Assembly: GCA_025458905.1 (NCBI GenBank)
Contig: JALORN010000013.1
Span: forward strand, 1 to 64,000
Source of the DNA: Steroidobacteraceae bacterium
GTDB taxonomy: Bacteria > Pseudomonadota > Gammaproteobacteria > Steroidobacterales > Steroidobacteraceae
Reading direction: 5' to 3'
Length of the DNA: 64,000 nt
This document shows positions 1-64,000 of the stretch, piece after piece; positions within the stretch are counted from its first letter, which is position 1, and each line of letters begins with the position of its first letter. Position numbers and translations under genes: made by a program. The notes beneath the pieces are model-generated. The model worked only from the letters and a program-made list of their open reading frames with translations, ran no database searches and was not told the DNA's origin.

Positions 1-901
1 CGGCGTTGGCGTACTCGCGGCTGCGCCCGGCGGCACGGTTGAACCAGTTGCGCGCGTACCAGCCGCCGCCTTTCACGACGTAGCGCTCGCAATCCTTCTG
101 CCACGCCGATCCGTCCGTGGGCGCGCCGTCGAAGTTCGGCGTGTAGCAATCCGCGGTCCACTCCCAGACGTTGCCGATCACGTCGTGGAGGCCGAACGGG
201 TTCGGGACGAACTTCCCGACCGGCGCGGTGTAGACGTAACCGTCGCGGCACGCCATCAGGCGCGTGGGTTCCTTCCTGAGGTCGGGGTGTACTTGCGCGG
301 CGGCCGCGTCGGAGATGTTGCCGTACTGGCAGACTTCCGCGGCATCGTCGCCCCAGTAGCGCGACGTAGACATGCCGCCGCGGGCGGCGTATTCCCACTC
401 GGCTTCGCTCGGCACGCGATACCTCTTCCCGGTCCTGGCCGAGAGCCAGGCGGCATACGCCTGCGCGTCCTCGAGCGACACGCAGACGGCAGGGTGTTGG
501 TCCGTCTGCGGGAAATTGGGCTCGTCCCAGGTCGCGCCTTCGACGTCGAGCCAGGCGTTCTTGTCCTGGTTCCAGGTCGTGCACATGTTGCTGCCCGGCC
601 GCCTGGTCTGCCTGGCGAAGACGGCGTATTGCCTGCGCGTCACCTCGAGGCGGCCGATGGCGAACGGCCTGGCAAGGGTGACTGTGTGCGCCGGCTGCTC
701 CCGCCGTCGCGCCTCTGACTCCATGCCCTCACGAATCGTTTCCGCGTCGGACGAGCCCATTGTGAACGATCCCGCCGGGACGACGACCATCTCGGGACAA
801 TCGCGGCAATCCTTGAACTTCGTGCCGGGCGGCTGGGCCTGGGCCGGGACGTGCGTCGCGAGCAGGACGAGATAGGCGGCAAGGACGACGGCGCGGGTCA
901 T
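1..901 (-). CDS. Formylglycine-generating enzyme (SUMF1/FGE-sulfatase) family protein, 3'-truncated by window edge
   Basis: The frame stays open from an ATG at 901 to the window edge, so the C-terminus is missing. The first ~22 residues form a signal peptide ending near AQAQ, so the product is probably exported. The family start follows (MVVVPAGSFTMGS), then LEVTRRQYAVF, VPSEAEWEYAARGG, GLHDVIGNVWEWTADCY and VVKGGGWYARNW, all hallmarks of the FGE-sulfatase fold. The last part, which holds the active-site cysteines of true FGE, is off-window. It could therefore be a sulfatase-activating oxidase or one of the many non-FGE members (EgtB- or PvdO-like). It lies 6 bases after the DUF2283 gene on the same strand and is probably co-transcribed with it. 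Family is certain, exact role is not. Confidence 0.9.
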   Translation of the reverse strand, partial: MTRAVVLAAYLVLLATHVPAQAQPPGTKFKDCRDCPEMVVVPAGSFTMGSSDAETIREGMESEARRREQPAHTVTLARPFAIGRLEVTRRQYAVFARQTRRPGSNMCTTWNQDKNAWLDVEGATWDEPNFPQTDQHPAVCVSLEDAQAYAAWLSARTGKRYRVPSEAEWEYAARGGMSTSRYWGDDAAEVCQYGNISDAAAAQVHPDLRKEPTRLMACRDGYVYTAPVGKFVPNPFGLHDVIGNVWEWTADCYTPNFDGAPTDGSAWQKDCERYVVKGGGWYARNWFNRAAGRSREYANA

Positions 902-907
902 GGCGAC

Positions 908-1126
908 CTACGCGGCGCTCGTGCGCACGACTCCCGGCAGCCGCGACAGGGTGAGCGTTCGGAGACCCGCCTTCCGGCTCGCGTGATCGATGTCGACGCC
1001 GACCAGACTGCCCTCAGCATCGTAGTCGAGGACGACACCTTCCGAGATCTCCCGACTCTCGACGCTCGGCTTTTCCGAGAGGTCGATGTAGAGCGAATCC
1101 GTCTCGGGGTGATAGTTGACCTTCAT
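908..1126 (-). CDS. DUF2283 family small protein
   Basis: A 72-residue protein starting MKVNYHPETDSLYIDL, the typical opening of DUF2283, followed by the acidic strand pairs (VVLDYDAEG, LVGVDID) seen in the family. A GTG three codons upstream (1135) is an alternative start; the ATG is preferred because family members begin with MKV. DUF2283 proteins are often found beside DUF4258-type toxins and are thought to act as antitoxins, but no such toxin gene is present here. It sits between an addiction-module-component gene (23 bases upstream) and the FGE-like gene. Confidence 0.8.
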   Translation of the reverse strand: MKVNYHPETDSLYIDLSEKPSVESREISEGVVLDYDAEGSLVGVDIDHASRKAGLRTLTLSRLPGVVRTSAA

Positions 1127-1149
1127 GCCTTGCACCGCTGGCCGTAGCG

Positions 1150-1362
1150 TCAGCGGCCGCGCCGAATCTCCGCAATGACCGCCTCGACAAGACGCCCCTG
1201 GTACGGATCGGCCTCAAACGCCGCCACCCGTTTGCGCAGCTCGTCTTCCTGCCAGGCCGGCGACGGAACGGCCGAGGACGCGAGATCGGGGCTCTCCCAG
1301 ATCTCCTCGAGCAGCGCGAGCCGATCTTCGACGCCGAGCTTGTCGATTCCGACTCGCTTCAT
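1150..1362 (-). CDS. Addiction-module component (TIGR02574-like) antitoxin, apparently orphan
   Basis: A 70-residue protein. The ATG at 1362 has a good ribosome site (GGCGGGAG just upstream), which decides against longer frames. The core (MKRVGIDKLGVEDRLALLEEIWES) matches the helical N-terminus of the putative addiction-module-component family, antitoxins of RelE/ParE toxins. The usual DPxxxxPW-type C-terminus is altered (DPYQGRLVEAV). The expected RelE/ParE gene does not follow; a DUF2283 gene occupies its place, so this is either an orphan antitoxin or an unusual pairing. Confidence 0.7.
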   Translation of the reverse strand: MKRVGIDKLGVEDRLALLEEIWESPDLASSAVPSPAWQEDELRKRVAAFEADPYQGRLVEAVIAEIRRGR

Positions 1363-1533
1363 TCTCCCGCCCAAGATCTGCACGCTACACCCTCCCTCGC
1401 GAGGCGCCAAGCCGTGTTACCGGCGCCGATCTGAGCCAACGGTGCCAGGCCGCCCACCAAGGGAAAAGCCGAGACTCTGCCGCAGGCTCAGCAATTCGCG
1501 ATCGACCACGCCTCGCGTTCCGGCCAAAGGCGC

Positions 1534-1917
1534 ATGCCTGCCGCCGACAAGTTCACGATCTACGGCCAGCAACAGGCTCAGGTGCGCCAGCGCGGCCCCG
1601 CCACCGTGAACGGCCAGAGCGCGAGCATCCTCGACGTGCCGGTCGAGCTCGGCGTCACCACGCGCTACGAAGACGCCGTGCCACCGGCCTTGCGCAGCTA
1701 CGGCCCCACCGATCTGCGCACCGGCGAGCTCATCGAGGTGCGAGGCTACCAGCCCGTGAGCGGCGCCAACGCCGTGCGCGCCCGCATCGTCCAGCGACGG
1801 ACGAGCAGCGAACCGTTCGAGCTGCGCGGGCTTCCGACCAACGTTTTGCGGCGCACTTTCGCGATCCTCGAGAACTCATGCTTTGCACTGCCATCGTCCA
1901 AAGTTCCTGCGGTCTGA
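1534..1917 (+). pseudogene. DUF5666-like repeat fragment
   Basis: An open stretch reads TVNGQSASILDVPVELG, then DLRTGELIEVRGY, then VRARIVQR. This resembles one beta-rich DUF5666 unit (exported proteins with repeated OB-like units). There is no signal peptide, no credible ribosome site at the ATG, and homology-like sequence covers only the middle (about 1590-1830), after which the frame drifts into SSKVPAV. It is most likely the remnant of a larger exported protein. The rest of the 1363-1993 gap holds nothing else that I can recognise. Confidence 0.4.
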
Positions 1918-1993
1918 CCGCCTCTTGATGCGGTGAGGTCGCTACTACATGTAGGATACTTTGGTAGCAGCGTGAGCGGACACCAGCCAAACG

Positions 1994-2920
1994 ATGAAGA
2001 TCTGGGTCGGCGTTACGGACAAGAACTGGTTTCGGAGCCTTCGCGCATCGAGGGCTGACGAGGTGAATTTCTGGCAGCCGAGCGGATCCCGACAGTTCCG
2101 TGCAATCCAGCCTGGCGAGCCTTTCCTTTTCAAACTACACAGCCCGGACAACTTCATCGTCGGCGGCGGCTTTTTTGTCCGGTATTCCGCATTACCTGCA
2201 TCGTTGGCATGGGACGCGTTCGGCACCAAGAACGGTGTGACATCCCAGGACGAATTGATCGCCCGCGTTCGCCGCTATCGCAGGGCCGACGAGTCACTAG
2301 ATCCGATAATCGGGTGTAACGTCCTAGCCGAGCCATTCTTTCTCCCGGACTCCGCTTGGATTCCCGCGCCAACCAGCTGGGCGCCGAATATTGTGCAGGG
2401 CAAGACGTACGACACCGCTGCCGCGGACGGCCAGGAGCTATGGAGCACGGTTCAGGCTGCCTTGCGACGCGAGGCCGTAGCGGATGGGGCTGCCACCGAT
2501 GGCATCTCTCCGGAGACCCGCTACGGCGATGAGTATCTTGTCAGAGGCCGCCTCGGTCAGGGCGCCTTCCGAGTCCTCGTCACGGACGCTTACCAGCGGC
2601 GCTGCGCCGTGACCGGGGAAAAGACACTGCCGGTTCTCGAGGCAGCCCACATTAAACCGTATGCGTTGCTAGGGCCTCATCGCGTATCCAACGGCTTGCT
2701 ACTTCGTTCTGATCTACACAAGCTGTTTGACCTCGGGTACGTAACGGTAACACCAGACCTACGGCTTGAAGTAAGCCAAAAACTGCGTACCGAATGGCAG
2801 AATGGCCGCGAGTACTACGCTTATCACGGGCAGCCGCTGCAGGTGCAACCCGTGGACTCCATCAATCGACCCGGTGTCGAGTTTTTGGAGTGGCACAACG
2901 AGCACAGATTTCGAGCATGA
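1994..2920 (+). CDS. HNH endonuclease with EVE-like N-terminal domain (first of a tandem pair)
   Basis: A 308-residue protein. Residues ~1-100 (MKIWVGVTDKNWF, PGEPFLFKLHSP, FVVGGGFFVRYS-like segment) have the pattern of an EVE/PUA-type pocket, a fold that reads modified bases or nucleotides. Residues ~200-265 form an HNH_2 nuclease: CAVTGEKTLPVLEAAHIKPY, then SNGLLLRSDLHKLFDLGYVTV. The fusion resembles modification-dependent (type IV-like) restriction enzymes. No ribosome site is evident before the ATG. Base composition and codon use are clearly less GC-rich than the flanking genes, which suggests horizontal transfer. The next gene has the same architecture with a different sequence. HNH is certain; the EVE-like assignment is inference from pattern. 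Confidence 0.8.
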   Translation: MKIWVGVTDKNWFRSLRASRADEVNFWQPSGSRQFRAIQPGEPFLFKLHSPDNFIVGGGFFVRYSALPASLAWDAFGTKNGVTSQDELIARVRRYRRADESLDPIIGCNVLAEPFFLPDSAWIPAPTSWAPNIVQGKTYDTAAADGQELWSTVQAALRREAVADGAATDGISPETRYGDEYLVRGRLGQGAFRVLVTDAYQRRCAVTGEKTLPVLEAAHIKPYALLGPHRVSNGLLLRSDLHKLFDLGYVTVTPDLRLEVSQKLRTEWQNGREYYAYHGQPLQVQPVDSINRPGVEFLEWHNEHRFRA

Positions 2921-3064
2921 GCGATCCGCAGTCCAAAGCGCCATCGCGTTCCCGGAGGACAGGGCTCATGCGGCATGACTCCGTTGAAACGATCTTGAGA
3001 TGTGCAAAGCCCACTGCCGAGGCCGCGATCATCGCCGCGTAACCCGGGCAACGTATCAGCTCTA

Positions 3065-4057
3065 ATGCGCTATTGGTGGGTCAATCAGAACCAGACCTTC
3101 CGCCAGGAGATTGAGGGTGGATATCTTTGGTCGCCCAAGCGCAATAAGAACGGACATAGGAACCCGTTCTATGAATTCATGCGCGAAGTCGCGCCAGGCG
3201 ATCTCGTCTTTTCCTTCTGCGATACGCGCATCGCTGCATTAGGAATCGTCAGTGGCTACTGTCGGGAGAGCCCTAAGCCGGAGGAGTTCGGTAGCGCCGG
3301 CACGAATTGGAGTCAGATTGGCTGGAGAGTTGAAGTTAGATGGCGACGCCTAGACAACGCCATCAGGCCGAAAGACCATATCTCTCGTCTTCGTCCCGAC
3401 CTCCAAAGAAAGTACGCGCCGCTTACCCCAGTGGGCAACGGTCTTCAAAGTGTTTACCTGACTCGAATCGGGCCCACGCTCGCCAATACTCTGCTAAGTT
3501 TGATTGGTCGTGAGGCGGACGTCGTGGCGGATGCCAGCCAGGAGGTGCGTCGCATCGAGCGCGAGTCGCCAGCTCCTGAGAGTGACATCGAGGAGTGGGA
3601 GCGGCGTGTCGAAGTCGATATCGCGACGGATCATGCTATTCGTGAAACCGAACGAACCGCGCTCGTTCAAGCCCGCCGTGGTCAGGGTCTATTCCGAGAA
3701 AAGGTTCGCGCAATTGAAAGCGCTTGCCGCGTCACGAAGGTCGAGCGAATGGAGCATCTGATCGCCAGCCATGTTCAACCCTGGCGAGACAGCAACAACG
3801 AAGAACGTCTGGATGGCGAGAACGGTCTGTTGCTAACGCCGACAGTTGATCACCTATTTGATAAAGGCTTTATCTCATTCGAGGACAACGGACGGGTGAT
3901 CGTGTCACCGGTGGCCGATCCGGACTCGCTTCGCCGTATGGGTGTTGATCCCGATGGGCGTATGAATGTCGGCGCCTTCTCTGAGGGACAGAGACGTTAC
4001 CTAAATTTTCACCGCGAGAATGTGCTGCGCATGGCGCGTGGCGTTTCGAATCGGTAG
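3065..4057 (+). CDS. HNH endonuclease with EVE-like N-terminal domain (second of a tandem pair)
   Basis: A 330-residue protein. I chose the ATG at 3065 because the EVE-like domain begins at once (MRYWWVNQNQTF), and the 21 codons upstream look non-coding. Residues 1-~130 carry the EVE pattern (GGYLWSPK, PGDLVFSF, AALGIVSGY). A charged linker follows at ~175-225. The C-terminal HNH_2 domain runs ~238-300: ACRVTKVERMEHLIASHVQPW, GENGLLLTPTVDHLFDKGFISF. It is less GC-rich than the window average, like its neighbour 144 bases upstream. The two proteins share layout but little sequence, so they may recognise different modifications or work together. Probable anti-invader restriction function (inference). 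Confidence 0.85.
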   Translation: MRYWWVNQNQTFRQEIEGGYLWSPKRNKNGHRNPFYEFMREVAPGDLVFSFCDTRIAALGIVSGYCRESPKPEEFGSAGTNWSQIGWRVEVRWRRLDNAIRPKDHISRLRPDLQRKYAPLTPVGNGLQSVYLTRIGPTLANTLLSLIGREADVVADASQEVRRIERESPAPESDIEEWERRVEVDIATDHAIRETERTALVQARRGQGLFREKVRAIESACRVTKVERMEHLIASHVQPWRDSNNEERLDGENGLLLTPTVDHLFDKGFISFEDNGRVIVSPVADPDSLRRMGVDPDGRMNVGAFSEGQRRYLNFHRENVLRMARGVSNR

Positions 4058-4358
4058 CAGATGTGTGTTACTTGAAGTTTTTGGCTCCCCGTAGGCGTCG
4101 TCGTTGGCATGATCGGCGGGTGTTTCTGCTACTCACAGCCTCCCGCGCTTGCCCAAGCCAGTTGACGCATGTTCGTGAACCTGAGGGTCGCCCAGCGCCC
4201 CCGACCGACCGATTATCGGGGACGCTTCAGGAATGCTGATGACGATTCTGTGCTTGATTCGGGTGTGAGGCGGGATAGCTGGCCGTGTCGTCACGCAGAC
4301 GCGTTCACGATGACTGCACCGGTATCTTGAATCCCTTCGAAACATTGCAGTCCCCGGC
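4058..4358. other. Intergenic region without recognisable gene
   Basis: About 300 bases between the second HNH gene and the DUF2075 helicase gene. I see no convincing coding frame, RNA gene or strong hairpin. Composition moves from the AT-richer HNH island back to the GC-rich background. It presumably holds the helicase promoter, but no clear -35/-10 pair stands out. Confidence 0.5.
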
Positions 4359-6266
4359 ATGATTGTCTACCAGCAAACTAAGTCCGGCTTCCTGCAGGAC
4401 GTCTTCACCCACGATATCGAAGAGATTGTACTGGAGACCTTCCGTGCCCGCACCGGCCGCTCGGTCGCGCGTGGCGAGGTGCGTAGCTGGAAGGAGTCCC
4501 TGATCGCGGTGGCGCGAGCGATCAACGACGACGGCATCCCTGCAGACTGCGGCGTCGCCGTCGAGTACGGCATCCCCCAGACCGCAAAGCGGATCGACTT
4601 CCTGCTCTCCGGCACGGGCGCGGAGTCGAACGACGAGCTCGTGATCATCGAGCTCAAGCAGTGGCAGCAGGCCGAGCTCACGCGCATGGACGCCGTGGTG
4701 CGCACGCGCTTCGAGCGCGGCATGGCGGAGGTCAGCCATCCGTCCTACCAGGCCTGGTCCTATGCCTCGCTGCTGCAGGACTTCAACGAGACCATCGAGG
4801 AGGACGAGGTCCGGCTGCGGCCCTGCGCCTATCTCCACAACTACGGCGACGACGGGGTGGTGACGGACGAGTTCTATCGTCCCTGGCTCGAGCGCGCCCC
4901 GGTCTACCTGCGCGGCGAGGCCGAGCGGGTGAAGCTGCGGGAGTTCATCCGCCAGCACCTGCGCGGTGGCGACCGCAACCGGCTCCTGTACCGGATCGAG
5001 AACGGCCGCATCCGTCCTTCGAAGGGTCTCGTCGACAGCCTCGAGGGCATGCTGAAGGGCAAGGACGAGTTCGTGCTGATCGACGACCAGAAGGTCGTGT
5101 TCGAGAAGATCGTCGCGCTGGCGCGCGGCGCGACGCCATCGGCCAAGGAAGTGGTGATCGTCGAGGGCGGGCCGGGCACCGGCAAGTCGGTGGTAGCCAT
5201 CAATGCACTCGCTGCGCTGACCTCCAGCAAGCTGCTCGCGAAGTACGTGACCAAGAACGCGGCGCCGCGCGCGGTGTTCAAGGCGAAGCTCTCGGGGAGC
5301 TTCAAGGGCAGCCGCATCGATGCGCTGTTCGGTGGCTCGGGCGGGTTCGTGAACACCGCCGCGAACGTGTTCGACACGCTGGTGGTGGACGAGGCGCACC
5401 GCGTCAACGAGAAGTCCGGCCTCTACGGCAACCAGGGCAACCACCAGGTCGAGGAGATCATCGGCTCGGCGAAGTGCGCGGTGTTCTTCATCGACGAGGA
5501 CCAGCGCGTCACCTGGAAGGACGTCGGCACCAAGGACGACATCACCCAGCGCGCCCGCCGCGCCGGTGCGCGCGTCACCCACCTGCAGCTCGCTTCGCAG
5601 TTCCGCTGCAGCGGCTCGGATGGCTATCTCGCCTGGCTCGACGACGTGCTGGGCATCGGCCCGACCGCGAACGTCGAGCTCGACACCGGGCCCGGCGCCT
5701 TCGACTTCCGCGTATTCGACTCACCCGAGGCGATGCGCCAAGAGATCGTGGCGCTCAATGCCGCCGCGAACCGCGCGCGAATGGTCGCGGGCTACTGTTG
5801 GGACTGGCGCAGCCGGAACGACCCCGCAGCGATGGACGTGGTGATTCCCGAGCACAACTTCGGTATGCAGTGGAACCTGCAGGACGAGGCGAGTGTCTGG
5901 ATCATCGCGCCGAACTCTGTTGCGCAGGTCGGCTGTATCCATACCTGCCAGGGGCTCGAGGTGGACTGGATCGGCGTGATCGTCGGGCCGGATCTCGTGG
6001 TGCGCGATGGCGAGGTGCTGACGCTGCCCGAGGCGCGCTCGAGGCACGATCATTCGCTGAAGGGCTACAAGGCGCTGCTCGAGACGGATCCAGCCGAAGC
6101 GCGGGATCGGGCGGGGCGGATCATCCGCAATACGTACCGGACGTTGATGACGCGGGGGATGAAGGGGTGCTTCGTGTACTGCGTCGATGATGAGACGCGA
6201 GAGTACTTGCGGAACCGCCTCGGTTACCCGCACGCTGCTGCGGTCGGCCAGTCGCCGCAGGCTTGA
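4359..6266 (+). CDS. PD-(D/E)XK nuclease-DUF2075 helicase (Schlafen group 3-like)
   Basis: A 635-residue protein. The N-terminus (~60-105) carries a restriction-endonuclease-like core: RID at 78-80 and IELK at 97-100, the spacing expected for PD-(D/E)XK. The DUF2075 superfamily-1 helicase/ATPase domain follows, with Walker A GGPGTGKS at 270-277 and Walker B LVVDEAHR at 341-348. Later motifs include FFIDEDQRVTW, LASQFRCSGSDGYLAWLDD, HTCQGLEVDWIGV and NTYRTLMTRGMKGC. Such proteins occur in defence or DNA-repair contexts, and here it follows two HNH nucleases. A second, divergent protein with the same architecture lies at 10643-12736. The substrate is unknown; the predicted activity is ATP-dependent nucleic-acid translocation with cleavage. 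Confidence 0.9.
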   Translation: MIVYQQTKSGFLQDVFTHDIEEIVLETFRARTGRSVARGEVRSWKESLIAVARAINDDGIPADCGVAVEYGIPQTAKRIDFLLSGTGAESNDELVIIELKQWQQAELTRMDAVVRTRFERGMAEVSHPSYQAWSYASLLQDFNETIEEDEVRLRPCAYLHNYGDDGVVTDEFYRPWLERAPVYLRGEAERVKLREFIRQHLRGGDRNRLLYRIENGRIRPSKGLVDSLEGMLKGKDEFVLIDDQKVVFEKIVALARGATPSAKEVVIVEGGPGTGKSVVAINALAALTSSKLLAKYVTKNAAPRAVFKAKLSGSFKGSRIDALFGGSGGFVNTAANVFDTLVVDEAHRVNEKSGLYGNQGNHQVEEIIGSAKCAVFFIDEDQRVTWKDVGTKDDITQRARRAGARVTHLQLASQFRCSGSDGYLAWLDDVLGIGPTANVELDTGPGAFDFRVFDSPEAMRQEIVALNAAANRARMVAGYCWDWRSRNDPAAMDVVIPEHNFGMQWNLQDEASVWIIAPNSVAQVGCIHTCQGLEVDWIGVIVGPDLVVRDGEVLTLPEARSRHDHSLKGYKALLETDPAEARDRAGRIIRNTYRTLMTRGMKGCFVYCVDDETREYLRNRLGYPHAAAVGQSPQA

Positions 6267-6404
6267 ACGGTTCCGAGGGCTCTTGCTCGGTTCGAAGACC
6301 CGCACGAGCACGACGCTAACCTCAACCAAGCGCGGGGATCCCGGCACGTTCTCCGGCATCAAACGGGTGTGCTAGATCAACGCGTCCGGCCTGGACGCGG
6401 ATCC

Positions 6405-7106
6405 TGATGCCGTTGGGAACCGATGACAATCTGCAACAGGTTCGGTTCGGCCTGCTCCGCAGCCGGCCTCGCCCACGTTCAGGAGCGTGGGCATCGCGGC
6501 CAGCGGCCGCACCCGCATCCGGAGGCGCAACTACCGCAACACGGACGAGATCCTCACCTGCGCGCGCGAGTTCGCGCATGAGCTGCTGTCACCCGTGGCC
6601 GCGGATGACGACGGGATCCCGCGCGTCGCCCCCGAGCTCGGCGGGCGCCATGGGCCGAAGCCGAGGCTGGCGCTGCTCGCGAACCTGCAGCAGGAAGCAC
6701 GGACGATCGCGGACACGCTCGTCCAGCTGCACGCGCGCGGCAGGGCGTGGAAGGACATGGGGTGCTCTATTCAGCGCTCTTCGTCGCCGAGGAGATCGCG
6801 ACGAGCCTGGACGCTGCCGGGGTACCCGTCGAGTGGCTGCGCGACGCGCGCTCGAAGCGCTTCTCCGGCGAGCGCGACAGCGTCAAGCTGATGACCAACA
6901 AGAGCAGCAAGGGCCAGCAGTTCCCCGTGGTGGTGGTCGCCGGGGTGGGCACCTTGCCGTATCGGGATCCGGCCGGCGATGCGCGTGATCTCTATGTGGC
7001 GATGACGCGTGCGACCGAACGGCTGCTGATCACGGCGAGCCGGGCGTCGGAGTTCGTGCGGCGGTTGCAGCCGTTGTGCAGGCCCTTGGCGATGGCGGGG
7101 GTGTGA
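6405..7106 (+). pseudogene. Decayed UvrD/Rep-type helicase, C-terminal part
   Basis: Recognisable helicase blocks lie in different frames. TDDNLQQVRF at ~6420 resembles the GDD-Q motif. FRSVGIAASGRTRIRRRNYRNTDEI at ~6478-6550 resembles motif IV, and KLMTNKSSKGQQFPVVVV with DLYVAMTRATERLLIT at ~6885-7050 resembles motifs V/VI. A frame change between ~6440 and 6478, and an apparent one-base loss in the G-run at 6759-6762 (WKDMG|VLYSALF), break it. No helicase N-terminus or Walker A is found upstream, so the gene is truncated and frameshifted. The G-run change alone could be a sequencing error, but the missing 5' end could not. Confidence 0.8.
6999..7106 (+). repeat. Direct repeat, copy 1 (helicase 3' end)
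   Basis: A 108-base segment encoding AMTRATERLLITASRAS...PLCRPLAMAG-stop. It recurs without gaps at 7865-7972 with about 12 mismatches by eye. The two copies flank the toxin-antitoxin pair at 7259-7774. Confidence 0.85.
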
Positions 7107-7258
7107 CTGCAGTCGTGGTCACTGCTCGCGCCTATGCATGTTTCTGGGCAATGACACGCGATTGACGACGGGCGTTGGTTGGCTTTCGCGCACACAATGT
7201 CCGCCGGCTCTCGAAGCGCCAAGGGAAGATTCCACTTCCCTGTCATCCGGAGTAACGT

Positions 7259-7456
7259 ATGCGCGTGACCCAGCCCACCGACAACGCCAAGCAGCAGGCC
7301 AGGCAATTGCTCGAGCAGTTGCCTGACGATGCGACGTGGGACGACGTCGTCTACGAGTTTGCGGTTCGCCGCTCGATCGAGCGCGGCCTCGCGGATGTGG
7401 CGGAAGGGCGCATCCTGTCCTCCGAGCAGCTCAGGGCGGCGTTGGCGCTGGACTGA
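7259..7456 (+). CDS. Type II antitoxin of a ParE/RelE-type module
   Basis: A 65-residue acidic protein. The ATG is preceded by GGAG at 7249-7252. The sequence is helical (ARQLLEQLPDDATWDDVVYEFAVRRSIERGLADVAEGRILS). This is the pattern of small antitoxins found directly upstream of ParE/RelE toxins that lack an obvious DNA-binding domain. The toxin gene begins 15 bases after its stop, as expected for a co-transcribed module in which the antitoxin is made first. It would neutralise the downstream toxin by direct binding. Confidence 0.8.
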   Translation: MRVTQPTDNAKQQARQLLEQLPDDATWDDVVYEFAVRRSIERGLADVAEGRILSSEQLRAALALD

Positions 7457-7471
7457 GTCGAGCCTGCGGCG

Positions 7472-7774
7472 GTGGCCCGGGTTCGGTATGCCCGGCAGGC
7501 GCTGCGCGGCCTTGCGGGCGTGCGTCGCTTCATTTCGATTGATTCGCCGCGCAATGCAGATGCTGTGGTGCGCGCGCTCGTGGACGCCGCGGACTCGCTC
7601 GCAGCTTTTCCCCTGCGCGGCCGGGTAGTGCCTGAGTATGGGCAGGAGGAGGTCCGCGAACTGCTGCTGCATCCCTACCGGATGATCTATCGCGTCAGTG
7701 TCGATGAGGTCGTCGTGCTCTCCGTCATGCACGGTCACCAGCTGCTGCCCGGTGACCTCGAGCGAGAAGATTGA
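7472..7774 (+). CDS. ParE/RelE-superfamily toxin
   Basis: A 100-residue protein starting at GTG. It shows the RelE/ParE fold signature: an N-terminal helix pair (YARQALRGLAGVRRFI...NADAVVRALVDAADSLAAFPLRGRVVPE) followed by VRELLLHPYRMIYRVSVDEVVVLSVMHGHQLLP, the strand pattern with conserved R and YR(I/V)Y-like segment. ParE members block gyrase and RelE members cut mRNA on ribosomes; the C-terminal sequence alone does not decide between them. The module is bracketed by two copies of a helicase 3' end, which suggests insertion or duplication at this spot. Confidence 0.85.
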   Translation: MARVRYARQALRGLAGVRRFISIDSPRNADAVVRALVDAADSLAAFPLRGRVVPEYGQEEVRELLLHPYRMIYRVSVDEVVVLSVMHGHQLLPGDLERED

Positions 7775-7864
7775 AGACAGAGATTCGAGTGATCTGCCGG
7801 GATAGGGTTGAAGCGAATGCCTGGGCGACTGGCGCAAACTCGGGCTGAGGGCCGAAGGTTTGCG

Positions 7865-7972
7865 GCGATGACGCGCTCGACCGAGCGTCTGCTGATCACG
7901 GCGAGCCGAGCGTCGGAGTGCGGGCGGCGGTTACAGCCGTTGTGCAGGCCGTTGGCAGTGGCGGGGGAGTGA
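7865..7972 (+). repeat. Direct repeat, copy 2 (helicase 3' end remnant)
   Basis: A second copy of the 108-base helicase tail at 6999-7106, still open in the same frame (AMTRSTERLLITASRASECGRRLQPLCRPLAVAG, stop at 7970-7972). Upstream of it no helicase sequence can be read, so this is a short remnant and not a gene. Confidence 0.8.
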
Positions 7973-8112
7973 GCGCGGCCAAGCGCTTCGTGTCGGCCTG
8001 CCCGCATTTCTTCGCAAAGACACCGGATTCGCGAAGAGCCAACTCGCCGAGCCTGACGGATGATTACGTCACCAGGGCAGGTCGCTTGCCACTTTTGCGC
8101 ATCCAGGCTTGT

Positions 8113-8481
8113 ATGTCCTACCTCCACTCGCTCTATGATGCCCTGGTCAGCATCAACGTCCCGTCCGGCAAGGCCCCGGCCGTGGTCGATGCCATGGAGC
8201 GCGACATGCTCACGCAGTTGGCCAGCAAATCCGATCTCGAGAATCTGCGGTTAGCCGCCAGGACCGACGTCGAGCATCTACGGTTGGCGATCGAGGCTGA
8301 CATCGAGAACCTCTGGCTGGCCGTCAGGTCCGACATCGATGCGATGGGTGTGCGAGTCGACGCACTGCGTCGCGAGCTCAGGTTGGAGCAGGAACTGCTG
8401 CGCTCCTCGATGACGATCCGTCTGGGCTCGATGTTGGTCGTCGGCCTGGGCGTGCTGTTCGCCGCGCTGAAGCTCACGTGA
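8113..8481 (+). CDS. DUF1640/CCDC90-like coiled-coil membrane protein, paralogue 1
   Basis: A 122-residue protein beginning MSYLHSLYDALVSINVPSGKAPAVVDAMERDML. A coiled coil of repeating D(L/V/I)ENLRLA-type units follows, then a C-terminal membrane helix (SMLVVGLGVLFAALKLT). This is the layout of bacterial DUF1640 proteins, relatives of mitochondrial CCDC90/MCUR1: soluble head, coiled coil, single C-terminal anchor. The start is set by the identical N-terminus in two paralogues (10402 and 16960); all three have TGT before ATG and lack a clear ribosome site. It follows the UvrD-type helicase remnant. Cellular function is unknown. Confidence 0.8.
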   Translation: MSYLHSLYDALVSINVPSGKAPAVVDAMERDMLTQLASKSDLENLRLAARTDVEHLRLAIEADIENLWLAVRSDIDAMGVRVDALRRELRLEQELLRSSMTIRLGSMLVVGLGVLFAALKLT

Positions 8482-8592
8482 CGAGGTAGTCCCCGTCCCG
8501 GAAGTCGCGGGAATTCCACCCTTTGCCCTGCAAGCGGAGTTCCGTCGCCGAACCCGATCAGGCCGCCGCGACAACCGTCCTCCGATGGCAGC

Positions 8593-9117
8593 TCATCGCT
8601 GCGAAGCCAGCAAGGCACGCAGCTGCGCCTCGAAGCGCTCGGTGCGCGCCTCGCCGTCGTGCAACTCGCCGATGGCGGTCGCGGCGATGCGGCCCTGCCG
8701 ATCGACCAGGTAGAACGCCGGCCAGTACCGGTTGTTCATGAGGTTCCAGTAGGCGAAGTCGGGGTCCAGCATCACGGGATACCGGATGCCGAGTTCGCGT
8801 ACGGCGCGCGCCACGTTCGCCGGCACGCGTTCGTGCGCGAATTCGGGCGTGTGGATCGCCACCACCACCAGGCCCTGCGCTGCGTAGGCTGCCGCAGTCG
8901 TCTCGAGCCAGGGCAGCGTGTTGCGACAGTTGCTGCAGCCGAAGGTCCAGAACTCCAGCAGCACGACCTTGCCGCGAAGCCCTGCCAGCGACAGCGGCGG
9001 GGAGTTGATCCACGCGGCGGGTTCTTGGGCGGTGAAGGGTGGGGCGAGAGGTCGCTCCGCCGCCAGGCTGTCGGACGCCAGCACGAGGAGACCCGCGAGC
9101 AGCAAGGGGATGCGCAT
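8593..9117 (-). CDS. TlpA-like thioredoxin-fold thiol-disulfide protein
   Basis: A 174-residue protein with a signal peptide (first ~20 residues, ending SLAAE). It has a TlpA/AhpC-TSA domain: LRGKVVLLEFWTFGCSNCRNTLPWL places the redox CSNC motif near residue 61. It also has VVVAIHTPEF, YPVMLDPDFAYWNLMNNRYWPAFYLVDRQG with the cis-proline region, and GRIAATAIGELH. It should act in the periplasm as a reductant or oxidase of protein thiols. It is probably co-transcribed with the exported SDR gene just upstream (gap 87 bases). Confidence 0.9.
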   Translation of the reverse strand: MRIPLLLAGLLVLASDSLAAERPLAPPFTAQEPAAWINSPPLSLAGLRGKVVLLEFWTFGCSNCRNTLPWLETTAAAYAAQGLVVVAIHTPEFAHERVPANVARAVRELGIRYPVMLDPDFAYWNLMNNRYWPAFYLVDRQGRIAATAIGELHDGEARTERFEAQLRALLASQR

Positions 9118-9204
9118 GTCCAGTTGACCGGCGCAGGCGCCGCGATATTTCCGTCGCGAGCGCGATACTCCTGCGGGCGGGTCGGTCTTGCCAGCTCTCG
9201 AGCG

Positions 9205-10032
9205 CTACTCGCGCGGCATCCTGCCGAACGAGCGGCTCCAGTCGGCGACGGCCGGCGCTGTGCCGCTGGCGACCGAGAACGTGCGGTTCGCGGCAGCCGG
9301 CAGCGCGGCCGCGGTGATCACGACGGTCGCGAGGTCGTCGCGGTTGATGACCATGCCGCGCTGGTACTTGTCGCGCGGGAACATCCGGATCGGCCTCAGG
9401 CCACCCGGGGAATCGTCGATGGCTGCGGGGCCGACGATCACGTACTCGAGGCCGGAGCTCATCAGCGCTTCCTCGGCACGCTTCTTCCAGATCAGCACGT
9501 TGCCGCCGATGTAGTTCAGGAAGTGATTCTTCTGCCCCGAGGAGGACGAGGTGATGATCACGAAGCGCTTCACCCCGGCGGCCTTGGCGGCGCGTGCGAG
9601 ATTGACCGTGCCCTCATAGTCGACGCGCTCGGGGCGGTTGCCGCCGACCGGCATCGAGGTGGCCACGGCCGAGATCACGACGTCGACGCCCTGGAAGGCC
9701 GCGGCCAGGGTCTCGGGCTTCGTGACGTCGGCCTCGACCCAGTCGAACTGGTCGCCGACCTCGGCGCGCGCCGCCGCTGCGTCGCGGGTCATGCCGCGTG
9801 CCTTGATGCCGAGCTGTACCAGCTGGCGCAGCACCACGCGGCCGTTGCGGCCGCTCGCGCCCGCGACCAGCACGGTCCTGGTGCGGAGCAAGCCGAGCGC
9901 CTCGGCGCCGACCAGCTCGCCCGGAGGCAGCGGCGCAGCGACCGCCGGTGCGGCGGGTGCGAGCGTCATGAGGGTGGTGGCGACAATTGCTACGAAGACT
10001 GCCGTGGCCGGTCGCAGGCGGTTCTCGGTCAT
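9205..10032 (-). CDS. Exported NAD(P)-binding atypical SDR (NmrA/NAD(P)H-binding family)
   Basis: A 275-residue protein. A hydrophobic, Ala-rich N-terminus (to ~residue 33) looks like a signal peptide. A Rossmann fold follows with VLVAGASGRNGRVV (TGxxGxxG-like) near residue 54, then DWVEADVTKPETLAAAFQGVDVVISAV and VKRFVIITSSSS. This is the pattern of atypical SDRs such as PF13460 members. An NAD(P)-binding protein behind a signal peptide is unusual but known in this family in proteobacteria. Substrate unknown. It is transcribed with the TlpA-like gene downstream. Confidence 0.85.
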   Translation of the reverse strand: MTENRLRPATAVFVAIVATTLMTLAPAAPAVAAPLPPGELVGAEALGLLRTRTVLVAGASGRNGRVVLRQLVQLGIKARGMTRDAAAARAEVGDQFDWVEADVTKPETLAAAFQGVDVVISAVATSMPVGGNRPERVDYEGTVNLARAAKAAGVKRFVIITSSSSGQKNHFLNYIGGNVLIWKKRAEEALMSSGLEYVIVGPAAIDDSPGGLRPIRMFPRDKYQRGMVINRDDLATVVITAAALPAAANRTFSVASGTAPAVADWSRSFGRMPRE

Positions 10033-10401
10033 CGGTACACCCCTCTCACTCCTGGATCATCTGACGGTCGGGTGCCGTGGGCCCCGTCCAGGGCTGCGGC
10101 AGGGAAGGAGGATTGCACACGTTTGCAGCGGAGTCGAATGGCGGCAGCTGCAGTCACGCCCGTGTGGACCCGCGCTCCCTGGTGCTGCCGGAGCTGGCGC
10201 CGGGGTTCGTCGAGGGTGCGATCGGGTATTGCACGGGGCCTTCGGTGGAGGCAGAAGTCTCCCGGACCTCGGTAGCGCAGACGCAGATGACTCTGCATGG
10301 TGGGTGGCAAACAGGGCAAACGCACCCGAAACGGCTGGTTCCCGCATTGGCCGCCAGCGCTATTCTGTCGCCTCCCGCCGCCACCACGCGTTCCAGCCTG
10401 T
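10033..10401. other. Intergenic region upstream of coiled-coil paralogue 2
   Basis: About 370 bases between the start of the exported SDR (minus strand) and the second DUF1640-like gene (plus strand). A GGAAGGAGG stretch at ~10103 resembles a ribosome site but has no credible gene after it. I see no other gene, RNA or clear promoter. Confidence 0.4.
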
Positions 10402-10656
10402 ATGTCCTGCCTCTACTCGCTCTATGATGCCTTGGTCAGCATCAACGTCCCGTCCGATGAGGCGCGGGCCGTGGTCGATGCCATGGAGCGAGACATGCTC
10501 ACGCATCTGGCGACCAAGTCCGACATCGAGAACCTGCGTGTCATCACCAAGGCGGAGATGGAACTGCTCCGTTCCTCCATGACGGTCAGGCTTGGCTCGA
10601 TGTTCGTCGTGGGCTTGAGCCTCCTCTTCGCGGCGCTGAAGCTCACAGGGCCTTGA
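10402..10656 (+). CDS. DUF1640/CCDC90-like coiled-coil membrane protein, paralogue 2 (short form)
   Basis: An 84-residue protein. The N-terminal 33 residues (MSCLYSLYDALVSINVPSDEARAVVDAMERDML) and the C-terminal anchor (SMTVRLGSMFVVGLSLLFAALKLT) are nearly identical to the paralogues at 8113 and 16960. The coiled coil between them is reduced to one unit (DIENLRVITKAEMELLRS). Its last 14 bases overlap the end of the convergent DUF2075 helicase gene. It is therefore the minimal version of the family in this window. Confidence 0.8.
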   Translation: MSCLYSLYDALVSINVPSDEARAVVDAMERDMLTHLATKSDIENLRVITKAEMELLRSSMTVRLGSMFVVGLSLLFAALKLTGP

Positions 10657-12736
10657 TGCCCGCCGCCCGGAGATACCGCCAGGTCTCGTCGTAGTGGGAC
10701 GGTAGCCGCGTCGGGTCCGCGCTGTCGCCTGGCGGCACGAACACCACCATCCCCTGCCGCGCGCGCGTCAGCAGCACGCGATACGCGTTCTTCAGATAGT
10801 TCCGGTTATCCGGGCTGTGGATGTTGACCCACCGGTCGCCCCGGAAGTCGTGGCAACTCCACCCGCTGCCCTCCGCCGGCGCCTTCGCGCGGAAGTCCCC
10901 GTCCCAGGTGACGCAGGCCCAGTCGAGCTCGAGCCCCTGTACCTGGAACTCCGTGGCGCAGTCCTCGAGGTACCAACTCGAGCGCACGTCGGTGCGATCG
11001 TTGAGGAACCACTGCACCGGGTCGACGCTGACGCGGATGTCGATCGCATAGGGCTTGAGGCGCATGGCTTTCGACGAGGCGAGGAGGCCGTACTGCTCGT
11101 TGCCGCGCGCCCGTTCGCGCACCCAGGCCTTGGCCTTGTCGAGGTCGCGGGTGATGACGATGGGGTAGCGGTCCTTGAACGATTGGTACGCGGCGGCGGC
11201 GCCCTCGCGGTCGCAGTCGAGCAGTGCCTTGACGAAGGCCGAGACGCGCTCGGCGCGGAACGAGCGCATCGAGACGTGGAGGTGCAGGGCCTGCTCGTCG
11301 AGGTGCACGTTGGGGCGTGTGCGGATGAGCTCGAGCGCGTGGCCGGCGGCGTACTCGCCGTCCACGAGCTGCGAGGAGACGTGCAGGTGCCAGTGCGGGA
11401 AGTGGGTGGTCGCGGCCTGCAGCCACTCGGCGATGCCGGCCTCGCCGGTGTGGATCTCCTGGCCGCCGCCGACCAGGCAGACGATCACCGCCCAGTCGGT
11501 ATGGCGATCCATGTACTGAATCAGGAACTCGGGCTCGGAGTGCGCGAAGTCGGGGATGCCCTTGCGCTGCTTCATGAAGTTCGCGGCCTTGGCACGGTTC
11601 CAGGCGCGCTGCGCCTCGTCGAAGATCACGACGTGGTCGGCGGGTGGCCCGGGATGGCGCAGGGCCTCGTCACGGAAGTGATGGACGTTCTGGATGAAGG
11701 CCTTGACCGGCTTGCCTGCGTTCGCCTTGGAGATGCGCTCGCAGCGGGCCTTGCGGCGCTCGACGTCGTCGCGGGTCAGCGCCTCGCGCAGCACCGCGAC
11801 CAGCGGGCCGTTGCCGGAGAGGAAGACCGCATGCGAAGCGGGCGAAAAAGGGGACGGATTTATTTTCGGCTCGCCGAAAATAAATCCGTCCCCTTTTTCG
11901 CTTGCCTCGCGGTGCTGGGTGGCGAGGTTCAGGCCGACGAGGGTCTTGCCGGCGCCGGGGACGCCGGTAACGAAGCAGAGGATCTTGCGGCGCCGCGTCC
12001 GGGCCTCCTCGACCAGGGACTCGAGGCGCTGCGAGGTGAGGTGCAGGTTCGTGGCACCGGCGTCGTGGCGGGCGATCGCGTGGACGGAGTGCTGGGCGTA
12101 GAGGGCGCGGGCGGCTTCGACGATGGTAGGGGTGGGGCGGTAGGGCGCGGCGCTCCAGGCTGCGGCATCTTGCGAGGCGACCGTGGGGTCGCTGACGGCC
12201 GGGCGAAGTGCCTGGAGCCTGGCAAGCATCGCGCACATCGCGCCGGCGGGGACCGCGACCGGCCGGGCCACTTGGTCGGCAGCAAAATCGAGCGAAAACA
12301 AATCTGATCTACTTTCGCTTTCCGTGGCGACCAGGATCGGGACGATGGCCCGCCCGTGGCTCGCCTCGTGGAAGTTCTTGAGGTCGAGCGCATAGTCCCA
12401 GGCCTGGTCGAGCGCCGAGCGCTCGATCCGCGCCTGGCCCACCTTGAACTCGATCACCACCACGACCCCACCGAGCAGCAGCACCGCATCGATACGCCGG
12501 CCCATGCGCGGGATGGTGAACTCGAGGAACACGGCACCCGCGCGACAGGGCGCCAGCCAGGACTTCAGCAGCGCGATTTCGGCGAGCCAGGCTTGCGCCT
12601 GCGCGGGCTCCACCGCATGGTCGCCGCTGCCCCGGGTCAGGGCACCGAGGATGCTGTCGGGGGTGGCCGCCAGGAAGTCGGGGATGGCTGCGTCGTACCA
12701 GGCTCGGGGGAGGCGGTTGGCGGGAACGGACGCCAT
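10643..12736 (-). CDS. PD-(D/E)XK nuclease-DUF2075 helicase, with in-frame inverted-repeat insertion
   Basis: A 697-residue protein. The N-terminal nuclease-like core is GRRIDAVLLLGGVVVVIEFK (D83, E96, K98). The DUF2075 helicase domain has Walker A GVPGAGKT at 258-265, VVIFDEAQRAW as Walker B, LVGGGQEIHTGE, FQVQGLELDWACV and NAYRVLLTRARQG. About residues 279-298 (EKGDGFIFGEPKINPSPFS) are encoded entirely by a perfect 60-base inverted repeat at 11842-11901. It falls between Walker A and the FLSGNGPLV block, so the protein carries an added loop without loss of frame. It lies 18 bases after the PlsC-like gene on the same strand and meets DUF1640-like paralogue 2 tail to tail. Role unknown; nuclease-helicase of defence or repair type. 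Confidence 0.9.
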   Translation of the reverse strand: MASVPANRLPRAWYDAAIPDFLAATPDSILGALTRGSGDHAVEPAQAQAWLAEIALLKSWLAPCRAGAVFLEFTIPRMGRRIDAVLLLGGVVVVIEFKVGQARIERSALDQAWDYALDLKNFHEASHGRAIVPILVATESESRSDLFSLDFAADQVARPVAVPAGAMCAMLARLQALRPAVSDPTVASQDAAAWSAAPYRPTPTIVEAARALYAQHSVHAIARHDAGATNLHLTSQRLESLVEEARTRRRKILCFVTGVPGAGKTLVGLNLATQHREASEKGDGFIFGEPKINPSPFSPASHAVFLSGNGPLVAVLREALTRDDVERRKARCERISKANAGKPVKAFIQNVHHFRDEALRHPGPPADHVVIFDEAQRAWNRAKAANFMKQRKGIPDFAHSEPEFLIQYMDRHTDWAVIVCLVGGGQEIHTGEAGIAEWLQAATTHFPHWHLHVSSQLVDGEYAAGHALELIRTRPNVHLDEQALHLHVSMRSFRAERVSAFVKALLDCDREGAAAAYQSFKDRYPIVITRDLDKAKAWVRERARGNEQYGLLASSKAMRLKPYAIDIRVSVDPVQWFLNDRTDVRSSWYLEDCATEFQVQGLELDWACVTWDGDFRAKAPAEGSGWSCHDFRGDRWVNIHSPDNRNYLKNAYRVLLTRARQGMVVFVPPGDSADPTRLPSHYDETWRYLRAAGIKAL
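11842..11901. repeat. Perfect inverted-repeat element inside a helicase gene
   Basis: Two 29-base arms (11842-11870 and 11873-11901) are exact reverse complements around a 2-base centre. The core GGGGACGGATTTATTTTC is shared with the elements at 19187, 22008, 25322-25452 and 27190. Its length (60 = 20 x 3) keeps the helicase frame open. It is probably a REP/MITE-like element; no transposase is in the window. Confidence 0.9.
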
Positions 12737-12754
12737 TTGTAGAGGATAACTCGC

Positions 12755-13708
12755 TCAACCGACATCGACCGGGACAGGTTCCAGGAGGGGCCGGTCGACA
12801 CCGTGGGCCACCCCGGCCTGCCACTCCGGGTCGAGCTCGAAGCGGAACCCTGGCCACTCGCCATCGCGCGCCGCGTCGTAATGCCGGGGCGGGGGCGTCC
12901 CCGGCGCGAGGGCTGCGCCTTTGGTGAGCCGCTGCACTCGCCGCCGCAGCGCATCCGGCTCCGCGAGTCGCGTCTCCGTCGCGCCGATCGGCGGCAGGAC
13001 CTGCACCGCCACCCGCTGCCCATAGCGTAGCCGCGCCGAGAACGGATGCTCCCAGATTCGATGCGAACCGGTGATCGCGATCGGTAGCAGGGGCACGGCG
13101 AGTCGCCTGGCCAGATGGAAGGCGCCCGGCAGGAACGCGGTCTCGATGCCGAGGAGGCAGCCTTGGGGAAAGAGCAGCACGTGATCGCCGCTCTCGAGCG
13201 CCGCGCGTGCGGCACGCACCAGGCGGCGATAGGCCGTGGCGCCGGCTTCGGGCTCGATCGCGATGTGTCCGCAGCGCGCGAGGGCGGGGCCGATGTCGGG
13301 CCACTCGAACACTTCGCGGCGCGCGACGAAGCGCATCGGCAGCGGCAGCGTCGCGAGGCAGAGCGCGTCGGCCAGGCCTTCGTGCAGCGCGACGACCAGG
13401 CCCGGCGTGCGAGGCAGGTGTTGCAGGCCGGTCACCTGCAGGTCCACCTGAAGGTGGCGCAGCAATCGCTGCGAGGCAGCTCGCTGGGCTTCGGCGACGC
13501 GGGCGCGGGGCGCATCCTCGGGCAGCGCCGCCAGCCGGTGCAATTGCTGCTGCAGCAGTCGCCGCCCGCGCAGCGCGAAGCGCAGGGCATCCCACCACTT
13601 TCCGGCGTGGAACTCCGGCGCCGGTCCGCGCGGCGGGGTCGGAGCACTCGCGCGTGGGGCGCCCTTCCCGGCTCCTGTGGCGTCGTCAGGCTGGTGGTTG
13701 GGCCTCAC
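12755..13708 (-). CDS. PlsC-like lysophospholipid acyltransferase
   Basis: A 317-residue protein. The start is a GTG at 13708 that overlaps the stop of the SRPBCC gene by four bases (GTGA), indicating translational coupling. Acyltransferase motifs are visible: HEGLAD (HX4D catalytic pair), then AIEPEAGATAYRRLVRAA and LLFPQGCLLGIE. The last is motif III with Gln in place of the usual Glu of FPEG. LPIAITGSHRIWE is the family's motif IV region. The expected reaction is acyl transfer to a lysophospholipid or related acceptor at the inner membrane. About 100 residues of basic, helical sequence precede the core. The Glu-to-Gln change may alter substrate binding. Confidence 0.85.
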   Translation of the reverse strand: MRPNHQPDDATGAGKGAPRASAPTPPRGPAPEFHAGKWWDALRFALRGRRLLQQQLHRLAALPEDAPRARVAEAQRAASQRLLRHLQVDLQVTGLQHLPRTPGLVVALHEGLADALCLATLPLPMRFVARREVFEWPDIGPALARCGHIAIEPEAGATAYRRLVRAARAALESGDHVLLFPQGCLLGIETAFLPGAFHLARRLAVPLLPIAITGSHRIWEHPFSARLRYGQRVAVQVLPPIGATETRLAEPDALRRRVQRLTKGAALAPGTPPPRHYDAARDGEWPGFRFELDPEWQAGVAHGVDRPLLEPVPVDVG

Positions 13709-14328
13709 TGCGGCGCTTCCGCCTGCTTGCGCAGGGCTTCGAGCAGCGCCGGGATCTCGGACTTCAGGCCCCGCCGGTACAGCCACTGCGGCAGGTAGAA
13801 CCGCGGCCGCACGCGCACCCGGTAGGTCACGAGGGTCGAGACGCCGTCCGCGGCGAGCTCCAGGTTCCAGAGCCCGTCGTTCTCGAGAAGATCGCCGCTG
13901 ACGTTCGCGAACCGGACCTCGCGCCGGTCGCGGTAGCTGGCGCGGAACACGTAGTCGACGCGCGGTGCGTACCACCCGTAGTCCACCCGGTGCGCGATCA
14001 GCTGCTCGGCGCCGCCGGCCGTGGTCTCGAGCACCCGGCAGCTCACCATGAACGGCACCCAGCCCGGCGCGGCGGCGCAGTCGGTCATCACGGCGAAGAC
14101 CCGGTCGGGCGGCGCGGCGATGCGCACCGCGGCCCGTGCGAGGGCCGCGTCCTCGCCGCCCGCCGCCGGGTCGCGGTCGTCCGCGACCACGATCTCGCCG
14201 CGCTCGACGGCGGTCCGTTGCGACGGCGCGAGGGTCCAGGCCGCCGTGCGCCCCGGTCCCGACGCCAGGCCCAGCAGCGCTGCGGCAAGCGCCGCGGCGA
14301 GCCATCGTGACTTGGAGAGAGCTGGCAT
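13705..14328 (-). CDS. SRPBCC (START/polyketide-cyclase-like) exported protein
   Basis: A 207-residue protein with a signal peptide (PALSKSRWLAAALAAALLGLA). An ATG five codons upstream (14343) is an alternative start. After ~45 residues an SRPBCC helix-grip fold begins: VRIAAPPDRVFAVMTDCAAAPGWVPFM, then ISC-like SCRVLE, YVFRASYRDRREVRF, LWNLELAADGVSTLVTYRVRVRP. Such domains bind lipids or hydrophobic ligands. It is translationally coupled to a PlsC-like acyltransferase, so a lipid-related role is likely. It is transcribed divergently from the DUF547 gene. Confidence 0.8.
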   Translation of the reverse strand: MPALSKSRWLAAALAAALLGLASGPGRTAAWTLAPSQRTAVERGEIVVADDRDPAAGGEDAALARAAVRIAAPPDRVFAVMTDCAAAPGWVPFMVSCRVLETTAGGAEQLIAHRVDYGWYAPRVDYVFRASYRDRREVRFANVSGDLLENDGLWNLELAADGVSTLVTYRVRVRPRFYLPQWLYRRGLKSEIPALLEALRKQAEAPQ

Positions 14329-14466
14329 GGTCGCGCCGTTCATCGAAGACAGGGACCGTAGGTCGCCCCTGTATATTGCACGGCGGGGCGTCCGGGTCGA
14401 CCCGCGGCAAGGGTTCGGCGGCGGAACCTCTCCTCGTCCAGCCATGCAACGGGTGTCGCGAGAGCC

Positions 14467-15348
14467 ATGAGTGTCGCGTGTTCGGGGTCGGTCCTGGCGG
14501 CGTGGCTGCCGTCATGGGCGCTGGCCTGGCTGTTCGTCGTCGCCATGCCGGGCCCGATGGCGCAGGCGGCGGGGTTCGACCACTCGCACCAGGCGTTCTC
14601 GGCGCTGCTGGCGCGGCACGTGCGCTGGAACGAGGCGGGCACGGCCAGCGCGGTCGACTATGCGGGTCTCGCGCGGGAGCGGCCGCGCCTCGATGCGTAT
14701 ACGACGTCGCTCTCGGCCGTGGTGATGCAGGAGTACGCGGGCTGGAGCCTCGTGCAGCGCCGCGCCTTCCTGATCAACGCCTACAACGCCTTCACGCTGC
14801 AGCTGATCCTGACGCGTTATCCGGCACTCGAGTCGATCCGCGACCTCGGCAACATCGTCTTCGACTCGCCGTGGAAGCGACGCTTCTTCGACCTGCTCGG
14901 GCAGCGGCGCCATCTCGACGAGATCGAGCACGGCCTGCTGCGCGGTGCGCCGGACTTCGACGAGCCTCGCATCCACTTCGCCGTGAACTGCGCGTCGGTC
15001 GGCTGCCCGGCGCTGCGGCCGGAAGCCTACCGGGCCGACCGGCTCGACGCCCAGCTCGAGGACCAGACGCGTCGCTTCCTGCGCGACCGCTCGCGCAACC
15101 GGTTCGACGCCGCGCCGACGCCCGTGGCGCGGATCTCGCCGATCTTCCGCTGGTATCGCGGCGACTTCGAGGCCGGGCATCGTGGCGTCGCTTCGCTGGA
15201 GGCGTTCCTCGCGCTGCGTGCGGAGGCGTTGGCGGATACGGCGGGCGATCGCGCTCGCGTGGCGTCGGGGCGCTTCTCGATCCGCTACACCGACTATTCC
15301 TGGGCCCTCAACGACGTGCGCGTCGTCGACGGAGTGCGCCGCCCTTAG
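14467..15348 (+). CDS. DUF547 domain exported protein
   Basis: A 293-residue protein with a signal peptide (cut near QAAGF, residue ~35). It has the DUF547 signature: LINAYNAFTLQLIL, SPWKRRFFDLLGQRRHLDEIEHGLLR, HFAVNCASVGCPALRPEAY and the closing YTDYSWALND. The conserved Cys and His in the NCASVGCP block suggest a transglutaminase/cysteine-protease-like fold, but no enzyme activity is established for the family. It is divergent from the SRPBCC-PlsC pair (138-base gap). Confidence 0.9.
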   Translation: MSVACSGSVLAAWLPSWALAWLFVVAMPGPMAQAAGFDHSHQAFSALLARHVRWNEAGTASAVDYAGLARERPRLDAYTTSLSAVVMQEYAGWSLVQRRAFLINAYNAFTLQLILTRYPALESIRDLGNIVFDSPWKRRFFDLLGQRRHLDEIEHGLLRGAPDFDEPRIHFAVNCASVGCPALRPEAYRADRLDAQLEDQTRRFLRDRSRNRFDAAPTPVARISPIFRWYRGDFEAGHRGVASLEAFLALRAEALADTAGDRARVASGRFSIRYTDYSWALNDVRVVDGVRRP

Positions 15349-15483
15349 TGCCGCGGTAAGATCCCGCCGCGCACCGTCGCCACGACCGGTCGCCCGGGTT
15401 CGAGAGGCGCTGCAGCGGGCTTCGCCCGTCACGCTCGGCCCTGGACTCTCGTGCAAGGGCGCCTCTCCAGGGAGGCGATCTGC

Positions 15484-16206
15484 ATGGGCAATCCGAGTTC
15501 GTCCCGCCGCGTCGGCCGCATCGCGGGCCTGTGGCGGTATCCGGTCAAGTCGATGGCGGCGGAGACGCTGGCGCAGGCCGAAGTGTCCTGGTTCGGTGTC
15601 GCAGGCGACCGTCGTTGGGCCTTCGTGCGGCCGGACGTGCCGCAGAGTGGCTTTCCCTGGTTCACCTTGCGCGAGCAGGCCGCACTGAACGCGTACCGGC
15701 CGCGTTTCGTCGATGCGGCGTCACCCGACAGGTCGCGCACGGTGGTGCGCACGCCGTCGGGTGCCGAGCTGGAGGTCACCGATCCGGCCCTCCGCCAGGA
15801 GCTGGGCGGCGATGGACTGCAGGTGATCCGCCAGGATCGCGGCATCTTCGACACGTTCCCGCTCGCGCTGATCACCACGCAGACCATTGCCAGCCTGTCC
15901 GCCACGGTCGGCGTCCCGCTGGACGTGCAGCGCTTCAGGCCGAACCTGCTGGTCGAGGCCGACGGCGACGCGCCGTGGCCCGAGGACGACTGGGTCGGCG
16001 AGGTGCTGCGGATCGGCACGATGCGGATGCGCGTGGACAAGCGCGATGGTCGCTGTGTCGTGATCACGATCGACCCGCGGACGGGCGAGCGCAGTCCCGC
16101 GATCCTGCGTGCGGTTGCGCAGCAGCGTGGAGGGTGCCTCGGGGTGTATGGCAGCACCGTCGAACCGGGTCGCGTGGGCGTGGGCGACGAGGTGTGGATC
16201 GACTAG
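15484..16206 (+). CDS. MOSC domain protein
   Basis: A 240-residue protein. The ATG at 15484 follows a GGGAGG ribosome site. The N-terminal MOSC_N barrel (IAGLWRYPVKSMAAE, GVAGDRRWAFV) leads to the MOSC domain: TQTIASLSATVGVPLDVQRFRPNLLVEADG, WVGEVLRIG, and RCVVITIDPRTGE with the conserved Cys, then GVYGSTVEPGRVGVGDEVWI. Relatives (YcbX/mARC type) carry the molybdenum cofactor and reduce N-hydroxylated compounds. The redox partner is not visible here; there is no C-terminal ferredoxin domain as in YcbX. Confidence 0.9.
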   Translation: MGNPSSSRRVGRIAGLWRYPVKSMAAETLAQAEVSWFGVAGDRRWAFVRPDVPQSGFPWFTLREQAALNAYRPRFVDAASPDRSRTVVRTPSGAELEVTDPALRQELGGDGLQVIRQDRGIFDTFPLALITTQTIASLSATVGVPLDVQRFRPNLLVEADGDAPWPEDDWVGEVLRIGTMRMRVDKRDGRCVVITIDPRTGERSPAILRAVAQQRGGCLGVYGSTVEPGRVGVGDEVWID

Positions 16207-16290
16207 CGTGGGCGAGAACGACGCAGGGGCCGGCGTCAGTCGGGCTGACGACGAACACAGGGTTCGACCGAACAACTGCGGAGGTGTGCG

Positions 16291-16752
16291 ATGCATGAAG
16301 ACTCATCCGGGCTGACGGTGCGACGGCTGCGGACCGGGGATGAGCATCGGGCCGCGGACCTGTTCGCGATGATGTCGGCCGTGTTCGAGGAGGGTGAGCA
16401 GGCGGCGCGACTCGACCCCGACTACGTGCGCCGCCTGCTCGCGCGCGAGGACTTCCTCGCCGTCGCGGCCTTCGAGGACGGCCAGGTGGTCGGGGGCGTG
16501 ACGGGCCACGTGTTGCCGATGACGCGGAGCCACTCGTCCGAGCTGTTCATCTACGACCTCGCGGTCCGCGTCGACCGGCAGCGCCGCGGCGTGGGACGCG
16601 CGCTGGTGCTGGCGATCCGGCAACTCGCGGCGGCCGAGGGCATCGCGACGAGTTTCGTGGCGGCGGACGACGAGGACGGGCATGCGCTGGCGTTCTATCG
16701 CGCGATCGGGGGCGACGGGGCGCCGGTGACGGTGTTCACGTGGGCGGATTAG
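16291..16752 (+). CDS. GNAT acetyltransferase of the AAC(3)-I type
   Basis: A 153-residue protein with a strong ribosome site (GGAGGTG). It has a GNAT fold with DPDYVRRLLAREDFLAVAAFEDGQVVGGVTGHVLP, then SELFIYDLAVRVDRQRRGVGRALV (acetyl-CoA-binding motif A RxxGxG/A) and ADDEDGHALAFYRAIG. This block order and the IYDLAV phrase match the aminoglycoside 3-N-acetyltransferase I family (AacC1-like), so the substrate could be an aminoglycoside. A different small amine acceptor is equally possible from sequence alone. No mobile-element context is visible around it. Confidence 0.8.
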   Translation: MHEDSSGLTVRRLRTGDEHRAADLFAMMSAVFEEGEQAARLDPDYVRRLLAREDFLAVAAFEDGQVVGGVTGHVLPMTRSHSSELFIYDLAVRVDRQRRGVGRALVLAIRQLAAAEGIATSFVAADDEDGHALAFYRAIGGDGAPVTVFTWAD

Positions 16753-16811
16753 GCGCTGCTCTTCACTCGGGCTAACCGGTAGTTCGCGCAGGCTGCGCGT
16801 CGCCGACACAC

Positions 16812-16825
16812 GTTTCCGCGGAAAC
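16812..16825. promoter_or_regulatory. Perfect 14-base palindrome upstream of coiled-coil paralogue 3
   Basis: GTTTCCGCGGAAAC is an exact palindrome about 135 bases before the third DUF1640-like gene and 60 bases after the acetyltransferase. It could be an operator for a dimeric regulator. I found no second copy, so this is weak. Confidence 0.25.
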
Positions 16826-16959
16826 TTCGGATGTCGGAGCGGTGCTTCGAGCGCTGGAAAATTGGAAGAACAGGACAGAAACGGCGGGACGCGTTGCGTG
16901 GAGAAGAGGTTATTGTCTGGTCACGCCCACCGTCGTTCATGCCCGCCCGCTGCCACTGT

Positions 16960-17496
16960 ATGTCATACCTCTATTCGCTCTATGATGCCCTCGTCAGCAT
17001 CAACGTCCCGTCCGACAAAGCGCGGGCCGTGGTCGATGCGATGGAGCGCGACATGCTCACCCAGGTAGCCGGAAAGTCCGATCTGGAGAACCTGCGCCTG
17101 GCTGTCAGGGCAGATTTCGAGAACTGGCGTCTGGCCGCCAAGGCCGATCTCGATGCCACGCGCGTCTCGCTCGCCGCCGACATCGCCACGGTCAAGGCGG
17201 ATGTCGCTACCCTGCAGGGGGATGTCAATGTACTGAAGGGCGATGTCAGTATCCTCAAGGGTGATGTCACTGCCTTGAAGGGTGATGTCGCCGCCTTGAA
17301 GGGTGATGTCAATGCCCTGAAGGGGGATGTCGCTGGCCTGAAAGGGGATGTCACTGCCTTGAGGGGGGACGTCGAGAACCTTCGCGTCCTCACCGACGCG
17401 AAGCTGGAACTCCTGCGCTCCTCGATGACGATCCGGCTCGGGTCGATGCTGGTCGTTGGGTTGAGCCTGCTGTTTGCGGCCCTGAAGCTCACCTGA
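16960..17496 (+). CDS. DUF1640/CCDC90-like coiled-coil membrane protein, paralogue 3 (expanded)
   Basis: A 178-residue protein. Its head (MSYLYSLYDALVSINVPSDKARAVVDAMERDML) and C-terminal anchor (SMTIRLGSMLVVGLSLLFAALKLT) match the paralogues at 8113 and 10402. In between, residues 81-136 are eight consecutive seven-residue units of the form DVxxLKG, encoded by a 21-base tandem repeat. This gives a long regular coiled coil. The same protein is thus present in 84-, 122- and 178-residue forms differing almost only in coil length. It lies 171 bases before the TM0106-type nuclease gene on the same strand. Function unknown; likely an anchored spacer or oligomer. Confidence 0.85.
   Translation: MSYLYSLYDALVSINVPSDKARAVVDAMERDMLTQVAGKSDLENLRLAVRADFENWRLAAKADLDATRVSLAADIATVKADVATLQGDVNVLKGDVSILKGDVTALKGDVAALKGDVNALKGDVAGLKGDVTALRGDVENLRVLTDAKLELLRSSMTIRLGSMLVVGLSLLFAALKLT
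17200..17367 (+). repeat. 21-base tandem repeat coding heptads (8 units)
   Basis: Eight imperfect 21-base units of the type GATGTCxxxxxxxTGAAGGGG encode DVxxLKG heptads in DUF1640-like paralogue 3. Unit length equals one coiled-coil heptad, so unit gain or loss lengthens or shortens the coil in register. Confidence 0.9.
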
Positions 17497-17667
17497 GCCG
17501 TGCATCCGCGGCGCGTCCCAGGGCGGCGCGGCGGGCAGGGGCGTCCCAATCTCTGGCGCACGCCACGCGTCAGAACCCTGGATGAGCCGCTTCGATCGTG
17601 AGCCGGGCCCGGCTCGGCTATCCTCCGGCACAGAAGCCGCCCGCAGCGGCCAGGGAGGTGAGCCCAC

Positions 17668-19188
17668 GTGGCCGGAACCGGCGTGATCAGCGCGTCGATG
17701 CTCTACGCGCACCTGACGTGTCCGCATCGTGTCTCGATGGACGCGCACGTCGATCCTGCGCTGCGCGATCCGGTGAGTCCGTTCGTCGAGATGCTGTGGG
17801 AGCGCGGCACGCTCTACGAGACGGAGGTCATCGCGCGTGTCGGGCAGCCGTTCCTCGACCTTTCCGGGCTCGAGGGCGACGAGAAGGAGCGTGCGACGCG
17901 TGAGGCGATCGCGCGGCGCGAGCCGCTGATCTACTCGGGGCGGCTCAGTGACGGCGAACTCCTCGGGGTGCCGGACCTGCTGCGCTTCGAGAACGGCGGC
18001 TACGTCGCGATCGACATCAAGTCGGGTGCGGGGGCGGAGTTCCTGTCCGAGGACGAGTCCGCGGAGACGCCGTTCAAGCCGAAGAAGACCTATGGGGTGC
18101 AGCTGGCGCTCTACACCGACCTGCTGGCGCGGCTGGGGGTTTCCGCGGGCTGCTATGGGTACATCTGGGACGTCTATGGCGTGGAGGTCCGCTACGACCT
18201 GAAGGCGCCGCTCGGGCCGCGGACGCCGTCGCTGTGGGAGGTCTACCTGGAGTGTCGGCGGGCGGTCGGCGAGGCGCTGGGCCAGCCGGGCGTGACGCGG
18301 CCGGCGATGACGTCGACCTGCAAGCCCTGCGTGTGGCGCTCGGCCTGCGCGAAGACGCTGCGCGAGTCGGAAGACCTCACCTTGCTGCCGGAACTCGGTC
18401 GTGCGAGGCGCGACGTGCTGGCGACGGAGTTCCCGACGGTCCGCGACCTCGCCGTCGCGAACCTCGAACGCTTCTTCCAGCCGGGCGGCAAGAAGACGAC
18501 GTTCCGCGGCATCGGGCCGGAGACGTTGCGCAAGTTCCAGCGCCGCGCGGCACTGTTGCAGGAGAAGGATCCGCAGCCCTACATCCGCAAGCCCTGGACC
18601 GCGCCCTCGGGCGACTACGAGCTGTTCCTCGACGTCGAGACGGACCCGCTGCGCGACTGGTGCTATCTGCACGGCGTCGTGATCCGTGATGGCACGCAAG
18701 GCGGGCGGGAACACTTCGAGGCGTTCTGGATGGAGACGCTGACGCCGGTCGGCGAGCGGGATGCGTTTGCCTCGGTGTGGAACCTGATCCGCTCGCGGCC
18801 CGGTGCGGTGATCTACGTCTACTCGGCCTACGAGAAGACGCAGTACCGCAAGCTCGCGGCGAGGTACCCGGAGGTGTGCTCGGTCGAGGAGGTCGATGCG
18901 CTGTTCGGGCCCGGCGGGCGCGTCGTCGATCTCTACACCGGCGTCGTCAGGCCCTCGACCGAGTGGGCGACCGAGGACTTCTCGGTCAAGACGCTGGCGA
19001 AGCGCCTCGGCTTCAAGTGGCGCGACACCGACCCCTCGGGCGCGTCGTCGATCCAGTGGTTCGACGAGTGGGCGCGCACCGGCAACGGCACCGTCAAGCA
19101 GCGCATCCTCGACTACAACGAGGACGACTGCGTCGCCATGCGCGTTCTGCTCGAGGGCATCAAGAAACTGCCCGTGCGCCCCGACTGA
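17668..19188 (+). CDS. TM0106-family RecB-like nuclease with RNase H-like C-terminal domain
   Basis: A 506-residue protein starting at GTG after a strong GGGAGGTGA site. N-terminal half: PD-(D/E)XK nuclease with GVPDLLRF, AIDIKSG and the Q-x-x-x-Y motif in YGVQLALYTDLL. A cysteine cluster follows (TCKPCVWRSAC), possibly metal-binding, then a helix-hairpin-like FRGIGPETLRKFQ. C-terminal half: RNase H_2/DEDD exonuclease with LFLDVETDPLRDW and closing YNEDDCVAMRVLL. The architecture matches the TM0106 family of putative nucleases, sometimes linked to repair or CRISPR-like contexts; no cas gene is present. The stop codon is the first part of an inverted-repeat element. Confidence 0.9.
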   Translation: MAGTGVISASMLYAHLTCPHRVSMDAHVDPALRDPVSPFVEMLWERGTLYETEVIARVGQPFLDLSGLEGDEKERATREAIARREPLIYSGRLSDGELLGVPDLLRFENGGYVAIDIKSGAGAEFLSEDESAETPFKPKKTYGVQLALYTDLLARLGVSAGCYGYIWDVYGVEVRYDLKAPLGPRTPSLWEVYLECRRAVGEALGQPGVTRPAMTSTCKPCVWRSACAKTLRESEDLTLLPELGRARRDVLATEFPTVRDLAVANLERFFQPGGKKTTFRGIGPETLRKFQRRAALLQEKDPQPYIRKPWTAPSGDYELFLDVETDPLRDWCYLHGVVIRDGTQGGREHFEAFWMETLTPVGERDAFASVWNLIRSRPGAVIYVYSAYEKTQYRKLAARYPEVCSVEEVDALFGPGGRVVDLYTGVVRPSTEWATEDFSVKTLAKRLGFKWRDTDPSGASSIQWFDEWARTGNGTVKQRILDYNEDDCVAMRVLLEGIKKLPVRPD

Positions 19189-19265
19189 AAAGGGGACAGA
19201 TTTATTTTCCGATTTATTTTCCCGTGCGGGAAAATAAATCGGAAAATAAATCTGTCCCCTTTTTT
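19187..19265. repeat. Long inverted-repeat element directly after a stop codon
   Basis: Arms 19187-19224 and 19227-19264 are reverse complements apart from the last base, around a 2-base centre. The core GGGGACAGATTTATTTTCC is followed by a second ATTTATTTTCCC unit, so this is a longer version of the 11842 element. The TGA of the TM0106 gene overlaps its first bases, and a run of T follows, so it could also end transcription. Confidence 0.9.
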
Positions 19266-19271
19266 CGGTGC

Positions 19272-19299
19272 TTGACAGCGGGGTTTTCTGGAGTAGAGT
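19272..19299 (+). promoter_or_regulatory. Putative sigma-70 promoter of the AAA-rtcB operon
   Basis: TTGACA (19272-19277) and TAGAGT (19294-19299) are separated by 16 bases, directly after the inverted-repeat element. It would give a leader of roughly 300 bases before the AAA ATPase gene. Confidence 0.5.
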
Positions 19300-19309
19300 G
19301 CGCGGCCCT

Positions 19310-19432
19310 ATGACACACCTTCCCGGCAATCATCTGTCGCCATGCATGGCGGCGAACGCTCTTGCGGCGCAGTGCTGCGCGCGGGCGATCGGCCGTGCGT
19401 CCGTGCGATTCCGTGAAGGTGTGACGAGCTAG
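19310..19432 (+). CDS. Possible leader peptide of the AAA-rtcB operon
   Basis: A 40-codon frame (MTHLPGNHLSPCMAANALAA...) starts just after the putative promoter and stops at 19430-19432, upstream of the terminator-like hairpin. No clear ribosome site is seen. It may be fortuitous. It is listed because its position would suit translation-coupled attenuation. Confidence 0.25.
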   Translation: MTHLPGNHLSPCMAANALAAQCCARAIGRASVRFREGVTS

Positions 19433-19490
19433 CCCTGTCGTTCCGCGGGGCCTGCTCGTTCGTGGCAGAGCTCCCGGCAAGTCCTCCCCC

Positions 19491-19523
19491 GAGGCCCCGG
19501 TCGGCTCTGCCCACCGGGGCCTC
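19491..19523 (+). terminator. Terminator- or attenuator-like hairpin in the AAA-rtcB leader
   Basis: An 11-base perfect stem GAGGCCCCGGT/ACCGGGGCCTC with an 11-base loop, followed by GTCGTTT. Upstream bases 19447-19453 (GGGGCCT) can pair with the 5' arm instead (AGGCCCC), which would prevent this hairpin. The T-run is weak, so strict termination is uncertain. Confidence 0.4.
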
Positions 19524-19613
19524 GTCGTTTCGGGGTCCCGCGATGCGGAACCGGCGTTCGACAGAGTCCATTGGCTCGACAGGAAGGGAACCGGGCTTCG
19601 GTCCGGCACTTGC

Positions 19614-20749
19614 ATGAACACGATCAGTCCGCCAGTCACGACGACGACCTCCGGGCAGCCGGAGTCGGCGGCCGTACCGAGCCACCGTCCGTTCAACGTC
19701 GGCGTGTCGTTCCACCACGACCTCTACGATCTCGGCGAGGCGGTGATGAAGACGCGTGCCATCCAGGCGTTCGACAACGCAGCGGCGCGCTTTCCGATCC
19801 ACCGCCTCGTCCGGTGTGCCGCGCGCCGTACGCTCGAGTCCGTGTTCGACGACCTCGCGCTGAACTTCGGGCTGACCGCGCAGCGCCTCGACACGGGCTC
19901 GCTGCTGCTCGATGGGCCGGGGGTGTTCGTGCAGGCCGAAGGGCGCAGCCACGCAGGCTACTGCTCGGCAACGTTCAACGTCTGGGCCGAGACCGTCGCT
20001 CGTGCCGATGCGATCAAGGCGCAGGTGTTCCGCATCGTGGGCGACGACCGGGTGCGCGACCAGATGTTCGTGATCGACTGGCGGTTCAGCGATCGTCGTG
20101 GGCATACGCTGTCGTCCACTTTCGAAGAACTGGCCGACGATCCGGTGCTGGACGCGGCATACCCGATGCTGGGCCAGCCGGTCGATCGCTTCGTCGAGGC
20201 ATTCGTGCGGGCGCCGGAGGCCGTGCTGATAATGCTCGGCCCGCCCGGCACCGGAAAGACCCGGCTGGTCCGGGCGGTGCTCGCGGCGCTGTCGCGGCGC
20301 AAGGGCGACAGTGCATCGGTGCTCTACACGGCGGACAAGGCCGTGCTGGCATCCGATGGGTTGTTCGTCGACTTCGTCACGGGGACGCATGATGCGTTCG
20401 TGATCGAGGACGCCGATCACCTGCTGCAGCCACGGACCGATGGCAACACCGACCTGCATCGCTTCCTGATGGTGGCCGATGGAGTCGTCAGGGCCCAGGG
20501 GCGCAAGCTACTGTTCACGACCAACCTGCCGAACGTGCGTGCCATCGACGAAGCCTTGCTGCGGCCGGGGCGGTGCTTTGCGACCGTGGTCGCGAGGCCG
20601 CTGGATGCAGCGGAGACTCGACGCCTCGCGCTCGAGCTCGTACGCGGAGATGCCGCGGCGGCCGATGCCGTGGTGAGGCATGCGCTGCCGGCGGGCGCGC
20701 GCTCGGCGACCGTGGCAACGATCTACCGTGCGCTGCATGACGCAGGCCG

Positions 20750-20753
<4 letters not shown>
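19614..20753 (+). CDS. AAA ATPase linked to RtcB
   Basis: A 379-residue protein. The N-terminal ~200 residues are of unrecognised fold (HHDLYDLGEAVMKTRAIQAFDNAAARFPI, FVIDWRFS). An AAA+ domain follows with Walker A GPPGTGKT at 209-216, Walker B FVIEDADHLL at ~262-271, sensor-1 FTTNLP near 301 and an arginine-bearing LLRPGR segment. Its stop overlaps the rtcB GTG start by four bases (GTGA), so the two proteins are coupled. AAA ATPases next to rtcB are known in proteobacteria but have no settled role; remodelling of the RNA or ligase substrate is plausible. A long leader with a hairpin precedes it. Confidence 0.85.
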
Positions 20754-22000
<1,247 letters not shown>

Positions 22001-22007
22001 ATAAATC

Positions 22008-22046
22008 GGGGACGGATTTATTTTCGAAGAAAATAAATCCGTCCCC
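22008..22046. repeat. Inverted-repeat element between convergent genes
   Basis: Arms GGGGACGGATTTATTTTC (22008-22025) and its complement (22029-22046), 3-base centre. It lies 7 bases after the rtcB stop and 8 bases from the stop of the convergent TonB receptor. It could terminate both. Confidence 0.9.
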
Positions 22047-22054
22047 TTTTCTGC

Positions 22055-24220
22055 TCAGAAGCGGTAGGTGTAGCTGAAGTCGATGGTGCGGGGGTTGATC
22101 GGGTAGCGCACCGCGGTGTTGTTCAGCGCGAAGTTGATCGTCAGGTAGTGCGCTTCCTCGTCGAGCACGTTGGTGCTGGCGAGCACGAACTGGTGCTTGC
22201 GGTCGGCACTCGTCAGGGCAGCACGCGCGTTGGCCAGCGTGAAGGTCTCGACGAGGTTGGCCGGCAGGTCGCGATGGCCGCTGGTGGTGTAGAACTCGCT
22301 CTGGATGCGGGCGTCCGCGGCCAGAGTCAGGTCGCCCCAGGCGCCGACGGGAATCTTGTAGTCGGCGCCGACGGTGACGACGTAGTCGGAAACGCCGGCG
22401 ACCGCCTCGCTCAGCAGGATGCCGGTCGGCGGCTGGTTGCCGACGTCCTGCCACTCGGCGTCCTGCAGCGTGAAGGCGAGGCGCGCGACGAGCCGCTCGG
22501 TCGGCGCCCAGGTGCCCTCGAACTCGAGGCCGAGGATCCGCACCTCGCCCTCGTTGCTCTGGCGCACGACGCCGTTCGGCAGGATCTGGCCGATCGCGAG
22601 GTTGCTGGTGTCCTGCAGGAATGCGGCGGCGTTAAGGCGCAGGTTGCCGAAGAACTCGGCCTTGGTGCCGATCTCGAACGTGTCGTTCAGCTCCTCGTTG
22701 AGCACGTTGGTGATGGCGAGCGCGCTCGCGCCCGCGTCATAGGTGCCGCTCTTGTAGCCCTGGGAGAAGGTGGCATAGGCGAGGAACTGGTCCGACAGCT
22801 TCCACTCGACGCCGGCGCGGCCGGTGAAGCGGCTGAAATCCTCGTCGGACAGGAAGGGCGTGACCGAGGTCGCGAACGGGCTCGCCTCCTTGGCGCCCGA
22901 CAGGCGCTTGTCGTCCATGGTGTAGCGACCGCCGAGGATCAGCGCCCAGCGCTCGGAGAAGCGCCACGTGGCCTGGCCGTAGGCGGCATAGCTCGTGGTC
23001 TGCAGGCGATAGCGCTCCTCGAGGCCGATGCCGGGCAGGAAGGCCAGCGCCGCGGCGGTGTCGGTGATCCGCTGGTTGGTCTCCTCGTTGAAGTAGTAGA
23101 GGCCACCCGTGACCTCGGTCGCGCCGAGCGTGCCGACCAGCTGGAACTCCTGGGTCAGCTGCTTGATGTCGCCGGCGGTGTCGCGGAAGAAGCCGGCGAT
23201 GCCACGGACCGCAGGGTTCGGCGAGCCGAACTGGCCCGCGGTGAAGTCCACGGCCCAGGCGTCGTCGATCTTCGAGTAGCCGGTCAGCGACTTCACGGTG
23301 ATGTCGCCGAAGTCGTAGGCGATCGTGAGGTCGCCGCCGATGGTGTCGCTCTCGGAGAAGGTCTCGAGCACCTGCCCGTTGCGGACCGCGCGGCCCCGCG
23401 CCACCTGGTCGTTGCGGGCCAAAGCGTTCTGCGCGGTGCCGAGGAAGATGGGCTGGCCGTTCTGGCCGTCGCCGTCGTTCTTGGAGGCGTACAGCGAGGC
23501 GTCGATGACCAGCTCGTCGCTCGGCCGCGCGCGCAGGCTGGTCATGAAGCCCTGGAAGTCGCTCTTCGTGGCGTCGCGGCCGCTGACCACGTCGGTGAAG
23601 TAGCCTTCGTTCTGCTCGCGGATGTAGCCGGCCACCGAGACCGCGATCGTGTCGGACAGCGGTGCGTAGATGCTGCCGCGGGCCGAGTAGGTGTCGAAGT
23701 TGCCGTACATCAGGGTCGCGCTGCCGGAGAGCTCCTGGCGCGGATCCGGACGCTTGGTGACGATGTTGATGGCACCGGCCAGCGTGTTGCGGCCGAACAG
23801 CGTGCCTTGCGGGCCGCGCAGGATCTCGATGCGCTCGATGTCGGCGAGCTGCAGGTTGCCGGCGGCCATGCGCCGATAGATGCTGTCCTGGTAGAGGCCG
23901 ACGCCCGGCTCGGAGAACAGGAAGGCGCCGCCCGCCTCGGTGCTGCCGCGGATGTTGACGTTCAGCGCATTGGCGCTGGCGACGTTGTTGATGACGCGCA
24001 GCGACGGGGCGAAGGTGTCGATGTCGTTGACGCTGTCGATCTGGAAGCGGTCCAGGTCGTCGGCGGTGTAGGCGGTGATCGCGACCGGCACGTCCTGCAG
24101 CGAGGACTCGCGCCGCTCGGCGGTGACCACCACTTCCTCGAGCTGCGCAGCGGCGGGCAGGCTCCAAGCCAGCAGGCTGATGCCAGAGGACGCGGCGATG
24201 GCGAAGCGATAGCGGGTCAT
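22055..24220 (-). CDS. TonB-dependent outer-membrane receptor
   Basis: A 721-residue protein with a signal peptide (cut after PAAAQ). A TonB box-like LEEVVVTAERR is followed by the plug domain: LQDVPVAITAYTADDL, LNVNIRG, IEILRGPQGTLFGRNTLAGAINIVTKRP. A long beta-barrel ends SYTYRF with the terminal aromatic typical for BamA insertion. The plug style (QDVPVAI, RGPQGTLFGRN) is that of the large receptor group found near catabolic genes, not classic siderophore receptors, so the ligand is open. A ribosome site (GGAG) lies just before the ATG. The 3' end abuts an inverted-repeat element shared with rtcB. Confidence 0.95.
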   Translation of the reverse strand: MTRYRFAIAASSGISLLAWSLPAAAQLEEVVVTAERRESSLQDVPVAITAYTADDLDRFQIDSVNDIDTFAPSLRVINNVASANALNVNIRGSTEAGGAFLFSEPGVGLYQDSIYRRMAAGNLQLADIERIEILRGPQGTLFGRNTLAGAINIVTKRPDPRQELSGSATLMYGNFDTYSARGSIYAPLSDTIAVSVAGYIREQNEGYFTDVVSGRDATKSDFQGFMTSLRARPSDELVIDASLYASKNDGDGQNGQPIFLGTAQNALARNDQVARGRAVRNGQVLETFSESDTIGGDLTIAYDFGDITVKSLTGYSKIDDAWAVDFTAGQFGSPNPAVRGIAGFFRDTAGDIKQLTQEFQLVGTLGATEVTGGLYYFNEETNQRITDTAAALAFLPGIGLEERYRLQTTSYAAYGQATWRFSERWALILGGRYTMDDKRLSGAKEASPFATSVTPFLSDEDFSRFTGRAGVEWKLSDQFLAYATFSQGYKSGTYDAGASALAITNVLNEELNDTFEIGTKAEFFGNLRLNAAAFLQDTSNLAIGQILPNGVVRQSNEGEVRILGLEFEGTWAPTERLVARLAFTLQDAEWQDVGNQPPTGILLSEAVAGVSDYVVTVGADYKIPVGAWGDLTLAADARIQSEFYTTSGHRDLPANLVETFTLANARAALTSADRKHQFVLASTNVLDEEAHYLTINFALNNTAVRYPINPRTIDFSYTYRF

Positions 24221-24523
24221 GCGGGTCTCCAGGGCGGGGGCGACGGGGCCGTCACTTTACTGTAATCCGTGCCGGCCGGCACCGCGGCGGGCTCTCGGGC
24301 GGCTCGCGTGGGCATCGCCATCGTCCCGGACGTCCTGGCCGGGCGGCGGTCAGTGGGCGGGCGAGTCTGCCGTGCGCCGAGCCGCACCAGATCGGGGCAG
24401 CGAAGTGGGTCGGTGCACGGCTCGCGTGCATGCGGATGCCGCCATCCAGCGCCTACCCGGGTGTCGGCGCTGGTGCCGCCGCGCGGGTGGCGAAAGAGCT
24501 TCGGAAGCCCGCCCCGCGAACCG
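24221..24523. other. Intergenic region upstream of the TonB receptor
   Basis: About 300 bases between two genes on the minus strand. It should contain the receptor's promoter. An AT-richer patch at ~24254-24266 (TTTACTGTAA, an exact inverted TTACnGTAA-type pattern) stands out in the otherwise GC-rich sequence and may be an operator or -10 region. No gene is seen. Confidence 0.35.
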
Positions 24524-25294
24524 TCAGCGCGCGGGGACGATCTTCAGTTCGGTGAGCAGGTACTCGCGGTCGTTGCGCGTATCCGTCTGCCGCACCAGCA
24601 ACCGGTCCTCGCCCGCGACCCACATCTCGAGCGACTCCAGGCCTTCGAGCCGGTAGTGCACGGCGTCGAACGTTCCGGCGGGTGTCGTCACCTTCTCGGT
24701 GCCGAGGCGCGTGAACTTGCTCTCGGTGAGGAAGCCGGCCACCTGCGCATCGCCGCGCGGCGCCGCGTTCAGGATGTAGACGCTGGAGGTCTGCGGAGCG
24801 CTGGAACTGGCATCCTCTGACCAGTAGTACCAGCCGTTCACGATCTCGCCGTGGTGCACGACCGAGATGTCGTCGGGTACGCGCACGCGGGTTTCGATTC
24901 GCCCCTTCGGGCCGAAGGCCACCGCGTTCAGGTCGTTGCCGGAGACGGTGACGTACATCGAGCCCTTGAAGCCGTCGCGCGTCCAGTAGCTGGCATAGGT
25001 CTCGAGTGGCCGGAAGCGGGCGTCGACGCGCGCCATCAGGGTCTGCTGCGCGTTGACGGCCTTGAAGTCCTTGCTGACGAAGACCTGCCGCGAGCCGTCC
25101 GGGTGCACCAGCAGGCGGAATTCCTCGCCGCCACGGATGCGGCCGTCGCTCAAGGTGCGGAAGGTCATCCTGCCGGTCACCGAACGCACGATGCTGGCAT
25201 TCGGGCCCGTGTTCTCGGGCGGGGCGGATTGCGCGCGAACGAGCACGCCGGTGGCAGCCAGCACGGTCGACAGCAAGAGCAGCGGAAATCGCAC
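24524..25294 (-). CDS. Exported DUF3108-like protein
   Basis: A 256-residue protein. I placed the start at the GTG at 25294 because GGAGG lies 6 bases before it and a signal peptide follows directly (RFPLLLLSTVLAATGVLVRAQ). The longer frame upstream runs into the inverted-repeat element and is not coding. The body is beta-rich (FRLLVHPDGSRQVFVSKDF, WVAGEDRLLVRQTDTRNDREYLLTELKIV). The segment KVTTPAGTFDAVHYRLEG is typical of DUF3108-like periplasmic proteins. No catalytic residues can be named. It may form an operon with the DHFR-like gene upstream, though elements lie between them. Confidence 0.6.
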   Translation of the reverse strand: MRFPLLLLSTVLAATGVLVRAQSAPPENTGPNASIVRSVTGRMTFRTLSDGRIRGGEEFRLLVHPDGSRQVFVSKDFKAVNAQQTLMARVDARFRPLETYASYWTRDGFKGSMYVTVSGNDLNAVAFGPKGRIETRVRVPDDISVVHHGEIVNGWYYWSEDASSSAPQTSSVYILNAAPRGDAQVAGFLTESKFTRLGTEKVTTPAGTFDAVHYRLEGLESLEMWVAGEDRLLVRQTDTRNDREYLLTELKIVPAR

Positions 25295-25321
25295 CAGAAG
25301 CCTCCAGCCCGCGAGAACGCG

Positions 25322-25452
25322 CGAAAAGGGGACAGATTTATTTTTGGACCAGTTTTCGATTTTCGGGGAACGCCGCGGCGGCGTCACGCGGACAAGGGAA
25401 AACGGAAAACAAATCCGACCCCCTTTTCAGAAAATAAATCCGACCCCTTTTC
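25322..25452. repeat. Composite of three partial inverted-repeat elements
   Basis: One half-element on the plus strand (25322-25346, GAAAAGGGGACAGATTTATTTTT) faces two half-elements in the opposite sense (25405-25428 and 25430-25452, AAATCCGACCCC type). About 60 unrelated bases lie between. The last copy touches the stop codon (25451-25453) of the DHFR-like gene. The sequence variants (GACAGA against GTCGGA) suggest separate insertions or decay. Confidence 0.8.
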
Positions 25453-26083
25453 AGGCGGGGCGGTAGATCTGGGCCTGGGCACCGCCGGGGAAGGGCGTCG
25501 AGCAGACCAGCCGCAGGGGCAGGGGAGCGGGGCGATCGGCGAACAGAGGGAGGCCTCTGCCCAGGGCGACGGGATGCACCGCCAGGATGAACTCGTCGAC
25601 CAGTCCTGCGGCGACGAGGCTGCGGGCGAAGCGCACCCCGCCGTGGGCCAGGATCGGCTTGCCGTCCGCGGCCTTCAGGCGTGCGATCTCCGTGGCGAGG
25701 TCGCCGCTCGCAACGTGCGGGTCGCTCCAGCTCTCGCCGCCCGGTTGCAGGGCCTTGCCCTGGGTGTGGGCGGCGTGCGAGCGTGCCGCGTCGAGCGCCG
25801 CAGTAGCTGGCGGGTCGTGCAGCAGGGCCGCTCCCTGGCGCGAGAACACCGCCTTCGGGATCTGGTTCATCGGCGGCGCGAACGTGTCGGTGGAGGTGGG
25901 CCACCAGGCCGCCATGTCGCGGAAGCTGCGGCTGCCCATGATGTGCAGGCTCGAGTTCCAGGTCGTCTCCACCAACCAGGCCTTGGCCGCCGGGTCGTCA
26001 CCGAACATCCAGCCGTTGCGGCCTTCGAGGTCGCTGACGAAGCCGTCGAGCGACATGGACATCTTGAGGATCAGCTCACGCAT
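25451..26083 (-). CDS. Dihydrofolate reductase-family (RibD C-terminal-like) protein
   Basis: A 210-residue protein. The pattern is RibD_C/DHFR-like: MSMSLDGFVSDLEGRNGWMF at the N-terminus, LHIMGSRSFRDMAAWWP (NADPH-site G-S/R region), GKPILAHGGVRFARSLVAAGLVDEFILAVHPVALGRGLPLF in the C-terminal half. This standalone family (YwjB/YyaP-like) is predicted to reduce an unknown substrate with NADPH. Its stop codon adjoins an inverted-repeat element. Confidence 0.9.
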   Translation of the reverse strand: MRELILKMSMSLDGFVSDLEGRNGWMFGDDPAAKAWLVETTWNSSLHIMGSRSFRDMAAWWPTSTDTFAPPMNQIPKAVFSRQGAALLHDPPATAALDAARSHAAHTQGKALQPGGESWSDPHVASGDLATEIARLKAADGKPILAHGGVRFARSLVAAGLVDEFILAVHPVALGRGLPLFADRPAPLPLRLVCSTPFPGGAQAQIYRPA

Positions 26084-26117
26084 GCTCGTGCCCTAGCGAG
26101 GCGGGGTGGCCTCGTCA

Positions 26118-27182
26118 CTAGGACGCGCTCGAGGGGCCGGAACCTACAGGCTTTCGTGCCAGTTGCGACGGAAAAGGCGGCGCCGGCGCGATGCCCTGGG
26201 CGACCGGCGCGTCCCGTGACGCCGGCGCCGGCGCCGGCGCCGGCGCCGGCGCATCGAGCCACTCGCGCACGTCGCGCGCGAGCCGTGCGCCGTCCTCCTC
26301 GAGCGCCATGTGCCCGAGCCCGGGATAGGGGATGAACTTCACCGACGGTGCGCCCTGCAGCAGTTCGAGGAAAGTGGCCGACTGGCTGAACGCCGCGGTC
26401 TTGTTGTCCTTGCCCCACATCAGCAGGACGGGCACGCGCAGCGAACGGATCAGCCCCTGGATGTCGCCCGCCTTGTACTGCGACAGCCGGTCGAGCTGGG
26501 CCCTGCGCTGGCCCTCGAGCAACCAGAGGTCGTACCAGCGGTCGACCAGCGATTCGGGAAGCCGCGAGGGATCGCCGAAACCGCTCTCGAGCATGAAGCG
26601 GGGCAGGGCGCGGGGCAGCAGGTACTCGAGCACGTAGGCCGCCTTGGGCAGGCCGCGGCTCTTCATGCCCTCGGTGGCCTCGAGCGAGCCGGGGTTCAGG
26701 AGGATCAGGCGCTCGACACGATCGGGATGTGCGGCGGTGTAGTGGATCGAGATCGTGCCGCCGAGGGAGATGCCGGCGAGCGTGAAGGTCTGCAGGCCGA
26801 GCGCGTCGACCAGGCCTTCGGTCAGCCTCAGCGTGCGCGCGAGCGTGTAGTCCCCGGTGGGGTCCGGGCCGGTGAGCCCGTGGCTCGTCATGTCGAAGCG
26901 CACCACGCGGTAGCGGTCCTTCAGCGCCTCGACCCAGGGCTCCCAGTCGAGCAGGTTCGAGAAGTTCGCGTGCAGCAGCACCACTACCGGGCCCAAGCCC
27001 TCGTCGCGGTAGTGGAAGCGCACGCCGTCGACGACGACGAACTGCGAGGGCGGGCCACCGTAGCGCGCCTCGAGCTCAGCCGCCGGGATGTCGCGCTGCA
27101 TCCAGAGCGCGGCACCGAGCGCGACGAGGCCGACGAGCGCCAGCACCCCGAATACCCGCAACACCACCCGGCCGATTGTCAT
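26118..27182 (-). CDS. Alpha/beta hydrolase, membrane-anchored
   Basis: A 354-residue protein. An N-terminal hydrophobic segment (VVLRVFGVLALVGLVALGAALW) anchors it or acts as a signal. The hydrolase core shows the oxyanion region VVLLHANFSN, the nucleophile elbow GISLGG, the acid strand LLMWGKDNK and the catalytic His in GLGHMALEED. The substrate is not predictable. After the fold ends (~320) comes a low-complexity APAPAPAPAPA stretch from a GCCGGC repeat, then a basic tail with no homology that I recognise. Confidence 0.9.
   Translation of the reverse strand: MTIGRVVLRVFGVLALVGLVALGAALWMQRDIPAAELEARYGGPPSQFVVVDGVRFHYRDEGLGPVVVLLHANFSNLLDWEPWVEALKDRYRVVRFDMTSHGLTGPDPTGDYTLARTLRLTEGLVDALGLQTFTLAGISLGGTISIHYTAAHPDRVERLILLNPGSLEATEGMKSRGLPKAAYVLEYLLPRALPRFMLESGFGDPSRLPESLVDRWYDLWLLEGQRRAQLDRLSQYKAGDIQGLIRSLRVPVLLMWGKDNKTAAFSQSATFLELLQGAPSVKFIPYPGLGHMALEEDGARLARDVREWLDAPAPAPAPAPASRDAPVAQGIAPAPPFPSQLARKPVGSGPSSAS
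26221..26252. repeat. GCCGGC hexanucleotide tandem repeat
   Basis: Five perfect GCCGGC units plus two bases, coding for the alternating Ala-Pro tail of the alpha/beta hydrolase. Likely prone to slippage in steps of two residues. Confidence 0.9.
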
Positions 27183-27189
27183 GTGCGCT

Positions 27190-27211
27190 CCGAAAAGAGG
27201 GACAGATCTAT
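27190..27211. repeat. Degenerate half of the inverted-repeat element
   Basis: AAAAGAGGGACAGATCTATTT matches one arm of the GGGGACAGATTTATTT family with a few changes and no opposite arm. It overlaps the TAG stop of the NmrA-like gene at 27208. Confidence 0.6.
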
Positions 27212-28386
27212 TTCCTTGCTGGCTTCAGGTCGTTGATGCCCCAGAACTCGAGCTCGCGCTCGAAGCTCCAGGGCGCATGCACGCGCGCGAGGTCGGCGAG
27301 GCCGGCGCTTCCGGCGAAATCGTAGCCGTTGCCGCGGGCGTGATACCACTGGGCGTAGCGCAGCGGGTAGACCACTTCCTCGGAGAAGCGCGCCAGCACC
27401 TGCATCAGCCACATCGGGAACTGGCGGTAGGCGAAGCGCGTGCCGTGGCGGTTGCAGCGCTCGGCGATCTCGACGAGCTCGTGGCCGGTGTGCGCGCTCG
27501 AGGCGATCGACAGCGACTCGTTCGCGAACACCTCCGGGAACTCGAGGCAGGTGCCGACCCACTTGCCGACGTCGCGCACGTCCACCCAGTTCACCAGGAA
27601 ATCCGGCGGTGTGATGCCCGGTATGTTGCCCTCGCCGATCATCGTGCGCGAGAGGCGCGAGTCGCCGCGATAGTGGGCCTGTGCGGTGTAGTCCACGCGG
27701 TGCATCGCATAGTAGTAGGCGGGCCGGTGCAGCGTGGTGACCGTGATGCCCTGGCCGCGCAGGAAGTCCGACAGCCGCAGCTTCTGGTCGATCCACCACG
27801 GGATCGGCGGCGCGTCGTCGGCGATGCCGGTGACCTTGTCGGTGGGGAAGATCAGCGTCACCACCTGCCGCACCGACGGGTTGGCGCGCAGCGCCGCCAG
27901 CGCCGCGCTCACCTGGCGCATCACGACGGCGCGGCCGCCGACCGGGTCGTTGCCGTGGTTGGTGACGCCTCCGGCGCGGCTGGTGTTGGCGGTGTTGTAG
28001 AGCACGACGCCGTCGCAGCCGTCGAACGCGCGCGTCAAGGCCTCGGCCGAGTTCATGTCGACACCCGGCTGCAGCTGCAGCAGTCCCGGTACCTCGGCCT
28101 CGGCGCGAGTGTGCAAGGCTTCGAGTCGCGCCGCGGCCTGGGTCCCGGGCGTGCGGTACGACGCCCGCACGCGGAAGCGCCGGGTCTGCAACAGTTCCTC
28201 GACGATCGCGTAGCACTCCCAGCCGGTCGCGCAGGTGACGGCCACCAGTGGTCGTTGCGCCGGCGTGTCCACGAGCGCAGCGGCCCGCTGGCGCGCGGCG
28301 CGGCGCGCCAGCAGCGCGTCGACCAGGCGACGGTTGTTGGCCTGGATCGCCTCCTGACCGAGGCGCACGGCGGTGTCGCGGTCCAT
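27208..28386 (-). CDS. NmrA-like NAD(P)-binding protein
   Basis: A 392-residue protein; an ATG 13 codons upstream is possible. After ~45 helical residues a Rossmann fold starts (PLVAVTCATGWECYAIVEELL, an ATG-x-x-G variant of the GxxGxxG loop). FRVRASYRTPG, AFDGCDGVVLYNT and VRQVVTLIFPTDK follow, as in NmrA/isoflavone-reductase-type proteins. The C-terminal part (WVDVRDVGKWVGTCLEFPEVFANESLSIASSAHTGHELVEIA) matches the family's substrate side. It is divergent from the Baeyer-Villiger monooxygenase gene and may belong to the same pathway. Confidence 0.8.
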   Translation of the reverse strand: MDRDTAVRLGQEAIQANNRRLVDALLARRAARQRAAALVDTPAQRPLVAVTCATGWECYAIVEELLQTRRFRVRASYRTPGTQAAARLEALHTRAEAEVPGLLQLQPGVDMNSAEALTRAFDGCDGVVLYNTANTSRAGGVTNHGNDPVGGRAVVMRQVSAALAALRANPSVRQVVTLIFPTDKVTGIADDAPPIPWWIDQKLRLSDFLRGQGITVTTLHRPAYYYAMHRVDYTAQAHYRGDSRLSRTMIGEGNIPGITPPDFLVNWVDVRDVGKWVGTCLEFPEVFANESLSIASSAHTGHELVEIAERCNRHGTRFAYRQFPMWLMQVLARFSEEVVYPLRYAQWYHARGNGYDFAGSAGLADLARVHAPWSFERELEFWGINDLKPARK

Positions 28387-28593
28387 GGGCGGGACTCTAG
28401 CCGGTGGCGCGGTGCGCGGCCCCATGCAGGGTGGGCAGCTGTCCGAATCGGCGGGGCCGCGTTCGAGAATCGCATGCGGTCCGGTTCCCTGCCGTCGCAG
28501 AGCGGACAGCGTGACCGGTCCCGTGATCCGGCCAATTCCCTGGTGTATAGCATCCCGACGGCCAATTTCGGGCGATCGATCCGGGCCGGTGTC

Positions 28594-30573
28594 GTGACGG
28601 GAAAGCAGGGGGAACGGGAAGCGCCGGTCGGTGACCGGGCGTTCTTCCCGCTGGAGTCGGGGTTGCTGGCCGAGGCCACGGGCCCGGTGCTACGCGAGGC
28701 GGTCGCGGCGGCCGAGATCCATCCGCTGCTGTGCGCGCTCGCGCTGCTCAGCGGGGACGAGTCGCTGCTGGATCCGCGGTTCCGCCCCGACACGCGCCTC
28801 GGCCCATCGGGGCCGAAGCCCTGCGGGGGGCTGCCTCCCGGGCTGGTAGACGAGGCCAGGCAGCGGGCGCTCACCTGCCTCGAGTCGCTGCGCCGGCGGC
28901 CGGACCTCGGGACGCGCGTGCCCTCGCCACATCTGCTCGAGCGCGCACTGGACTTCACCACCGGCGGAGCACACCACGCCGCGCGCCGCATGGTGATGCG
29001 CGAACTCGACGTTCCCCACGATGGCGATGCGCCGCGCTGGCGGCTCGGGTCGCTGGCGCCCGGACGCGGCTTCCGCGTCGCGGTGATCGGCGCGGGCATG
29101 TCCGGCATCCTGATGGCCCATCGCCTGCGGCAGGCAGGCATCGCCTGCGTGGTGTTCGAGAAGAACCCTGCGGTCGGTGGCACCTGGCACGACAACGCCT
29201 ATCCGGGCTGCCGGCTCGACACGCCCAACTTCGCCTACAGCTATTCGTTCGCGCAGAACCCGCGCTGGCCGAGCGAGTTCTCCTCCCGGCAGGCGATCCT
29301 CGAGTACTTCACCACGCTGGCGAGGCGCTTCGGCGTCATCGAGGACCTGCGGCTCGGCACCGAGGTGCTGCGGCTCGAGTACCGCGAGCGCGAGCCTGGC
29401 TGGACGCTGCACGCGCGCGATGCGGCCGGGCGCGAGTCCGCGCACGAGTTCGACGCGGTGGTGAGCGCGGTCGGCCAGCTGAACCGGCCGAGCATCCCCG
29501 CGTTCCCCGGCGCAGCGTCGTTCGCCGGCCCGTCCTGGCACACCGCGCGGTGGCGTCACGACGTGAGCCTCGCGGGCAAGCGCGTCGGCGTGATCGGCAC
29601 CGGGGCGAGCGCCTACCAGGTCGTGCCGGCGATCCTCGGCGAGGTGCGCGAGCTGGTGGTGTTCCAGCGCAACCCGCCGTGGATGCTGCCGACGCCGCGC
29701 TACTACGAGCCGATCTCCGCGGCGCACCGGTTGCTGCTGGTGGGCCTGCCGCACTATGCGAACTGGCATCGCTTCTACCAGGTCTGGGCGTCGGTCAAGG
29801 GTCGCTGGGACCTGGTGCGCGTCGACCCGCAGTACCGGCATCCGGTGTCGGTCTCGGCCGCGAACGAGGAACTGCGCCAGGCGTTGGTGCGGCACATCGA
29901 GGCGAGCTACGCCGGCCGGCCGGACCTGGTCGCATCGCAGGTCCCGGACTACCCGCCGGGCGCGAAGCGGATGCTGCGCGACAACGGCGCGTGGCCGGCG
30001 GCGCTGAAGGATCCGAAGGTGCGGCTGGAGACGCGCGCGATCCAGGGCATCACGCCCTCGGGCATACGGGTCGCGGACGGCGCGGTGCACGAGCTCGACG
30101 CCCTCGTCTATGCGACCGGCTTCCATGCTGCCGATTTCCTGGTGCCGATGCAGGTGCAGGGTGTCGGTGGCCGGCGCCTGCACGACTGGTGGGACGGTGA
30201 CGCGCGCGCCTACCTCGGCCTGTGCATGCCGGGCTTCCCGAATTTCTTCTGCATGTACGGCCCGAACTCGAATCTTTCGGTTCACGGCAGCCTGATCCTG
30301 TTCGCCGAGTCGCAGGCGCACTGGATCATGGAGGCGCTGCATGCCGTGCTCTCCCGGGGGGCGCGCGCGATCGACGTCACCGAGGAAGCGTTCGCGCGCT
30401 TCAACGTGCTGATGGACGAGCAGAATGCGCTGATGGCCTGGGGCGCCTCGGGCGTCAGCAGCTGGTACAAGAACGCGCGGGGGCGCGTCAGCCAGAACTG
30501 GCCGCTGTCGCTCGAGGACTATTTCTCGATGACCGAGCGGCCGCAGCTCGCGGATTTCCGGTTGCTCGGCTGA
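28594..30573 (+). CDS. Baeyer-Villiger monooxygenase, HAPMO-like with N-terminal extension
   Basis: A 659-residue protein from a GTG at 28594; the start is uncertain because the frame stays open upstream. The first ~155 residues (LREAVAAAEIHPLLCALALLSGDESLL) resemble the extension of 4-hydroxyacetophenone monooxygenase. The flavoprotein core follows: FAD site VAVIGAGMSGILMAH near 163-175, GGTWHDNAYPGCRLD, the Baeyer-Villiger fingerprint FAGPSWHTARW (FxGxxxHxxxW), NADPH site VGVIGTGASAYQ, and ATGFHAADFL. It should insert oxygen next to a ketone using FAD, NADPH and O2. Neighbours are an NmrA-like protein (divergent) and an F420/NADP-type oxidoreductase downstream. Confidence 0.9.
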   Translation: MTGKQGEREAPVGDRAFFPLESGLLAEATGPVLREAVAAAEIHPLLCALALLSGDESLLDPRFRPDTRLGPSGPKPCGGLPPGLVDEARQRALTCLESLRRRPDLGTRVPSPHLLERALDFTTGGAHHAARRMVMRELDVPHDGDAPRWRLGSLAPGRGFRVAVIGAGMSGILMAHRLRQAGIACVVFEKNPAVGGTWHDNAYPGCRLDTPNFAYSYSFAQNPRWPSEFSSRQAILEYFTTLARRFGVIEDLRLGTEVLRLEYREREPGWTLHARDAAGRESAHEFDAVVSAVGQLNRPSIPAFPGAASFAGPSWHTARWRHDVSLAGKRVGVIGTGASAYQVVPAILGEVRELVVFQRNPPWMLPTPRYYEPISAAHRLLLVGLPHYANWHRFYQVWASVKGRWDLVRVDPQYRHPVSVSAANEELRQALVRHIEASYAGRPDLVASQVPDYPPGAKRMLRDNGAWPAALKDPKVRLETRAIQGITPSGIRVADGAVHELDALVYATGFHAADFLVPMQVQGVGGRRLHDWWDGDARAYLGLCMPGFPNFFCMYGPNSNLSVHGSLILFAESQAHWIMEALHAVLSRGARAIDVTEEAFARFNVLMDEQNALMAWGASGVSSWYKNARGRVSQNWPLSLEDYFSMTERPQLADFRLLG

Positions 30574-30705
30574 GGGCCGGGCGCGCGCGGCGCGATGCAT
30601 GATCGCCCGGCGACATTGCGTCGCGTGCCTGCGCGTCCTAGTCTGCGCAGGTCCCGGGACACGGGTCACTTCCGCCTGGATCCAGGCGCTGCGCGAGACT
30701 TGCCC

Positions 30706-31530
30706 ATGCATCGACGCGAAGCCATCCTCATCACCGCTGCATCCGCTGCATCCGCTGCATCCGCTGCATCCGCTGCATCCGCTGCATCCGCTGCATCCCC
30801 AGCCGCGGGTCCGGGTGCCGGCACGGGACCCGCGGCTGCATCGGCACGCGGCACGGTCGCGGTGATCGGCACCGGGCGGATGGGCGCGGCGATCGGCGGG
30901 CGCTTCGCGCAGCTCGGCTACTCGGTGATCTATGGCTCGCGCGAGCCGACGTCCGCGCGCACCAAGGCGGTCGTCGACGCCACCGGGCGTGGCGCACGCG
31001 CCGCGAGCCAGCTCGAGGCGACGGCGGCCGCCGACATCGTGGTGCTGGCGCTGCTCTGGATCGGCACGGAGCAGTTCGTCCGCGAGGCCGGCGCACGGCT
31101 CGACGGCAAGCTGATCTTCGACATCACGAATGCGCCGCTGAAGTTCGGTCGCAACCAGCGTGCCGGTTCGGTCGACACGTCGGCGGGCGAGCTCATCCAG
31201 GGCTGGGCGCCGCGCTCGAGGGTGGTCAAGGCGTTCAACACCGTCGGCTACCACATCGTCGCCGACCCGGCGCTCGCGAAGGGGCCGGTCACCGTGCCGC
31301 TGGTGGGCAACGACGCCGCGGCCAAGGCGCAGGTCGCGGGTCTGTGCCAGGCGATGGGGTTCGAGACCAGCGACGTCGGCCCGATCGAGAACGCGCACGC
31401 GCTCGAGGCGATGGCGAAGATCTACTTCGTGCCCTATGGCGAGAAGCGCTTCGCCGAGGCCTTCGAGTTCTACTTCCGCAAGGGCACGGCGCCGCCCGGC
31501 CTCGCCGAGGGCGCCGTCCGCAGCGTGTGA
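30706..31530 (+). CDS. NADPH-dependent F420 reductase-like (ProC/F420_oxidored) protein
   Basis: A 274-residue protein. The leader [10 protein letters not shown] begins like a Tat or Sec signal and runs into seven AAS triplets from a 9-base tandem repeat, then an Ala/Gly/Pro linker. The Rossmann domain starts at ~45 ([33 protein letters not shown]), with [11 protein letters not shown] and [26 protein letters not shown] and [38 protein letters not shown] follow, as in the NADP oxidoreductase coenzyme F420-dependent family. Use of F420 itself is not implied; many such proteins use NADP alone. An exported form is possible if the leader works. Confidence 0.85.
30736..30798 (+). repeat. 9-base tandem repeat GCTGCATCC (7 perfect units)
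   Basis: Seven exact copies of GCTGCATCC code for seven AAS triplets in the N-terminal leader of the F420-reductase-like protein. Unit changes would keep the frame and alter leader length. Confidence 0.95.
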
Positions 31531-31543
31531 CGGGAATCCGCCG

Positions 31544-32197
31544 TTACTTCGGCCCGGCCTTGGCGCCGAGCTGGCGCTCGAGGTCGCCGATCAGCAGCTC
31601 GGGATAGAAGCCCGGTTTCTGCGCGCGCGCGGCGGTGAGGTGCTTCAGCAGCTCCGCCGGCGTCGGCTGGTCGGCGCACTTGGCGAAGTGGCCGTCGAGT
31701 TGCCAGACCGCGAGCCCGATCTGCGCGGCCATGCGCTGCTGCGTGGCGGCCTGGCGGAACAGCCCGAGCGCACGGCAGCGATCCTCCGGGGCCTTCAGCC
31801 GGCCGTCGAGGTACAGGTAGCCGAGCACGAACTGGGCCTGCGGGTAGGCGAGCTTCGCGGCGCTCTCGAGCAGCGGCAGGGCTTCCTCGATCTGCCCGGC
31901 ATAGGACAGCGCCCGGCCGAGCTGGTACTGCAGCCGCGGGTTGCCGGCATCCTTCGCGAGGTCGACGCGGCAGGTGGCGATGGCCTTGGGCAGGTCGACC
32001 TTGGACTCGGGCACGCCCGGCCCGACCTTGTACGGGTCCTCGGCATGGCCGGCCTGGCGGTCGCAATCGGTGGCGACCTGGGAATGGCGCGCGGGGTCGA
32101 AGGCCAGCGGCGCGTCGACGGCCGAGGCCGGCGCAACGGCGGCGGCTGCTGCGGCGAGACACAGCAGCGCGAGGGGGGTGCGGGTACGGTAGGACAT
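31544..32197 (-). CDS. Exported Sel1/TPR-like repeat protein
   Basis: A 217-residue protein with a good ribosome site (AGGAG) and a signal peptide (LALLCLAAAAAAVAPASA). The body is helical and repeat-like: LQYQLGRALSYAGQIEEALPLLESAAKLAYPQAQFVLGYLYLDG, then CRALGLFRQAATQQRMAAQIGLAVWQLDG, the pattern of Sel1/TPR units (two to three copies). Such proteins mediate protein contacts in the periplasm. The partner is unknown; the gene is convergent with the F420-reductase-like gene (13-base gap). Confidence 0.75.
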   Translation of the reverse strand: MSYRTRTPLALLCLAAAAAAVAPASAVDAPLAFDPARHSQVATDCDRQAGHAEDPYKVGPGVPESKVDLPKAIATCRVDLAKDAGNPRLQYQLGRALSYAGQIEEALPLLESAAKLAYPQAQFVLGYLYLDGRLKAPEDRCRALGLFRQAATQQRMAAQIGLAVWQLDGHFAKCADQPTPAELLKHLTAARAQKPGFYPELLIGDLERQLGAKAGPK

Positions 32198-32277
32198 GCG
32201 GGCTCCTGTCGGTGGTCGCGTGGCGTGGGGATGATACCGCCGCGCTCGTCCGGCATGCGGCACCTTCGAGTACGGCT

Positions 32278-32583
32278 TCAGCGACGCGCGGCGTTGTCGA
32301 CGAGCACGGCGATCTCGACGAGGTCCACCGTCGGGCGCACGCCGTAGAGGGTCGTCACCCGTTCCATCACCTGCTCGCCGGAGAGACGCCTGGCGGCGTC
32401 CTCGGACTCCCAGACGTAGATGTTCACGGCCTCGCGACGCGCCGCGTTGATGGTGAAGGTCTTGGAACGCAGGCCCGGCATGCCCTCGAAGGTGGGGCGC
32501 GCCGTCTCGGCGATGTGGCGCAGCAGCCCGGGGTCGAAGTTGTCTTTCTCGCCGTAGCGGAAGGTGAGGATCGCGCCGATCAT
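32278..32583 (-). CDS. YdhR-like/ABM-type small monooxygenase-fold protein
   Basis: A 101-residue protein. It has a ferredoxin-like alpha/beta pattern: IGAILTFRYG, FDPGLLRHIAETARPTFEGMPGLRSKTFTINAARREAVNIYVWESEDAARRLSG. This resembles YdhR/antibiotic-biosynthesis-monooxygenase proteins (dimeric alpha-beta barrels). True oxygenase activity is not demonstrated for most members. It starts 17 bases after the stop of the serine hydrolase gene and is probably co-transcribed. Confidence 0.7.
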   Translation of the reverse strand: MIGAILTFRYGEKDNFDPGLLRHIAETARPTFEGMPGLRSKTFTINAARREAVNIYVWESEDAARRLSGEQVMERVTTLYGVRPTVDLVEIAVLVDNAARR

Positions 32584-32600
32584 TCCTGGTTTCCTCCGGT

Positions 32601-33917
32601 TCAGCGCTCGAGCGCGGCGTAGACGCCGTCGCGGAACGCGTCGTTGAGCGCGCCGGCATCGGGCCCGACGTACTGGGACATGGCCACCGCGACGATACGC
32701 TCGCGAACGTTGATGAAGAACAGCGTGTTGGCGAGGCCGGCCCAGCCCCGCTCGCCGGGACGGCCCGGGACCTCCGGTCCGGCGTCGTCCGGACGCACGC
32801 CGATCGACAGACCCCAGCCGAAGCCGCGGACGGTCGGGAAGGCGTCGGGGGCGTACCAGTAGACGTCGCCCTGGGCGGCCGTGGTCTGGCGCGTCAGCAT
32901 CGCGTCGACCGTCGCGGGCTTCAGCACGCGGACGCCGTCGAGCACGCCGCGATCGAGCAGCATCTGCGCGAAGCGCAGGTAGTCCGGCGCCGTGGACACG
33001 AGCCCGCCGCCACCGGAGAACAGCGTTCCCGGGCGGGTGTACGTGGAGAGTGGCGTGGCGCGCCCGGTCATGTCGACCAGCCGGCCATCCTGGCCCGGCG
33101 TATAGACCTTGGCGAGGTCGCCGCGCGCGGCGCGCGCGGCCGGGACCCAGAAGCCGGTGTGGCGCATGCCGAGCGGCGTGAACAGCCTGCGCTGCAGGAA
33201 CTGGTCGAGCGGCTGGCCCGAGGCGACCTCGGCAACGCGGCCGAGCACGTCGCCGGAGAAGCCGTAGCGCCACTTCTCGCCGGGCTGGGTCAGCAGTGGC
33301 AGGCGCGCGAGCTGGCGCATGCCGTCGGCGAGCGTGCCGTCGAGCGGCAGGATGGCGGAGGGCTGCACGTCCAGCTGCGGCGGCCAGTCGGGGGCGTAGC
33401 CGAGCCCGGCGGTGTAGGTGAACAGGTGGCGCACCGTCATCGGCTGGCGCTGCGGCTCCGTCTGGGTGGTCGAGCCGGCCTGCAGCACGCGCATCCGGCC
33501 GATCTCGGGGATGTACTTCGCGACCGGGTCGTCCAGGCCGAGCTTGCCCTGCTCGACGAGGCCCAGCGTGGCGGACGCGGTGATCGCGCGCGTCTGCGAG
33601 TAGATGCGAAACGCGGTGTCCGGCTCCATCGGCAGCCGGCGCTCGAGGTCGCGCTGGCCGAGGGCCTCGAGCGCGACGAGCCGGCCGTCGCGCGCCACGG
33701 CGTAGACGATGCCGGCGCGCTGCCCGGAGTCGACGAAGCGGGCCATCCGCGACTTCAGTGCCGCGAGCCCTGCGCGGCTCATGCCGACCGACTCGGGCGT
33801 CGCCGGCGCGAGCGGCGCGGCGCCGGCCGGTGCGATGCCCGCCAGCCCCGCGATCCCGAGCGCCGTGGCCACCCATGCTGCCCGCGCACCGCCCAGTGGA
33901 AGGGTTCTTCTCGACAT
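32601..33917 (-). CDS. Beta-lactamase-fold serine hydrolase with SxxR in place of SxxK
   Basis: A 438-residue protein. The ATG at 33917 follows GGGAG. Signal peptide to ~residue 34. The class C/esterase VIII-type domain begins TPESVGMSRAGLAALK, and the active-site region reads FRIYSQTRAIT. S107 is in place, but the expected Lys three residues on is Arg110. Other blocks are normal: GLVEQGKLGLDDPVAKYIPEI, MTVRHLFTYTAGLGY, WRYGFSGDVLGRVAEVASGQPL, FTPLGMRHTGFWVP. The natural substrate is unknown; the Lys-to-Arg change may reduce or change activity. It heads a two-gene unit with the YdhR-like gene. Confidence 0.85.
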   Translation of the reverse strand: MSRRTLPLGGARAAWVATALGIAGLAGIAPAGAAPLAPATPESVGMSRAGLAALKSRMARFVDSGQRAGIVYAVARDGRLVALEALGQRDLERRLPMEPDTAFRIYSQTRAITASATLGLVEQGKLGLDDPVAKYIPEIGRMRVLQAGSTTQTEPQRQPMTVRHLFTYTAGLGYAPDWPPQLDVQPSAILPLDGTLADGMRQLARLPLLTQPGEKWRYGFSGDVLGRVAEVASGQPLDQFLQRRLFTPLGMRHTGFWVPAARAARGDLAKVYTPGQDGRLVDMTGRATPLSTYTRPGTLFSGGGGLVSTAPDYLRFAQMLLDRGVLDGVRVLKPATVDAMLTRQTTAAQGDVYWYAPDAFPTVRGFGWGLSIGVRPDDAGPEVPGRPGERGWAGLANTLFFINVRERIVAVAMSQYVGPDAGALNDAFRDGVYAALER

Positions 33918-34086
33918 CGGTTCGTCTCCCTGGCCGCGGCCTTCGTGTCGTACGAGCATTCGTGCTGCGCCGGCGCTGGCGCTGGATGGTGTCGGTTCCG
34001 GATCCGTGGGATCGTCTTCCAGCGGAGGGCCGTGACGGGCCGCACCCGTGCACCGTCGGGCCCGGGCAGCCGCGAGGAGGACGACC

Positions 34087-34566
34087 ATGCCCAGCAAGAA
34101 TACCGTCTGCATCTGGTACGACCGCGAGGCCGAGGAGGCCGCACGCTTCTACGCCCGCACCTTCCCCGACAGTGCCGTCACGGCCGTGCACCGAGCCCCC
34201 GGAGACTATCCCTCCGGCAGGCAGGGCGACGTGCTGACGGTGGAGTTCACGGTCGCCGGCATTCCCTGCCTCGGCCTCAACGGCGGGCCGGCTTTCCGGC
34301 ACAGCGAGGCGTTCTCGTTCCAGATCGCGACCGAGGACCAGGCGGAGACCGATCGGCTGTGGGACGCGATCGTCGGCAACGGCGGGCAGGAGAGCGCCTG
34401 CGGCTGGTGCAAGGATCGCTGGGGCCTGTCGTGGCAGATCACGCCGCGCGTGCTGACGGAGGCCATCGCCGATCCGGACCGGGCGGCGGCCAAGCGGGCG
34501 TTCGATGCGATGATGACGATGCGCAAGATCGACGTCGCGGCGATCGAGGCGGCGCGGCGCGGCTGA
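34087..34566 (+). CDS. VOC-fold protein (PhnB/3-dmu-9_3-mt family)
   Basis: A 159-residue protein with a strong ribosome site (GAGGAGG). A typical PF06983 protein: CIWYDREAEEAARFYARTFPDS, LTVEFTVAGIPCLGLNGGPAFRHSEAFSFQI, CGWCKDRWGLSWQITPRVL, AFDAMMTMRKIDVAAIEAA. The family has the glyoxalase/bleomycin-resistance fold. Its database name (demethylubiquinone methyltransferase) is misleading, because most members have no proven reaction. Divergent from the serine hydrolase gene. Confidence 0.9.
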   Translation: MPSKNTVCIWYDREAEEAARFYARTFPDSAVTAVHRAPGDYPSGRQGDVLTVEFTVAGIPCLGLNGGPAFRHSEAFSFQIATEDQAETDRLWDAIVGNGGQESACGWCKDRWGLSWQITPRVLTEAIADPDRAAAKRAFDAMMTMRKIDVAAIEAARRG

Positions 34567-34706
34567 CGGCGGCCGCGGACGCGCCGGGCGGCCCGGGCGG
34601 TTGGATTCACCGGCGCTTCGTGGCGACAGCGTGAACGGTCTCGCGGCATCCCAAGTAGTATTCGCGCCAGACTGTCGCCGCCGCCACCCCACCGACGCCG
34701 GGAAAG

Positions 34707-36182
34707 ATGACCACGCACCCGATCCGCATCGTCGCCACCGCTCTGCTGGCTGCCTCGTCGCTGCTGTCCGCTGCCTGCGCGACCGTCGAGAGCGAGCCCG
34801 ACGAGGGCGAGCCCGTCTACGTCTCCGACGAGGCGACTGCGGCTGCCGCGGACGCCGAAGCGGCCGGGGCCGGGACCGAGGGCGCCGAGCCGGATCCGAC
34901 CCCGGACGAGCCCGAGGTGCCGATCGCGGTCGCCGAGTCCGAGCGCCCGGTGGACACCCGGCCCTCGGATGACGAGGTGGCCGAGGTGGTCGTGAAGGCG
35001 CGCGTGCGTGGGCGCGACGAGCAGATCCGTGACCTGGTCGCCGAGGCCAAGGCGATGCTGCGCGACGTCGAGCTGCGCTACGTCTTCACCGGCAAGGGCC
35101 GCCGCGAGACGCTGCGGGGCCGGCCTGTCGCCTTCGCGCTGTGGAGCGAGTCGGCGAAGCAGTGGACGATCGCCCATCTCGAGATCCCGCGGCCGCCCGT
35201 GAAGTGGAAGCCCGGCGGCCGGCCGCTGCGCTTCACGACGCTGACGCCGGGCATCACGGCGCGGCACGTCAAGGGCACCGGGGCCGAGCGGCTGATGTTC
35301 GCGTTCGCCTCGAAGACCGGGGAACCCCTGAAGGTCTACGGCCGCAAGTTCCCGGTGTTCGACGATGCGCTGATCAAGCGCAAGCGCTGGCGCGCCGCGG
35401 CGCAGTCGGCGAAGGCGATCGTCTACCTGCCGTTCACCGAGGACACGCTCGACCCGCTGTTCGTCGAGGGCGGGCGGCAGTTCCTGCTCGCCACGGCGCG
35501 CAAGGCCGTCGAGGAGCTCCGGGCCGCGAACGTGCCGTCGGCGGCTTTCCCCGGCCAGGCGCTCGCGGACGTGGTGCCGCCGGAGGTGATCACGACCCTC
35601 GCGGTGATCGAGCAGACCGACGACACCGACTACACGCTGCGCAAGACCGAGGCCTTCAACGAGGTGCTGAGCCAGTACGGGCTGAAGCGCGAGGAGGCTT
35701 ACCGCTACAGCGTGTCCCGTGCCCGGGCGATCGGGCCCATGCAGTTCACGAACCGGCGCGGCAACGGCACCTATTCGCTGGTGGTGCGCCGCTGCCGCGG
35801 GGCGCGGATCGACCCGGACTTCGAGCGCGGCGCGACCAACCTGCTGAATGCGATGAAGGCGGCGATCTGCCTGTTCGACATCGAGCTCGCGCAGATGGGC
35901 ATCTTCCCGGTCGCGGCCTACAACGGCGGGCCGCGCAACGTCACCAAGCTCTACCGCGTGATCCAGCGGATGCAGCTGCGGCTCGAGGACCTGCGTCCGC
36001 CCGGCGAGCAGCCGGAGGACGACCCGGTGGCCTGCCCCTGCCTGTGGGCGGAGGCCGGCGGCGGCGTCCAGCCGGTCAGCATCCCGCGCTACAACAACGA
36101 GAACCGCTGGTACGTGCAGAAGTACCAGAGCATCCTCGGCCTGTTCGACGAGTCGGCGGGCAAACGGCTGTCGTCGAACTGA
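34707..36182 (+). CDS. Lipoprotein with lytic transglycosylase (SLT)-like domain
   Basis: A 491-residue protein. The N-terminus has a signal and probable lipobox (LLSAAC, Cys24), then an acidic low-complexity spacer (~28-95). After a middle region of unknown fold, an SLT-like domain occupies ~300-430: VITTLAVIEQTDD carries the presumptive catalytic Glu. SRARAIGPMQFT, DFERGATNLLNAMKAAICLF and FPVAAYNGGPRNVTKLY are the standard lysozyme-like blocks. It should cleave peptidoglycan glycan strands from a membrane-anchored position. Family membership is good; the middle domain is unassigned. Confidence 0.85.
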   Translation: MTTHPIRIVATALLAASSLLSAACATVESEPDEGEPVYVSDEATAAAADAEAAGAGTEGAEPDPTPDEPEVPIAVAESERPVDTRPSDDEVAEVVVKARVRGRDEQIRDLVAEAKAMLRDVELRYVFTGKGRRETLRGRPVAFALWSESAKQWTIAHLEIPRPPVKWKPGGRPLRFTTLTPGITARHVKGTGAERLMFAFASKTGEPLKVYGRKFPVFDDALIKRKRWRAAAQSAKAIVYLPFTEDTLDPLFVEGGRQFLLATARKAVEELRAANVPSAAFPGQALADVVPPEVITTLAVIEQTDDTDYTLRKTEAFNEVLSQYGLKREEAYRYSVSRARAIGPMQFTNRRGNGTYSLVVRRCRGARIDPDFERGATNLLNAMKAAICLFDIELAQMGIFPVAAYNGGPRNVTKLYRVIQRMQLRLEDLRPPGEQPEDDPVACPCLWAEAGGGVQPVSIPRYNNENRWYVQKYQSILGLFDESAGKRLSSN

Positions 36183-36225
36183 GCGGCACCTGCGCCTGCG
36201 ACCGCGCCGGGGCGCCGGGCACGGG

Positions 36226-37101
36226 TCAACGGCTCGCAGGCTGCGGCGGCGACTGGCCCTGCGGCGCCTGCAGCGCACGGATCTCGGCGATGTCCGCCGG
36301 CGGCTGCATCCAGGGGCGCGCCCGCGTCTCGAGGTACTCGCGCATCGGCGCCGGCAGGTCGGCATAGCGGTCGATGCGCCAAGACACGAGGTGCATCACC
36401 GTCTTGCCGACGCCGGGGATGTCGCCGTAGCGCAGCCAGCTGAGGCGGTGCGTCGCGGGGTCGGCCTCGGCGCGCCCCGAGACCACGAAGTCGTAGTTCT
36501 CGAAGGCCTGGTAGCGCTCGGCACCGGACACCGGGAAGTCGAGGAACAGCGGCGCGGTGAACACGTAGTCGCCGCGCACGCGCCGCACCTGCATGTCCTC
36601 GCCGGGGCCGATGCGCTGCACGCGCGGGGCACGGCCCTGCTCGACGAAGGTGCGCACCCGGCCGTCGCGCAGCTCGTAGGTGATGAACTGGTAGGGGTAC
36701 TCGATCGGCGCGAGCGGCTGGCCACCGTATTCGGTGAGCACCCGGCCGGTCGCGAGGTCGCGATAGAAGAAGGTCTTGCGCGACAGCTGCTTCGCCACGC
36801 CGGGCTCGGCAGGGTCGCGCCACAGGCGCGCGGTGTCGATGCCCTCCATGCGCATCAGCGGCTTGCCCGAGGGGTAGGCGTAGACCAGGCCCTCGCAGTA
36901 CCAGTAGACCGGCTCGCCGCGGCCGGTGCGCATCTCGACGAAGCTGCGGAACGCGGCTTCGTCGAAGGCGCCGGTCGCGCCGCGGGCGGTGACGGGCGCC
37001 GTGACCTGGCCTTCGGCGGCCAGCGGGACGGCGGGTACGCAAGACAGCAGTCCGAGGAGTGCGGCGAGGCCTGCGCCGCGCAGGGATACGGGGTGCGACA
37101 T
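36226..37101 (-). CDS. DUF1838 family exported protein
   Basis: A 291-residue protein with a signal peptide (SLRGAGLAALLGLLSCVPAVPLAAE). It has the DUF1838 pattern: SFVEMRTGRGEPVYWYCEGLVYAYPSGKPLMRMEGID, KTFFYRDLATGRVLTEYGG, APIEYPYQFITYELRDG, VFTAPLFLDFP. Function unknown. The family is common in gammaproteobacteria and actinobacteria that degrade steroids or terpenoids, which is suggestive only. Convergent with the SLT lipoprotein gene. Confidence 0.8.
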   Translation of the reverse strand: MSHPVSLRGAGLAALLGLLSCVPAVPLAAEGQVTAPVTARGATGAFDEAAFRSFVEMRTGRGEPVYWYCEGLVYAYPSGKPLMRMEGIDTARLWRDPAEPGVAKQLSRKTFFYRDLATGRVLTEYGGQPLAPIEYPYQFITYELRDGRVRTFVEQGRAPRVQRIGPGEDMQVRRVRGDYVFTAPLFLDFPVSGAERYQAFENYDFVVSGRAEADPATHRLSWLRYGDIPGVGKTVMHLVSWRIDRYADLPAPMREYLETRARPWMQPPADIAEIRALQAPQGQSPPQPASR

Positions 37102-37215
37102 GCGCCGAGTATAGGGTGGGGCCGCCGGCATCCCGGGGGGCTGGGCACCGCGGCCCGCATCGTCGTTGCAGGGGCGCCCGCGGCGCGGAGGGCGGGCCGC
37201 GGCCGGACGCGGGCC

Positions 37216-38292
37216 TCAGGTCGAGAGCACCGCGGCCAGCGCCGACGCGGCGCCGACCGTCAGCGTGCAACCGAAGGCCACGGCGAGCGGGCGCAGGCCG
37301 ATCTCGCGCAGCGTGGCGACACGGGTGGAGAGGCCGAGCGCGGCCATCGCGGTCGCGAGCAGCAGGTCGGCGCCGATGCGCGCGGTGTCGATGAAGCGCT
37401 GCCAGGCGGCCGGGTCGAGCGCGCCGAAGGGGCGCGGGCCGAGGTCGCCGACGCTGCGCAGCGCGCTCGCGGCGGCGAAGCCGAGCACGAACAGCGGCAC
37501 GAGCGAGTACCAGCGCGGCGGGGGTGCGCAGGGATCGCTGGCGGCGGCGCGCGCGTGGAAGCGGATCGACATCAGCGGGATCACGCCGATCATCGCGAGG
37601 TTGCGCATCATCTTGGTGACGGTGGCGACCTCGAGCGCGCGCGGGTCGTCGTAGTACTCGCGGTAGGCCATGCCGGCGCCGACCACCTGCGAGGTGTCGG
37701 GCACGGCGGAGCCGAAGAAGAGGCCCGCGCGCAGCGCATCGCCTTCGAACAGCCAGTGGGCGAGCAGCGGATAGACGAGCATCGCGCTCATGCCGAACAG
37801 CACGATGCAGGCGACGGCATAGCTGGTCTCGGCGGCCCGCGCGCCGATGGTCGGGGCGGTGGCCGCGATGGCCGTGGCGCCGCAGATGCCGGTGCCGACG
37901 CCGATCAGCGTGGCGAGCCGCGGCGGCAACCCCAGCGCCCGGCCGAGCAACGTGACGAGCAGCAGTGCGCAACTGATCGTCACGGCGATCACCGGCAGGC
38001 CCTGCGCGCCGATGCCGACGGCGTCGGCGAACGAGAGACGGAAGCCGAGCAGCAGGATGCCGGCGCGCAGCACGTGGGTCACGGCGAGGTGCGCGCCGCT
38101 CTCGACGAAGGCCGGAAGCTTCAGGGTGTTGGCGAGCAGCAGCCCGAGGAGCACCGCGAGCGTCACGCCGGTCAGCGGCGACTTCGCCATGCCGAAGAGC
38201 CACGCGCCGAGAGGCTGCGCCAGCGCCTGGCCCGCGAGCGCGATCGCGAGCGCCAGCGCGAGGCCCGCGGCAGGCCGCCAGTCGCGGGTCAA
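37216..38292 (-). CDS. yeiH: YeiH-family putative sulfate exporter
   Basis: A 358-residue integral membrane protein with about ten helices ([77 protein letters not shown]). The [12 protein letters not shown] block and [18 protein letters not shown] are diagnostic for YeiH/UPF0324. Members are predicted anion (sulfate/sulfite) exporters. The start is taken as TTG at 38292, overlapping the glpK stop (TTGA); a start within glpK cannot be excluded. Coupling to glycerol genes is unusual. Confidence 0.85.
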
Positions 38293-39779
38293 GCGCTGCT
38301 CCAGGACCTGGAGCGCTGCACGGCGCGGGACCATTCCTGCATCCGCGCGGCCGCCTGGTCGCGACCCATCGACGGCTCGAAGCGCCGCTCGACCTGCCAC
38401 TGGCGCGCAACCTCCCCGGGCGACTGCCAGAACCCGACTGCGAGGCCGGCGAGGTAGGCGGCGCCGAGCGCCGTGGTCTCGACCACGCGCGGCCGCACGA
38501 CCGGCACGCCGAGCAGGTCGGCCTGGAACTGCATCAGGAGGTCGTTGCGCGAAGCGCCGCCATCGACGCGCAGCTCGCGCAGCGGCGCGCCGGCATCGGC
38601 CTGCATCGCCTGCAGCAGCTCGGCGCTCTGGAACGCGATCGACTCGAGCGCCGCGCGTGCGAGGTGGCCGCGCGAGGTGCCGCGGGTGATGCCGACGATC
38701 GCGCCGCGCGCGTACGGGTCCCAGTGCGGGCTGCCGAGGCCGGTGAACGCCGGCACCACGTAGACGCCGCCGTGGTCCGCCACGCTCGCGGCGAGCGGCT
38801 CGACCTCGGCGGAGGAAGCGATCAGGCCGAGGCCGTCGCGCAGCCACTGCACGACGGCGCCGCCGATGAACACGCTGCCCTCGAGCGCATAGCGTGGCGC
38901 CTCGCGCGAGCTGCAGGCGAGCGTGGTCAGCAGGCGATGCTGCGAGGCGAGCGGCCGCGCGCCGGTGTGCATCAGCAGGAAGCAGCCGGTGCCGTAGGTG
39001 TTCTTGGCCATGCCGGACTCGAAGCAGGCCTGGCCGAACAGCGCGGCCTGCTGGTCGCCGGCCATGCCGGCGAGCGGCACGGCGACGCCATCGAGCTCGA
39101 CCCGGTCGCCGGCGTCGCCCGAGCTCGGACGGACCTGCGGCAGGCAGGCGCGCGGGATGCGCAGCAGCTCGAGCATCCACGGGTCCCAGTCGCCGCTGCG
39201 CAGGTCGAGCAGCAGCGTGCGGCTGGCGTTGGTGACGTCGGTGACGTGGCGGCGACCGCCGGTCAGCTTGTAGGTGAGCCAGCTGTCGATCGTGCCGAAG
39301 CACAGCTCGCCGCGCTCGGCGCGCACGCGCGCGCCGGGAACGTGATCGAGCAGCCAGGCGAGCTTGGTGCCTGAGAAATACGGGTCGAGCAGCAGGCCGG
39401 TGCGTGCGCTCACCTGCGGCTCGACGCCCTGCGCCTTCAGCTGCGCGCAGAGCTCCGTGGTGCGCCGGTCCTGCCAGACGATCGCCGGTGCGACCGGCTG
39501 GCCGCTGGCGCGGTCCCAGAGCACCGTCGTCTCGCGCTGGTTGGCGATGCCGATCGCCGCGACGTCGCGCGGTGCGGCACCCGCCTCGCGCAGCACGTCG
39601 AGCAGTGTCGACCACTGCGTCATCCAGATCTCGGTGGCGTCGTGCTCCACCCAGCCGGGCCGGGGGAAGTGCTGCCCGAACTCGCGCTGCGCGAGCGCCA
39701 CCGGCGTCCCGTCGCGGTCGAAGAGGATCGCCCGCGAGCTCGTCGTGCCCTGGTCGAGGGCGAGTACCCAGCGCGTCAT
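38289..39779 (-). CDS. glpK: Glycerol kinase
   Basis: A 496-residue protein, normal size. It converts glycerol and ATP to glycerol-3-phosphate. FGGY-kinase motifs are [105 protein letters not shown] and [21 protein letters not shown]. The ATG overlaps the glpD stop (ATGA). Its product is the substrate of GlpD just upstream. No glpF is adjacent. Confidence 0.97.
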
Positions 39780-41278
39780 GCGGCCTGCCTCCGGTCGAAC
39801 CACGCCTGTACGCGGCCAGCCGCGGCGGCATCGCCGTGCAGGCCGAGCTTGCTGCGTCGCCACAGCACGTCCTCGGCGCTGCGCGCCCACTCGACGCGCG
39901 CGAGGTAGTCGAGTTCGCGCTCGTGCAGCCCGGGGGCGAGCTCCGCGCCGAGGTCCGAGGGCTGCGCGACGCCGCGGAGCAGCCGGTGGGCGCGGCTGCC
40001 ATAGGCGCGTGCCAGGCGATGCAGCAGCGGCTGCGGCAGGCCGGGGTGGCTCCCGGCGAGATCGCGCAGGAACGCATCGAATCCCTGGCGTGCGAAGTCG
40101 CCGCCCGGTAGCGAGGACCACGCCGTCCAGGGGCCGCCGCGCACCGGCAGCACGCCTTCGAGGCGCGCCATCGCCTCCTCGGCGAGCAGGCGGAAGGTCG
40201 TGATCTTGCCGCCGAACACGCTGAGCAGCGGCGCAGGCTGCCTCGCGAGCTCGAGCGTGTAGTCGCGGGTCACGCTGCGCGGGTCGGCCGACTCGTCGTC
40301 GAGCAGCGGCCGCACGCCCGAGTAGGACGAGCGGACGTCGGCGGGCGTGACCGGGCGGCGGAAGTAGCGGCTGGCGAGTTCGCACAGATAGGCGACCTCG
40401 GCATCGTCGATCCGTACCTGCTCGGGCGGGCCGGAGTACTCGACGTCGGTGGTGCCCACCAGGGTGAAGTCGCGCTCGTAGGGGATCGCGAACACGATGC
40501 GACGGTCGGGTGACTGGAAGATGTAGGCGTACTCGTGCGCGAACAGCCGCGGCACGATCACGTGGCTGCCCTTGACCAGGCGCAGGCCGTGGGTCGCGCG
40601 GCCGCGGCCCGCGCCGGCGAGGAAGCTCGCGGCCCAGGGACCGGTGGCGTTGACCACCACTCTCGCGCGCAGGCGATGCTCGCGGCCGGTGCGCTCCTGC
40701 AGCGTCGCGCGCCACAGCTCGCCTTCCGCCTCCAGGGCGGTGCAGCGGGTGCGCGTGAGGATCCGCGCGCCGCGCTCGTGGGCGTCGAGGGCGTTCAGCA
40801 CGACCAGCCGTGCGTCCTCGACCCAGCCGTCGGAATAGACGAAGCCGCGGGTGAAGCGCGCGTCCAGCGGCTCGCCCGCCGGGTGCCGGCGCAGGTCGAT
40901 GCCGGAGGAGCCCTCCAGCCAGCGGCGGCGCGCGAGGTGGTCGTAGAAGAACAGGCCCATGCGGATCAGCCAGGCCGGGCGCAGGTGCGAGTCGTGCGGC
41001 ATCACGAAGCGCAGCGGCCACATGATGTGGGGCGCGCTGCCGAGCAGCACCTCGCGCTCGCGCAGCGCCTTGCGGACCAGGCCGAACTCGCCGAGCTCGA
41101 GGTAGCGCAGGCCGCCGTGGATCAGCTTGGTGCTGGCGGAGGACGTGTGGGCGGCGAGGTCGTCCTGTTCGCAGAGCACGACGGAGTAGCCGCGGCCGGC
41201 GGCATCGCGCGCGATGCCCGCGCCGTTGATGCCGCCGCCGACCACGAGCAGGTCGACGGGCGGTGGAGTATCGATCAC
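39776..41278 (-). CDS. glpD: Aerobic glycerol-3-phosphate dehydrogenase
   Basis: A 500-residue FAD enzyme of the inner-membrane face that oxidises glycerol-3-phosphate to dihydroxyacetone phosphate and feeds the quinone pool. The start is taken at GTG 41278, giving the usual N-terminus ([42 protein letters not shown]). [59 protein letters not shown] and [13 protein letters not shown] are family blocks. It heads a glpD-glpK-yeiH operon with four-base overlaps and is divergent from hemP across a Fur-box-like site. Confidence 0.97.
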
Positions 41279-41451
41279 GTCGGTGCCGCTGAGTGTGGTG
41301 CGCGCGATCTTTCGATTATGGGCGAGCGCGACAGGACGCGAGTGCCATCCGGGTCGGCGGCATCCGGGTCGCATGCCGCGCAGGCTCCAACCGATCGACC
41401 GACGCATGGTCGCCGCACGAGGAACGCGCGGGAGGCATTGATATCATAAAC

Positions 41452-41470
41452 GCGAATGATTATCGTTCAC
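41452..41470. promoter_or_regulatory. Fur-box-like operator
   Basis: GCGAATGATTATCGTTCAC matches the 19-base Fur consensus at about 13 positions, with the core AATGATTATCGTT well conserved. It sits immediately before hemP. A TTGATA at ~41439 could be the -35 of a promoter overlapped by this site, so iron-replete Fur would repress the hemP operon. It may also touch the divergent glpD. Confidence 0.7.
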
Positions 41471-41474
41471 GTAA

Positions 41475-41675
41475 ATGAGTGCCGATCAGCCCGTCTCGCT
41501 TCGCGACGTCGCCCTGCAGGGCAGTCCTTCGTCCCCTCGTGACCGGTTAGCGGAACCGAGGCGAGTGACGAGTCGCGAGCTGTTCCAGGGGGCGCGGGAA
41601 GTGCGCATCCAGCACCACGGCGTCGAGTACCGGCTGACCGAGACCCGCCAGGGGAAGCTGATCCTGACGAAGTAA
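41475..41675 (+). CDS. hemP: Haemin uptake protein HemP
   Basis: A 66-residue protein. The conserved C-terminal half SRELFQGAREVRIQHHGVEYRLTETRQGKLILTK is the HemP signature. HemP proteins are small, iron-regulated and precede haem receptor genes; in some bacteria HemP activates transcription of the receptor. The ATG lies a few bases after the Fur-box-like site, so the mRNA leader must be very short or the start lies elsewhere. First gene of a five-gene haem/iron operon. Confidence 0.92.
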   Translation: MSADQPVSLRDVALQGSPSSPRDRLAEPRRVTSRELFQGAREVRIQHHGVEYRLTETRQGKLILTK

Positions 41676-41774
41676 GCGTCGTCGCCACGTTTCGCCAGCC
41701 GCAGGGCGCCCGACGCCCGGCCGCCAGCCATCAACCCCGCGCGCCATCGCGCGCCCGAGAGAGCTGGAGGCCGA

Positions 41775-43991
41775 ATGTCATCGTTCCGAACCCGTGTGGC
41801 GCCTGGCCTGGCGGCCGTGGCGTCCCTGTTGCCCCTCGCGACCCCGGCGCAGACGCCGCCGTCGGCGCTGGAGGAGGTCACGATCTCCGCGACCAAGACG
41901 CCGCAACCGCTGCTCGAGGTGCCCGCGACCGTCACCGTCATCGATGCCGCGCGCATCGACCGGGAGATGGCGACCGACATCAAGGAACTGATCCGCTACG
42001 AGCCGGGCGTCTCGGTCCGCAATGCGCAGGGCCGGTTCGGGCTCACCGACTTCAACATCCGCGGCATCGACGGCAATCGCGTGCTGATCGAGGTCGACCA
42101 GGTGCGGATGCCGCAGGCCTTCGCGATCGGCAGCTTCTCCAACGCGACCCGCGACGGTGTCGACGTCGACCTCCTGAAGCGCGTCGACATCGTCCGCGGC
42201 TCTGCCTCCTCGCTGTATGGCTCGAACGCGATCGGTGGCGTCGTGGCCTTCACGACCAAGGACCCGGCGGACCTGCTGCGCGAGGGTGAGTCCTTCGGCG
42301 CAAATCTCAAGCTCGGCTACGGCGAGGAAGACGACGGGCGCGCCGGCACGGCGACGGTCGCGGCGCGCAGCGGGCGCTGGTCGGGACTGGTCGCGTACAC
42401 CCGCCGCGAGCACGGCGAATTCCAGAACCGCGGCCGCATCGACGCCCAGGATGCCTCGCGCACCACCCCGAACCCCCAGGACGGCTACTCGGACAGCGTG
42501 CTCGCGAAGGCCGTGTGGACGCCCGGCGAGCAGCACATCGTGCGCCTCACGCTGGAGCAGTCGCGCACCGACCTGTTTTCGGACGTCTACGCGGCGCGCA
42601 CCCGCACGCCCGCGTTGGCGACGCTCTCGCTGCTCGGCAACGACGAGCAGGCGCGCACGCGGCTCGGCATCGAGCACCAGTTCCGCGACCTCGGCACCGC
42701 CCTGGTCGACGGCGGTGAATGGCGCCTCTACCGCCAGGACGGCGACACCACGCAGTACACCACCGAGGAGCGGCGGGTCGGCGCCGGTGCGGCGGTGTCG
42801 CAGCGCGTGCGCGAGCGGGTGTTCCGCTACGCCGAGGACGTGGTCGGCGGCGAGCTGACGTTGCGCAAGGCGCTGGCGACCGGCGGCGTGGCGCACGAGC
42901 TCACCTGGGGCGTGGAGTACCTGCAGACCGACATCGACCAGCTGCGCGACGGCTTCGAGCTCAACCGCACCACCGGTGCCCGTTCCCCGTTCGTCGGCAT
43001 CGAGACCTTCCCGGTGCGGGACACGCCCCTGACGCGCACCCGCGAGGCCGGCCTGTACGTGCAGGACGAGGTGCGCGTGGGGCGCTGGACGTTCACGCCG
43101 TCGGTGCGCTTCGACCGCTACGAGCTCGAGCCGACCACGGACCCGATCTTCTCCGCCGACAACCCGGGCGTCACGCCGACGGCGCTGACGGCGTCCACGG
43201 TCTCGCCACGCCTGGGCATCGTCTGGAAGGCCGCCGAGGCGATCACGGCGTTCGCGAGCTACAGCGCCGGCTTCCGCGCGCCGCCGTTCGGCGACGTCAA
43301 CGCCGGGCTCACCAACGCGATCGCGCGCTACACCACGCTGCCCAATGCCGACCTGCGGCCCGAGACCAGCGACAACCTGGAGCTCGGCGTGCGCTGGAGC
43401 CGCGGCGCGGCGTTCGCGGCCCTGTCGGTCTACTCGAACCGCTTCGACGACTTCATCGAGTCGTTCTCGTTCGTCGGCATCCAGCCGGGCACGGGGTTCA
43501 CGGTGTTCCAGTCGCGCAACCTCGACGAGGTGGAGATCCACGGCGTCGAGCTGCAGGGAGCGCTGCCGCTCGGGCGCTACCTCCCCGGTCTCGCGCTGCG
43601 CGGCGCCCTCAACTGGGGCGAGGGCGACGACACCCGCGCCGACCTCCCGCTGCAGACCGTGGATCCCGCGCGGGCCGTGATCGGCCTCGAGTACCGTCCG
43701 CCCGGCCTGCCGTGGCGCGTCGAGCTCGTGACCACGGCCGTCGAGCGCAAGCGCCGCATCAACCCCACCGGCGGACCGTTCTTCGCGCCGCCCGGCTACG
43801 TGGTCGTCGACCTGCTCGCGGACTGGCGGCTCAACGAGCATGCGCGCGTCAACCTCGGCCTCTTCAACCTCGCCGACCGCCGCTACTGGGAGTGGGCCGA
43901 CGTGCGCGGACGTCCCGCGACGGACCCGACCATCGACTTCTTCAGCCGCCCCGGCCGGATGCTCGGTGCGCAGCTCTACCTCAACTGGTGA
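41775..43991 (+). CDS. TonB-dependent haem/haemoglobin receptor
   Basis: A 738-residue protein with a signal peptide (cut after ATPAQ) and ribosome site GGAGG. The plug reads LEEVTISATKTPQPLLEVPATVTVIDAARIDREMATDIKELIRYEPGVSV, LTDFNIRGIDGNRVLIEVDQVRMPQ and VDIVRGSASSLYGSNAIGGVVAFTTKDP. This is the signature of haemoglobin/haem/lactoferrin-type receptors (HmuR, HutA). The barrel ends GAQLYLNW, and a YSAGFRAPPFGDVN block (FRAP-like motif of haem receptors) lies near residue 500. It imports haem across the outer membrane with TonB energy. Second in the hemP operon. Confidence 0.95.
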   Translation: MSSFRTRVAPGLAAVASLLPLATPAQTPPSALEEVTISATKTPQPLLEVPATVTVIDAARIDREMATDIKELIRYEPGVSVRNAQGRFGLTDFNIRGIDGNRVLIEVDQVRMPQAFAIGSFSNATRDGVDVDLLKRVDIVRGSASSLYGSNAIGGVVAFTTKDPADLLREGESFGANLKLGYGEEDDGRAGTATVAARSGRWSGLVAYTRREHGEFQNRGRIDAQDASRTTPNPQDGYSDSVLAKAVWTPGEQHIVRLTLEQSRTDLFSDVYAARTRTPALATLSLLGNDEQARTRLGIEHQFRDLGTALVDGGEWRLYRQDGDTTQYTTEERRVGAGAAVSQRVRERVFRYAEDVVGGELTLRKALATGGVAHELTWGVEYLQTDIDQLRDGFELNRTTGARSPFVGIETFPVRDTPLTRTREAGLYVQDEVRVGRWTFTPSVRFDRYELEPTTDPIFSADNPGVTPTALTASTVSPRLGIVWKAAEAITAFASYSAGFRAPPFGDVNAGLTNAIARYTTLPNADLRPETSDNLELGVRWSRGAAFAALSVYSNRFDDFIESFSFVGIQPGTGFTVFQSRNLDEVEIHGVELQGALPLGRYLPGLALRGALNWGEGDDTRADLPLQTVDPARAVIGLEYRPPGLPWRVELVTTAVERKRRINPTGGPFFAPPGYVVVDLLADWRLNEHARVNLGLFNLADRRYWEWADVRGRPATDPTIDFFSRPGRMLGAQLYLNW

Positions 43992-44025
43992 CGCGCGAGC
44001 GTCCATGCATGGAGGCCCGAGGACC

Positions 44026-44997
44026 ATGATCGAGACCGAACGCCTGACGCGCCGGCTGGCGCTGCTGACCCTCGCCGCGCTCGGCGCGCTGGCATCCACC
44101 GCGAGGCCCGGCGAGCCGTCGCCGGCTCCCGAGCGCGACCGTGCGGCGATCCGGGCGATGGCCGGCGAGTACCGCGTGACCTTCGAGTTCACGGAGGTCG
44201 CCGCGCTGCGCGCCGGCTACGAGACCCGGCCCAGCAAGCGCTCGGGGGGCACCGAGCTGGTGCTGCTCGTCGAGGACGCGCCGACGCGCCTCGTGCTGCA
44301 GCACCTGCTGCTCGACACCCGCCGTGGCGAGGTCGTCAAGCACTGGCGGCAGGACTGGTCGTGGCAGGGCGCCGCGATCGACGAGTTCCAGGGCGGGCGC
44401 ACCTGGCGGCGGCGTGCGCTGCCGGAGGCCGAGGTCGAGGGCCGCTGGGTGCAGAGCGTCTACGAGGTCGACGACAGCCCACGGTACGCGAGCCACGGGC
44501 GCTGGGAACACCGCGGCGCGACGTCGGAGTGGGTCTCGGAGTCCACGTGGCGTCCGCTGCCGCGCCGCGAGCACACGACGCGCGACGACTACGACGTGCT
44601 GGTCGGCATCAACCGCCACATCGTCACGCCCTGGGGCTGGGTGCACGCGCAGGACAACACCAAGCTCGACCTGCGCCGCGACACCGAGGAGCCGCTGGTC
44701 GCGCGCGAGGTCGGCACCAACACCTACCGGCGGATCGGCGACGTCGACTTCGGACCGGCCCGGGCCTACTGGCAGCGCACCGCCGACTACTGGGCCGCGG
44801 TCCGCGCCGGCTGGGAGGCGCGCCTCGGCACGGCCGCGGAGGTCACCGTGGACCTCGACGCCGGCGGCCGACCGGTGATGCACCAGTTGCTCGCCCTGGC
44901 CGAGGACCCGGCGCTCGATGCCGAAGGTCGTCGCCGGCGGGCCGCCGCGCTGATCGAGGGCGCGGCGCGACCGCTGCCCTCGACCGCGGCGCGCTGA
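44026..44997 (+). CDS. DUF6607 family exported protein
   Basis: A 323-residue protein; the ATG at 44026 follows GGAGGCCCGAGGACC. Signal peptide ALLTLAALGALASTARPGEP. The DUF6607 pattern is clear: AIRAMAGEYRVTFEFTEVAALRAGYE, VLQHLLLDTRRGEVVKHWRQDW, WVQSVYEVDDSPRYASHGRWEH and REHTTRDDYDVLVGINRHIVTPWGWVHAQDNTKL. These proteins recur beside TonB haem/iron receptors, and an accessory role in haem or metal handling in the periplasm is suspected but not shown. It sits between two receptor genes. Confidence 0.85.
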   Translation: MIETERLTRRLALLTLAALGALASTARPGEPSPAPERDRAAIRAMAGEYRVTFEFTEVAALRAGYETRPSKRSGGTELVLLVEDAPTRLVLQHLLLDTRRGEVVKHWRQDWSWQGAAIDEFQGGRTWRRRALPEAEVEGRWVQSVYEVDDSPRYASHGRWEHRGATSEWVSESTWRPLPRREHTTRDDYDVLVGINRHIVTPWGWVHAQDNTKLDLRRDTEEPLVAREVGTNTYRRIGDVDFGPARAYWQRTADYWAAVRAGWEARLGTAAEVTVDLDAGGRPVMHQLLALAEDPALDAEGRRRRAAALIEGAARPLPSTAAR

Positions 44998-45048
44998 CGC
45001 GCCGCGGGCCCGCATCCGATCCACTGCCCGTCGTCGAGGAACCCGCCG

Positions 45049-47178
45049 ATGTCCATTGCCCCCCTGTCCCGACCGCGGCGTCTCGCAGCCGCCGCGCTCC
45101 TGCTGTCCGCGCCGGCCCTGCAGGCCGCGGAGGAGCCCGCGCTGGAGGAGGTGACCGTGTCCGCGACGCGCGTGTCGCTGCCGGCGAGCGCGCTGCCGAA
45201 CACGATCCAGGTGATCGGCGAGGAGGCGATCTCGCTGCAGTCGCAGCTGCACGGCTCGGCGGTCGACGTGGTGTCGACCCTGGTGCCGTCGTTCTCGCCG
45301 ACGCGCGAGAAGCTCAGTGGCCAGGGCGAGTCGCTGCGCGGCCGCCGGCCGCTCTACCTGATCGACGGCGTGCCGCAGTCGAATCCGCTGCGCGACGGCT
45401 CGCGCGAGGGCTATACGATCGACCCGTTCTTCGTCGAGCGGGTCGAGGTGATCTTCGGCTCGAACGCCATCCAGGGCATCGGCGCGACCGGCGGCGTCGT
45501 GAACTACGCGACGGTCGCGCCGGCGACCGACGCCGATCGCTGGGGTGGCCGGGTGCTCGCGCAGTTCGGCGCCGACGGCGAGTTCCGCGGCGACTCCGGG
45601 ACGTCGCGGCTCGGCGTGCTCGTGGGACGCGACTTCGGCCGGCTCGACGTCACCGCCGGCGTCGCCTTCCAGTCGCGCGGCGCGTTCTACGACGGCGACG
45701 GGCGGCGCATCGGCGTCGACGGCACGCAGGGCGAGGTGCAGGACTCGGACAGCCTGTCGCTGTACCTGAAGGCCGGGGCCGAGCTCGGCGCCGCGCGGCG
45801 CCTCGAGCTGATGGCGCAGCAGTTCGAGCTCGAGGGCGACGGTGACTACGTCGTCGTGCCGGGGTCGCGGGCGGCGGGCCGGCCGGCGAGCGCGGTCCGC
45901 GGTGCCTCGCCCGGCGTGATCCCGACCAACACGGTGCGCACCGCGTCGCTGACCTATACCGACACGGACCTGCTCGGCGGCCGCCTCACCGCGCAGGCCT
46001 TCCTGCAGGACTTCGAGTCGGTGTTCGGCGGCGGCGTGTTCGCCGACTTCCAGGACCCGCGCATCCAGGCGGGAGGCGGGTTGTTCGACCAGTCCTCGAA
46101 CCACTCGGACAAGCTCGGCCTGCGACTCGCCTACGAGCGGCCGGTCGGTGCGCTCCCGGGCCTGCGCAGCCACTTCGGCGTGGACGTGCTGCGCGACACG
46201 ACCTTCCAGGAGCTGATCGCGACGGGCCGCAAGTGGGTGCCCGAGACGACGTTCGACTCCGTGGCGCCGTTCGCGCAGCTGTTCCAGTCGCTGTTCGACG
46301 AGCGCCTGCTGCTCGCCGCGGGACTGCGCCACGAGTTCGCGCGCCTCGAGGTCGACGACTACGAGACGCTGTGGTTCTACGGCCCGCGGCGCGTGGCGGG
46401 CGGGTCGCCGGAGTTCGACGAGTCGCTGGTGAACCTCGGCGCGACCTGGCGCATCGCAGGGCCGCTCTCGGCCTACGCCTCGTACGCCGAAGGCTTCACG
46501 ATGCCGGACGTCGGCCGGATCCTGCGCGCCGTCGGCACGCCCGGCCAGGACGTCGACGACTTCCTCGATCTGCAGCCCGTGGTGGCCGACAACGTCGAGC
46601 TCGGGCTGGAGTGGCGTGGCGAGGCGCTCACGGCGAGCGCCGCCTATTTCTGGAGCGACTCGGACCGGGGGGCGCTGCTGGTGCTGCGCGGCGGCGACGT
46701 CTTCGAGGTGCAGCGACAGCGCACCGAGATCGAAGGCCTGGAGCTCTCGGCGAGCTGGCGCACGCCGGTGCCCGGGCTGACGCTGTCGAGCGCCTATGCC
46801 GCGCTCGAGGGGCGCACCGACGGCAACGGCGACGGCCGCGTCGACCAGGATCTCGACGGCGCGAACATCTCGCCGGACCGGCTCAACGTCGCGGTCGAGT
46901 ACGCGCGTGGCCCGCTGCTGGCGCGCCTGCAGGCCCAGTCCTACCTGTCGCGCCGCTTCGCCGGGACGCCGGGCGCGGGACGCTTCGAGGGCTACGAGGT
47001 GGCCGATGCGATGCTGCGCTGGAGTGCGCCGCTCGGCGCGTTCACGCTCACGGTGGCGAACCTGCTCGACGAGTCGTACGTCACCTACCACAGCCAGACG
47101 GTGCGCCCGACCGACAACCTGCGCTTCTTTGCCGGCCGCGGCCGCACGGTGTCGCTCGGCTTCGAGAAGCGATTCTGA
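45049..47178 (+). CDS. TonB-dependent receptor (iron/siderophore-type)
   Basis: A 709-residue protein with a signal peptide (cut near LQAAEE) and GAGGA ribosome site. TonB box-like LEEVTVSATR, plug blocks LPNTIQVIGEEAI, SLRGRRPLYLIDGVPQSNPLRDG, ERVEVIFGSNAIQGIGATGGVVNY, then a barrel ending VSLGFEKRF. The YTIDPFFVERVEVIFG context is that of siderophore or Fe-chelate receptors. With the haem receptor two genes earlier it broadens the operon's ligands. Three bases separate it from the PepSY gene. Confidence 0.93.
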   Translation: MSIAPLSRPRRLAAAALLLSAPALQAAEEPALEEVTVSATRVSLPASALPNTIQVIGEEAISLQSQLHGSAVDVVSTLVPSFSPTREKLSGQGESLRGRRPLYLIDGVPQSNPLRDGSREGYTIDPFFVERVEVIFGSNAIQGIGATGGVVNYATVAPATDADRWGGRVLAQFGADGEFRGDSGTSRLGVLVGRDFGRLDVTAGVAFQSRGAFYDGDGRRIGVDGTQGEVQDSDSLSLYLKAGAELGAARRLELMAQQFELEGDGDYVVVPGSRAAGRPASAVRGASPGVIPTNTVRTASLTYTDTDLLGGRLTAQAFLQDFESVFGGGVFADFQDPRIQAGGGLFDQSSNHSDKLGLRLAYERPVGALPGLRSHFGVDVLRDTTFQELIATGRKWVPETTFDSVAPFAQLFQSLFDERLLLAAGLRHEFARLEVDDYETLWFYGPRRVAGGSPEFDESLVNLGATWRIAGPLSAYASYAEGFTMPDVGRILRAVGTPGQDVDDFLDLQPVVADNVELGLEWRGEALTASAAYFWSDSDRGALLVLRGGDVFEVQRQRTEIEGLELSASWRTPVPGLTLSSAYAALEGRTDGNGDGRVDQDLDGANISPDRLNVAVEYARGPLLARLQAQSYLSRRFAGTPGAGRFEGYEVADAMLRWSAPLGAFTLTVANLLDESYVTYHSQTVRPTDNLRFFAGRGRTVSLGFEKRF

Positions 47179-47180
47179 GC

Positions 47181-48299
47181 ATGCGCGCCGCGCTGCGCGC
47201 GCTGCACGCCTGGACCGGCGCCGCCTGCGGGCTGGTGCTGGCGGTGATCGGCCTCTCCGGCGCGCTGCTGGTGTTCGAGGACGATTACCTGCGGGCGACG
47301 CTGCCCGGAGCCGACGCACCGGTGACGACCGACCCGGTAGCGCTCGGCGCGCTGCTCGAGCGCCTCGAGGCCGGTCCCCGTGGCGCTCCGCTGCACGTCG
47401 TCTTCGGCGACGCGGGCATGGCGCTGCACACTGTGCAGTTCGCGCGCAGCGCCGGCGCCTATGTCGACTCCGAGGGCGCCGCCGTGGTGGCCTGGCGCGA
47501 GCCCGTGCGGGTCGAGCAGCGGTTGTTCCGGCTGCATCACTCGCTGTTCGCCGGCGAGGCGGGCGAACGGATCTCCGGCTGGGCGGCGTTGCTGGCGGTC
47601 GCGCTGGCGGCCTCCGGCGCGGTGCTGTGGTGGCCGGCACGCCGCGCGTTCCGGCCCCGGGCCTGGCCGGTGAGCCGCCGCCGCCGCGACGTGCTGGCGC
47701 AGCATCGCGACCTCGGCGCGATCTTCGCCTTGCCGCTGGTCGTGCTCGCACTGACCGGCGCTGCCCTGCACTTCCCGGCGGAGGCGCAGCGGTTGCTCGC
47801 CGTCGTGATGCCGGAGCCGCCCGCACCCAGTGCGGCTGAGCTGGCGCCAGCGCCAGCAGCGATGGCCCGGCCGGGCGACGTCGACTGGCCAGCGGCGCTC
47901 ATGCATGCCCAGGCGCGCTTTCCCGACGCGCAGCTGCGCATCGTCACCTGGCCGGCGCGCCCCGGCGAGCCCGCGACCGTGCGCCTGCGACGCGTCGGTG
48001 AGTGGCATGCCAACGGCCGCACGCTCGTGCGGCTCGACCCAGCGACGGGCAGGGTGCTGGCGACGGTGGACGCGCTCGCGCTGCCCCGGGCCGAGCGTTT
48101 CTTCCACACGCTCTGGCCGGTACACGCCGCGAAGCTCGGCGGGCGGGCGGTGGACCTGCTGACCTGTGCCAGCGGGCTCGCGCTCGCTCTGCTCGGCAGC
48201 CTCGCGAGCTGGGCGTTCGTGGGGCGACGCCTGCCCTCGCGCCTGCGCCAGGTACCGTTCGGGGCCGACCCGCCTGCAGGACGGACACTCGGCCCCTGA
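47181..48299 (+). CDS. PepSY-associated membrane protein (PiuB-like iron-regulated)
   Basis: A 372-residue protein with four membrane segments. The start is MRAALRALHAWTGAACGLVLAVIGLSGALLVFED, then HHSLFAGEAGERISGWAALLAVALAASGAVLWWP, LGAIFALPLVVLALTGAALHFP, and a last helix near 340. The HxW/RLHHSLF and WP pattern is that of PepSY_TM (COG3182) proteins, often co-regulated with TonB receptors and proposed to reduce ferric chelates or haem at the inner membrane. Last gene of the hemP operon. Confidence 0.9.
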   Translation: MRAALRALHAWTGAACGLVLAVIGLSGALLVFEDDYLRATLPGADAPVTTDPVALGALLERLEAGPRGAPLHVVFGDAGMALHTVQFARSAGAYVDSEGAAVVAWREPVRVEQRLFRLHHSLFAGEAGERISGWAALLAVALAASGAVLWWPARRAFRPRAWPVSRRRRDVLAQHRDLGAIFALPLVVLALTGAALHFPAEAQRLLAVVMPEPPAPSAAELAPAPAAMARPGDVDWPAALMHAQARFPDAQLRIVTWPARPGEPATVRLRRVGEWHANGRTLVRLDPATGRVLATVDALALPRAERFFHTLWPVHAAKLGGRAVDLLTCASGLALALLGSLASWAFVGRRLPSRLRQVPFGADPPAGRTLGP

Positions 48300-48326
48300 G
48301 AGGGCCTGCCGAGTTCGTCGTTCCGT

Positions 48327-48342
48327 GGGACGGGTCCGTCCC
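48327..48342. terminator. Short hairpin between convergent genes
   Basis: GGGACGG and CCGTCCC form a 7-base stem with a 2-base loop between the end of the PepSY gene and the end of the TolC-like gene. There is no T-run, so it would be a weak bidirectional terminator at best. Confidence 0.35.
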
Positions 48343-48351
48343 GGGCCGCCG

Positions 48352-49797
48352 TCAGAGACCGAGCGCCTCCAGGTCGGCCGCGACGGCAGCGAGCTCGGCC
48401 CGTGCCTGCAACGCCCGCCAGCTGGCATCGAGTGCGCGGATGCGTGCGTTCGCTTCGGTCTCCTCGCGGATCTGCACCACGAAGAGATCGCTGGTGCCGA
48501 GCTCGAAGCGCCGGCGCTCGGCGACCGAGAGCTCGGCGGCGCGTCCCTGTTCGGCCGTCGCGACCTCGGCGATGCGCCGGGTGGCGACGATGTCCGCCTG
48601 GATCGTTTCGAGCTCGACGCCGATCTGCTCCTCGAGCTGCTGGCGTCGCCGCTCCTGCGCGTCGATCTCCGCCTCGGACGCCGCCATCTGGCCCCGCGCC
48701 GTGCGCCGCTCGAGCGGCACGGAGAAACGCAGGCCGACCTTCGGCTCGGTGCCGGAGCGCGAGGCGCCCCCGATGCCGGGGTCGCCGAGGTCGCGCGACG
48801 TCTCGAGCACCACGTCGAGCCGCGGCAGGAAGGCATTGCGCGCCAGGGCCAGGCGCTGGCGGGCCTGTTCCATCCGCAGGTCGATCGCCTTGAGGTCGGG
48901 CCGTCCCGCCGCCAGCAGGCGCGTGTCCTCGGGCACGGGCGGCGTCGGTGGCAGGCTGGTGGGCAGCCGCGACGTCCCGGGGACTTCCGGCGTGCCGTCG
49001 GGGCCGCGCAGGAACAGCGAAAGGCGGTTCGCCGCCACGAGCAGCGCCTGCTCGGCCTCGATCACCAGCGACTGTCGGCGCAGCACCGTCTGGTCGTTCT
49101 CGGTGAGCAGGATCCGCGGTCGCAGGCCGCGCTCGACCTGGCGGCGGAAACCGTCCTGCCGCTCCTCGGCGAGCTTCAGCAGGTCGCGCAGGACCTGCAG
49201 CCGCAGGCCGGCAGTGACCCAGTTGCCGTAGGCGTCGATCGCGCGCCGCTGCACGCCGATCGCGACCAGCAGCTGCTCGTTGCGCGCGAGTTCGACGTCG
49301 AGGTCCGCCTGGCCGACCGCGAAGCGCCGGTCGTCGATCATGCGGTCGCGCAGCAGCGCGAACAGCACGCCGACCTTCAGCTCGCCGAGCTCGTTGGTGT
49401 ACTTCTCGTCCTCGTAGACCGGGAAGCGGCCGTTGGAGAGGCTGTAGCCCGCATACGCCTCGCCGCCGATCGACTGCAGCGGCCGCGTCACGGTGCCGCC
49501 GAGCGAGTTGCCGTCGTAGAAGCCGCCGAGGCGCACGTCGCTGTCGGCGCGGAACACGATGTCGAAGGCGCCGTCGGCGGACAGCCGGCGGCCCTCGGCC
49601 GAGCGGACCCGGGCCATGGCCTCGAGCACCTGGGGCGCGTGCTCGCGCGACGAGGCGAGCACCTCGCCGAGGGTCAGCGTCTGGGCGGCGAGCTGCGGCG
49701 CGGCGAACGCGAATCCGGCGAGCAGCACGCACCACGCGAGCACGCGGCATGGGCCGCGCACAGGGCGCGGACGCGAGGCTCGCGGTTCAGGCACCAT
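48352..49797 (-). CDS. TolC-family outer-membrane efflux protein
   Basis: A 481-residue protein with an N-terminal signal (VLAWCVLLAGFAFAAPQLAAQ). Two related helical halves show the OEP pattern: LTLGEVLASSREHAPQVLEAMARVRSAEGRRLSADGAFD and GRPDLKAIDLRMEQARQRLALARNAFLPRLDVVLE, then ELSVAERRRFELGTSDLFVVQIREE. It would form the trimeric outer-membrane channel of a tripartite exporter. It overlaps the HlyD-like gene by 11 bases, third in the operon with the ATPase-dead ABC protein. Confidence 0.9.
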   Translation of the reverse strand: MVPEPRASRPRPVRGPCRVLAWCVLLAGFAFAAPQLAAQTLTLGEVLASSREHAPQVLEAMARVRSAEGRRLSADGAFDIVFRADSDVRLGGFYDGNSLGGTVTRPLQSIGGEAYAGYSLSNGRFPVYEDEKYTNELGELKVGVLFALLRDRMIDDRRFAVGQADLDVELARNEQLLVAIGVQRRAIDAYGNWVTAGLRLQVLRDLLKLAEERQDGFRRQVERGLRPRILLTENDQTVLRRQSLVIEAEQALLVAANRLSLFLRGPDGTPEVPGTSRLPTSLPPTPPVPEDTRLLAAGRPDLKAIDLRMEQARQRLALARNAFLPRLDVVLETSRDLGDPGIGGASRSGTEPKVGLRFSVPLERRTARGQMAASEAEIDAQERRRQQLEEQIGVELETIQADIVATRRIAEVATAEQGRAAELSVAERRRFELGTSDLFVVQIREETEANARIRALDASWRALQARAELAAVAADLEALGL

Positions 49798-50848
49798 TCC
49801 CGGCCTGCATCTCGCCCGTCGGGGTCCCGCGATCGCGGTCGATCGGGCGCTGGAAATCCAGCGGGAAGTCGTTGAGCTGGCGCCACAGCTCGTAGCCGAC
49901 CGAGACGGTGTTCATCATCACCCACCCCTGCACCTTGGCGCCGAGGCGGACGAGAGGCTCGCTCGGCCAGGGCGGCTTGCCCGGGGCCTGCACGACCAGG
50001 ATGCGATACAGGCCGTTGCGCGACGCAGCGGCATCGACGGTCTGCACCACGCCGTCGAAGATGCCGCGCGACACCGCCGGCCAGCCGCTGAACTGCACCG
50101 CCGGCCAGCCCTCGAACTCGAGCCGCACCGTGCGCCCGGGATGCACCAGCGGGATGTCGCGCCCGTCCAGGTAGAGCTCGACGGCGAGCTGGGTGTTCGA
50201 CGGCGCGAACGTCGCGATCGGGTCGCCTTCCTTGACCAGCGTGGCGCTGTCGCCGGCGACGATCACCTGGATGAGGCCGTCGCGCGGCGCCGTGACGACC
50301 TGCGCGCCCTGGCGATTGAGTCGGATGTCGATGCCGGCGAGCTTGGAGCGGGACGCCGCCAGCTTGGAGCGGAAGTCGTCCACCTTGATCAGCGCGAGCT
50401 CCATGTCCTTCGGCGCCGAAAGCCCCTCGCTGACGAGGCTCTTGAGGCGATTGACGTCGCGCTCGGACACGCGCATCGCGGAGCGCAGCGCCGACACCTC
50501 CAGCTCGACCTGGGCGCGCTCCTCGCGCAGCCGCTCGAGCAGCAGCGGGTCGTTGTCGATGATGCGGGCGATCGGGTCGCCCTGCTTCACGACGCTGCCC
50601 TCGGTCACGTACCACTCGGCGATCCGGCCGGGCACGAGGGCGGTGACGGTCTGCACCCGGTCGCGCGGGTCGAGCGAGGTGACCCGGCCCTGGCCGGGTG
50701 CGTTCTGCACCCACGGCACGAAGAACAGGAAGGCGAGCGAGAGCAGCACGCCGACGATCAGCATGATGCCGAGGTTGCGCGCGACCCGTGGAGTGCCGAT
50801 GCTGCGGAGGGTCGAGAAGTGCCGCAGGTCTTCCTCAAGCAGGGACAA
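49787..50848 (-). CDS. HlyD-type periplasmic adaptor
   Basis: A 353-residue protein with one N-terminal membrane helix (NLGIMLIVGVLLSLAFLFFVPWV). It has a lipoyl/barrel-sandwich half VTALVPGRIAEWYVTEGSVVKQGDPIARIIDNDPLL and a helical hairpin (ERAQVELEVSALRSAMRVSERDVNRLKSLV, SKLAASRSKLAGIDIRLNRQGAQ). The second lipoyl half is VVTAPRDGLIQVIVAGDSATLVKEGDPIATFAPS, and the beta-barrel domain follows. It links an inner-membrane transporter to TolC. It overlaps the ABC gene by 14 bases. Confidence 0.92.
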   Translation of the reverse strand: MSLLEEDLRHFSTLRSIGTPRVARNLGIMLIVGVLLSLAFLFFVPWVQNAPGQGRVTSLDPRDRVQTVTALVPGRIAEWYVTEGSVVKQGDPIARIIDNDPLLLERLREERAQVELEVSALRSAMRVSERDVNRLKSLVSEGLSAPKDMELALIKVDDFRSKLAASRSKLAGIDIRLNRQGAQVVTAPRDGLIQVIVAGDSATLVKEGDPIATFAPSNTQLAVELYLDGRDIPLVHPGRTVRLEFEGWPAVQFSGWPAVSRGIFDGVVQTVDAAASRNGLYRILVVQAPGKPPWPSEPLVRLGAKVQGWVMMNTVSVGYELWRQLNDFPLDFQRPIDRDRGTPTGEMQAGNGA

Positions 50849-52556
50849 GCGGGGGCCCCTTGCCGACCTTCGAGCGCAGACGATCGAATTCCTGGCGGTT
50901 GGTGAAGATCTTCTGTTCCTCGCGCCCCAGCCAGAGGTAGCCGTCGAGCGTGACGTCCTCGGGCCGGTTGGTGAAGTAGATCACCGTGGTCCGGGTGGTC
51001 GCGAGGTGCTTGAGCACCGCTTCCATGCGGTGCAGCGACACCATGTCGAACATCGGCGAGAGCACCAGGATGCGGGGCTTCGAGAGCAGCGCGCCGGCCA
51101 GCTTCAGCTGCATCGTCTTCGGCAGCGAGAGCGGCCAGCCGGTCGAGGAGAGCGGCGTCTGCAGGCCCTCGGGGAGCATCGTGGTGCGCTCCAGCAGGCC
51201 GACGAGCTTGAGGGCGGCGATGACCTCGGCGGGGTCGCCGCCGGTGTTGGAGAGCTTCAGGTATTCCTCGATCGTGGTCTCGACGATGTTCGGGCGGTCG
51301 AGGACGATCACGTCGCTGCGCAGCTCGACGATGTCGAGCGAGGCGATGTCCACGCCACCGAGCACCACCAGGCCCGACTCGGGGCGCAGGTGGCGCTTGA
51401 GCAGGCGCGAGAACAGGCGCTCCATGCCCGGGTCGCCGCAGGCGACCAGGCTCGCGCCCTCGGGCAGGGTGAGGTTGAACTGCACGGGTCCGAATTCGTG
51501 CGTGAACCGCACGTTGTTCAGCACCAGGGTCGCGCCGGGCGGCCGCCGCGCGTGCCTGACGCCCTCGCCCCGGTTCTCCTGCTTCAACGAGTAGATCAGG
51601 TTCAGCTCGTCGAGGCTCGCGACCAGGTCGAAGAAGTACTCGAGGTAGGTGCCGAGCTGCGCGACGCCTGCGTACACGCCGGAGAGGATCAGCTCGGCAG
51701 CGACCAGCTGGCCGATGGTCAGCTGCTCGCGGATGACCAGCCAGCCGCCGAGCGCCAGCAGCGCGGCGCTGGCCACCGCATACAGCAGGAAAAGCGCGAT
51801 GTTCTGCGGGAAGAGGCGGCCGAAGTAATCCTTCTGCGCCTGGATGTATTCCGCGGTGCGCTCCTCGGTGCGCTGCATCGCGAACTCGAGGTGGCGGCCG
51901 GACTTGTAGAAGCCGTCCGAGGCGCCCACGCACTCGAGCCAGTGCGCCAGCGCGTACTTCTGCCGGCAGGCCTCGACCGAGGTGTTCATGGCGCCGTTCA
52001 GGAACACGCGCCAGATGATCCACAGCAGGAGGCCGAACAGCAGGTTGAAGATCAGGAAGAACGGGTGGTAGAAGGAGGTGAGGATCAGGCCGATGCCGCC
52101 CTGCAGCAGGATCGCGAAGCCGCCGACGAACAGGCCCGGGATGGCCTTGTTGACCGTCATCAGCTCGAAGTAGCGGTTGAGGAGGTCGGAGCGACGGTCG
52201 TCCTGCAGGAACGGGTTCTCGGCGTGCAGCACGCGCACCGTGATCTCGGCGGCGAGGCGCGCGACGAAGCGGCGCCTGAAGATCTCCATCAGGTAGGTGC
52301 GGAAGGCGCTGAGCAGTGCCCAGAGCAGCAGCAGCACCAGCAGGATCCCGGACAGTGCCAGCAGCGGGTTGAGCATCCCGGTGTTGGCGATGCTGTTGAT
52401 CAGCATCTGGACCGAGATCGGGGTGGCGAGCGACAGCAGCGCGATGCCGATGCCGTAGATGATGGCCAGCGTGATGAAGTTGCGGTCCGGCCCGATGATC
52501 GGGCCGGCCCACGCGAAAACGTCCCTGAGCCGAACACCGCCGGCGGAGCCTGCCAA
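50835..52556 (-). CDS. ABC exporter-like protein with fully degenerate ATPase domain
   Basis: A 573-residue protein from a TTG start. Residues ~20-320 are an ABC type-1 exporter membrane domain with six helices (ITLAIIYGIGIALLSLATPISVQMLINSI, LLALSGILLVLLLLWALLSAF). Residues ~340-560 align along the whole length of an ABC ATPase but lack every catalytic motif. Walker A is GDPGMERL (374-381, no GKS/T), the Q-loop is VLDRP, the signature is LSLPKTM instead of LSGGQ. Walker B is ILVLSPM without D-E, and the H-loop His is Asn (FTNRP, ~530). The frame is intact and conserved in layout (GVDIASLDIVELRSDV), so it is not a recent pseudogene. It leads the HlyD and TolC genes. It cannot work as a normal ATP-driven pump alone. 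Confidence 0.85.
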   Translation of the reverse strand: MAGSAGGVRLRDVFAWAGPIIGPDRNFITLAIIYGIGIALLSLATPISVQMLINSIANTGMLNPLLALSGILLVLLLLWALLSAFRTYLMEIFRRRFVARLAAEITVRVLHAENPFLQDDRRSDLLNRYFELMTVNKAIPGLFVGGFAILLQGGIGLILTSFYHPFFLIFNLLFGLLLWIIWRVFLNGAMNTSVEACRQKYALAHWLECVGASDGFYKSGRHLEFAMQRTEERTAEYIQAQKDYFGRLFPQNIALFLLYAVASAALLALGGWLVIREQLTIGQLVAAELILSGVYAGVAQLGTYLEYFFDLVASLDELNLIYSLKQENRGEGVRHARRPPGATLVLNNVRFTHEFGPVQFNLTLPEGASLVACGDPGMERLFSRLLKRHLRPESGLVVLGGVDIASLDIVELRSDVIVLDRPNIVETTIEEYLKLSNTGGDPAEVIAALKLVGLLERTTMLPEGLQTPLSSTGWPLSLPKTMQLKLAGALLSKPRILVLSPMFDMVSLHRMEAVLKHLATTRTTVIYFTNRPEDVTLDGYLWLGREEQKIFTNRQEFDRLRSKVGKGPPLVPA

Positions 52557-52690
52557 GAGTGCAAATCCCTGTGCTGTGGGGGTGCGAACTTGCCAATGTG
52601 CGGAATCCCACCGTCCTTGGCAATAGACGCACGGGCTTTGTTCGCCGAACTGGCGACAAGTTCTAAACGTTCTCGAGACATCAATCTATC

Positions 52691-52719
52691 TGATTATTTT
52701 TTCGCGAAAGCACCGTAAA
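52691..52719 (-). promoter_or_regulatory. Possible promoter of the ABC-HlyD-TolC operon
   Basis: On the minus strand TTTACG (52719-52714) and TAATCA (52696-52691) are 17 bases apart in an unusually AT-rich patch, about 135 bases before the ABC gene start. An exact TTCGCGAA palindrome lies in the spacer. Both hexamers match consensus only partly. Confidence 0.3.
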
Positions 52720-52802
52720 AACTGCTGGAAGCCGCGGGGTCCCCTGCTCCCCGGCCGGCCGAGCGGACCGGCGTCCAGGGGGTGCGACGCTAGAATCCAC
52801 CG

Positions 52803-53840
52803 ATGTTCCTGCGACGCCCGTCCGCGCCATCCCGAGCCCGCCACCAACGTTGGGCGGCCCGGGGGTTCCTGTGCCTGCTGCTCGGTGTTCCGCCCGCGGC
52901 GGATGCCGCCCCGGTGGAGCCGGGCCGGGCCTCCCCGGAAAGCGAGCCGCTGCAGGAAGTCGAGGTGTCGGGCGAGCGGCCGGGACCCGGGCTCTGGAAG
53001 ATCCGCCGCGGCGCCAACACCGTCTACATCCTCGGCACCACCAGCCCGCTGCCGCGGCGCGTCACCTTCCGTTCCCGCGAACTCGAGTCGGTGCTGGCGC
53101 GGGCCGGGCTGTTCATCCCGACGCGGCCTTCGGTCGACGTGAAGGCCGGTCCGTTCCGGCTGGTGGGCCTGTACCGCGACTGGCGCAAGCTGCGGGTGAA
53201 CCCCGGCGGGGTGGGGCTGGACGCGGTGCTGCCGCCGGAGCTGTATGCGCGCTTCAGCGACGCGCGCCGTCGCTATGCCCCGCGCGACCGGTCGATGGAA
53301 TCGAAGCGGCCGCTGATCGCCGCGGGCGAGATCTACCGTGCGGCGATCGAGGCGAACGGGCTCGCATTCGACTCGGACGTCGGCGACCAGGTGCGCAAGC
53401 TGGCGCGGCGGGCCAAGGTACCGTCCTGGGAGGCCGAGCAGCGGGTCGACGATCCGCGCGCGGTGCTGGCCGAGATCGGCCGGGTCTCTCCGGCAGCCGA
53501 GCAGGCCTGCCTCGCGGCGACGCTGACGCGCATCGAGCAGGACCTGCCTTCGATGCGCGCCCGCGCACTCGCCTGGACGGTCGGCGACATCGAGGCGATG
53601 AGGTCGCGGACGGCGGACGACCAGCTCGATGCCTGCCTGGGCGCGATCATGGGTGGGCCACGCATGTCGGCGATCGCCCGCGAGTTCGACCAGCTCTGGT
53701 TCGACGCCGTCCGGCGTGCGCTCGAGACCCATCAGGTCGCGCTCGCGGTCACGCCGATCCAGCGGCTGCTGCGGCCGGACGGCGTCCTGGCGCAGTTCGC
53801 GGCGCTCGGCTACACGGTCGAGGCACCGTCCAGCGAGTGA
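52803..53840 (+). CDS. TraB/GumN-family protein lacking the conserved histidines
   Basis: A 345-residue protein with a signal peptide. The TraB/GumN fold is recognisable: LWKIRRGANTVYILGTTSPLP near 64-84, ESVLARAGLFI, MESKRPLIAAGEIYRAAIEANGL, DDQLDACLGAI and ALAVTPIQRLLRPDGVLAQFAALGYTVE at the end. In the family the first block is GTxHxLP and the last GAGHLxGxxG. Here the first has Ser (GTTSPLP) and the last has AVTPI, so both GxxH-type histidines, thought to bind metal in related Tiki proteases, are gone. It may be a non-catalytic member. Confidence 0.75.
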   Translation: MFLRRPSAPSRARHQRWAARGFLCLLLGVPPAADAAPVEPGRASPESEPLQEVEVSGERPGPGLWKIRRGANTVYILGTTSPLPRRVTFRSRELESVLARAGLFIPTRPSVDVKAGPFRLVGLYRDWRKLRVNPGGVGLDAVLPPELYARFSDARRRYAPRDRSMESKRPLIAAGEIYRAAIEANGLAFDSDVGDQVRKLARRAKVPSWEAEQRVDDPRAVLAEIGRVSPAAEQACLAATLTRIEQDLPSMRARALAWTVGDIEAMRSRTADDQLDACLGAIMGGPRMSAIAREFDQLWFDAVRRALETHQVALAVTPIQRLLRPDGVLAQFAALGYTVEAPSSE

Positions 53841-53842
53841 GG

Positions 53843-53876
53843 CGCGCGGCGCGACGTCGCTGCGTCGCGCCGCGCG
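53843..53876. terminator. GC-rich hairpin between convergent genes
   Basis: A 14-base perfect stem (53843-53856 with 53863-53876) and a 6-base loop TCGCTG, right between the stop codons of the TraB/GumN-like and beta-barrel genes. It likely acts as a bidirectional terminator, although no T-run follows. Confidence 0.55.
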
Positions 53877-53883
53877 GCGTGCT

Positions 53884-54453
53884 TCAACGTCCGGTCGGGA
53901 AGGTGTAGGTGAAGCCGACCGAGATCAGGTCGAGGTCGCCGACCACGTCGGTGTCGAACTTCTCGTACTCCGCGCGCAACGCAAAGTTGCGCAGTCGCCA
54001 CTGCACGCCCGCGCCATAGGCGAACTCGGTCGCGTCGTCCTCGAACAGCACTGCGCCGGCACGTCCCTCGGCATCGATCCGCGCCACGCCGAGCTTGGCG
54101 AAGAAGTCGACGTAGGGAACCGGCACGTAGCCCACCGCGAACAGCGAGAATGCCTTGGCCTCGGCGCGCAACGCGCCGCCGGTGCGCAGCGACGGTGCCG
54201 TCGCCTCGCCGAAGTCGACGTAGTTGGCCTCGACCGAGAAGCGCTCGTCGAAGCGCACGCCGACGATCGCCTTCCAGCTGTCGTCCTCGTCGTCGATCGC
54301 CTCGACGTCGAAGGCCTCGTCGTCGAAGCGGCTCTGGGTCACCGAGCCGCCGACGTAGAAGCCTCGTGGGGCGTCGGTGGACTGGGCGCTGACGGGGGTC
54401 GCGAATGCGGCGAGCGCGAGGCCGGCCAGCGTCGCGGCAATGGGATGGTTCAT
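53884..54453 (-). CDS. Outer-membrane beta-barrel protein (OmpA/Opa-like fold)
   Basis: A 189-residue protein with ribosome site (AGGAG) and signal peptide (TLAGLALAAFATPVSAQ). Eight-stranded barrel pattern: GFYVGGSVTQSRFDDE, SWKAIVGVRFDERFSVEANYVDFGEA, SLFAVGYVPVPYVDFFAKLGVARID, EFAYGAGVQWRLRNFALRAEYEKFD, ending LISVGFTYTFPTGR. No peptidoglycan-binding domain follows. Structural or adhesion role; function unknown. Confidence 0.85.
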   Translation of the reverse strand: MNHPIAATLAGLALAAFATPVSAQSTDAPRGFYVGGSVTQSRFDDEAFDVEAIDDEDDSWKAIVGVRFDERFSVEANYVDFGEATAPSLRTGGALRAEAKAFSLFAVGYVPVPYVDFFAKLGVARIDAEGRAGAVLFEDDATEFAYGAGVQWRLRNFALRAEYEKFDTDVVGDLDLISVGFTYTFPTGR

Positions 54454-54647
54454 CTTGGGGAGCACTCCTTGCAAACTGCGGCGGCGCAGTCTCGCGCGCA
54501 GCCGCTGGCCCGGCGAGCGGTCGCCGCCGCGACGCGGCGTCGTCCGACGCGAGGCGCGGCATGGCTTCCCCGTGAACGACCCGGTCGGCAAAGTCCTAGC
54601 GCTGTGCGGGGCCCGGCACCGTGATCCGCGAGCCGGCGGCGCCTCCG

Positions 54648-54896
54648 TCAGTCCGGCCCGAGGATCGTCGTGCGCGGACGGTTCCAGTCCCAGTGGTCGG
54701 CCGGCGACACGGGCGCGCCTGGCGTCGCGCCGATCGACGCTGCCTCCGACAGCATCGCGCGCAGGCGCGAGAGCTCGCGCTCCTCGTTGATCGAGATGCC
54801 TTCCCAGCCGCGGCGCCGTCGCTCGAGTTCGCGGACGCGGCTCAGGTGGCGCCGCAGGACCGAAGCCTTCCGGGCCTCTTCTTCGTCTCGGATCAT
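54648..54896 (-). CDS. Small helical hypothetical protein (82 residues)
   Basis: A strong ribosome site (GGGGAG, 7 bases before ATG) supports a real gene. The product is charged and helical for the first 50 residues (MIRDEEEARKASVLRRHLSRVRELERRRRGWEGISINEERELSRLRAMLSE), then has a Pro/Trp-containing tail (ADHWDWNRPRTTILG). I recognise no family. It is divergent from the NarL-type regulator gene, 261 bases away. Confidence 0.55.
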   Translation of the reverse strand: MIRDEEEARKASVLRRHLSRVRELERRRRGWEGISINEERELSRLRAMLSEAASIGATPGAPVSPADHWDWNRPRTTILGPD

Positions 54897-55157
54897 CGTC
54901 TCGCTCCCCGGGTGTGCGGGCCGTTGCCGGCGAAGCCGGCGGCCTCTGTTCGGGGGAGTACGATCGCGGTGCGCGGCGATCTCGGAGATCGGCGTCCGGT
55001 ACGTGCCGGGCGTCGGCCGAGTCCTACGACAGCTCCGGCCAACGGGAGTGCAACCGCGCCGCATCGCGCTGGCACCATCCTCCCGCATCGAAGACCAACG
55101 ACGAGCCGTGGGTCGGCTGCCCCGTCGGGGCGCGACACGGCGAACGGGGAGTGACTC

Positions 55158-55796
55158 ATGAAGGTGCTGGTGGCCGACGACCATGCGTTCGCGCGCAGGG
55201 GTCTGAAGCTGTTCGTGGCCGAGACGCCCGGGGTCACGGCCGTCGGCGAGGCCGCGACCGGTCTCGAGACGCTCAAGCGGTTGCGACACGAGGGGCCTTG
55301 GGGCGTGCTCGTGCTCGACATCAACATGCCGGACCGCAGCGGGCTCGACATCCTGAAGCACGTGCTGAGCGGCTCGCCCGGCACGCGGGTGCTGGTGCTC
55401 AGCGGCTTCCCCGAGGAACACTATGCGCTGAAGATGCTGCGCGCCGGCGCGCACGGCTACGTGCCGAAGAACAGCACGGCCGATGAGATCCGGGGCGCGC
55501 TGCAGACCGTGATGTCGGGGCGGCGGCACATCTCGCCGGAGCTCGCCGAGCGGCTCGTCGAGGAGCTGCAGGCCGGCGACGCCGTGCCGCCTCCACCGCA
55601 CAAGGCCTTCTCGGAGCGCGAGTTCCAGGTGTTCTGCAAGGTGGCGATGGGCCGGCCGATCCCGTACATCGCGCGCGAGCTGTGCATGAGCAACAAGTCG
55701 GTGTCGACCTATCGCAGCCGCATCCTGCGCAAGCTGTCGCTGCAGACCTCGGCCGACCTGATGAGCTACGCGATGAAGCACGGCCTCGTGCAATGA
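55158..55796 (+). CDS. NarL/LuxR-type response regulator
   Basis: A 212-residue protein with ribosome site GGGGAG. Receiver domain 1-~120: DD at 7-8, phospho-acceptor D54 in LVLDINMPD, K104 in YVPKN. A LuxR-type helix-turn-helix follows in the C-terminal ~65 residues (FSEREFQVFCKVAMGRPIPYIARELCMSNKSVSTYRSRILRKLSLQT). It should bind DNA when phosphorylated. No histidine kinase gene is adjacent, so the partner is elsewhere. Confidence 0.95.
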   Translation: MKVLVADDHAFARRGLKLFVAETPGVTAVGEAATGLETLKRLRHEGPWGVLVLDINMPDRSGLDILKHVLSGSPGTRVLVLSGFPEEHYALKMLRAGAHGYVPKNSTADEIRGALQTVMSGRRHISPELAERLVEELQAGDAVPPPPHKAFSEREFQVFCKVAMGRPIPYIARELCMSNKSVSTYRSRILRKLSLQTSADLMSYAMKHGLVQ

Positions 55797-55838
55797 GGCC
55801 CGCGCATGGCCGCAGGCCCGCCGGCCGCCCCGGGCCTC
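55795..55838. terminator. Inverted repeat spanning two convergent stop codons
   Basis: GAGGCCC (55795-55801) and GGGCCTC (55832-55838) are exact complements overlapping the stops of the response regulator and the MFS gene, with a GC-rich interior that can fold further. Possible bidirectional terminator. Confidence 0.35.
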
Positions 55839-57084
55839 AGTCGCGCACGCGGCGTGCCAGCAGCAGCGCGCTGGTGGTGGCGACCAGGATCGCGGCGAGC
55901 ACGAAAGGCGCCGGCCGCGCGAGCGCGTAGGCGGCGCCGGCGTAGGCCGGGCCGATGACGCGCCCGGCGGCCGAGGTCGCATTGAAGAGCCCGAGGATCG
56001 CGCCGCGGCGCGCGGGCGGCGCGACCGTCGAGACGACGCTGCTCGAGGCCGGGCTGAAGAGGCCGATGCTGGTGCCGCAGAGCAGGTCGGCCACCCAGAC
56101 GAAGGCGACGGTCGGCGCAGATGCGTACAGCGCGAGCCCTGCGGCGGCACCCGCGAGCGACGACAGCATCACGCGCCGGTCGCCGAGCCGGCGCGCCAGC
56201 GGGCCGATCAGCACGAGCTGTCCGAGCGCGGTGCAGCCCGAGAAGACCGCGAAGTGCAGGCCGACCGCGGCGAGCTCGAGCTGGAACACGTCCCGGCCCC
56301 AGATCGGATAGAGCGACTGCAGGGCCGAGATGCCGCTGCTGATCGCGAGCATCGCGGCGCCGGCGCCGAGCAGCGCCGCGCGCGCCGTGGGTGACAGGGG
56401 CTCGGCGGACGCCTGCGCCGCCGCGGCCTGCGCACCGCCCTTGTGCGCGGGCAGGCTCTCGCGGATCGCGAACACCGTCCCGAGCAACCCGAGGAAGCTG
56501 AGGCCCGCGGCGAACAGGCAGGGACCGAAGAGCGTGGCCGAGCCGTCCGCCGCCTGGCCGAGCACGCCCCCGAGCAGTGGCCCGCCGGCGAAGCCGAGGC
56601 CGAAAGCCGAGCCGAGCAGCCCCATGCGCCGCGCGAGCGTCTGCGGCGGAGAGACGTCGGCGACGTAGGCGAACGCCGCCGACAGGTATCCCGAGGCGAG
56701 CCCGGCGAATGCGCGCGCCGCGAGCAGCGAGACGAAGCTGTCGGCGAATGCGGCCCAGAGATAGGCGAGGATCGCCACCATCGAGCCGAGCACCAGCACG
56801 GGCTTGCGGCCGATGCGGTCGCTCAGCTTGCCGAGCGCCGGGGTGGAGATCGCCTGCGCGAGCGCGAACGAGCCGGTGCCGCCCCAGGTGATCCAGAACG
56901 GCGAGGCGCCGAACTGCTCGGCCACGACCGGGAAGGGCACGATCGTGATGCCGAAGCCCAGCATGCTCGCGAACACGATCGTCCACAGCGTCGCGAGCCG
57001 TGCTGCGCCGTCGCGCTCCCGCGGAGGGCCGCCCGCGTGGCGCTCGACCGGTGGCTGCCCTCGCGCCGAGGGATCGGTGGTCAC
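55837..57084 (-). CDS. MFS transporter (TetA-like, 12 helices)
   Basis: A 415-residue protein from a GTG 10 bases after the stop of the upstream DUF1330 gene. The MFS signature between helices 2 and 3 is clear (GKLSDRIGRKPVLVLGSM), motif C-like GFAGGPLLGGVLG is in helix 5, and the second half repeats the pattern (PLARRLGDRRVML). It resembles drug-proton antiporters of the TetA/MdtG type. The substrate is unknown. Probably co-transcribed with the DUF1330 gene. Confidence 0.88.
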   Translation of the reverse strand: MTTDPSARGQPPVERHAGGPPRERDGAARLATLWTIVFASMLGFGITIVPFPVVAEQFGASPFWITWGGTGSFALAQAISTPALGKLSDRIGRKPVLVLGSMVAILAYLWAAFADSFVSLLAARAFAGLASGYLSAAFAYVADVSPPQTLARRMGLLGSAFGLGFAGGPLLGGVLGQAADGSATLFGPCLFAAGLSFLGLLGTVFAIRESLPAHKGGAQAAAAQASAEPLSPTARAALLGAGAAMLAISSGISALQSLYPIWGRDVFQLELAAVGLHFAVFSGCTALGQLVLIGPLARRLGDRRVMLSSLAGAAAGLALYASAPTVAFVWVADLLCGTSIGLFSPASSSVVSTVAPPARRGAILGLFNATSAAGRVIGPAYAGAAYALARPAPFVLAAILVATTSALLLARRVRD

Positions 57085-57094
57085 GAAGGCCGGC

Positions 57095-57844
57095 TCAACC
57101 CGCGTCGAGCTCGAGCAGCAGGTAGTCGCCGGCAGACTGGCGGATCGGGATGAGCTTCTGGTACGCCGGGTCCTCGTAGAAGCGGCGCAGCGCCTCGACC
57201 GAGGGGAACTGCAGCACGTTGACCGTGAGGTTGCCGAACTCGCCCTCGAGCAGCTCGATGTCCTTGCGGCCGCCGCTGGAGAGGAACTTCGCGCCCGCGG
57301 CGCGCACCAGCGGCATCGCGGCCTCGGCATAGGGCTTGAGGCGGTCGCGGTCGCGGATCTCGGCGATCGAGATCAGGAAGGCGGGCTTGCCCTCCGGCAG
57401 CGCCGTGTCGCCCGGCACGCCCTTCAGCTTCACCACGGTGAAGCTGCCGGCGCCCTGGCGGATCTCGACGCTGCGACGGTATTCGGGGCTCCACCAGAAT
57501 GCGTTCGGTCCGTCGAGCGTCGCGAACTTCGAGAGCACCATGGACTGGTGGGGGAAGCGCCCCTCAAGCACGCGGACCTTGCCACCGACGCCGCCGTTGG
57601 CGATCGGGCGACCGCCGTACTGCGCGTAGATGGGGCCCAGCGTGGCGGCGTAGCGCGCGAGCGCGGCGCGGTCGGTCACCGTGCCCATCACCAGAAGATA
57701 GCCGGGGCGGGGTGCCTCGGGCGCCTGCGGCGACGCCGGTGGCGCCTGCTGTGCCCGCGCCGTCGCCGCCAGCAGCACCGCGAGCGCGATCGCTGCGCCG
57801 CCGGACGACAGCCAGCGCCAGCCCCACTTCGTCCCGATTCGCAT
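57095..57844 (-). CDS. Exported protein with two DUF1330 domains
   Basis: A 249-residue protein; ribosome site GGGAGG and signal peptide (AAIALAVLLAATARAQ). Two tandem DUF1330 units follow. Unit 1 (~48-140) is YLLVMGTVTDRAALARYAATLGPIYAQYGGR, VRVLEGRFPHQSMVLSKFATLDGPNAFWWSPEYRRSVEIRQ. Unit 2 (~152-245) is FLISIAEIRDRDRLKPYAEAAMPLVRAAGAKFLSSGG, ELLEGEFGNLTVNVLQFPSVEALRRFYEDPAYQKLIPIRQ. DUF1330 is a dimeric ferredoxin-like fold normally found as a single ~95-residue domain, so this is an internal duplication mimicking the dimer. Role unknown. Confidence 0.85.
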   Translation of the reverse strand: MRIGTKWGWRWLSSGGAAIALAVLLAATARAQQAPPASPQAPEAPRPGYLLVMGTVTDRAALARYAATLGPIYAQYGGRPIANGGVGGKVRVLEGRFPHQSMVLSKFATLDGPNAFWWSPEYRRSVEIRQGAGSFTVVKLKGVPGDTALPEGKPAFLISIAEIRDRDRLKPYAEAAMPLVRAAGAKFLSSGGRKDIELLEGEFGNLTVNVLQFPSVEALRRFYEDPAYQKLIPIRQSAGDYLLLELDAG

Positions 57845-58033
57845 TGCCCATCCTCCCTCGACTGCTTGCGCCACGCTAGCCCCGTATGCCGCGGCGGTCC
57901 AAGCCCGCGCCGCGACCGATGCACGCCGCGAACCGCGCGGACGAAGGGGGTCGTGGCGGCTTGTCCACCGCGCAGTCCGGTGCCACGCTCCGCCCTCGGC
58001 GGGTTCCCCGCGGCGGAGGCTCGAGACGGCGCC

Positions 58034-59146
58034 ATGAACGACAACGACACGGCCGGACGCACGGCCCGCGTGCCCCTGTGGCAGGCGACCTGCATGCAGA
58101 CGATCAATCGCGCGGTCAACCGCGCCTCGACGCGCGAGGCGGCGATGCAGATCGTGCACGGCAGCATCGACCGCTGGGAAGAACTGCTCGGCTATGCGGT
58201 CGGGCGGCCGTCGAAGGCGCCGCGACTGGTGCTGTTCCCGGAGTTCAACCTGCAGGGCTTCCCGGTCAAGGAGTCCACCGAGGAGTGGATCGCCAAGGCC
58301 TGCCTCAGGATACCCGGCAGCCCCGAGGTCGAGCGGCTGCAGGCGCTCGCGCAGCGCTTCAAGGTGTACCTCGGGGCGAACGCCTACGAGGCACCGGACG
58401 AATGGCCCGGCATGTATTTCAACTGCTCGTTCCTGATCGACCCCTCGGGCGAGGTGATCCTCAAGTACCGGCGCGTCTCGACCGAGCAGGGCTTCTCGCC
58501 GCACGACATCCTCGAGCGCTACCTCGACCGGCACGGCATCGAGGGGCTCTGGCCGGTCGCGCGCACGCCACTCGGCAACCTCGCGATGATGCCCTGCGGC
58601 GAGATCCTCTGGCCCGAGACCGCACGCTGCCTGACGCTGCGCGGCGCCGAGGTGATCCTGCATCCCACTTCCGACCACGGGCGCACCGAGTTCATGGCCT
58701 GGGAGTCGGCGAAGCGGACGCGCGCGGCCGAGAACATGGTGTACCTGGTCTCGGCGAATGCCGGCGGCATCGAGGGCGGGCCGCCGTCCGGGCAGAACAC
58801 CGGCCATTCGAAGATCTTCGACTTCCAGGGCCGGGTGCTCGCCGACACCAAGTCGGCCGGAGAGTCGACGCGCGCGTTCGCCGTGATCGACGTCGAGATG
58901 CTGCGCAGGGCGCGCTGCACACCGGGCGGCCTGTTCGGCGTCAATCGTCTCGCGCGCCTGCGGATCGAGGCGTATGCGCCCGTGTACGCGGCGGCGTCTT
59001 TCTACCCGCCGAATCTCTGGGCGAACGGCCCGATGAAGTCCAAGGGGCAGATCCAGGAAGAACTGGCGCGCGTGATCGAGCGCAAGGTCGAGGCGGGTAC
59101 GTTCTCGCGCGGAGCCCGCGCCACTCACCACGGCGCCGGCTTGTAA
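58034..59146 (+). CDS. Nitrilase-superfamily carbon-nitrogen hydrolase
   Basis: A 370-residue protein. The Glu-Lys-Cys triad is readable: LVLFPEFNLQGF (Glu), LKYRRVS (Lys) and MMPCGEILWPE (Cys). HPTSDHGRTEFMAWESAKRTRAAENMVYLVSANAGG and SKIFDFQGRVLADTKSAGESTRAFAVIDVEML follow. It should hydrolyse a nitrile or amide C-N bond through a thioester. The Cys context (PCGE for the common CYD/CWE) places it in a less studied branch. Its 3' end overlaps that of the convergent SDR gene by 22 bases. Confidence 0.88.
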   Translation: MNDNDTAGRTARVPLWQATCMQTINRAVNRASTREAAMQIVHGSIDRWEELLGYAVGRPSKAPRLVLFPEFNLQGFPVKESTEEWIAKACLRIPGSPEVERLQALAQRFKVYLGANAYEAPDEWPGMYFNCSFLIDPSGEVILKYRRVSTEQGFSPHDILERYLDRHGIEGLWPVARTPLGNLAMMPCGEILWPETARCLTLRGAEVILHPTSDHGRTEFMAWESAKRTRAAENMVYLVSANAGGIEGGPPSGQNTGHSKIFDFQGRVLADTKSAGESTRAFAVIDVEMLRRARCTPGGLFGVNRLARLRIEAYAPVYAAASFYPPNLWANGPMKSKGQIQEELARVIERKVEAGTFSRGARATHHGAGL

Positions 59147-60696
59147 TCCTTGAGGAACTGGCCCCAGAGGTGGGTGCCGGTATTCATGCCGGAGAAGACC
59201 GGGTCGACGATGCGCGCCGCGCCGTCGATGATGTCGAGCGGTGGCGCGAAGCCGAGCTCGGCCTTGCGCGCCGCGTGCACCGCCGGGTCCTCGTCGGTGA
59301 CCCAGCCGGTGTCCACCGCGTTCATGTGGATGCCGTCGCGCACGTAGTCCGGCGCGCTGGTGCGCGTCATCATGTTGAGCGCCGCCTTCGCCATGTTGGT
59401 GTGCGGGTGCTTGTCGGTCTTGGTGGTACGGTAGAACTGGCCTTCCATCGCGCTGACGTTGACGATGTGCATGTGTCGGGCGCCGCTGCGCAGCATCAGG
59501 GGCTTGAGGCGCGCGTTGAGGATGTAGGGAGCGATGGCGTTGACGAGTTGCACCTCGAGCAGCTCGGGCGTCTCGACCTCGTGCAGGCGCAGGCGCCAGC
59601 TGTTGGTGTCGCGCAGGTCCAGCTGCTGCAGGTCCTCGTCGTAGCGGCCGGAAGGGAACAGCGCCTCGCCCTCGAGGTAGTCCTCGTCGAGGTAGCGGCG
59701 CTGCGAGAGCGCGGCGCTGTGCACCAGGCCCTCGGGGTAGCCGCGCGCGTTCGCGACGGCGACGGCAGTCGCCGGGTCCGTGGCTTCCTGGAGAGCGCGC
59801 GTGGTGCCCGGCGCGGCGAGCAGGCTGCGGCACAGCGCGTCGTGGTCGGCGAGCGGGCCGCGCAGCGCGGCCGGCAGGGCGGCGGAGCCGGCCGCCTCGC
59901 GCTCCAGAAGGTGGCGGAAGAAACCCGCGGGCCGGCGCACGGTCTGGCAGGCGTTGTTCAGGATGAAGTCGAGGCGCGGCAGGCGCTCCCCGAGCCAGCG
60001 CGCGAACAGCTCGACGCTCGGCGTATGGCGCAGGTCGAGGCCGTGGACCTGCAGTCGGTCGCGAAAGCTGGCGTAGTCGCTCTCCTGGCCATAGCGCCCG
60101 GCGGCATCGACCGGGAAGCGGGTGGTGACGACGACGTGCGCACCGGCGCGCAGCAGCTTCAGCGATGCCTGGAAGCCGATCTTGACGCGCGCGCCGGTGA
60201 CCAGCGCATAGGTGCCGCTCAGGTCCGCGGTCGCCTCGCGCTTGGCGTAGTTGAAGTCGCCGCAGGGGCGGCACATCGAGTCATAGTAGCGGTGCACCTC
60301 CGTGTAGGGCTGCTTGCAGACGTAGCAGGCGCGCGCGGCATTGAGTCGCGGCGCATCGGACGGCGCGGGCGCCTCGGCGCCGGGCGGCGGCAGCCACAGC
60401 GGCGCATAGGTGGCGCTGCGGCGCTGCTGGCGCAGGCCCGCGAGTTCGAGCGCCTGCCGGTCCTGTCGCTGGGCGGTCTCGCGGTCGGACCGCCGGAACG
60501 CCTTGGCCATGCGCCGCAGGTCGTGGCGGTCGGGCTTCGCGACCAGGCCCGCGAGCGTCAGCAGCTCGCGACGCTGGGCGGGCGAGAGGCGCGCCAGCAC
60601 TCCGCGATCGGCGCGGATCGCCTCGAGCACGCGCAGGCAGGCGCGCAGCTCGTCGTCACCGAAGGCGGCCTGCGGATCGCCGTCGGGCTCCATCAT
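59125..60696 (-). CDS. SDR oxidoreductase with N-terminal zinc-ribbon-like module
   Basis: A 523-residue protein, twice the usual SDR length. Residues 1-~120 are helical. A Cys cluster follows at ~124-150 (CYVCKQPY, then MCRPCGDFNY), likely one zinc site. The Rossmann domain starts with YALVTGARVKIGFQASLKLLRAGAHVVVTTRFP, then FILNNACQTVRRP (NNA motif). The active-site region is HIVNVSAMEGQF...HTNMAKAALNMMTRTSA. Lys is kept, but the usual Tyr four residues before it is Thr. MNAVDTGWVTDE follows. The unusual active site and Zn module make the reaction uncertain. Probably in one unit with the YghU-like gene, 36 bases upstream. Confidence 0.85.
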   Translation of the reverse strand: MMEPDGDPQAAFGDDELRACLRVLEAIRADRGVLARLSPAQRRELLTLAGLVAKPDRHDLRRMAKAFRRSDRETAQRQDRQALELAGLRQQRRSATYAPLWLPPPGAEAPAPSDAPRLNAARACYVCKQPYTEVHRYYDSMCRPCGDFNYAKREATADLSGTYALVTGARVKIGFQASLKLLRAGAHVVVTTRFPVDAAGRYGQESDYASFRDRLQVHGLDLRHTPSVELFARWLGERLPRLDFILNNACQTVRRPAGFFRHLLEREAAGSAALPAALRGPLADHDALCRSLLAAPGTTRALQEATDPATAVAVANARGYPEGLVHSAALSQRRYLDEDYLEGEALFPSGRYDEDLQQLDLRDTNSWRLRLHEVETPELLEVQLVNAIAPYILNARLKPLMLRSGARHMHIVNVSAMEGQFYRTTKTDKHPHTNMAKAALNMMTRTSAPDYVRDGIHMNAVDTGWVTDEDPAVHAARKAELGFAPPLDIIDGAARIVDPVFSGMNTGTHLWGQFLKDYKPAPW

Positions 60697-60732
60697 CGAC
60701 GCATGCAGTTGCCGCCGATCACCGGCAGGTCC

Positions 60733-61593
60733 TCACGGTGCAGCGGCCAGCGCCGCATCGATGTCGCCGGCCCCGTGCCGTTCCGGCACCCGCGGACCAT
60801 CGCCCCAGGAGCGATTGACGGCCTGGCCGCGCCGGACGGCCGGGCGAGCGGCGATCTCGTCGGCCCAGCGGATCACGTTGCGGTACTCGTGCACCGCGAG
60901 GAATTCCGCGGCGCCGTACATGGTGCCCTTCACGAAGCTGCCGTACCACGGCCATACCGCCATGTCGGCGATGGTGTAGTCCGCGCCGGCGAGGAAGCGG
61001 CTCTCGCCGAGGCGGTGGTCGAGCACGTCGAGCTGGCGCTTGGTCTCGAGCGCGAAGCGGTCGATCGCATACTGGATCTTGGCCGGCGCGTAGGCATAGA
61101 AGTGGCCGAAACCACCCCCGACGTATGGAGCCGACCCGACTTGCCAGAACAGCCAGGAGAGGCACTCGGCGCGACCGTGTGCGGGGGCGGGGAGGAATTC
61201 GCAGAATTTCTCCGCGAGGTACAGCAGGATCGCGCCCGACTCGAACACTCGCGTCGCCGGCGAGGTCGAACGGTCCAGCAGCGCCGGGATCTTGGAGTTC
61301 GGGTTGACGGCGACGAAGCCGGAGCCGAACTGGTCGCCGTCGTTGATGTTGATCAGCCAGGCGTCGTACTCGGCGCCGGCATGGCCGCGCGCCAGCAGCT
61401 CCTCGAGCATGACCGTGACCTTGACGCCGTTCGGCGTCGCGAGCGAATAGAGCTGCAGCGGGTGCCGCCCGACCGGCAGGGCCTTGTCGTGGGTGGCGCC
61501 GGCGGTCGGGCGGTTGATCTTCGCGAAGCGTCCGCCGCTGTCGGGGTTCCAGGTCCAAACCTTCGGCGGCACGTAGTGGCTGTCATCGCTCAT
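60733..61593 (-). CDS. yghU: YghU-like glutathione transferase/disulfide-bond oxidoreductase
   Basis: A 286-residue protein with AGGAG ribosome site. The N-terminal extension VWTWNPDSGGRFAKINRPTAGATHDKALPVG is the hallmark of YghU/Nu-class enzymes. It is followed by a thioredoxin-like GST domain (LQLYSLATPNGVKVTVMLEELL, NPNSKIPALLD, VFESGAILLYLAEKF) and a helical domain (WLFWQVGSAPYVGGGFGHFYAYAP, YTIADMAVWPW). YghU binds two glutathiones and reduces disulfides or peroxides. Confidence 0.93.
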   Translation of the reverse strand: MSDDSHYVPPKVWTWNPDSGGRFAKINRPTAGATHDKALPVGRHPLQLYSLATPNGVKVTVMLEELLARGHAGAEYDAWLININDGDQFGSGFVAVNPNSKIPALLDRSTSPATRVFESGAILLYLAEKFCEFLPAPAHGRAECLSWLFWQVGSAPYVGGGFGHFYAYAPAKIQYAIDRFALETKRQLDVLDHRLGESRFLAGADYTIADMAVWPWYGSFVKGTMYGAAEFLAVHEYRNVIRWADEIAARPAVRRGQAVNRSWGDGPRVPERHGAGDIDAALAAAP

Positions 61594-61722
61594 CGCTCGC
61601 TCCTGGTGGCGCGTCCGGTCGGCGCGGGTCCGCGGCCCGACCGGCGTCGCGGCCCCGAAGGATCTCTCAGTAGCGGCCCGTGGGGAAGCGCCGCTCGCGC
61701 TGCCGCGCCAGCGGGCGGCGCC

Positions 61723-63258
61723 TCAGCGTCGCGCGCCGGCGAGCATGCGCGCGGCCAGTGCGGCCGACAGCGACACGGTCACGAGCCCGACGATCGCGGC
61801 GAGCCGCAGCGAGTGCATGAAGGCGTCGCGCGCCGCCTGCTGCAGCGCGCGTCCAGGCGGCCCCTCCAGGGACTCCCCGACGGCGAGCGCGCCGCCGAGG
61901 GTCGCGAGCGCCTGCGCGGAGGCGCTGGCGTCGAGCCCGGCCGGCAGCGCGTCGCGCAGTACGTTGCGGTACAGCGCGATGCCGAGGCTGCCGAGCACGG
62001 CGATGCCGAGCGCGCCGCTGAACTCGGCTGCGGTCTCCGAGATCGCCGATGCCGCACCAGCCCGCTCGGGAGGCGCCGCAGTGATGATGATTTCGTTGCC
62101 GACCGTGAACACGGGGGCCATCGCGAGGCTCATCAGCACGGTGCTCGCGACCAGGATCGCGAGGCCCGCTGGCGTGGCGTCGACCCAGAGCATCAGCCCG
62201 AAGGCCACCGCGGCGAGCGCGAGCCCGCCGACGATGATCCGCTCCTGGAGCCAGCGCCGGGTGAGGCGGGACGTGCCGAGCGAGCCGGCCAGGAAGCCGA
62301 TCGCCCAGGGGAGGGTCGCGAGGCCGGCCATGAGCGGCGACAGCCCGAGCACGAGCTGCAGGAACTGGGTGACGAAGATGTAGATCCCGAACATCGCGAG
62401 GCTCGAGAGGCCGTAGGCGGAGACCGCGGCCGCGAAGCGCGGCTGGCGGAACAGCCCGAGGTCGAGCAGCGGGTAGGACAGGCGCGACTGGCGATGCAGG
62501 AATGCCCCGCCCACCAGCAGCCCGCCGCCGATGGCCACCGCGGACGGGGCCTGCAGGCCGTGCTCGGCCACGTGCTTGACGCCGTAGATCACGGCGAGCA
62601 CGGCGACGATCGACAGCAGCACGCTCGTCAGGTCGACCACGCCGGCCTGCGGATCTCGGTACTCGGGCAAGAGGCGGGGGCCGAGCAGCAGCAGCAGTGC
62701 CATCACCGGCACGGCGACCAGGAACACCGAACCCCAGTGGAAGTACTCCAGCAGCAGGCCGCCGACCAGCGGGCCGATCGCGCCGCCGAGCGAGAAGCTC
62801 GCGATCCAGACGCCGATCGCGAACTGCCGCTGCTGCGGGTCGTGGAACATGTTGCGGATCAGTGACAGCGTCGACGGCGCCAGCGTCGCACCGGCGACTC
62901 CGAGCAGCGCGCGCATCGCGATCAGCATCGGCGCACTGCCCGAGAACGCCGCCACCCACGAGGCCGCGCCGAAGGCCGCGGCGCCGGCGAGCAGCAGACG
63001 GCGCCGCCCGATGCGGTCGCCGAGCGTGCCCATCGTGATCAGCAGTCCCGCGACCAGGAAGCCGTAGATGTCGATCATCCACAGCAGCTGGGCGCTGCTC
63101 GGCTTCAGTTCGGCGCTGATCGCCGGGATGGCGAGGTTCAGCACCGTCAGGTCCATCGAGTAGACGAGGCAGGGCAGCGCGATCACGGCGAGCCCGGTCC
63201 ATTCGCGGCGGGTCGCGCGCGGCGGCGTATCGGGCGCTTCGCGGCCGGGGCTGTCCAT
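61723..63258 (-). CDS. MFS drug exporter, DHA2/SmvA-like (14 helices)
   Basis: A 511-residue protein. DHA2 motifs: LTVLNLAIPAISAELKPSSAQLLWMIDIYGF (motif D1), GTLGDRIGRRRLLLAGA (motif A), VAGATLAPSTLSLIRNMF (motif B-like) and LGGAIGPLVGGLLLEYF (motif C, antiporter). The proteins closest in pattern (SmvA, QacA) expel quaternary ammonium compounds and dyes. A long extracytoplasmic loop precedes the last helix, as usual in the group. No TetR regulator lies next to it. Confidence 0.92.
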   Translation of the reverse strand: MDSPGREAPDTPPRATRREWTGLAVIALPCLVYSMDLTVLNLAIPAISAELKPSSAQLLWMIDIYGFLVAGLLITMGTLGDRIGRRRLLLAGAAAFGAASWVAAFSGSAPMLIAMRALLGVAGATLAPSTLSLIRNMFHDPQQRQFAIGVWIASFSLGGAIGPLVGGLLLEYFHWGSVFLVAVPVMALLLLLGPRLLPEYRDPQAGVVDLTSVLLSIVAVLAVIYGVKHVAEHGLQAPSAVAIGGGLLVGGAFLHRQSRLSYPLLDLGLFRQPRFAAAVSAYGLSSLAMFGIYIFVTQFLQLVLGLSPLMAGLATLPWAIGFLAGSLGTSRLTRRWLQERIIVGGLALAAVAFGLMLWVDATPAGLAILVASTVLMSLAMAPVFTVGNEIIITAAPPERAGAASAISETAAEFSGALGIAVLGSLGIALYRNVLRDALPAGLDASASAQALATLGGALAVGESLEGPPGRALQQAARDAFMHSLRLAAIVGLVTVSLSAALAARMLAGARR

Positions 63259-63407
63259 GGCGTCGACCTGCGTGAAGAGGGGCGTCGGAGCGAGCAGGAG
63301 CGGCGGGTGCCGCGGCCTGCACCGCGGGCGCGCACTCTAGCGCGGCACGGCGCATCCCGGCAGTGGGCGAGGGCGATCGCGCCCCGCCTGGCCCGCGTCG
63401 AGGTGCC

Positions 63408-64000
63408 TCAGGCGCCGAGCAGGCGCAGCAGCGACGGTTCGATCGCCGCCGCGGCCAGCAGCCCACTGAGGCTCGACGGATACACCCCTGCACCGACGAC
63501 GTCCTGCCCCGCGAGCAGCAGGCCCGGCACGGGCGTGCGGACGTCGAGCGCCGGCGAGGCGAGGCGCGCGGCGCTCATCTCGAGCCCGTACATCGAGCCG
63601 CCGGGCGTGCGCACGAACCGGGCCTGGGACACCGGCGTCGCGACCTCGTGGAAGCGGATCCGCGGCGCGAGCCGCGGGAAATGGCGTGCGAACTGCGCCA
63701 GCAGGCGGCGTTCCACGCCGTCCTTGAGGGCGCGATAGGCGTCCGGCTCGTGGCGCGTGCCGTGGCGCAGCCACGGGTCGAAGGCCGTCGTCTCGCAGAG
63801 CGCGAGCACCTCGGCGGTGTGCGGCCCCGCATGGGCCGGATCCTTCAGGGATGGAAAGGACACGAACAGCGCCGGCGCGTCCTCGTCCGCCGGCGAATTC
63901 CAGTGGCGGTCGATGTCGAGGGACTCGTAGACCCAGCTGTTGGCGGAGCTCGCGCCGTCGGCCTCGATCCCGTCATCGAAGCCGAGGTACAGCGACACGT
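63408..64000 (-). CDS. CrtI-like FAD-dependent desaturase/isomerase, C-terminal part (5' end off-window)
   Basis: The frame runs in from the window edge and ends at 63408. The visible ~197 residues match the C-terminal half of carotenoid isomerase/phytoene desaturase-type amine-oxidoreductases: LYLGFDDG, FVSFPSLKDPAH, YRALKDGVERRLLAQFARHFPRLAPRIRFHEVATPVSQARFVRTPGGSMYGLE. It ends TPVPGLLLAGQDVVGAGVYPSSLSGLLAA (the FAD-binding C-terminal motif). The FAD-binding N-terminus is not visible, so the substrate (carotenoid, retinoid or other) is open. Confidence 0.85.
   Translation of the reverse strand, partial: VSLYLGFDDGIEADGASSANSWVYESLDIDRHWNSPADEDAPALFVSFPSLKDPAHAGPHTAEVLALCETTAFDPWLRHGTRHEPDAYRALKDGVERRLLAQFARHFPRLAPRIRFHEVATPVSQARFVRTPGGSMYGLEMSAARLASPALDVRTPVPGLLLAGQDVVGAGVYPSSLSGLLAAAAIEPSLLRLLGA

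Follow-up and report, generated by a model that had tools for sequence, protein, structure and literature searches.

A family of ABC exporter-like proteins with eroded ATPase motifs: candidates for ATP-independent export with HlyD- and TolC-type partners

Gene arrangement and domains at the locus

The window analyzed here comprises 64,000 nucleotides of contig JALORN010000013.1 from a Steroidobacteraceae bacterium and contains three overlapping genes on the minus strand. The pseudo-ABC exporter gene (50835–52556, −) encodes 573 amino acids from a TTG codon without any internal stop, so the intact frame described in an earlier sequence-only reading was confirmed; the stop-to-stop frame comprises 616 aa, and the exact start is therefore uncertain. 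The other two genes encode a HlyD-type periplasmic adaptor of 353 aa (49787–50848, −; Pfam HlyD_3, 9.9e-15) and a TolC-type outer-membrane protein of 481 aa (48352–49797, −; Pfam OEP, 4.4e-30), and relatives have the same two neighbors. The overlaps noted in that reading amount to 14 nt between the ABC and HlyD frames and 11 nt between the HlyD and TolC frames.

The pseudo-ABC protein has the layout of an ABC half-exporter, with a six-helix transmembrane domain (TMD) and a domain resembling a nucleotide-binding domain (NBD). The TMD (residues 9–335; 51552–52532, −), which is the better-conserved half in the family, was assigned by Pfam ABC_membrane (PF00664, 2.3e-9), hydrophobic segments and identity comparison. 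The eroded NBD (residues 340–545; 50922–51539, −) was assigned by a motif table and by matches of the NBD part alone (234 aa) to solved ABC NBDs in the PDB (E 1.2e-24). The whole protein matches HlyB across residues 10–526 (E 2.9e-25), while ABC_tran was absent from its Pfam scan at E ≤ 1. By these sequence comparisons, the fold relationship of the eroded NBD to ABC NBDs is real. A four-sequence AlphaFold2 model of the protein had a pLDDT of 42.6, too low to be of use.

Alignment to canonical ABC proteins located the positions of all five catalytic motifs, and each of them is replaced as had been read from the sequence: Walker A by GDPGMERL (residues 374–381; 51414–51437, −), the Q-loop by VLDRP (residues 418–422; 51291–51305, −), the LSGGQ signature by PLSLPKTM (residues 475–482; 51111–51134, −), Walker B by ILVLSPM (residues 496–502; 51051–51071, −) and the H-loop His by Asn530 (50967–50969, −).

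Members and distribution of the family

Counting the window protein, the family set comprised 82 distinct members, which come from Sphingomonadaceae, Bacteroidota and the class to which the window belongs. It formed a clade in both a TMD-only tree (SH-like 1.0) and an NBD-only tree (SH-like 0.995). The sequence-only reading had named close homologs with intact Walker A and Walker B as a sign of local decay; the nearest relatives, from three sphingomonad MAGs (66–70% identity), carry the same replaced motifs instead, and the expected conservation across genera was borne out, with members in 17 of the 96 genera of the sphingomonad family.

At E ≤ 1e-40, 43 of the 347 sphingomonad-family genomes had a member, as did 11 of 369 genomes of the window's own class, 6 of the 299 genomes of a phylum sample and 2 of 98 close relatives of the window genome, one of the two being the window genome itself. 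Since this threshold misses members from family f64, the genome tallies are lower bounds. Thirty of the 43 sphingomonad copies were fetched as loci and two more were read later. In family f182, 40 of 121 genomes were positive with a query of the L026 type, and in the window's genus the gene was absent from all 23 other genomes searched. Relatives were present in 17 of 72,556 plasmid records, 15 of them from Sphingomonadales (48–55%) and two from Persicobacter (Bacteroidota, 27–29%), and later queries added members from Aureibacter and Riemerella. The Riemerella record (L138), deposited as a plasmid, holds rplU, murB and rsmI and may be a chromosome fragment. No relative was found in the viral contigs searched. 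Two damaged copies were kept outside the 82-member set: one (L157, genome G778) is frameshifted within the NBD; the other, from a Sphingopyxis plasmid (L159), is cut off next to an IS3 element, with neither HlyD nor TolC in the 11 kb read.

Horizontal transfer is suggested by the patchy distribution, together with a window copy whose closest counterparts belong to another class. A gene 7 kb away matches the window genome's own genus and family at 69–78%, by which the window contig looks genuine.

Graded loss of the ATPase motifs

ATP hydrolysis is the defining property of ABC exporters, and judged by its motifs the pseudo-ABC protein does not qualify as an ABC ATPase in the catalytic sense. 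As controls we used 23 entries, representing 22 distinct exporters from 14 genomes. Walker A and the Walker B Asp-Glu (DE) pair were present in 23/23 and LSGG[QE] in 22/23 of these entries. One control (L089; G080:C18:8000-12000) is not fully canonical, with an aligned signature other than LSGGQ and Asn in the H-loop. Its Walker A and B are intact, and about 1.5 kb from it there is another ABC_membrane gene, with whose product it may form a classical heterodimer carrying one degenerate site.

In the family, neither LSGG[QE] nor the Q-loop Gln was intact in any of the 82 members. Walker A was intact in 20 members, which are basal, the Walker B DE pair in five and the H-loop His in five; five members keep both Walker A and the Walker B DE pair. 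The loss of all motifs therefore did not hold at family level as it does for the window protein: LSGGQ and the Q-loop Gln are gone throughout, but Walker A is kept in 20 of 82 members, so the loss is graded. To judge from this pattern, these 20 members may still bind ATP. The f182 members include a type of about 700 aa that retains Walker A and one of about 560 aa without it. The window clade has neither an acidic residue at the place of Walker B nor a Lys at that of Walker A, and the replaced motifs differ freely between subclades. In three further members, from f64, which were found via the adaptor and come on top of the 82, the NBD is still more eroded; the one scanned had neither ABC_membrane nor ABC_tran in Pfam at E ≤ 0.01. 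Pfam ABC_tran still matches the f182 members scanned and some of the scanned Bacteroidota members, was absent in L013 (Novosphingobium aromaticivorans DSM 12444, pNL2), L022 and L137, and was below the cut-off in L010. As far as the alignments tell, the ATPase has been eroded stepwise, whereas the membrane channel has been kept together with its partner proteins.

Constraint on the TMD and the NBD

The TMD was the more similar domain in 3280 of 3321 family pairs (median identities 36.2% for the TMD versus 26.6% for the NBD), whereas among the canonical exporters plus MsbA this was so in only 2 of 253 pairs (medians 16.7 versus 38.8%). At a TMD identity of 25–45%, family pairs had median NBD identities of 23–27%; six HlyB/Cva-like and six LapB-like control pairs with TMD identities of 28–43% had NBD identities of 44–54% (both names were assigned by us to two canonical secretion subfamilies). 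Three MsbA-like orthologs provided a milder and fairer control, in which the two domains were equally conserved (TMD 69–76%, NBD 70–74%), and in the window's own clade NBD and TMD were likewise equally conserved. The inversion is thus clearest in sequence comparison with secretion-type subfamilies.

Between the window gene and four relatives, dN/dS was 0.24–0.44 in the NBD and 0.25–0.36 in the TMD, rough values with dS near 1. The NBD is still under purifying selection and hence does something, so that it would appear to be retained as a fold and not as an enzyme.

Within the TMD, Q50, R128, Y163, H164, K200 and E288 are invariant in 82/82 members. H164 (codon 52065–52067, −) lies between TM3 and TM4 and E288 (codon 51693–51695, −) in TM6, where it aligns with F288 of Escherichia coli MsbA; neither occurs in any of the 22 canonical controls. 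The three f64 members retain Q50, R128, Y163, H164, Q283, E288 and Y309 and have lost K200. A second acidic pair, E306 and D310, lies low on TM6 (residues 306–310; 51627–51641, −), near the position of LmrA E314. An acid occurs at 306 in 71/82 members versus 0/22 controls and at 310 in 76/82 members versus 1/22 controls; these acids are missing in some members, including all three from f64.

LmrA E314 in TM6 is described as necessary for proton-coupled transport in excerpts of PMC6155054 and PMC2704374, and an excerpt of PMC4979069 gives MsbA N346 as equivalent to LmrA H353. Through this equivalence, and assuming no gap between, E314 corresponds to residue 307, which the two acids flank.

Gene neighborhood and the search for a partner ATPase

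With the ABC gene as the entry point, 58 distinct loci were collected; HlyD adjoined the gene in 57 of them and TolC accompanied it in 56. The constant company of both partners that had been anticipated is therefore the rule, with exceptions: the contig of L002 ends inside HlyD, the Sphingopyxis copy is cut by the IS element and three loci have no adjacent TolC. In the f64 loci, no TolC was present within the 8.5 kb read. When 369 genomes were searched with the adaptor, all 14 hits lay beside a member (11 in genomes already known, three newly found in f64), and in these genomes the adaptor was never beside a canonical ABC gene.

Clustering of ORFs of at least 80 aa in 30 loci revealed nothing recurrent beyond the trio and LysR genes in four of them, and 736 small ORFs in 32 loci gave no convincing recurrent family; the clusters of small and large ORFs resembled antisense or reading-frame shadows, plus a few LysR genes. 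In the window, a TraB/GumN-family gene is divergent to the pseudo-ABC gene at a distance of 247 bp. By sequence reading, a TonB-dependent-receptor-like gene and, after it, a gene for a PepSY-like membrane protein (45049–48299, +) converge on the trio, and TonB-like genes lie upstream of the trio in L001 and L010, with no recurrence in other loci. On a Sphingobium baderi plasmid (L014, about 3200–9600), a His-Xaa-Ser radical-SAM system (hxsB, hxsC), an S8 peptidase and an AAA ATPase are located directly 5′ of the trio. Sphingobium pHAL16 (L011) has a DUF2309 gene (1362–3914) directly 5′ and a carbonic anhydrase gene (12286–13032) some kilobases 3′ of it.

A second canonical ABC gene pairing with the pseudo-ABC gene had been named as the observation that would make it half of an ordinary heterodimer. 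No ABC gene was found beside the trio in the annotated loci. In an ABC_membrane scan of 20 carriers, each encoded at least two other ABC_membrane proteins; four carriers (G982, G952, G790 and G843) had no more than two. Of the eight proteins in these four carriers, six were read; they are intact and belong to two widespread housekeeping types, which we named MsbA-like and Atm1-like; the second type we take to be Atm1-like, and in an NCBIfam check of five such exporters one reached the MsbA_rel cut-off. The scan of the 20 carriers yielded no dedicated partner ABC, and such a partner is unlikely.

Proposed mechanism and alternative explanations

We propose that the three genes encode a tripartite trans-envelope exporter whose inner-membrane part would be a homodimeric ABC-fold transporter without ATP hydrolysis, the NBD staying as a folded and docked structural domain. 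The TMD would drive substrate export, most likely by coupling to a gradient of protons or other ions, with protonatable residues found only in the family (E288 in TM6, mostly also the acids at 306 and 310, and H164 at the periplasmic TM3–TM4 turn) as the link, and HlyD and TolC would take the substrate across periplasm and outer membrane. The energy source would thus probably be other than ATP. An ATP-independent, probably ion-coupled tripartite exporter, working by analogy like SbmA or NBD-less LmrA/MsbA, has in our estimate a probability of about 45%. The precedents of SbmA and of NBD-less LmrA and MsbA make an ion-driven exporter the best-supported reading, and the carriers with only two other ABC exporters count for an ATP-independent one. 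The motif losses, the clade in both trees, the stronger conservation of the TMD, its invariant residues and the near-constant adaptor also count for the proposed mechanism. Several observations count against it, namely the five members with both Walker A and Walker B DE, the 20 that may still bind ATP, the acids at 306 and 310 that are not universal and the K200 lost in f64, the position of LmrA E314 on 307 instead of on an acid itself, the glutamate ladder of SbmA compared with a single invariant, presumably buried Glu here, and the purifying selection on the NBD.

Alternatively, the protein could be a gated passive conduit or facilitator, in which the TMD opens toward HlyD and TolC and the substrate leaves down its own gradient without energy coupling. 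The lost ATPase motifs, the lack of a partner ATPase in the carriers scanned and the lack of a conserved cargo gene adjoining the trio in the clustered loci all agree with this, but the invariant ionizable TMD residues would then need another role and a leak path across the inner membrane would be costly; we regard such a conduit as unlikely. Among the options of a passive channel, a conduit and an ion-driven transporter, the conserved TM6 carboxylates favor ion coupling.

A scaffold or regulator, which does not transport but positions HlyD and TolC for another inner-membrane pump or senses nucleotide, would fit the selection on the NBD and the Walker A of the 20 basal members. It appears improbable, as conservation lies with the TMD rather than the NBD, and clustering of the 30 loci showed no recurrent gene for a second pump.

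ATP hydrolysis might also be borrowed from an unlinked canonical ABC half-transporter in a heterodimer. According to an excerpt of PMC7756269, exporters that are heterodimers with a single degenerate site are common, and all 20 carriers encode at least two other ABC_membrane proteins; known degenerate pairs, however, keep one full catalytic site, and here both halves of any shared site would be without Walker A or LSGGQ on the pseudo-ABC side. With only two such proteins to choose from in four carriers, the six of them read being intact and of widespread types, and none beside the trio in the annotated loci, we find this quite improbable.

That the replaced motifs still hydrolyze ATP slowly, as a residual or non-canonical ATPase, would agree with the retained NBD fold but hardly with the absent Walker B acid and Walker A Lys of the window clade or with motifs that vary freely among subclades, and we consider it very doubtful. 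A recent local pseudogene or an assembly artefact could be suspected from a draft genome of 109 contigs and from the 23 congeners without the gene, but is hardly credible: relatives carrying the same replaced motifs rule out a local pseudogene, and both the NBD dN/dS and the genus-level match of the neighboring gene speak against it.

If the proposal of an ion-driven exporter is extended to the history of the family, the graded loss may reflect a natural and ancient conversion in which a type I exporter powered by ATP became a secondary, ion-driven tripartite exporter, with intermediates preserved, a reading we put forward tentatively. The putative intermediates, offered with the same reserve, would be members that bind ATP but are impaired in hydrolysis, members without Walker A and members with a nearly unrecognizable NBD, all with the same TM6 Glu and adaptor. 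If true, this conversion would amount to an energization class of its own in trans-envelope export, separate from the lineage of SbmA, and the family would show how a primary pump can become a secondary pump. Claims of ion-gradient use by ABC membrane domains have so far rested on laboratory-truncated proteins and SbmA; a natural family with graded ATPase loss, occurring in many bacteria that can be cultured, would allow such claims to be tested in a native setting. As a warning for annotation, public records name family members 'ABC transporter ATP-binding protein'.

Comparison with known systems

A literature search of open-access papers, subscription papers being outside its scope, returned no description of the pseudo-ABC family. 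With HlyB-type type I secretion exporters the family shares full-length TMD and NBD homology and the operon with HlyD and TolC. It differs from them in its lost catalytic motifs, in the lack of a recurrent candidate cargo gene in the loci clustered, in core members without the extra N-terminal stretch of about 150 aa, and in a TMD with the invariant E288 and H164, which are absent in the 22 canonical exporters. Of the features of a type I secretion system, the HlyD/TolC operon is thus present (57/58 and 56/58 loci), but the ABC protein is predicted not to hydrolyze ATP. Likewise, the TMD and homologous NBD of the ABC exporter type IV fold are present, but Walker A, LSGGQ, Walker B and the Q- and H-loops are not. 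Heterodimeric exporters such as TM287/288, TmrAB and BmrCD also have a degenerate NBD keeping its fold, but there a partner gene restores one complete site, and no dedicated partner was found here.

An excerpt of PMC13316013 describes SbmA as a transporter of ABC descent that is driven by protons and contains a glutamate ladder. SbmA/BacA proteins (SLiPT) resemble the family in an ABC-exporter-like TMD without ATP use and in an ABC ancestor (PMC13316013, excerpt). SLiPTs, however, have neither NBD nor coupling helices, possess the glutamate ladder and import, whereas the pseudo-ABC protein keeps an eroded NBD and one invariant, presumably buried Glu and has an operon that suggests export. For the buried glutamates, a comparison by sequence alignment gives an invariant E288 and acids at 306 and 310 in most members. 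SbmA_BacA was absent from the Pfam scan of the window protein at E ≤ 1, and by sequence the family is not a member of the SLiPTs.

Transport with proton coupling has been reported for NBD-less LmrA (excerpts of PMC6155054 and PMC2704374) and for NBD-less MsbA (excerpt of PMC4979069). LmrA-MD and MsbA-MD, as described in these excerpts, resemble the family as ABC TMDs with reported ion coupling without an NBD, and LmrA has E314 in TM6, which aligns to residue 307 and not to the E288 of the family. Both are, however, natural ATPases truncated in the laboratory, whereas the family has lost its ATPase in nature.
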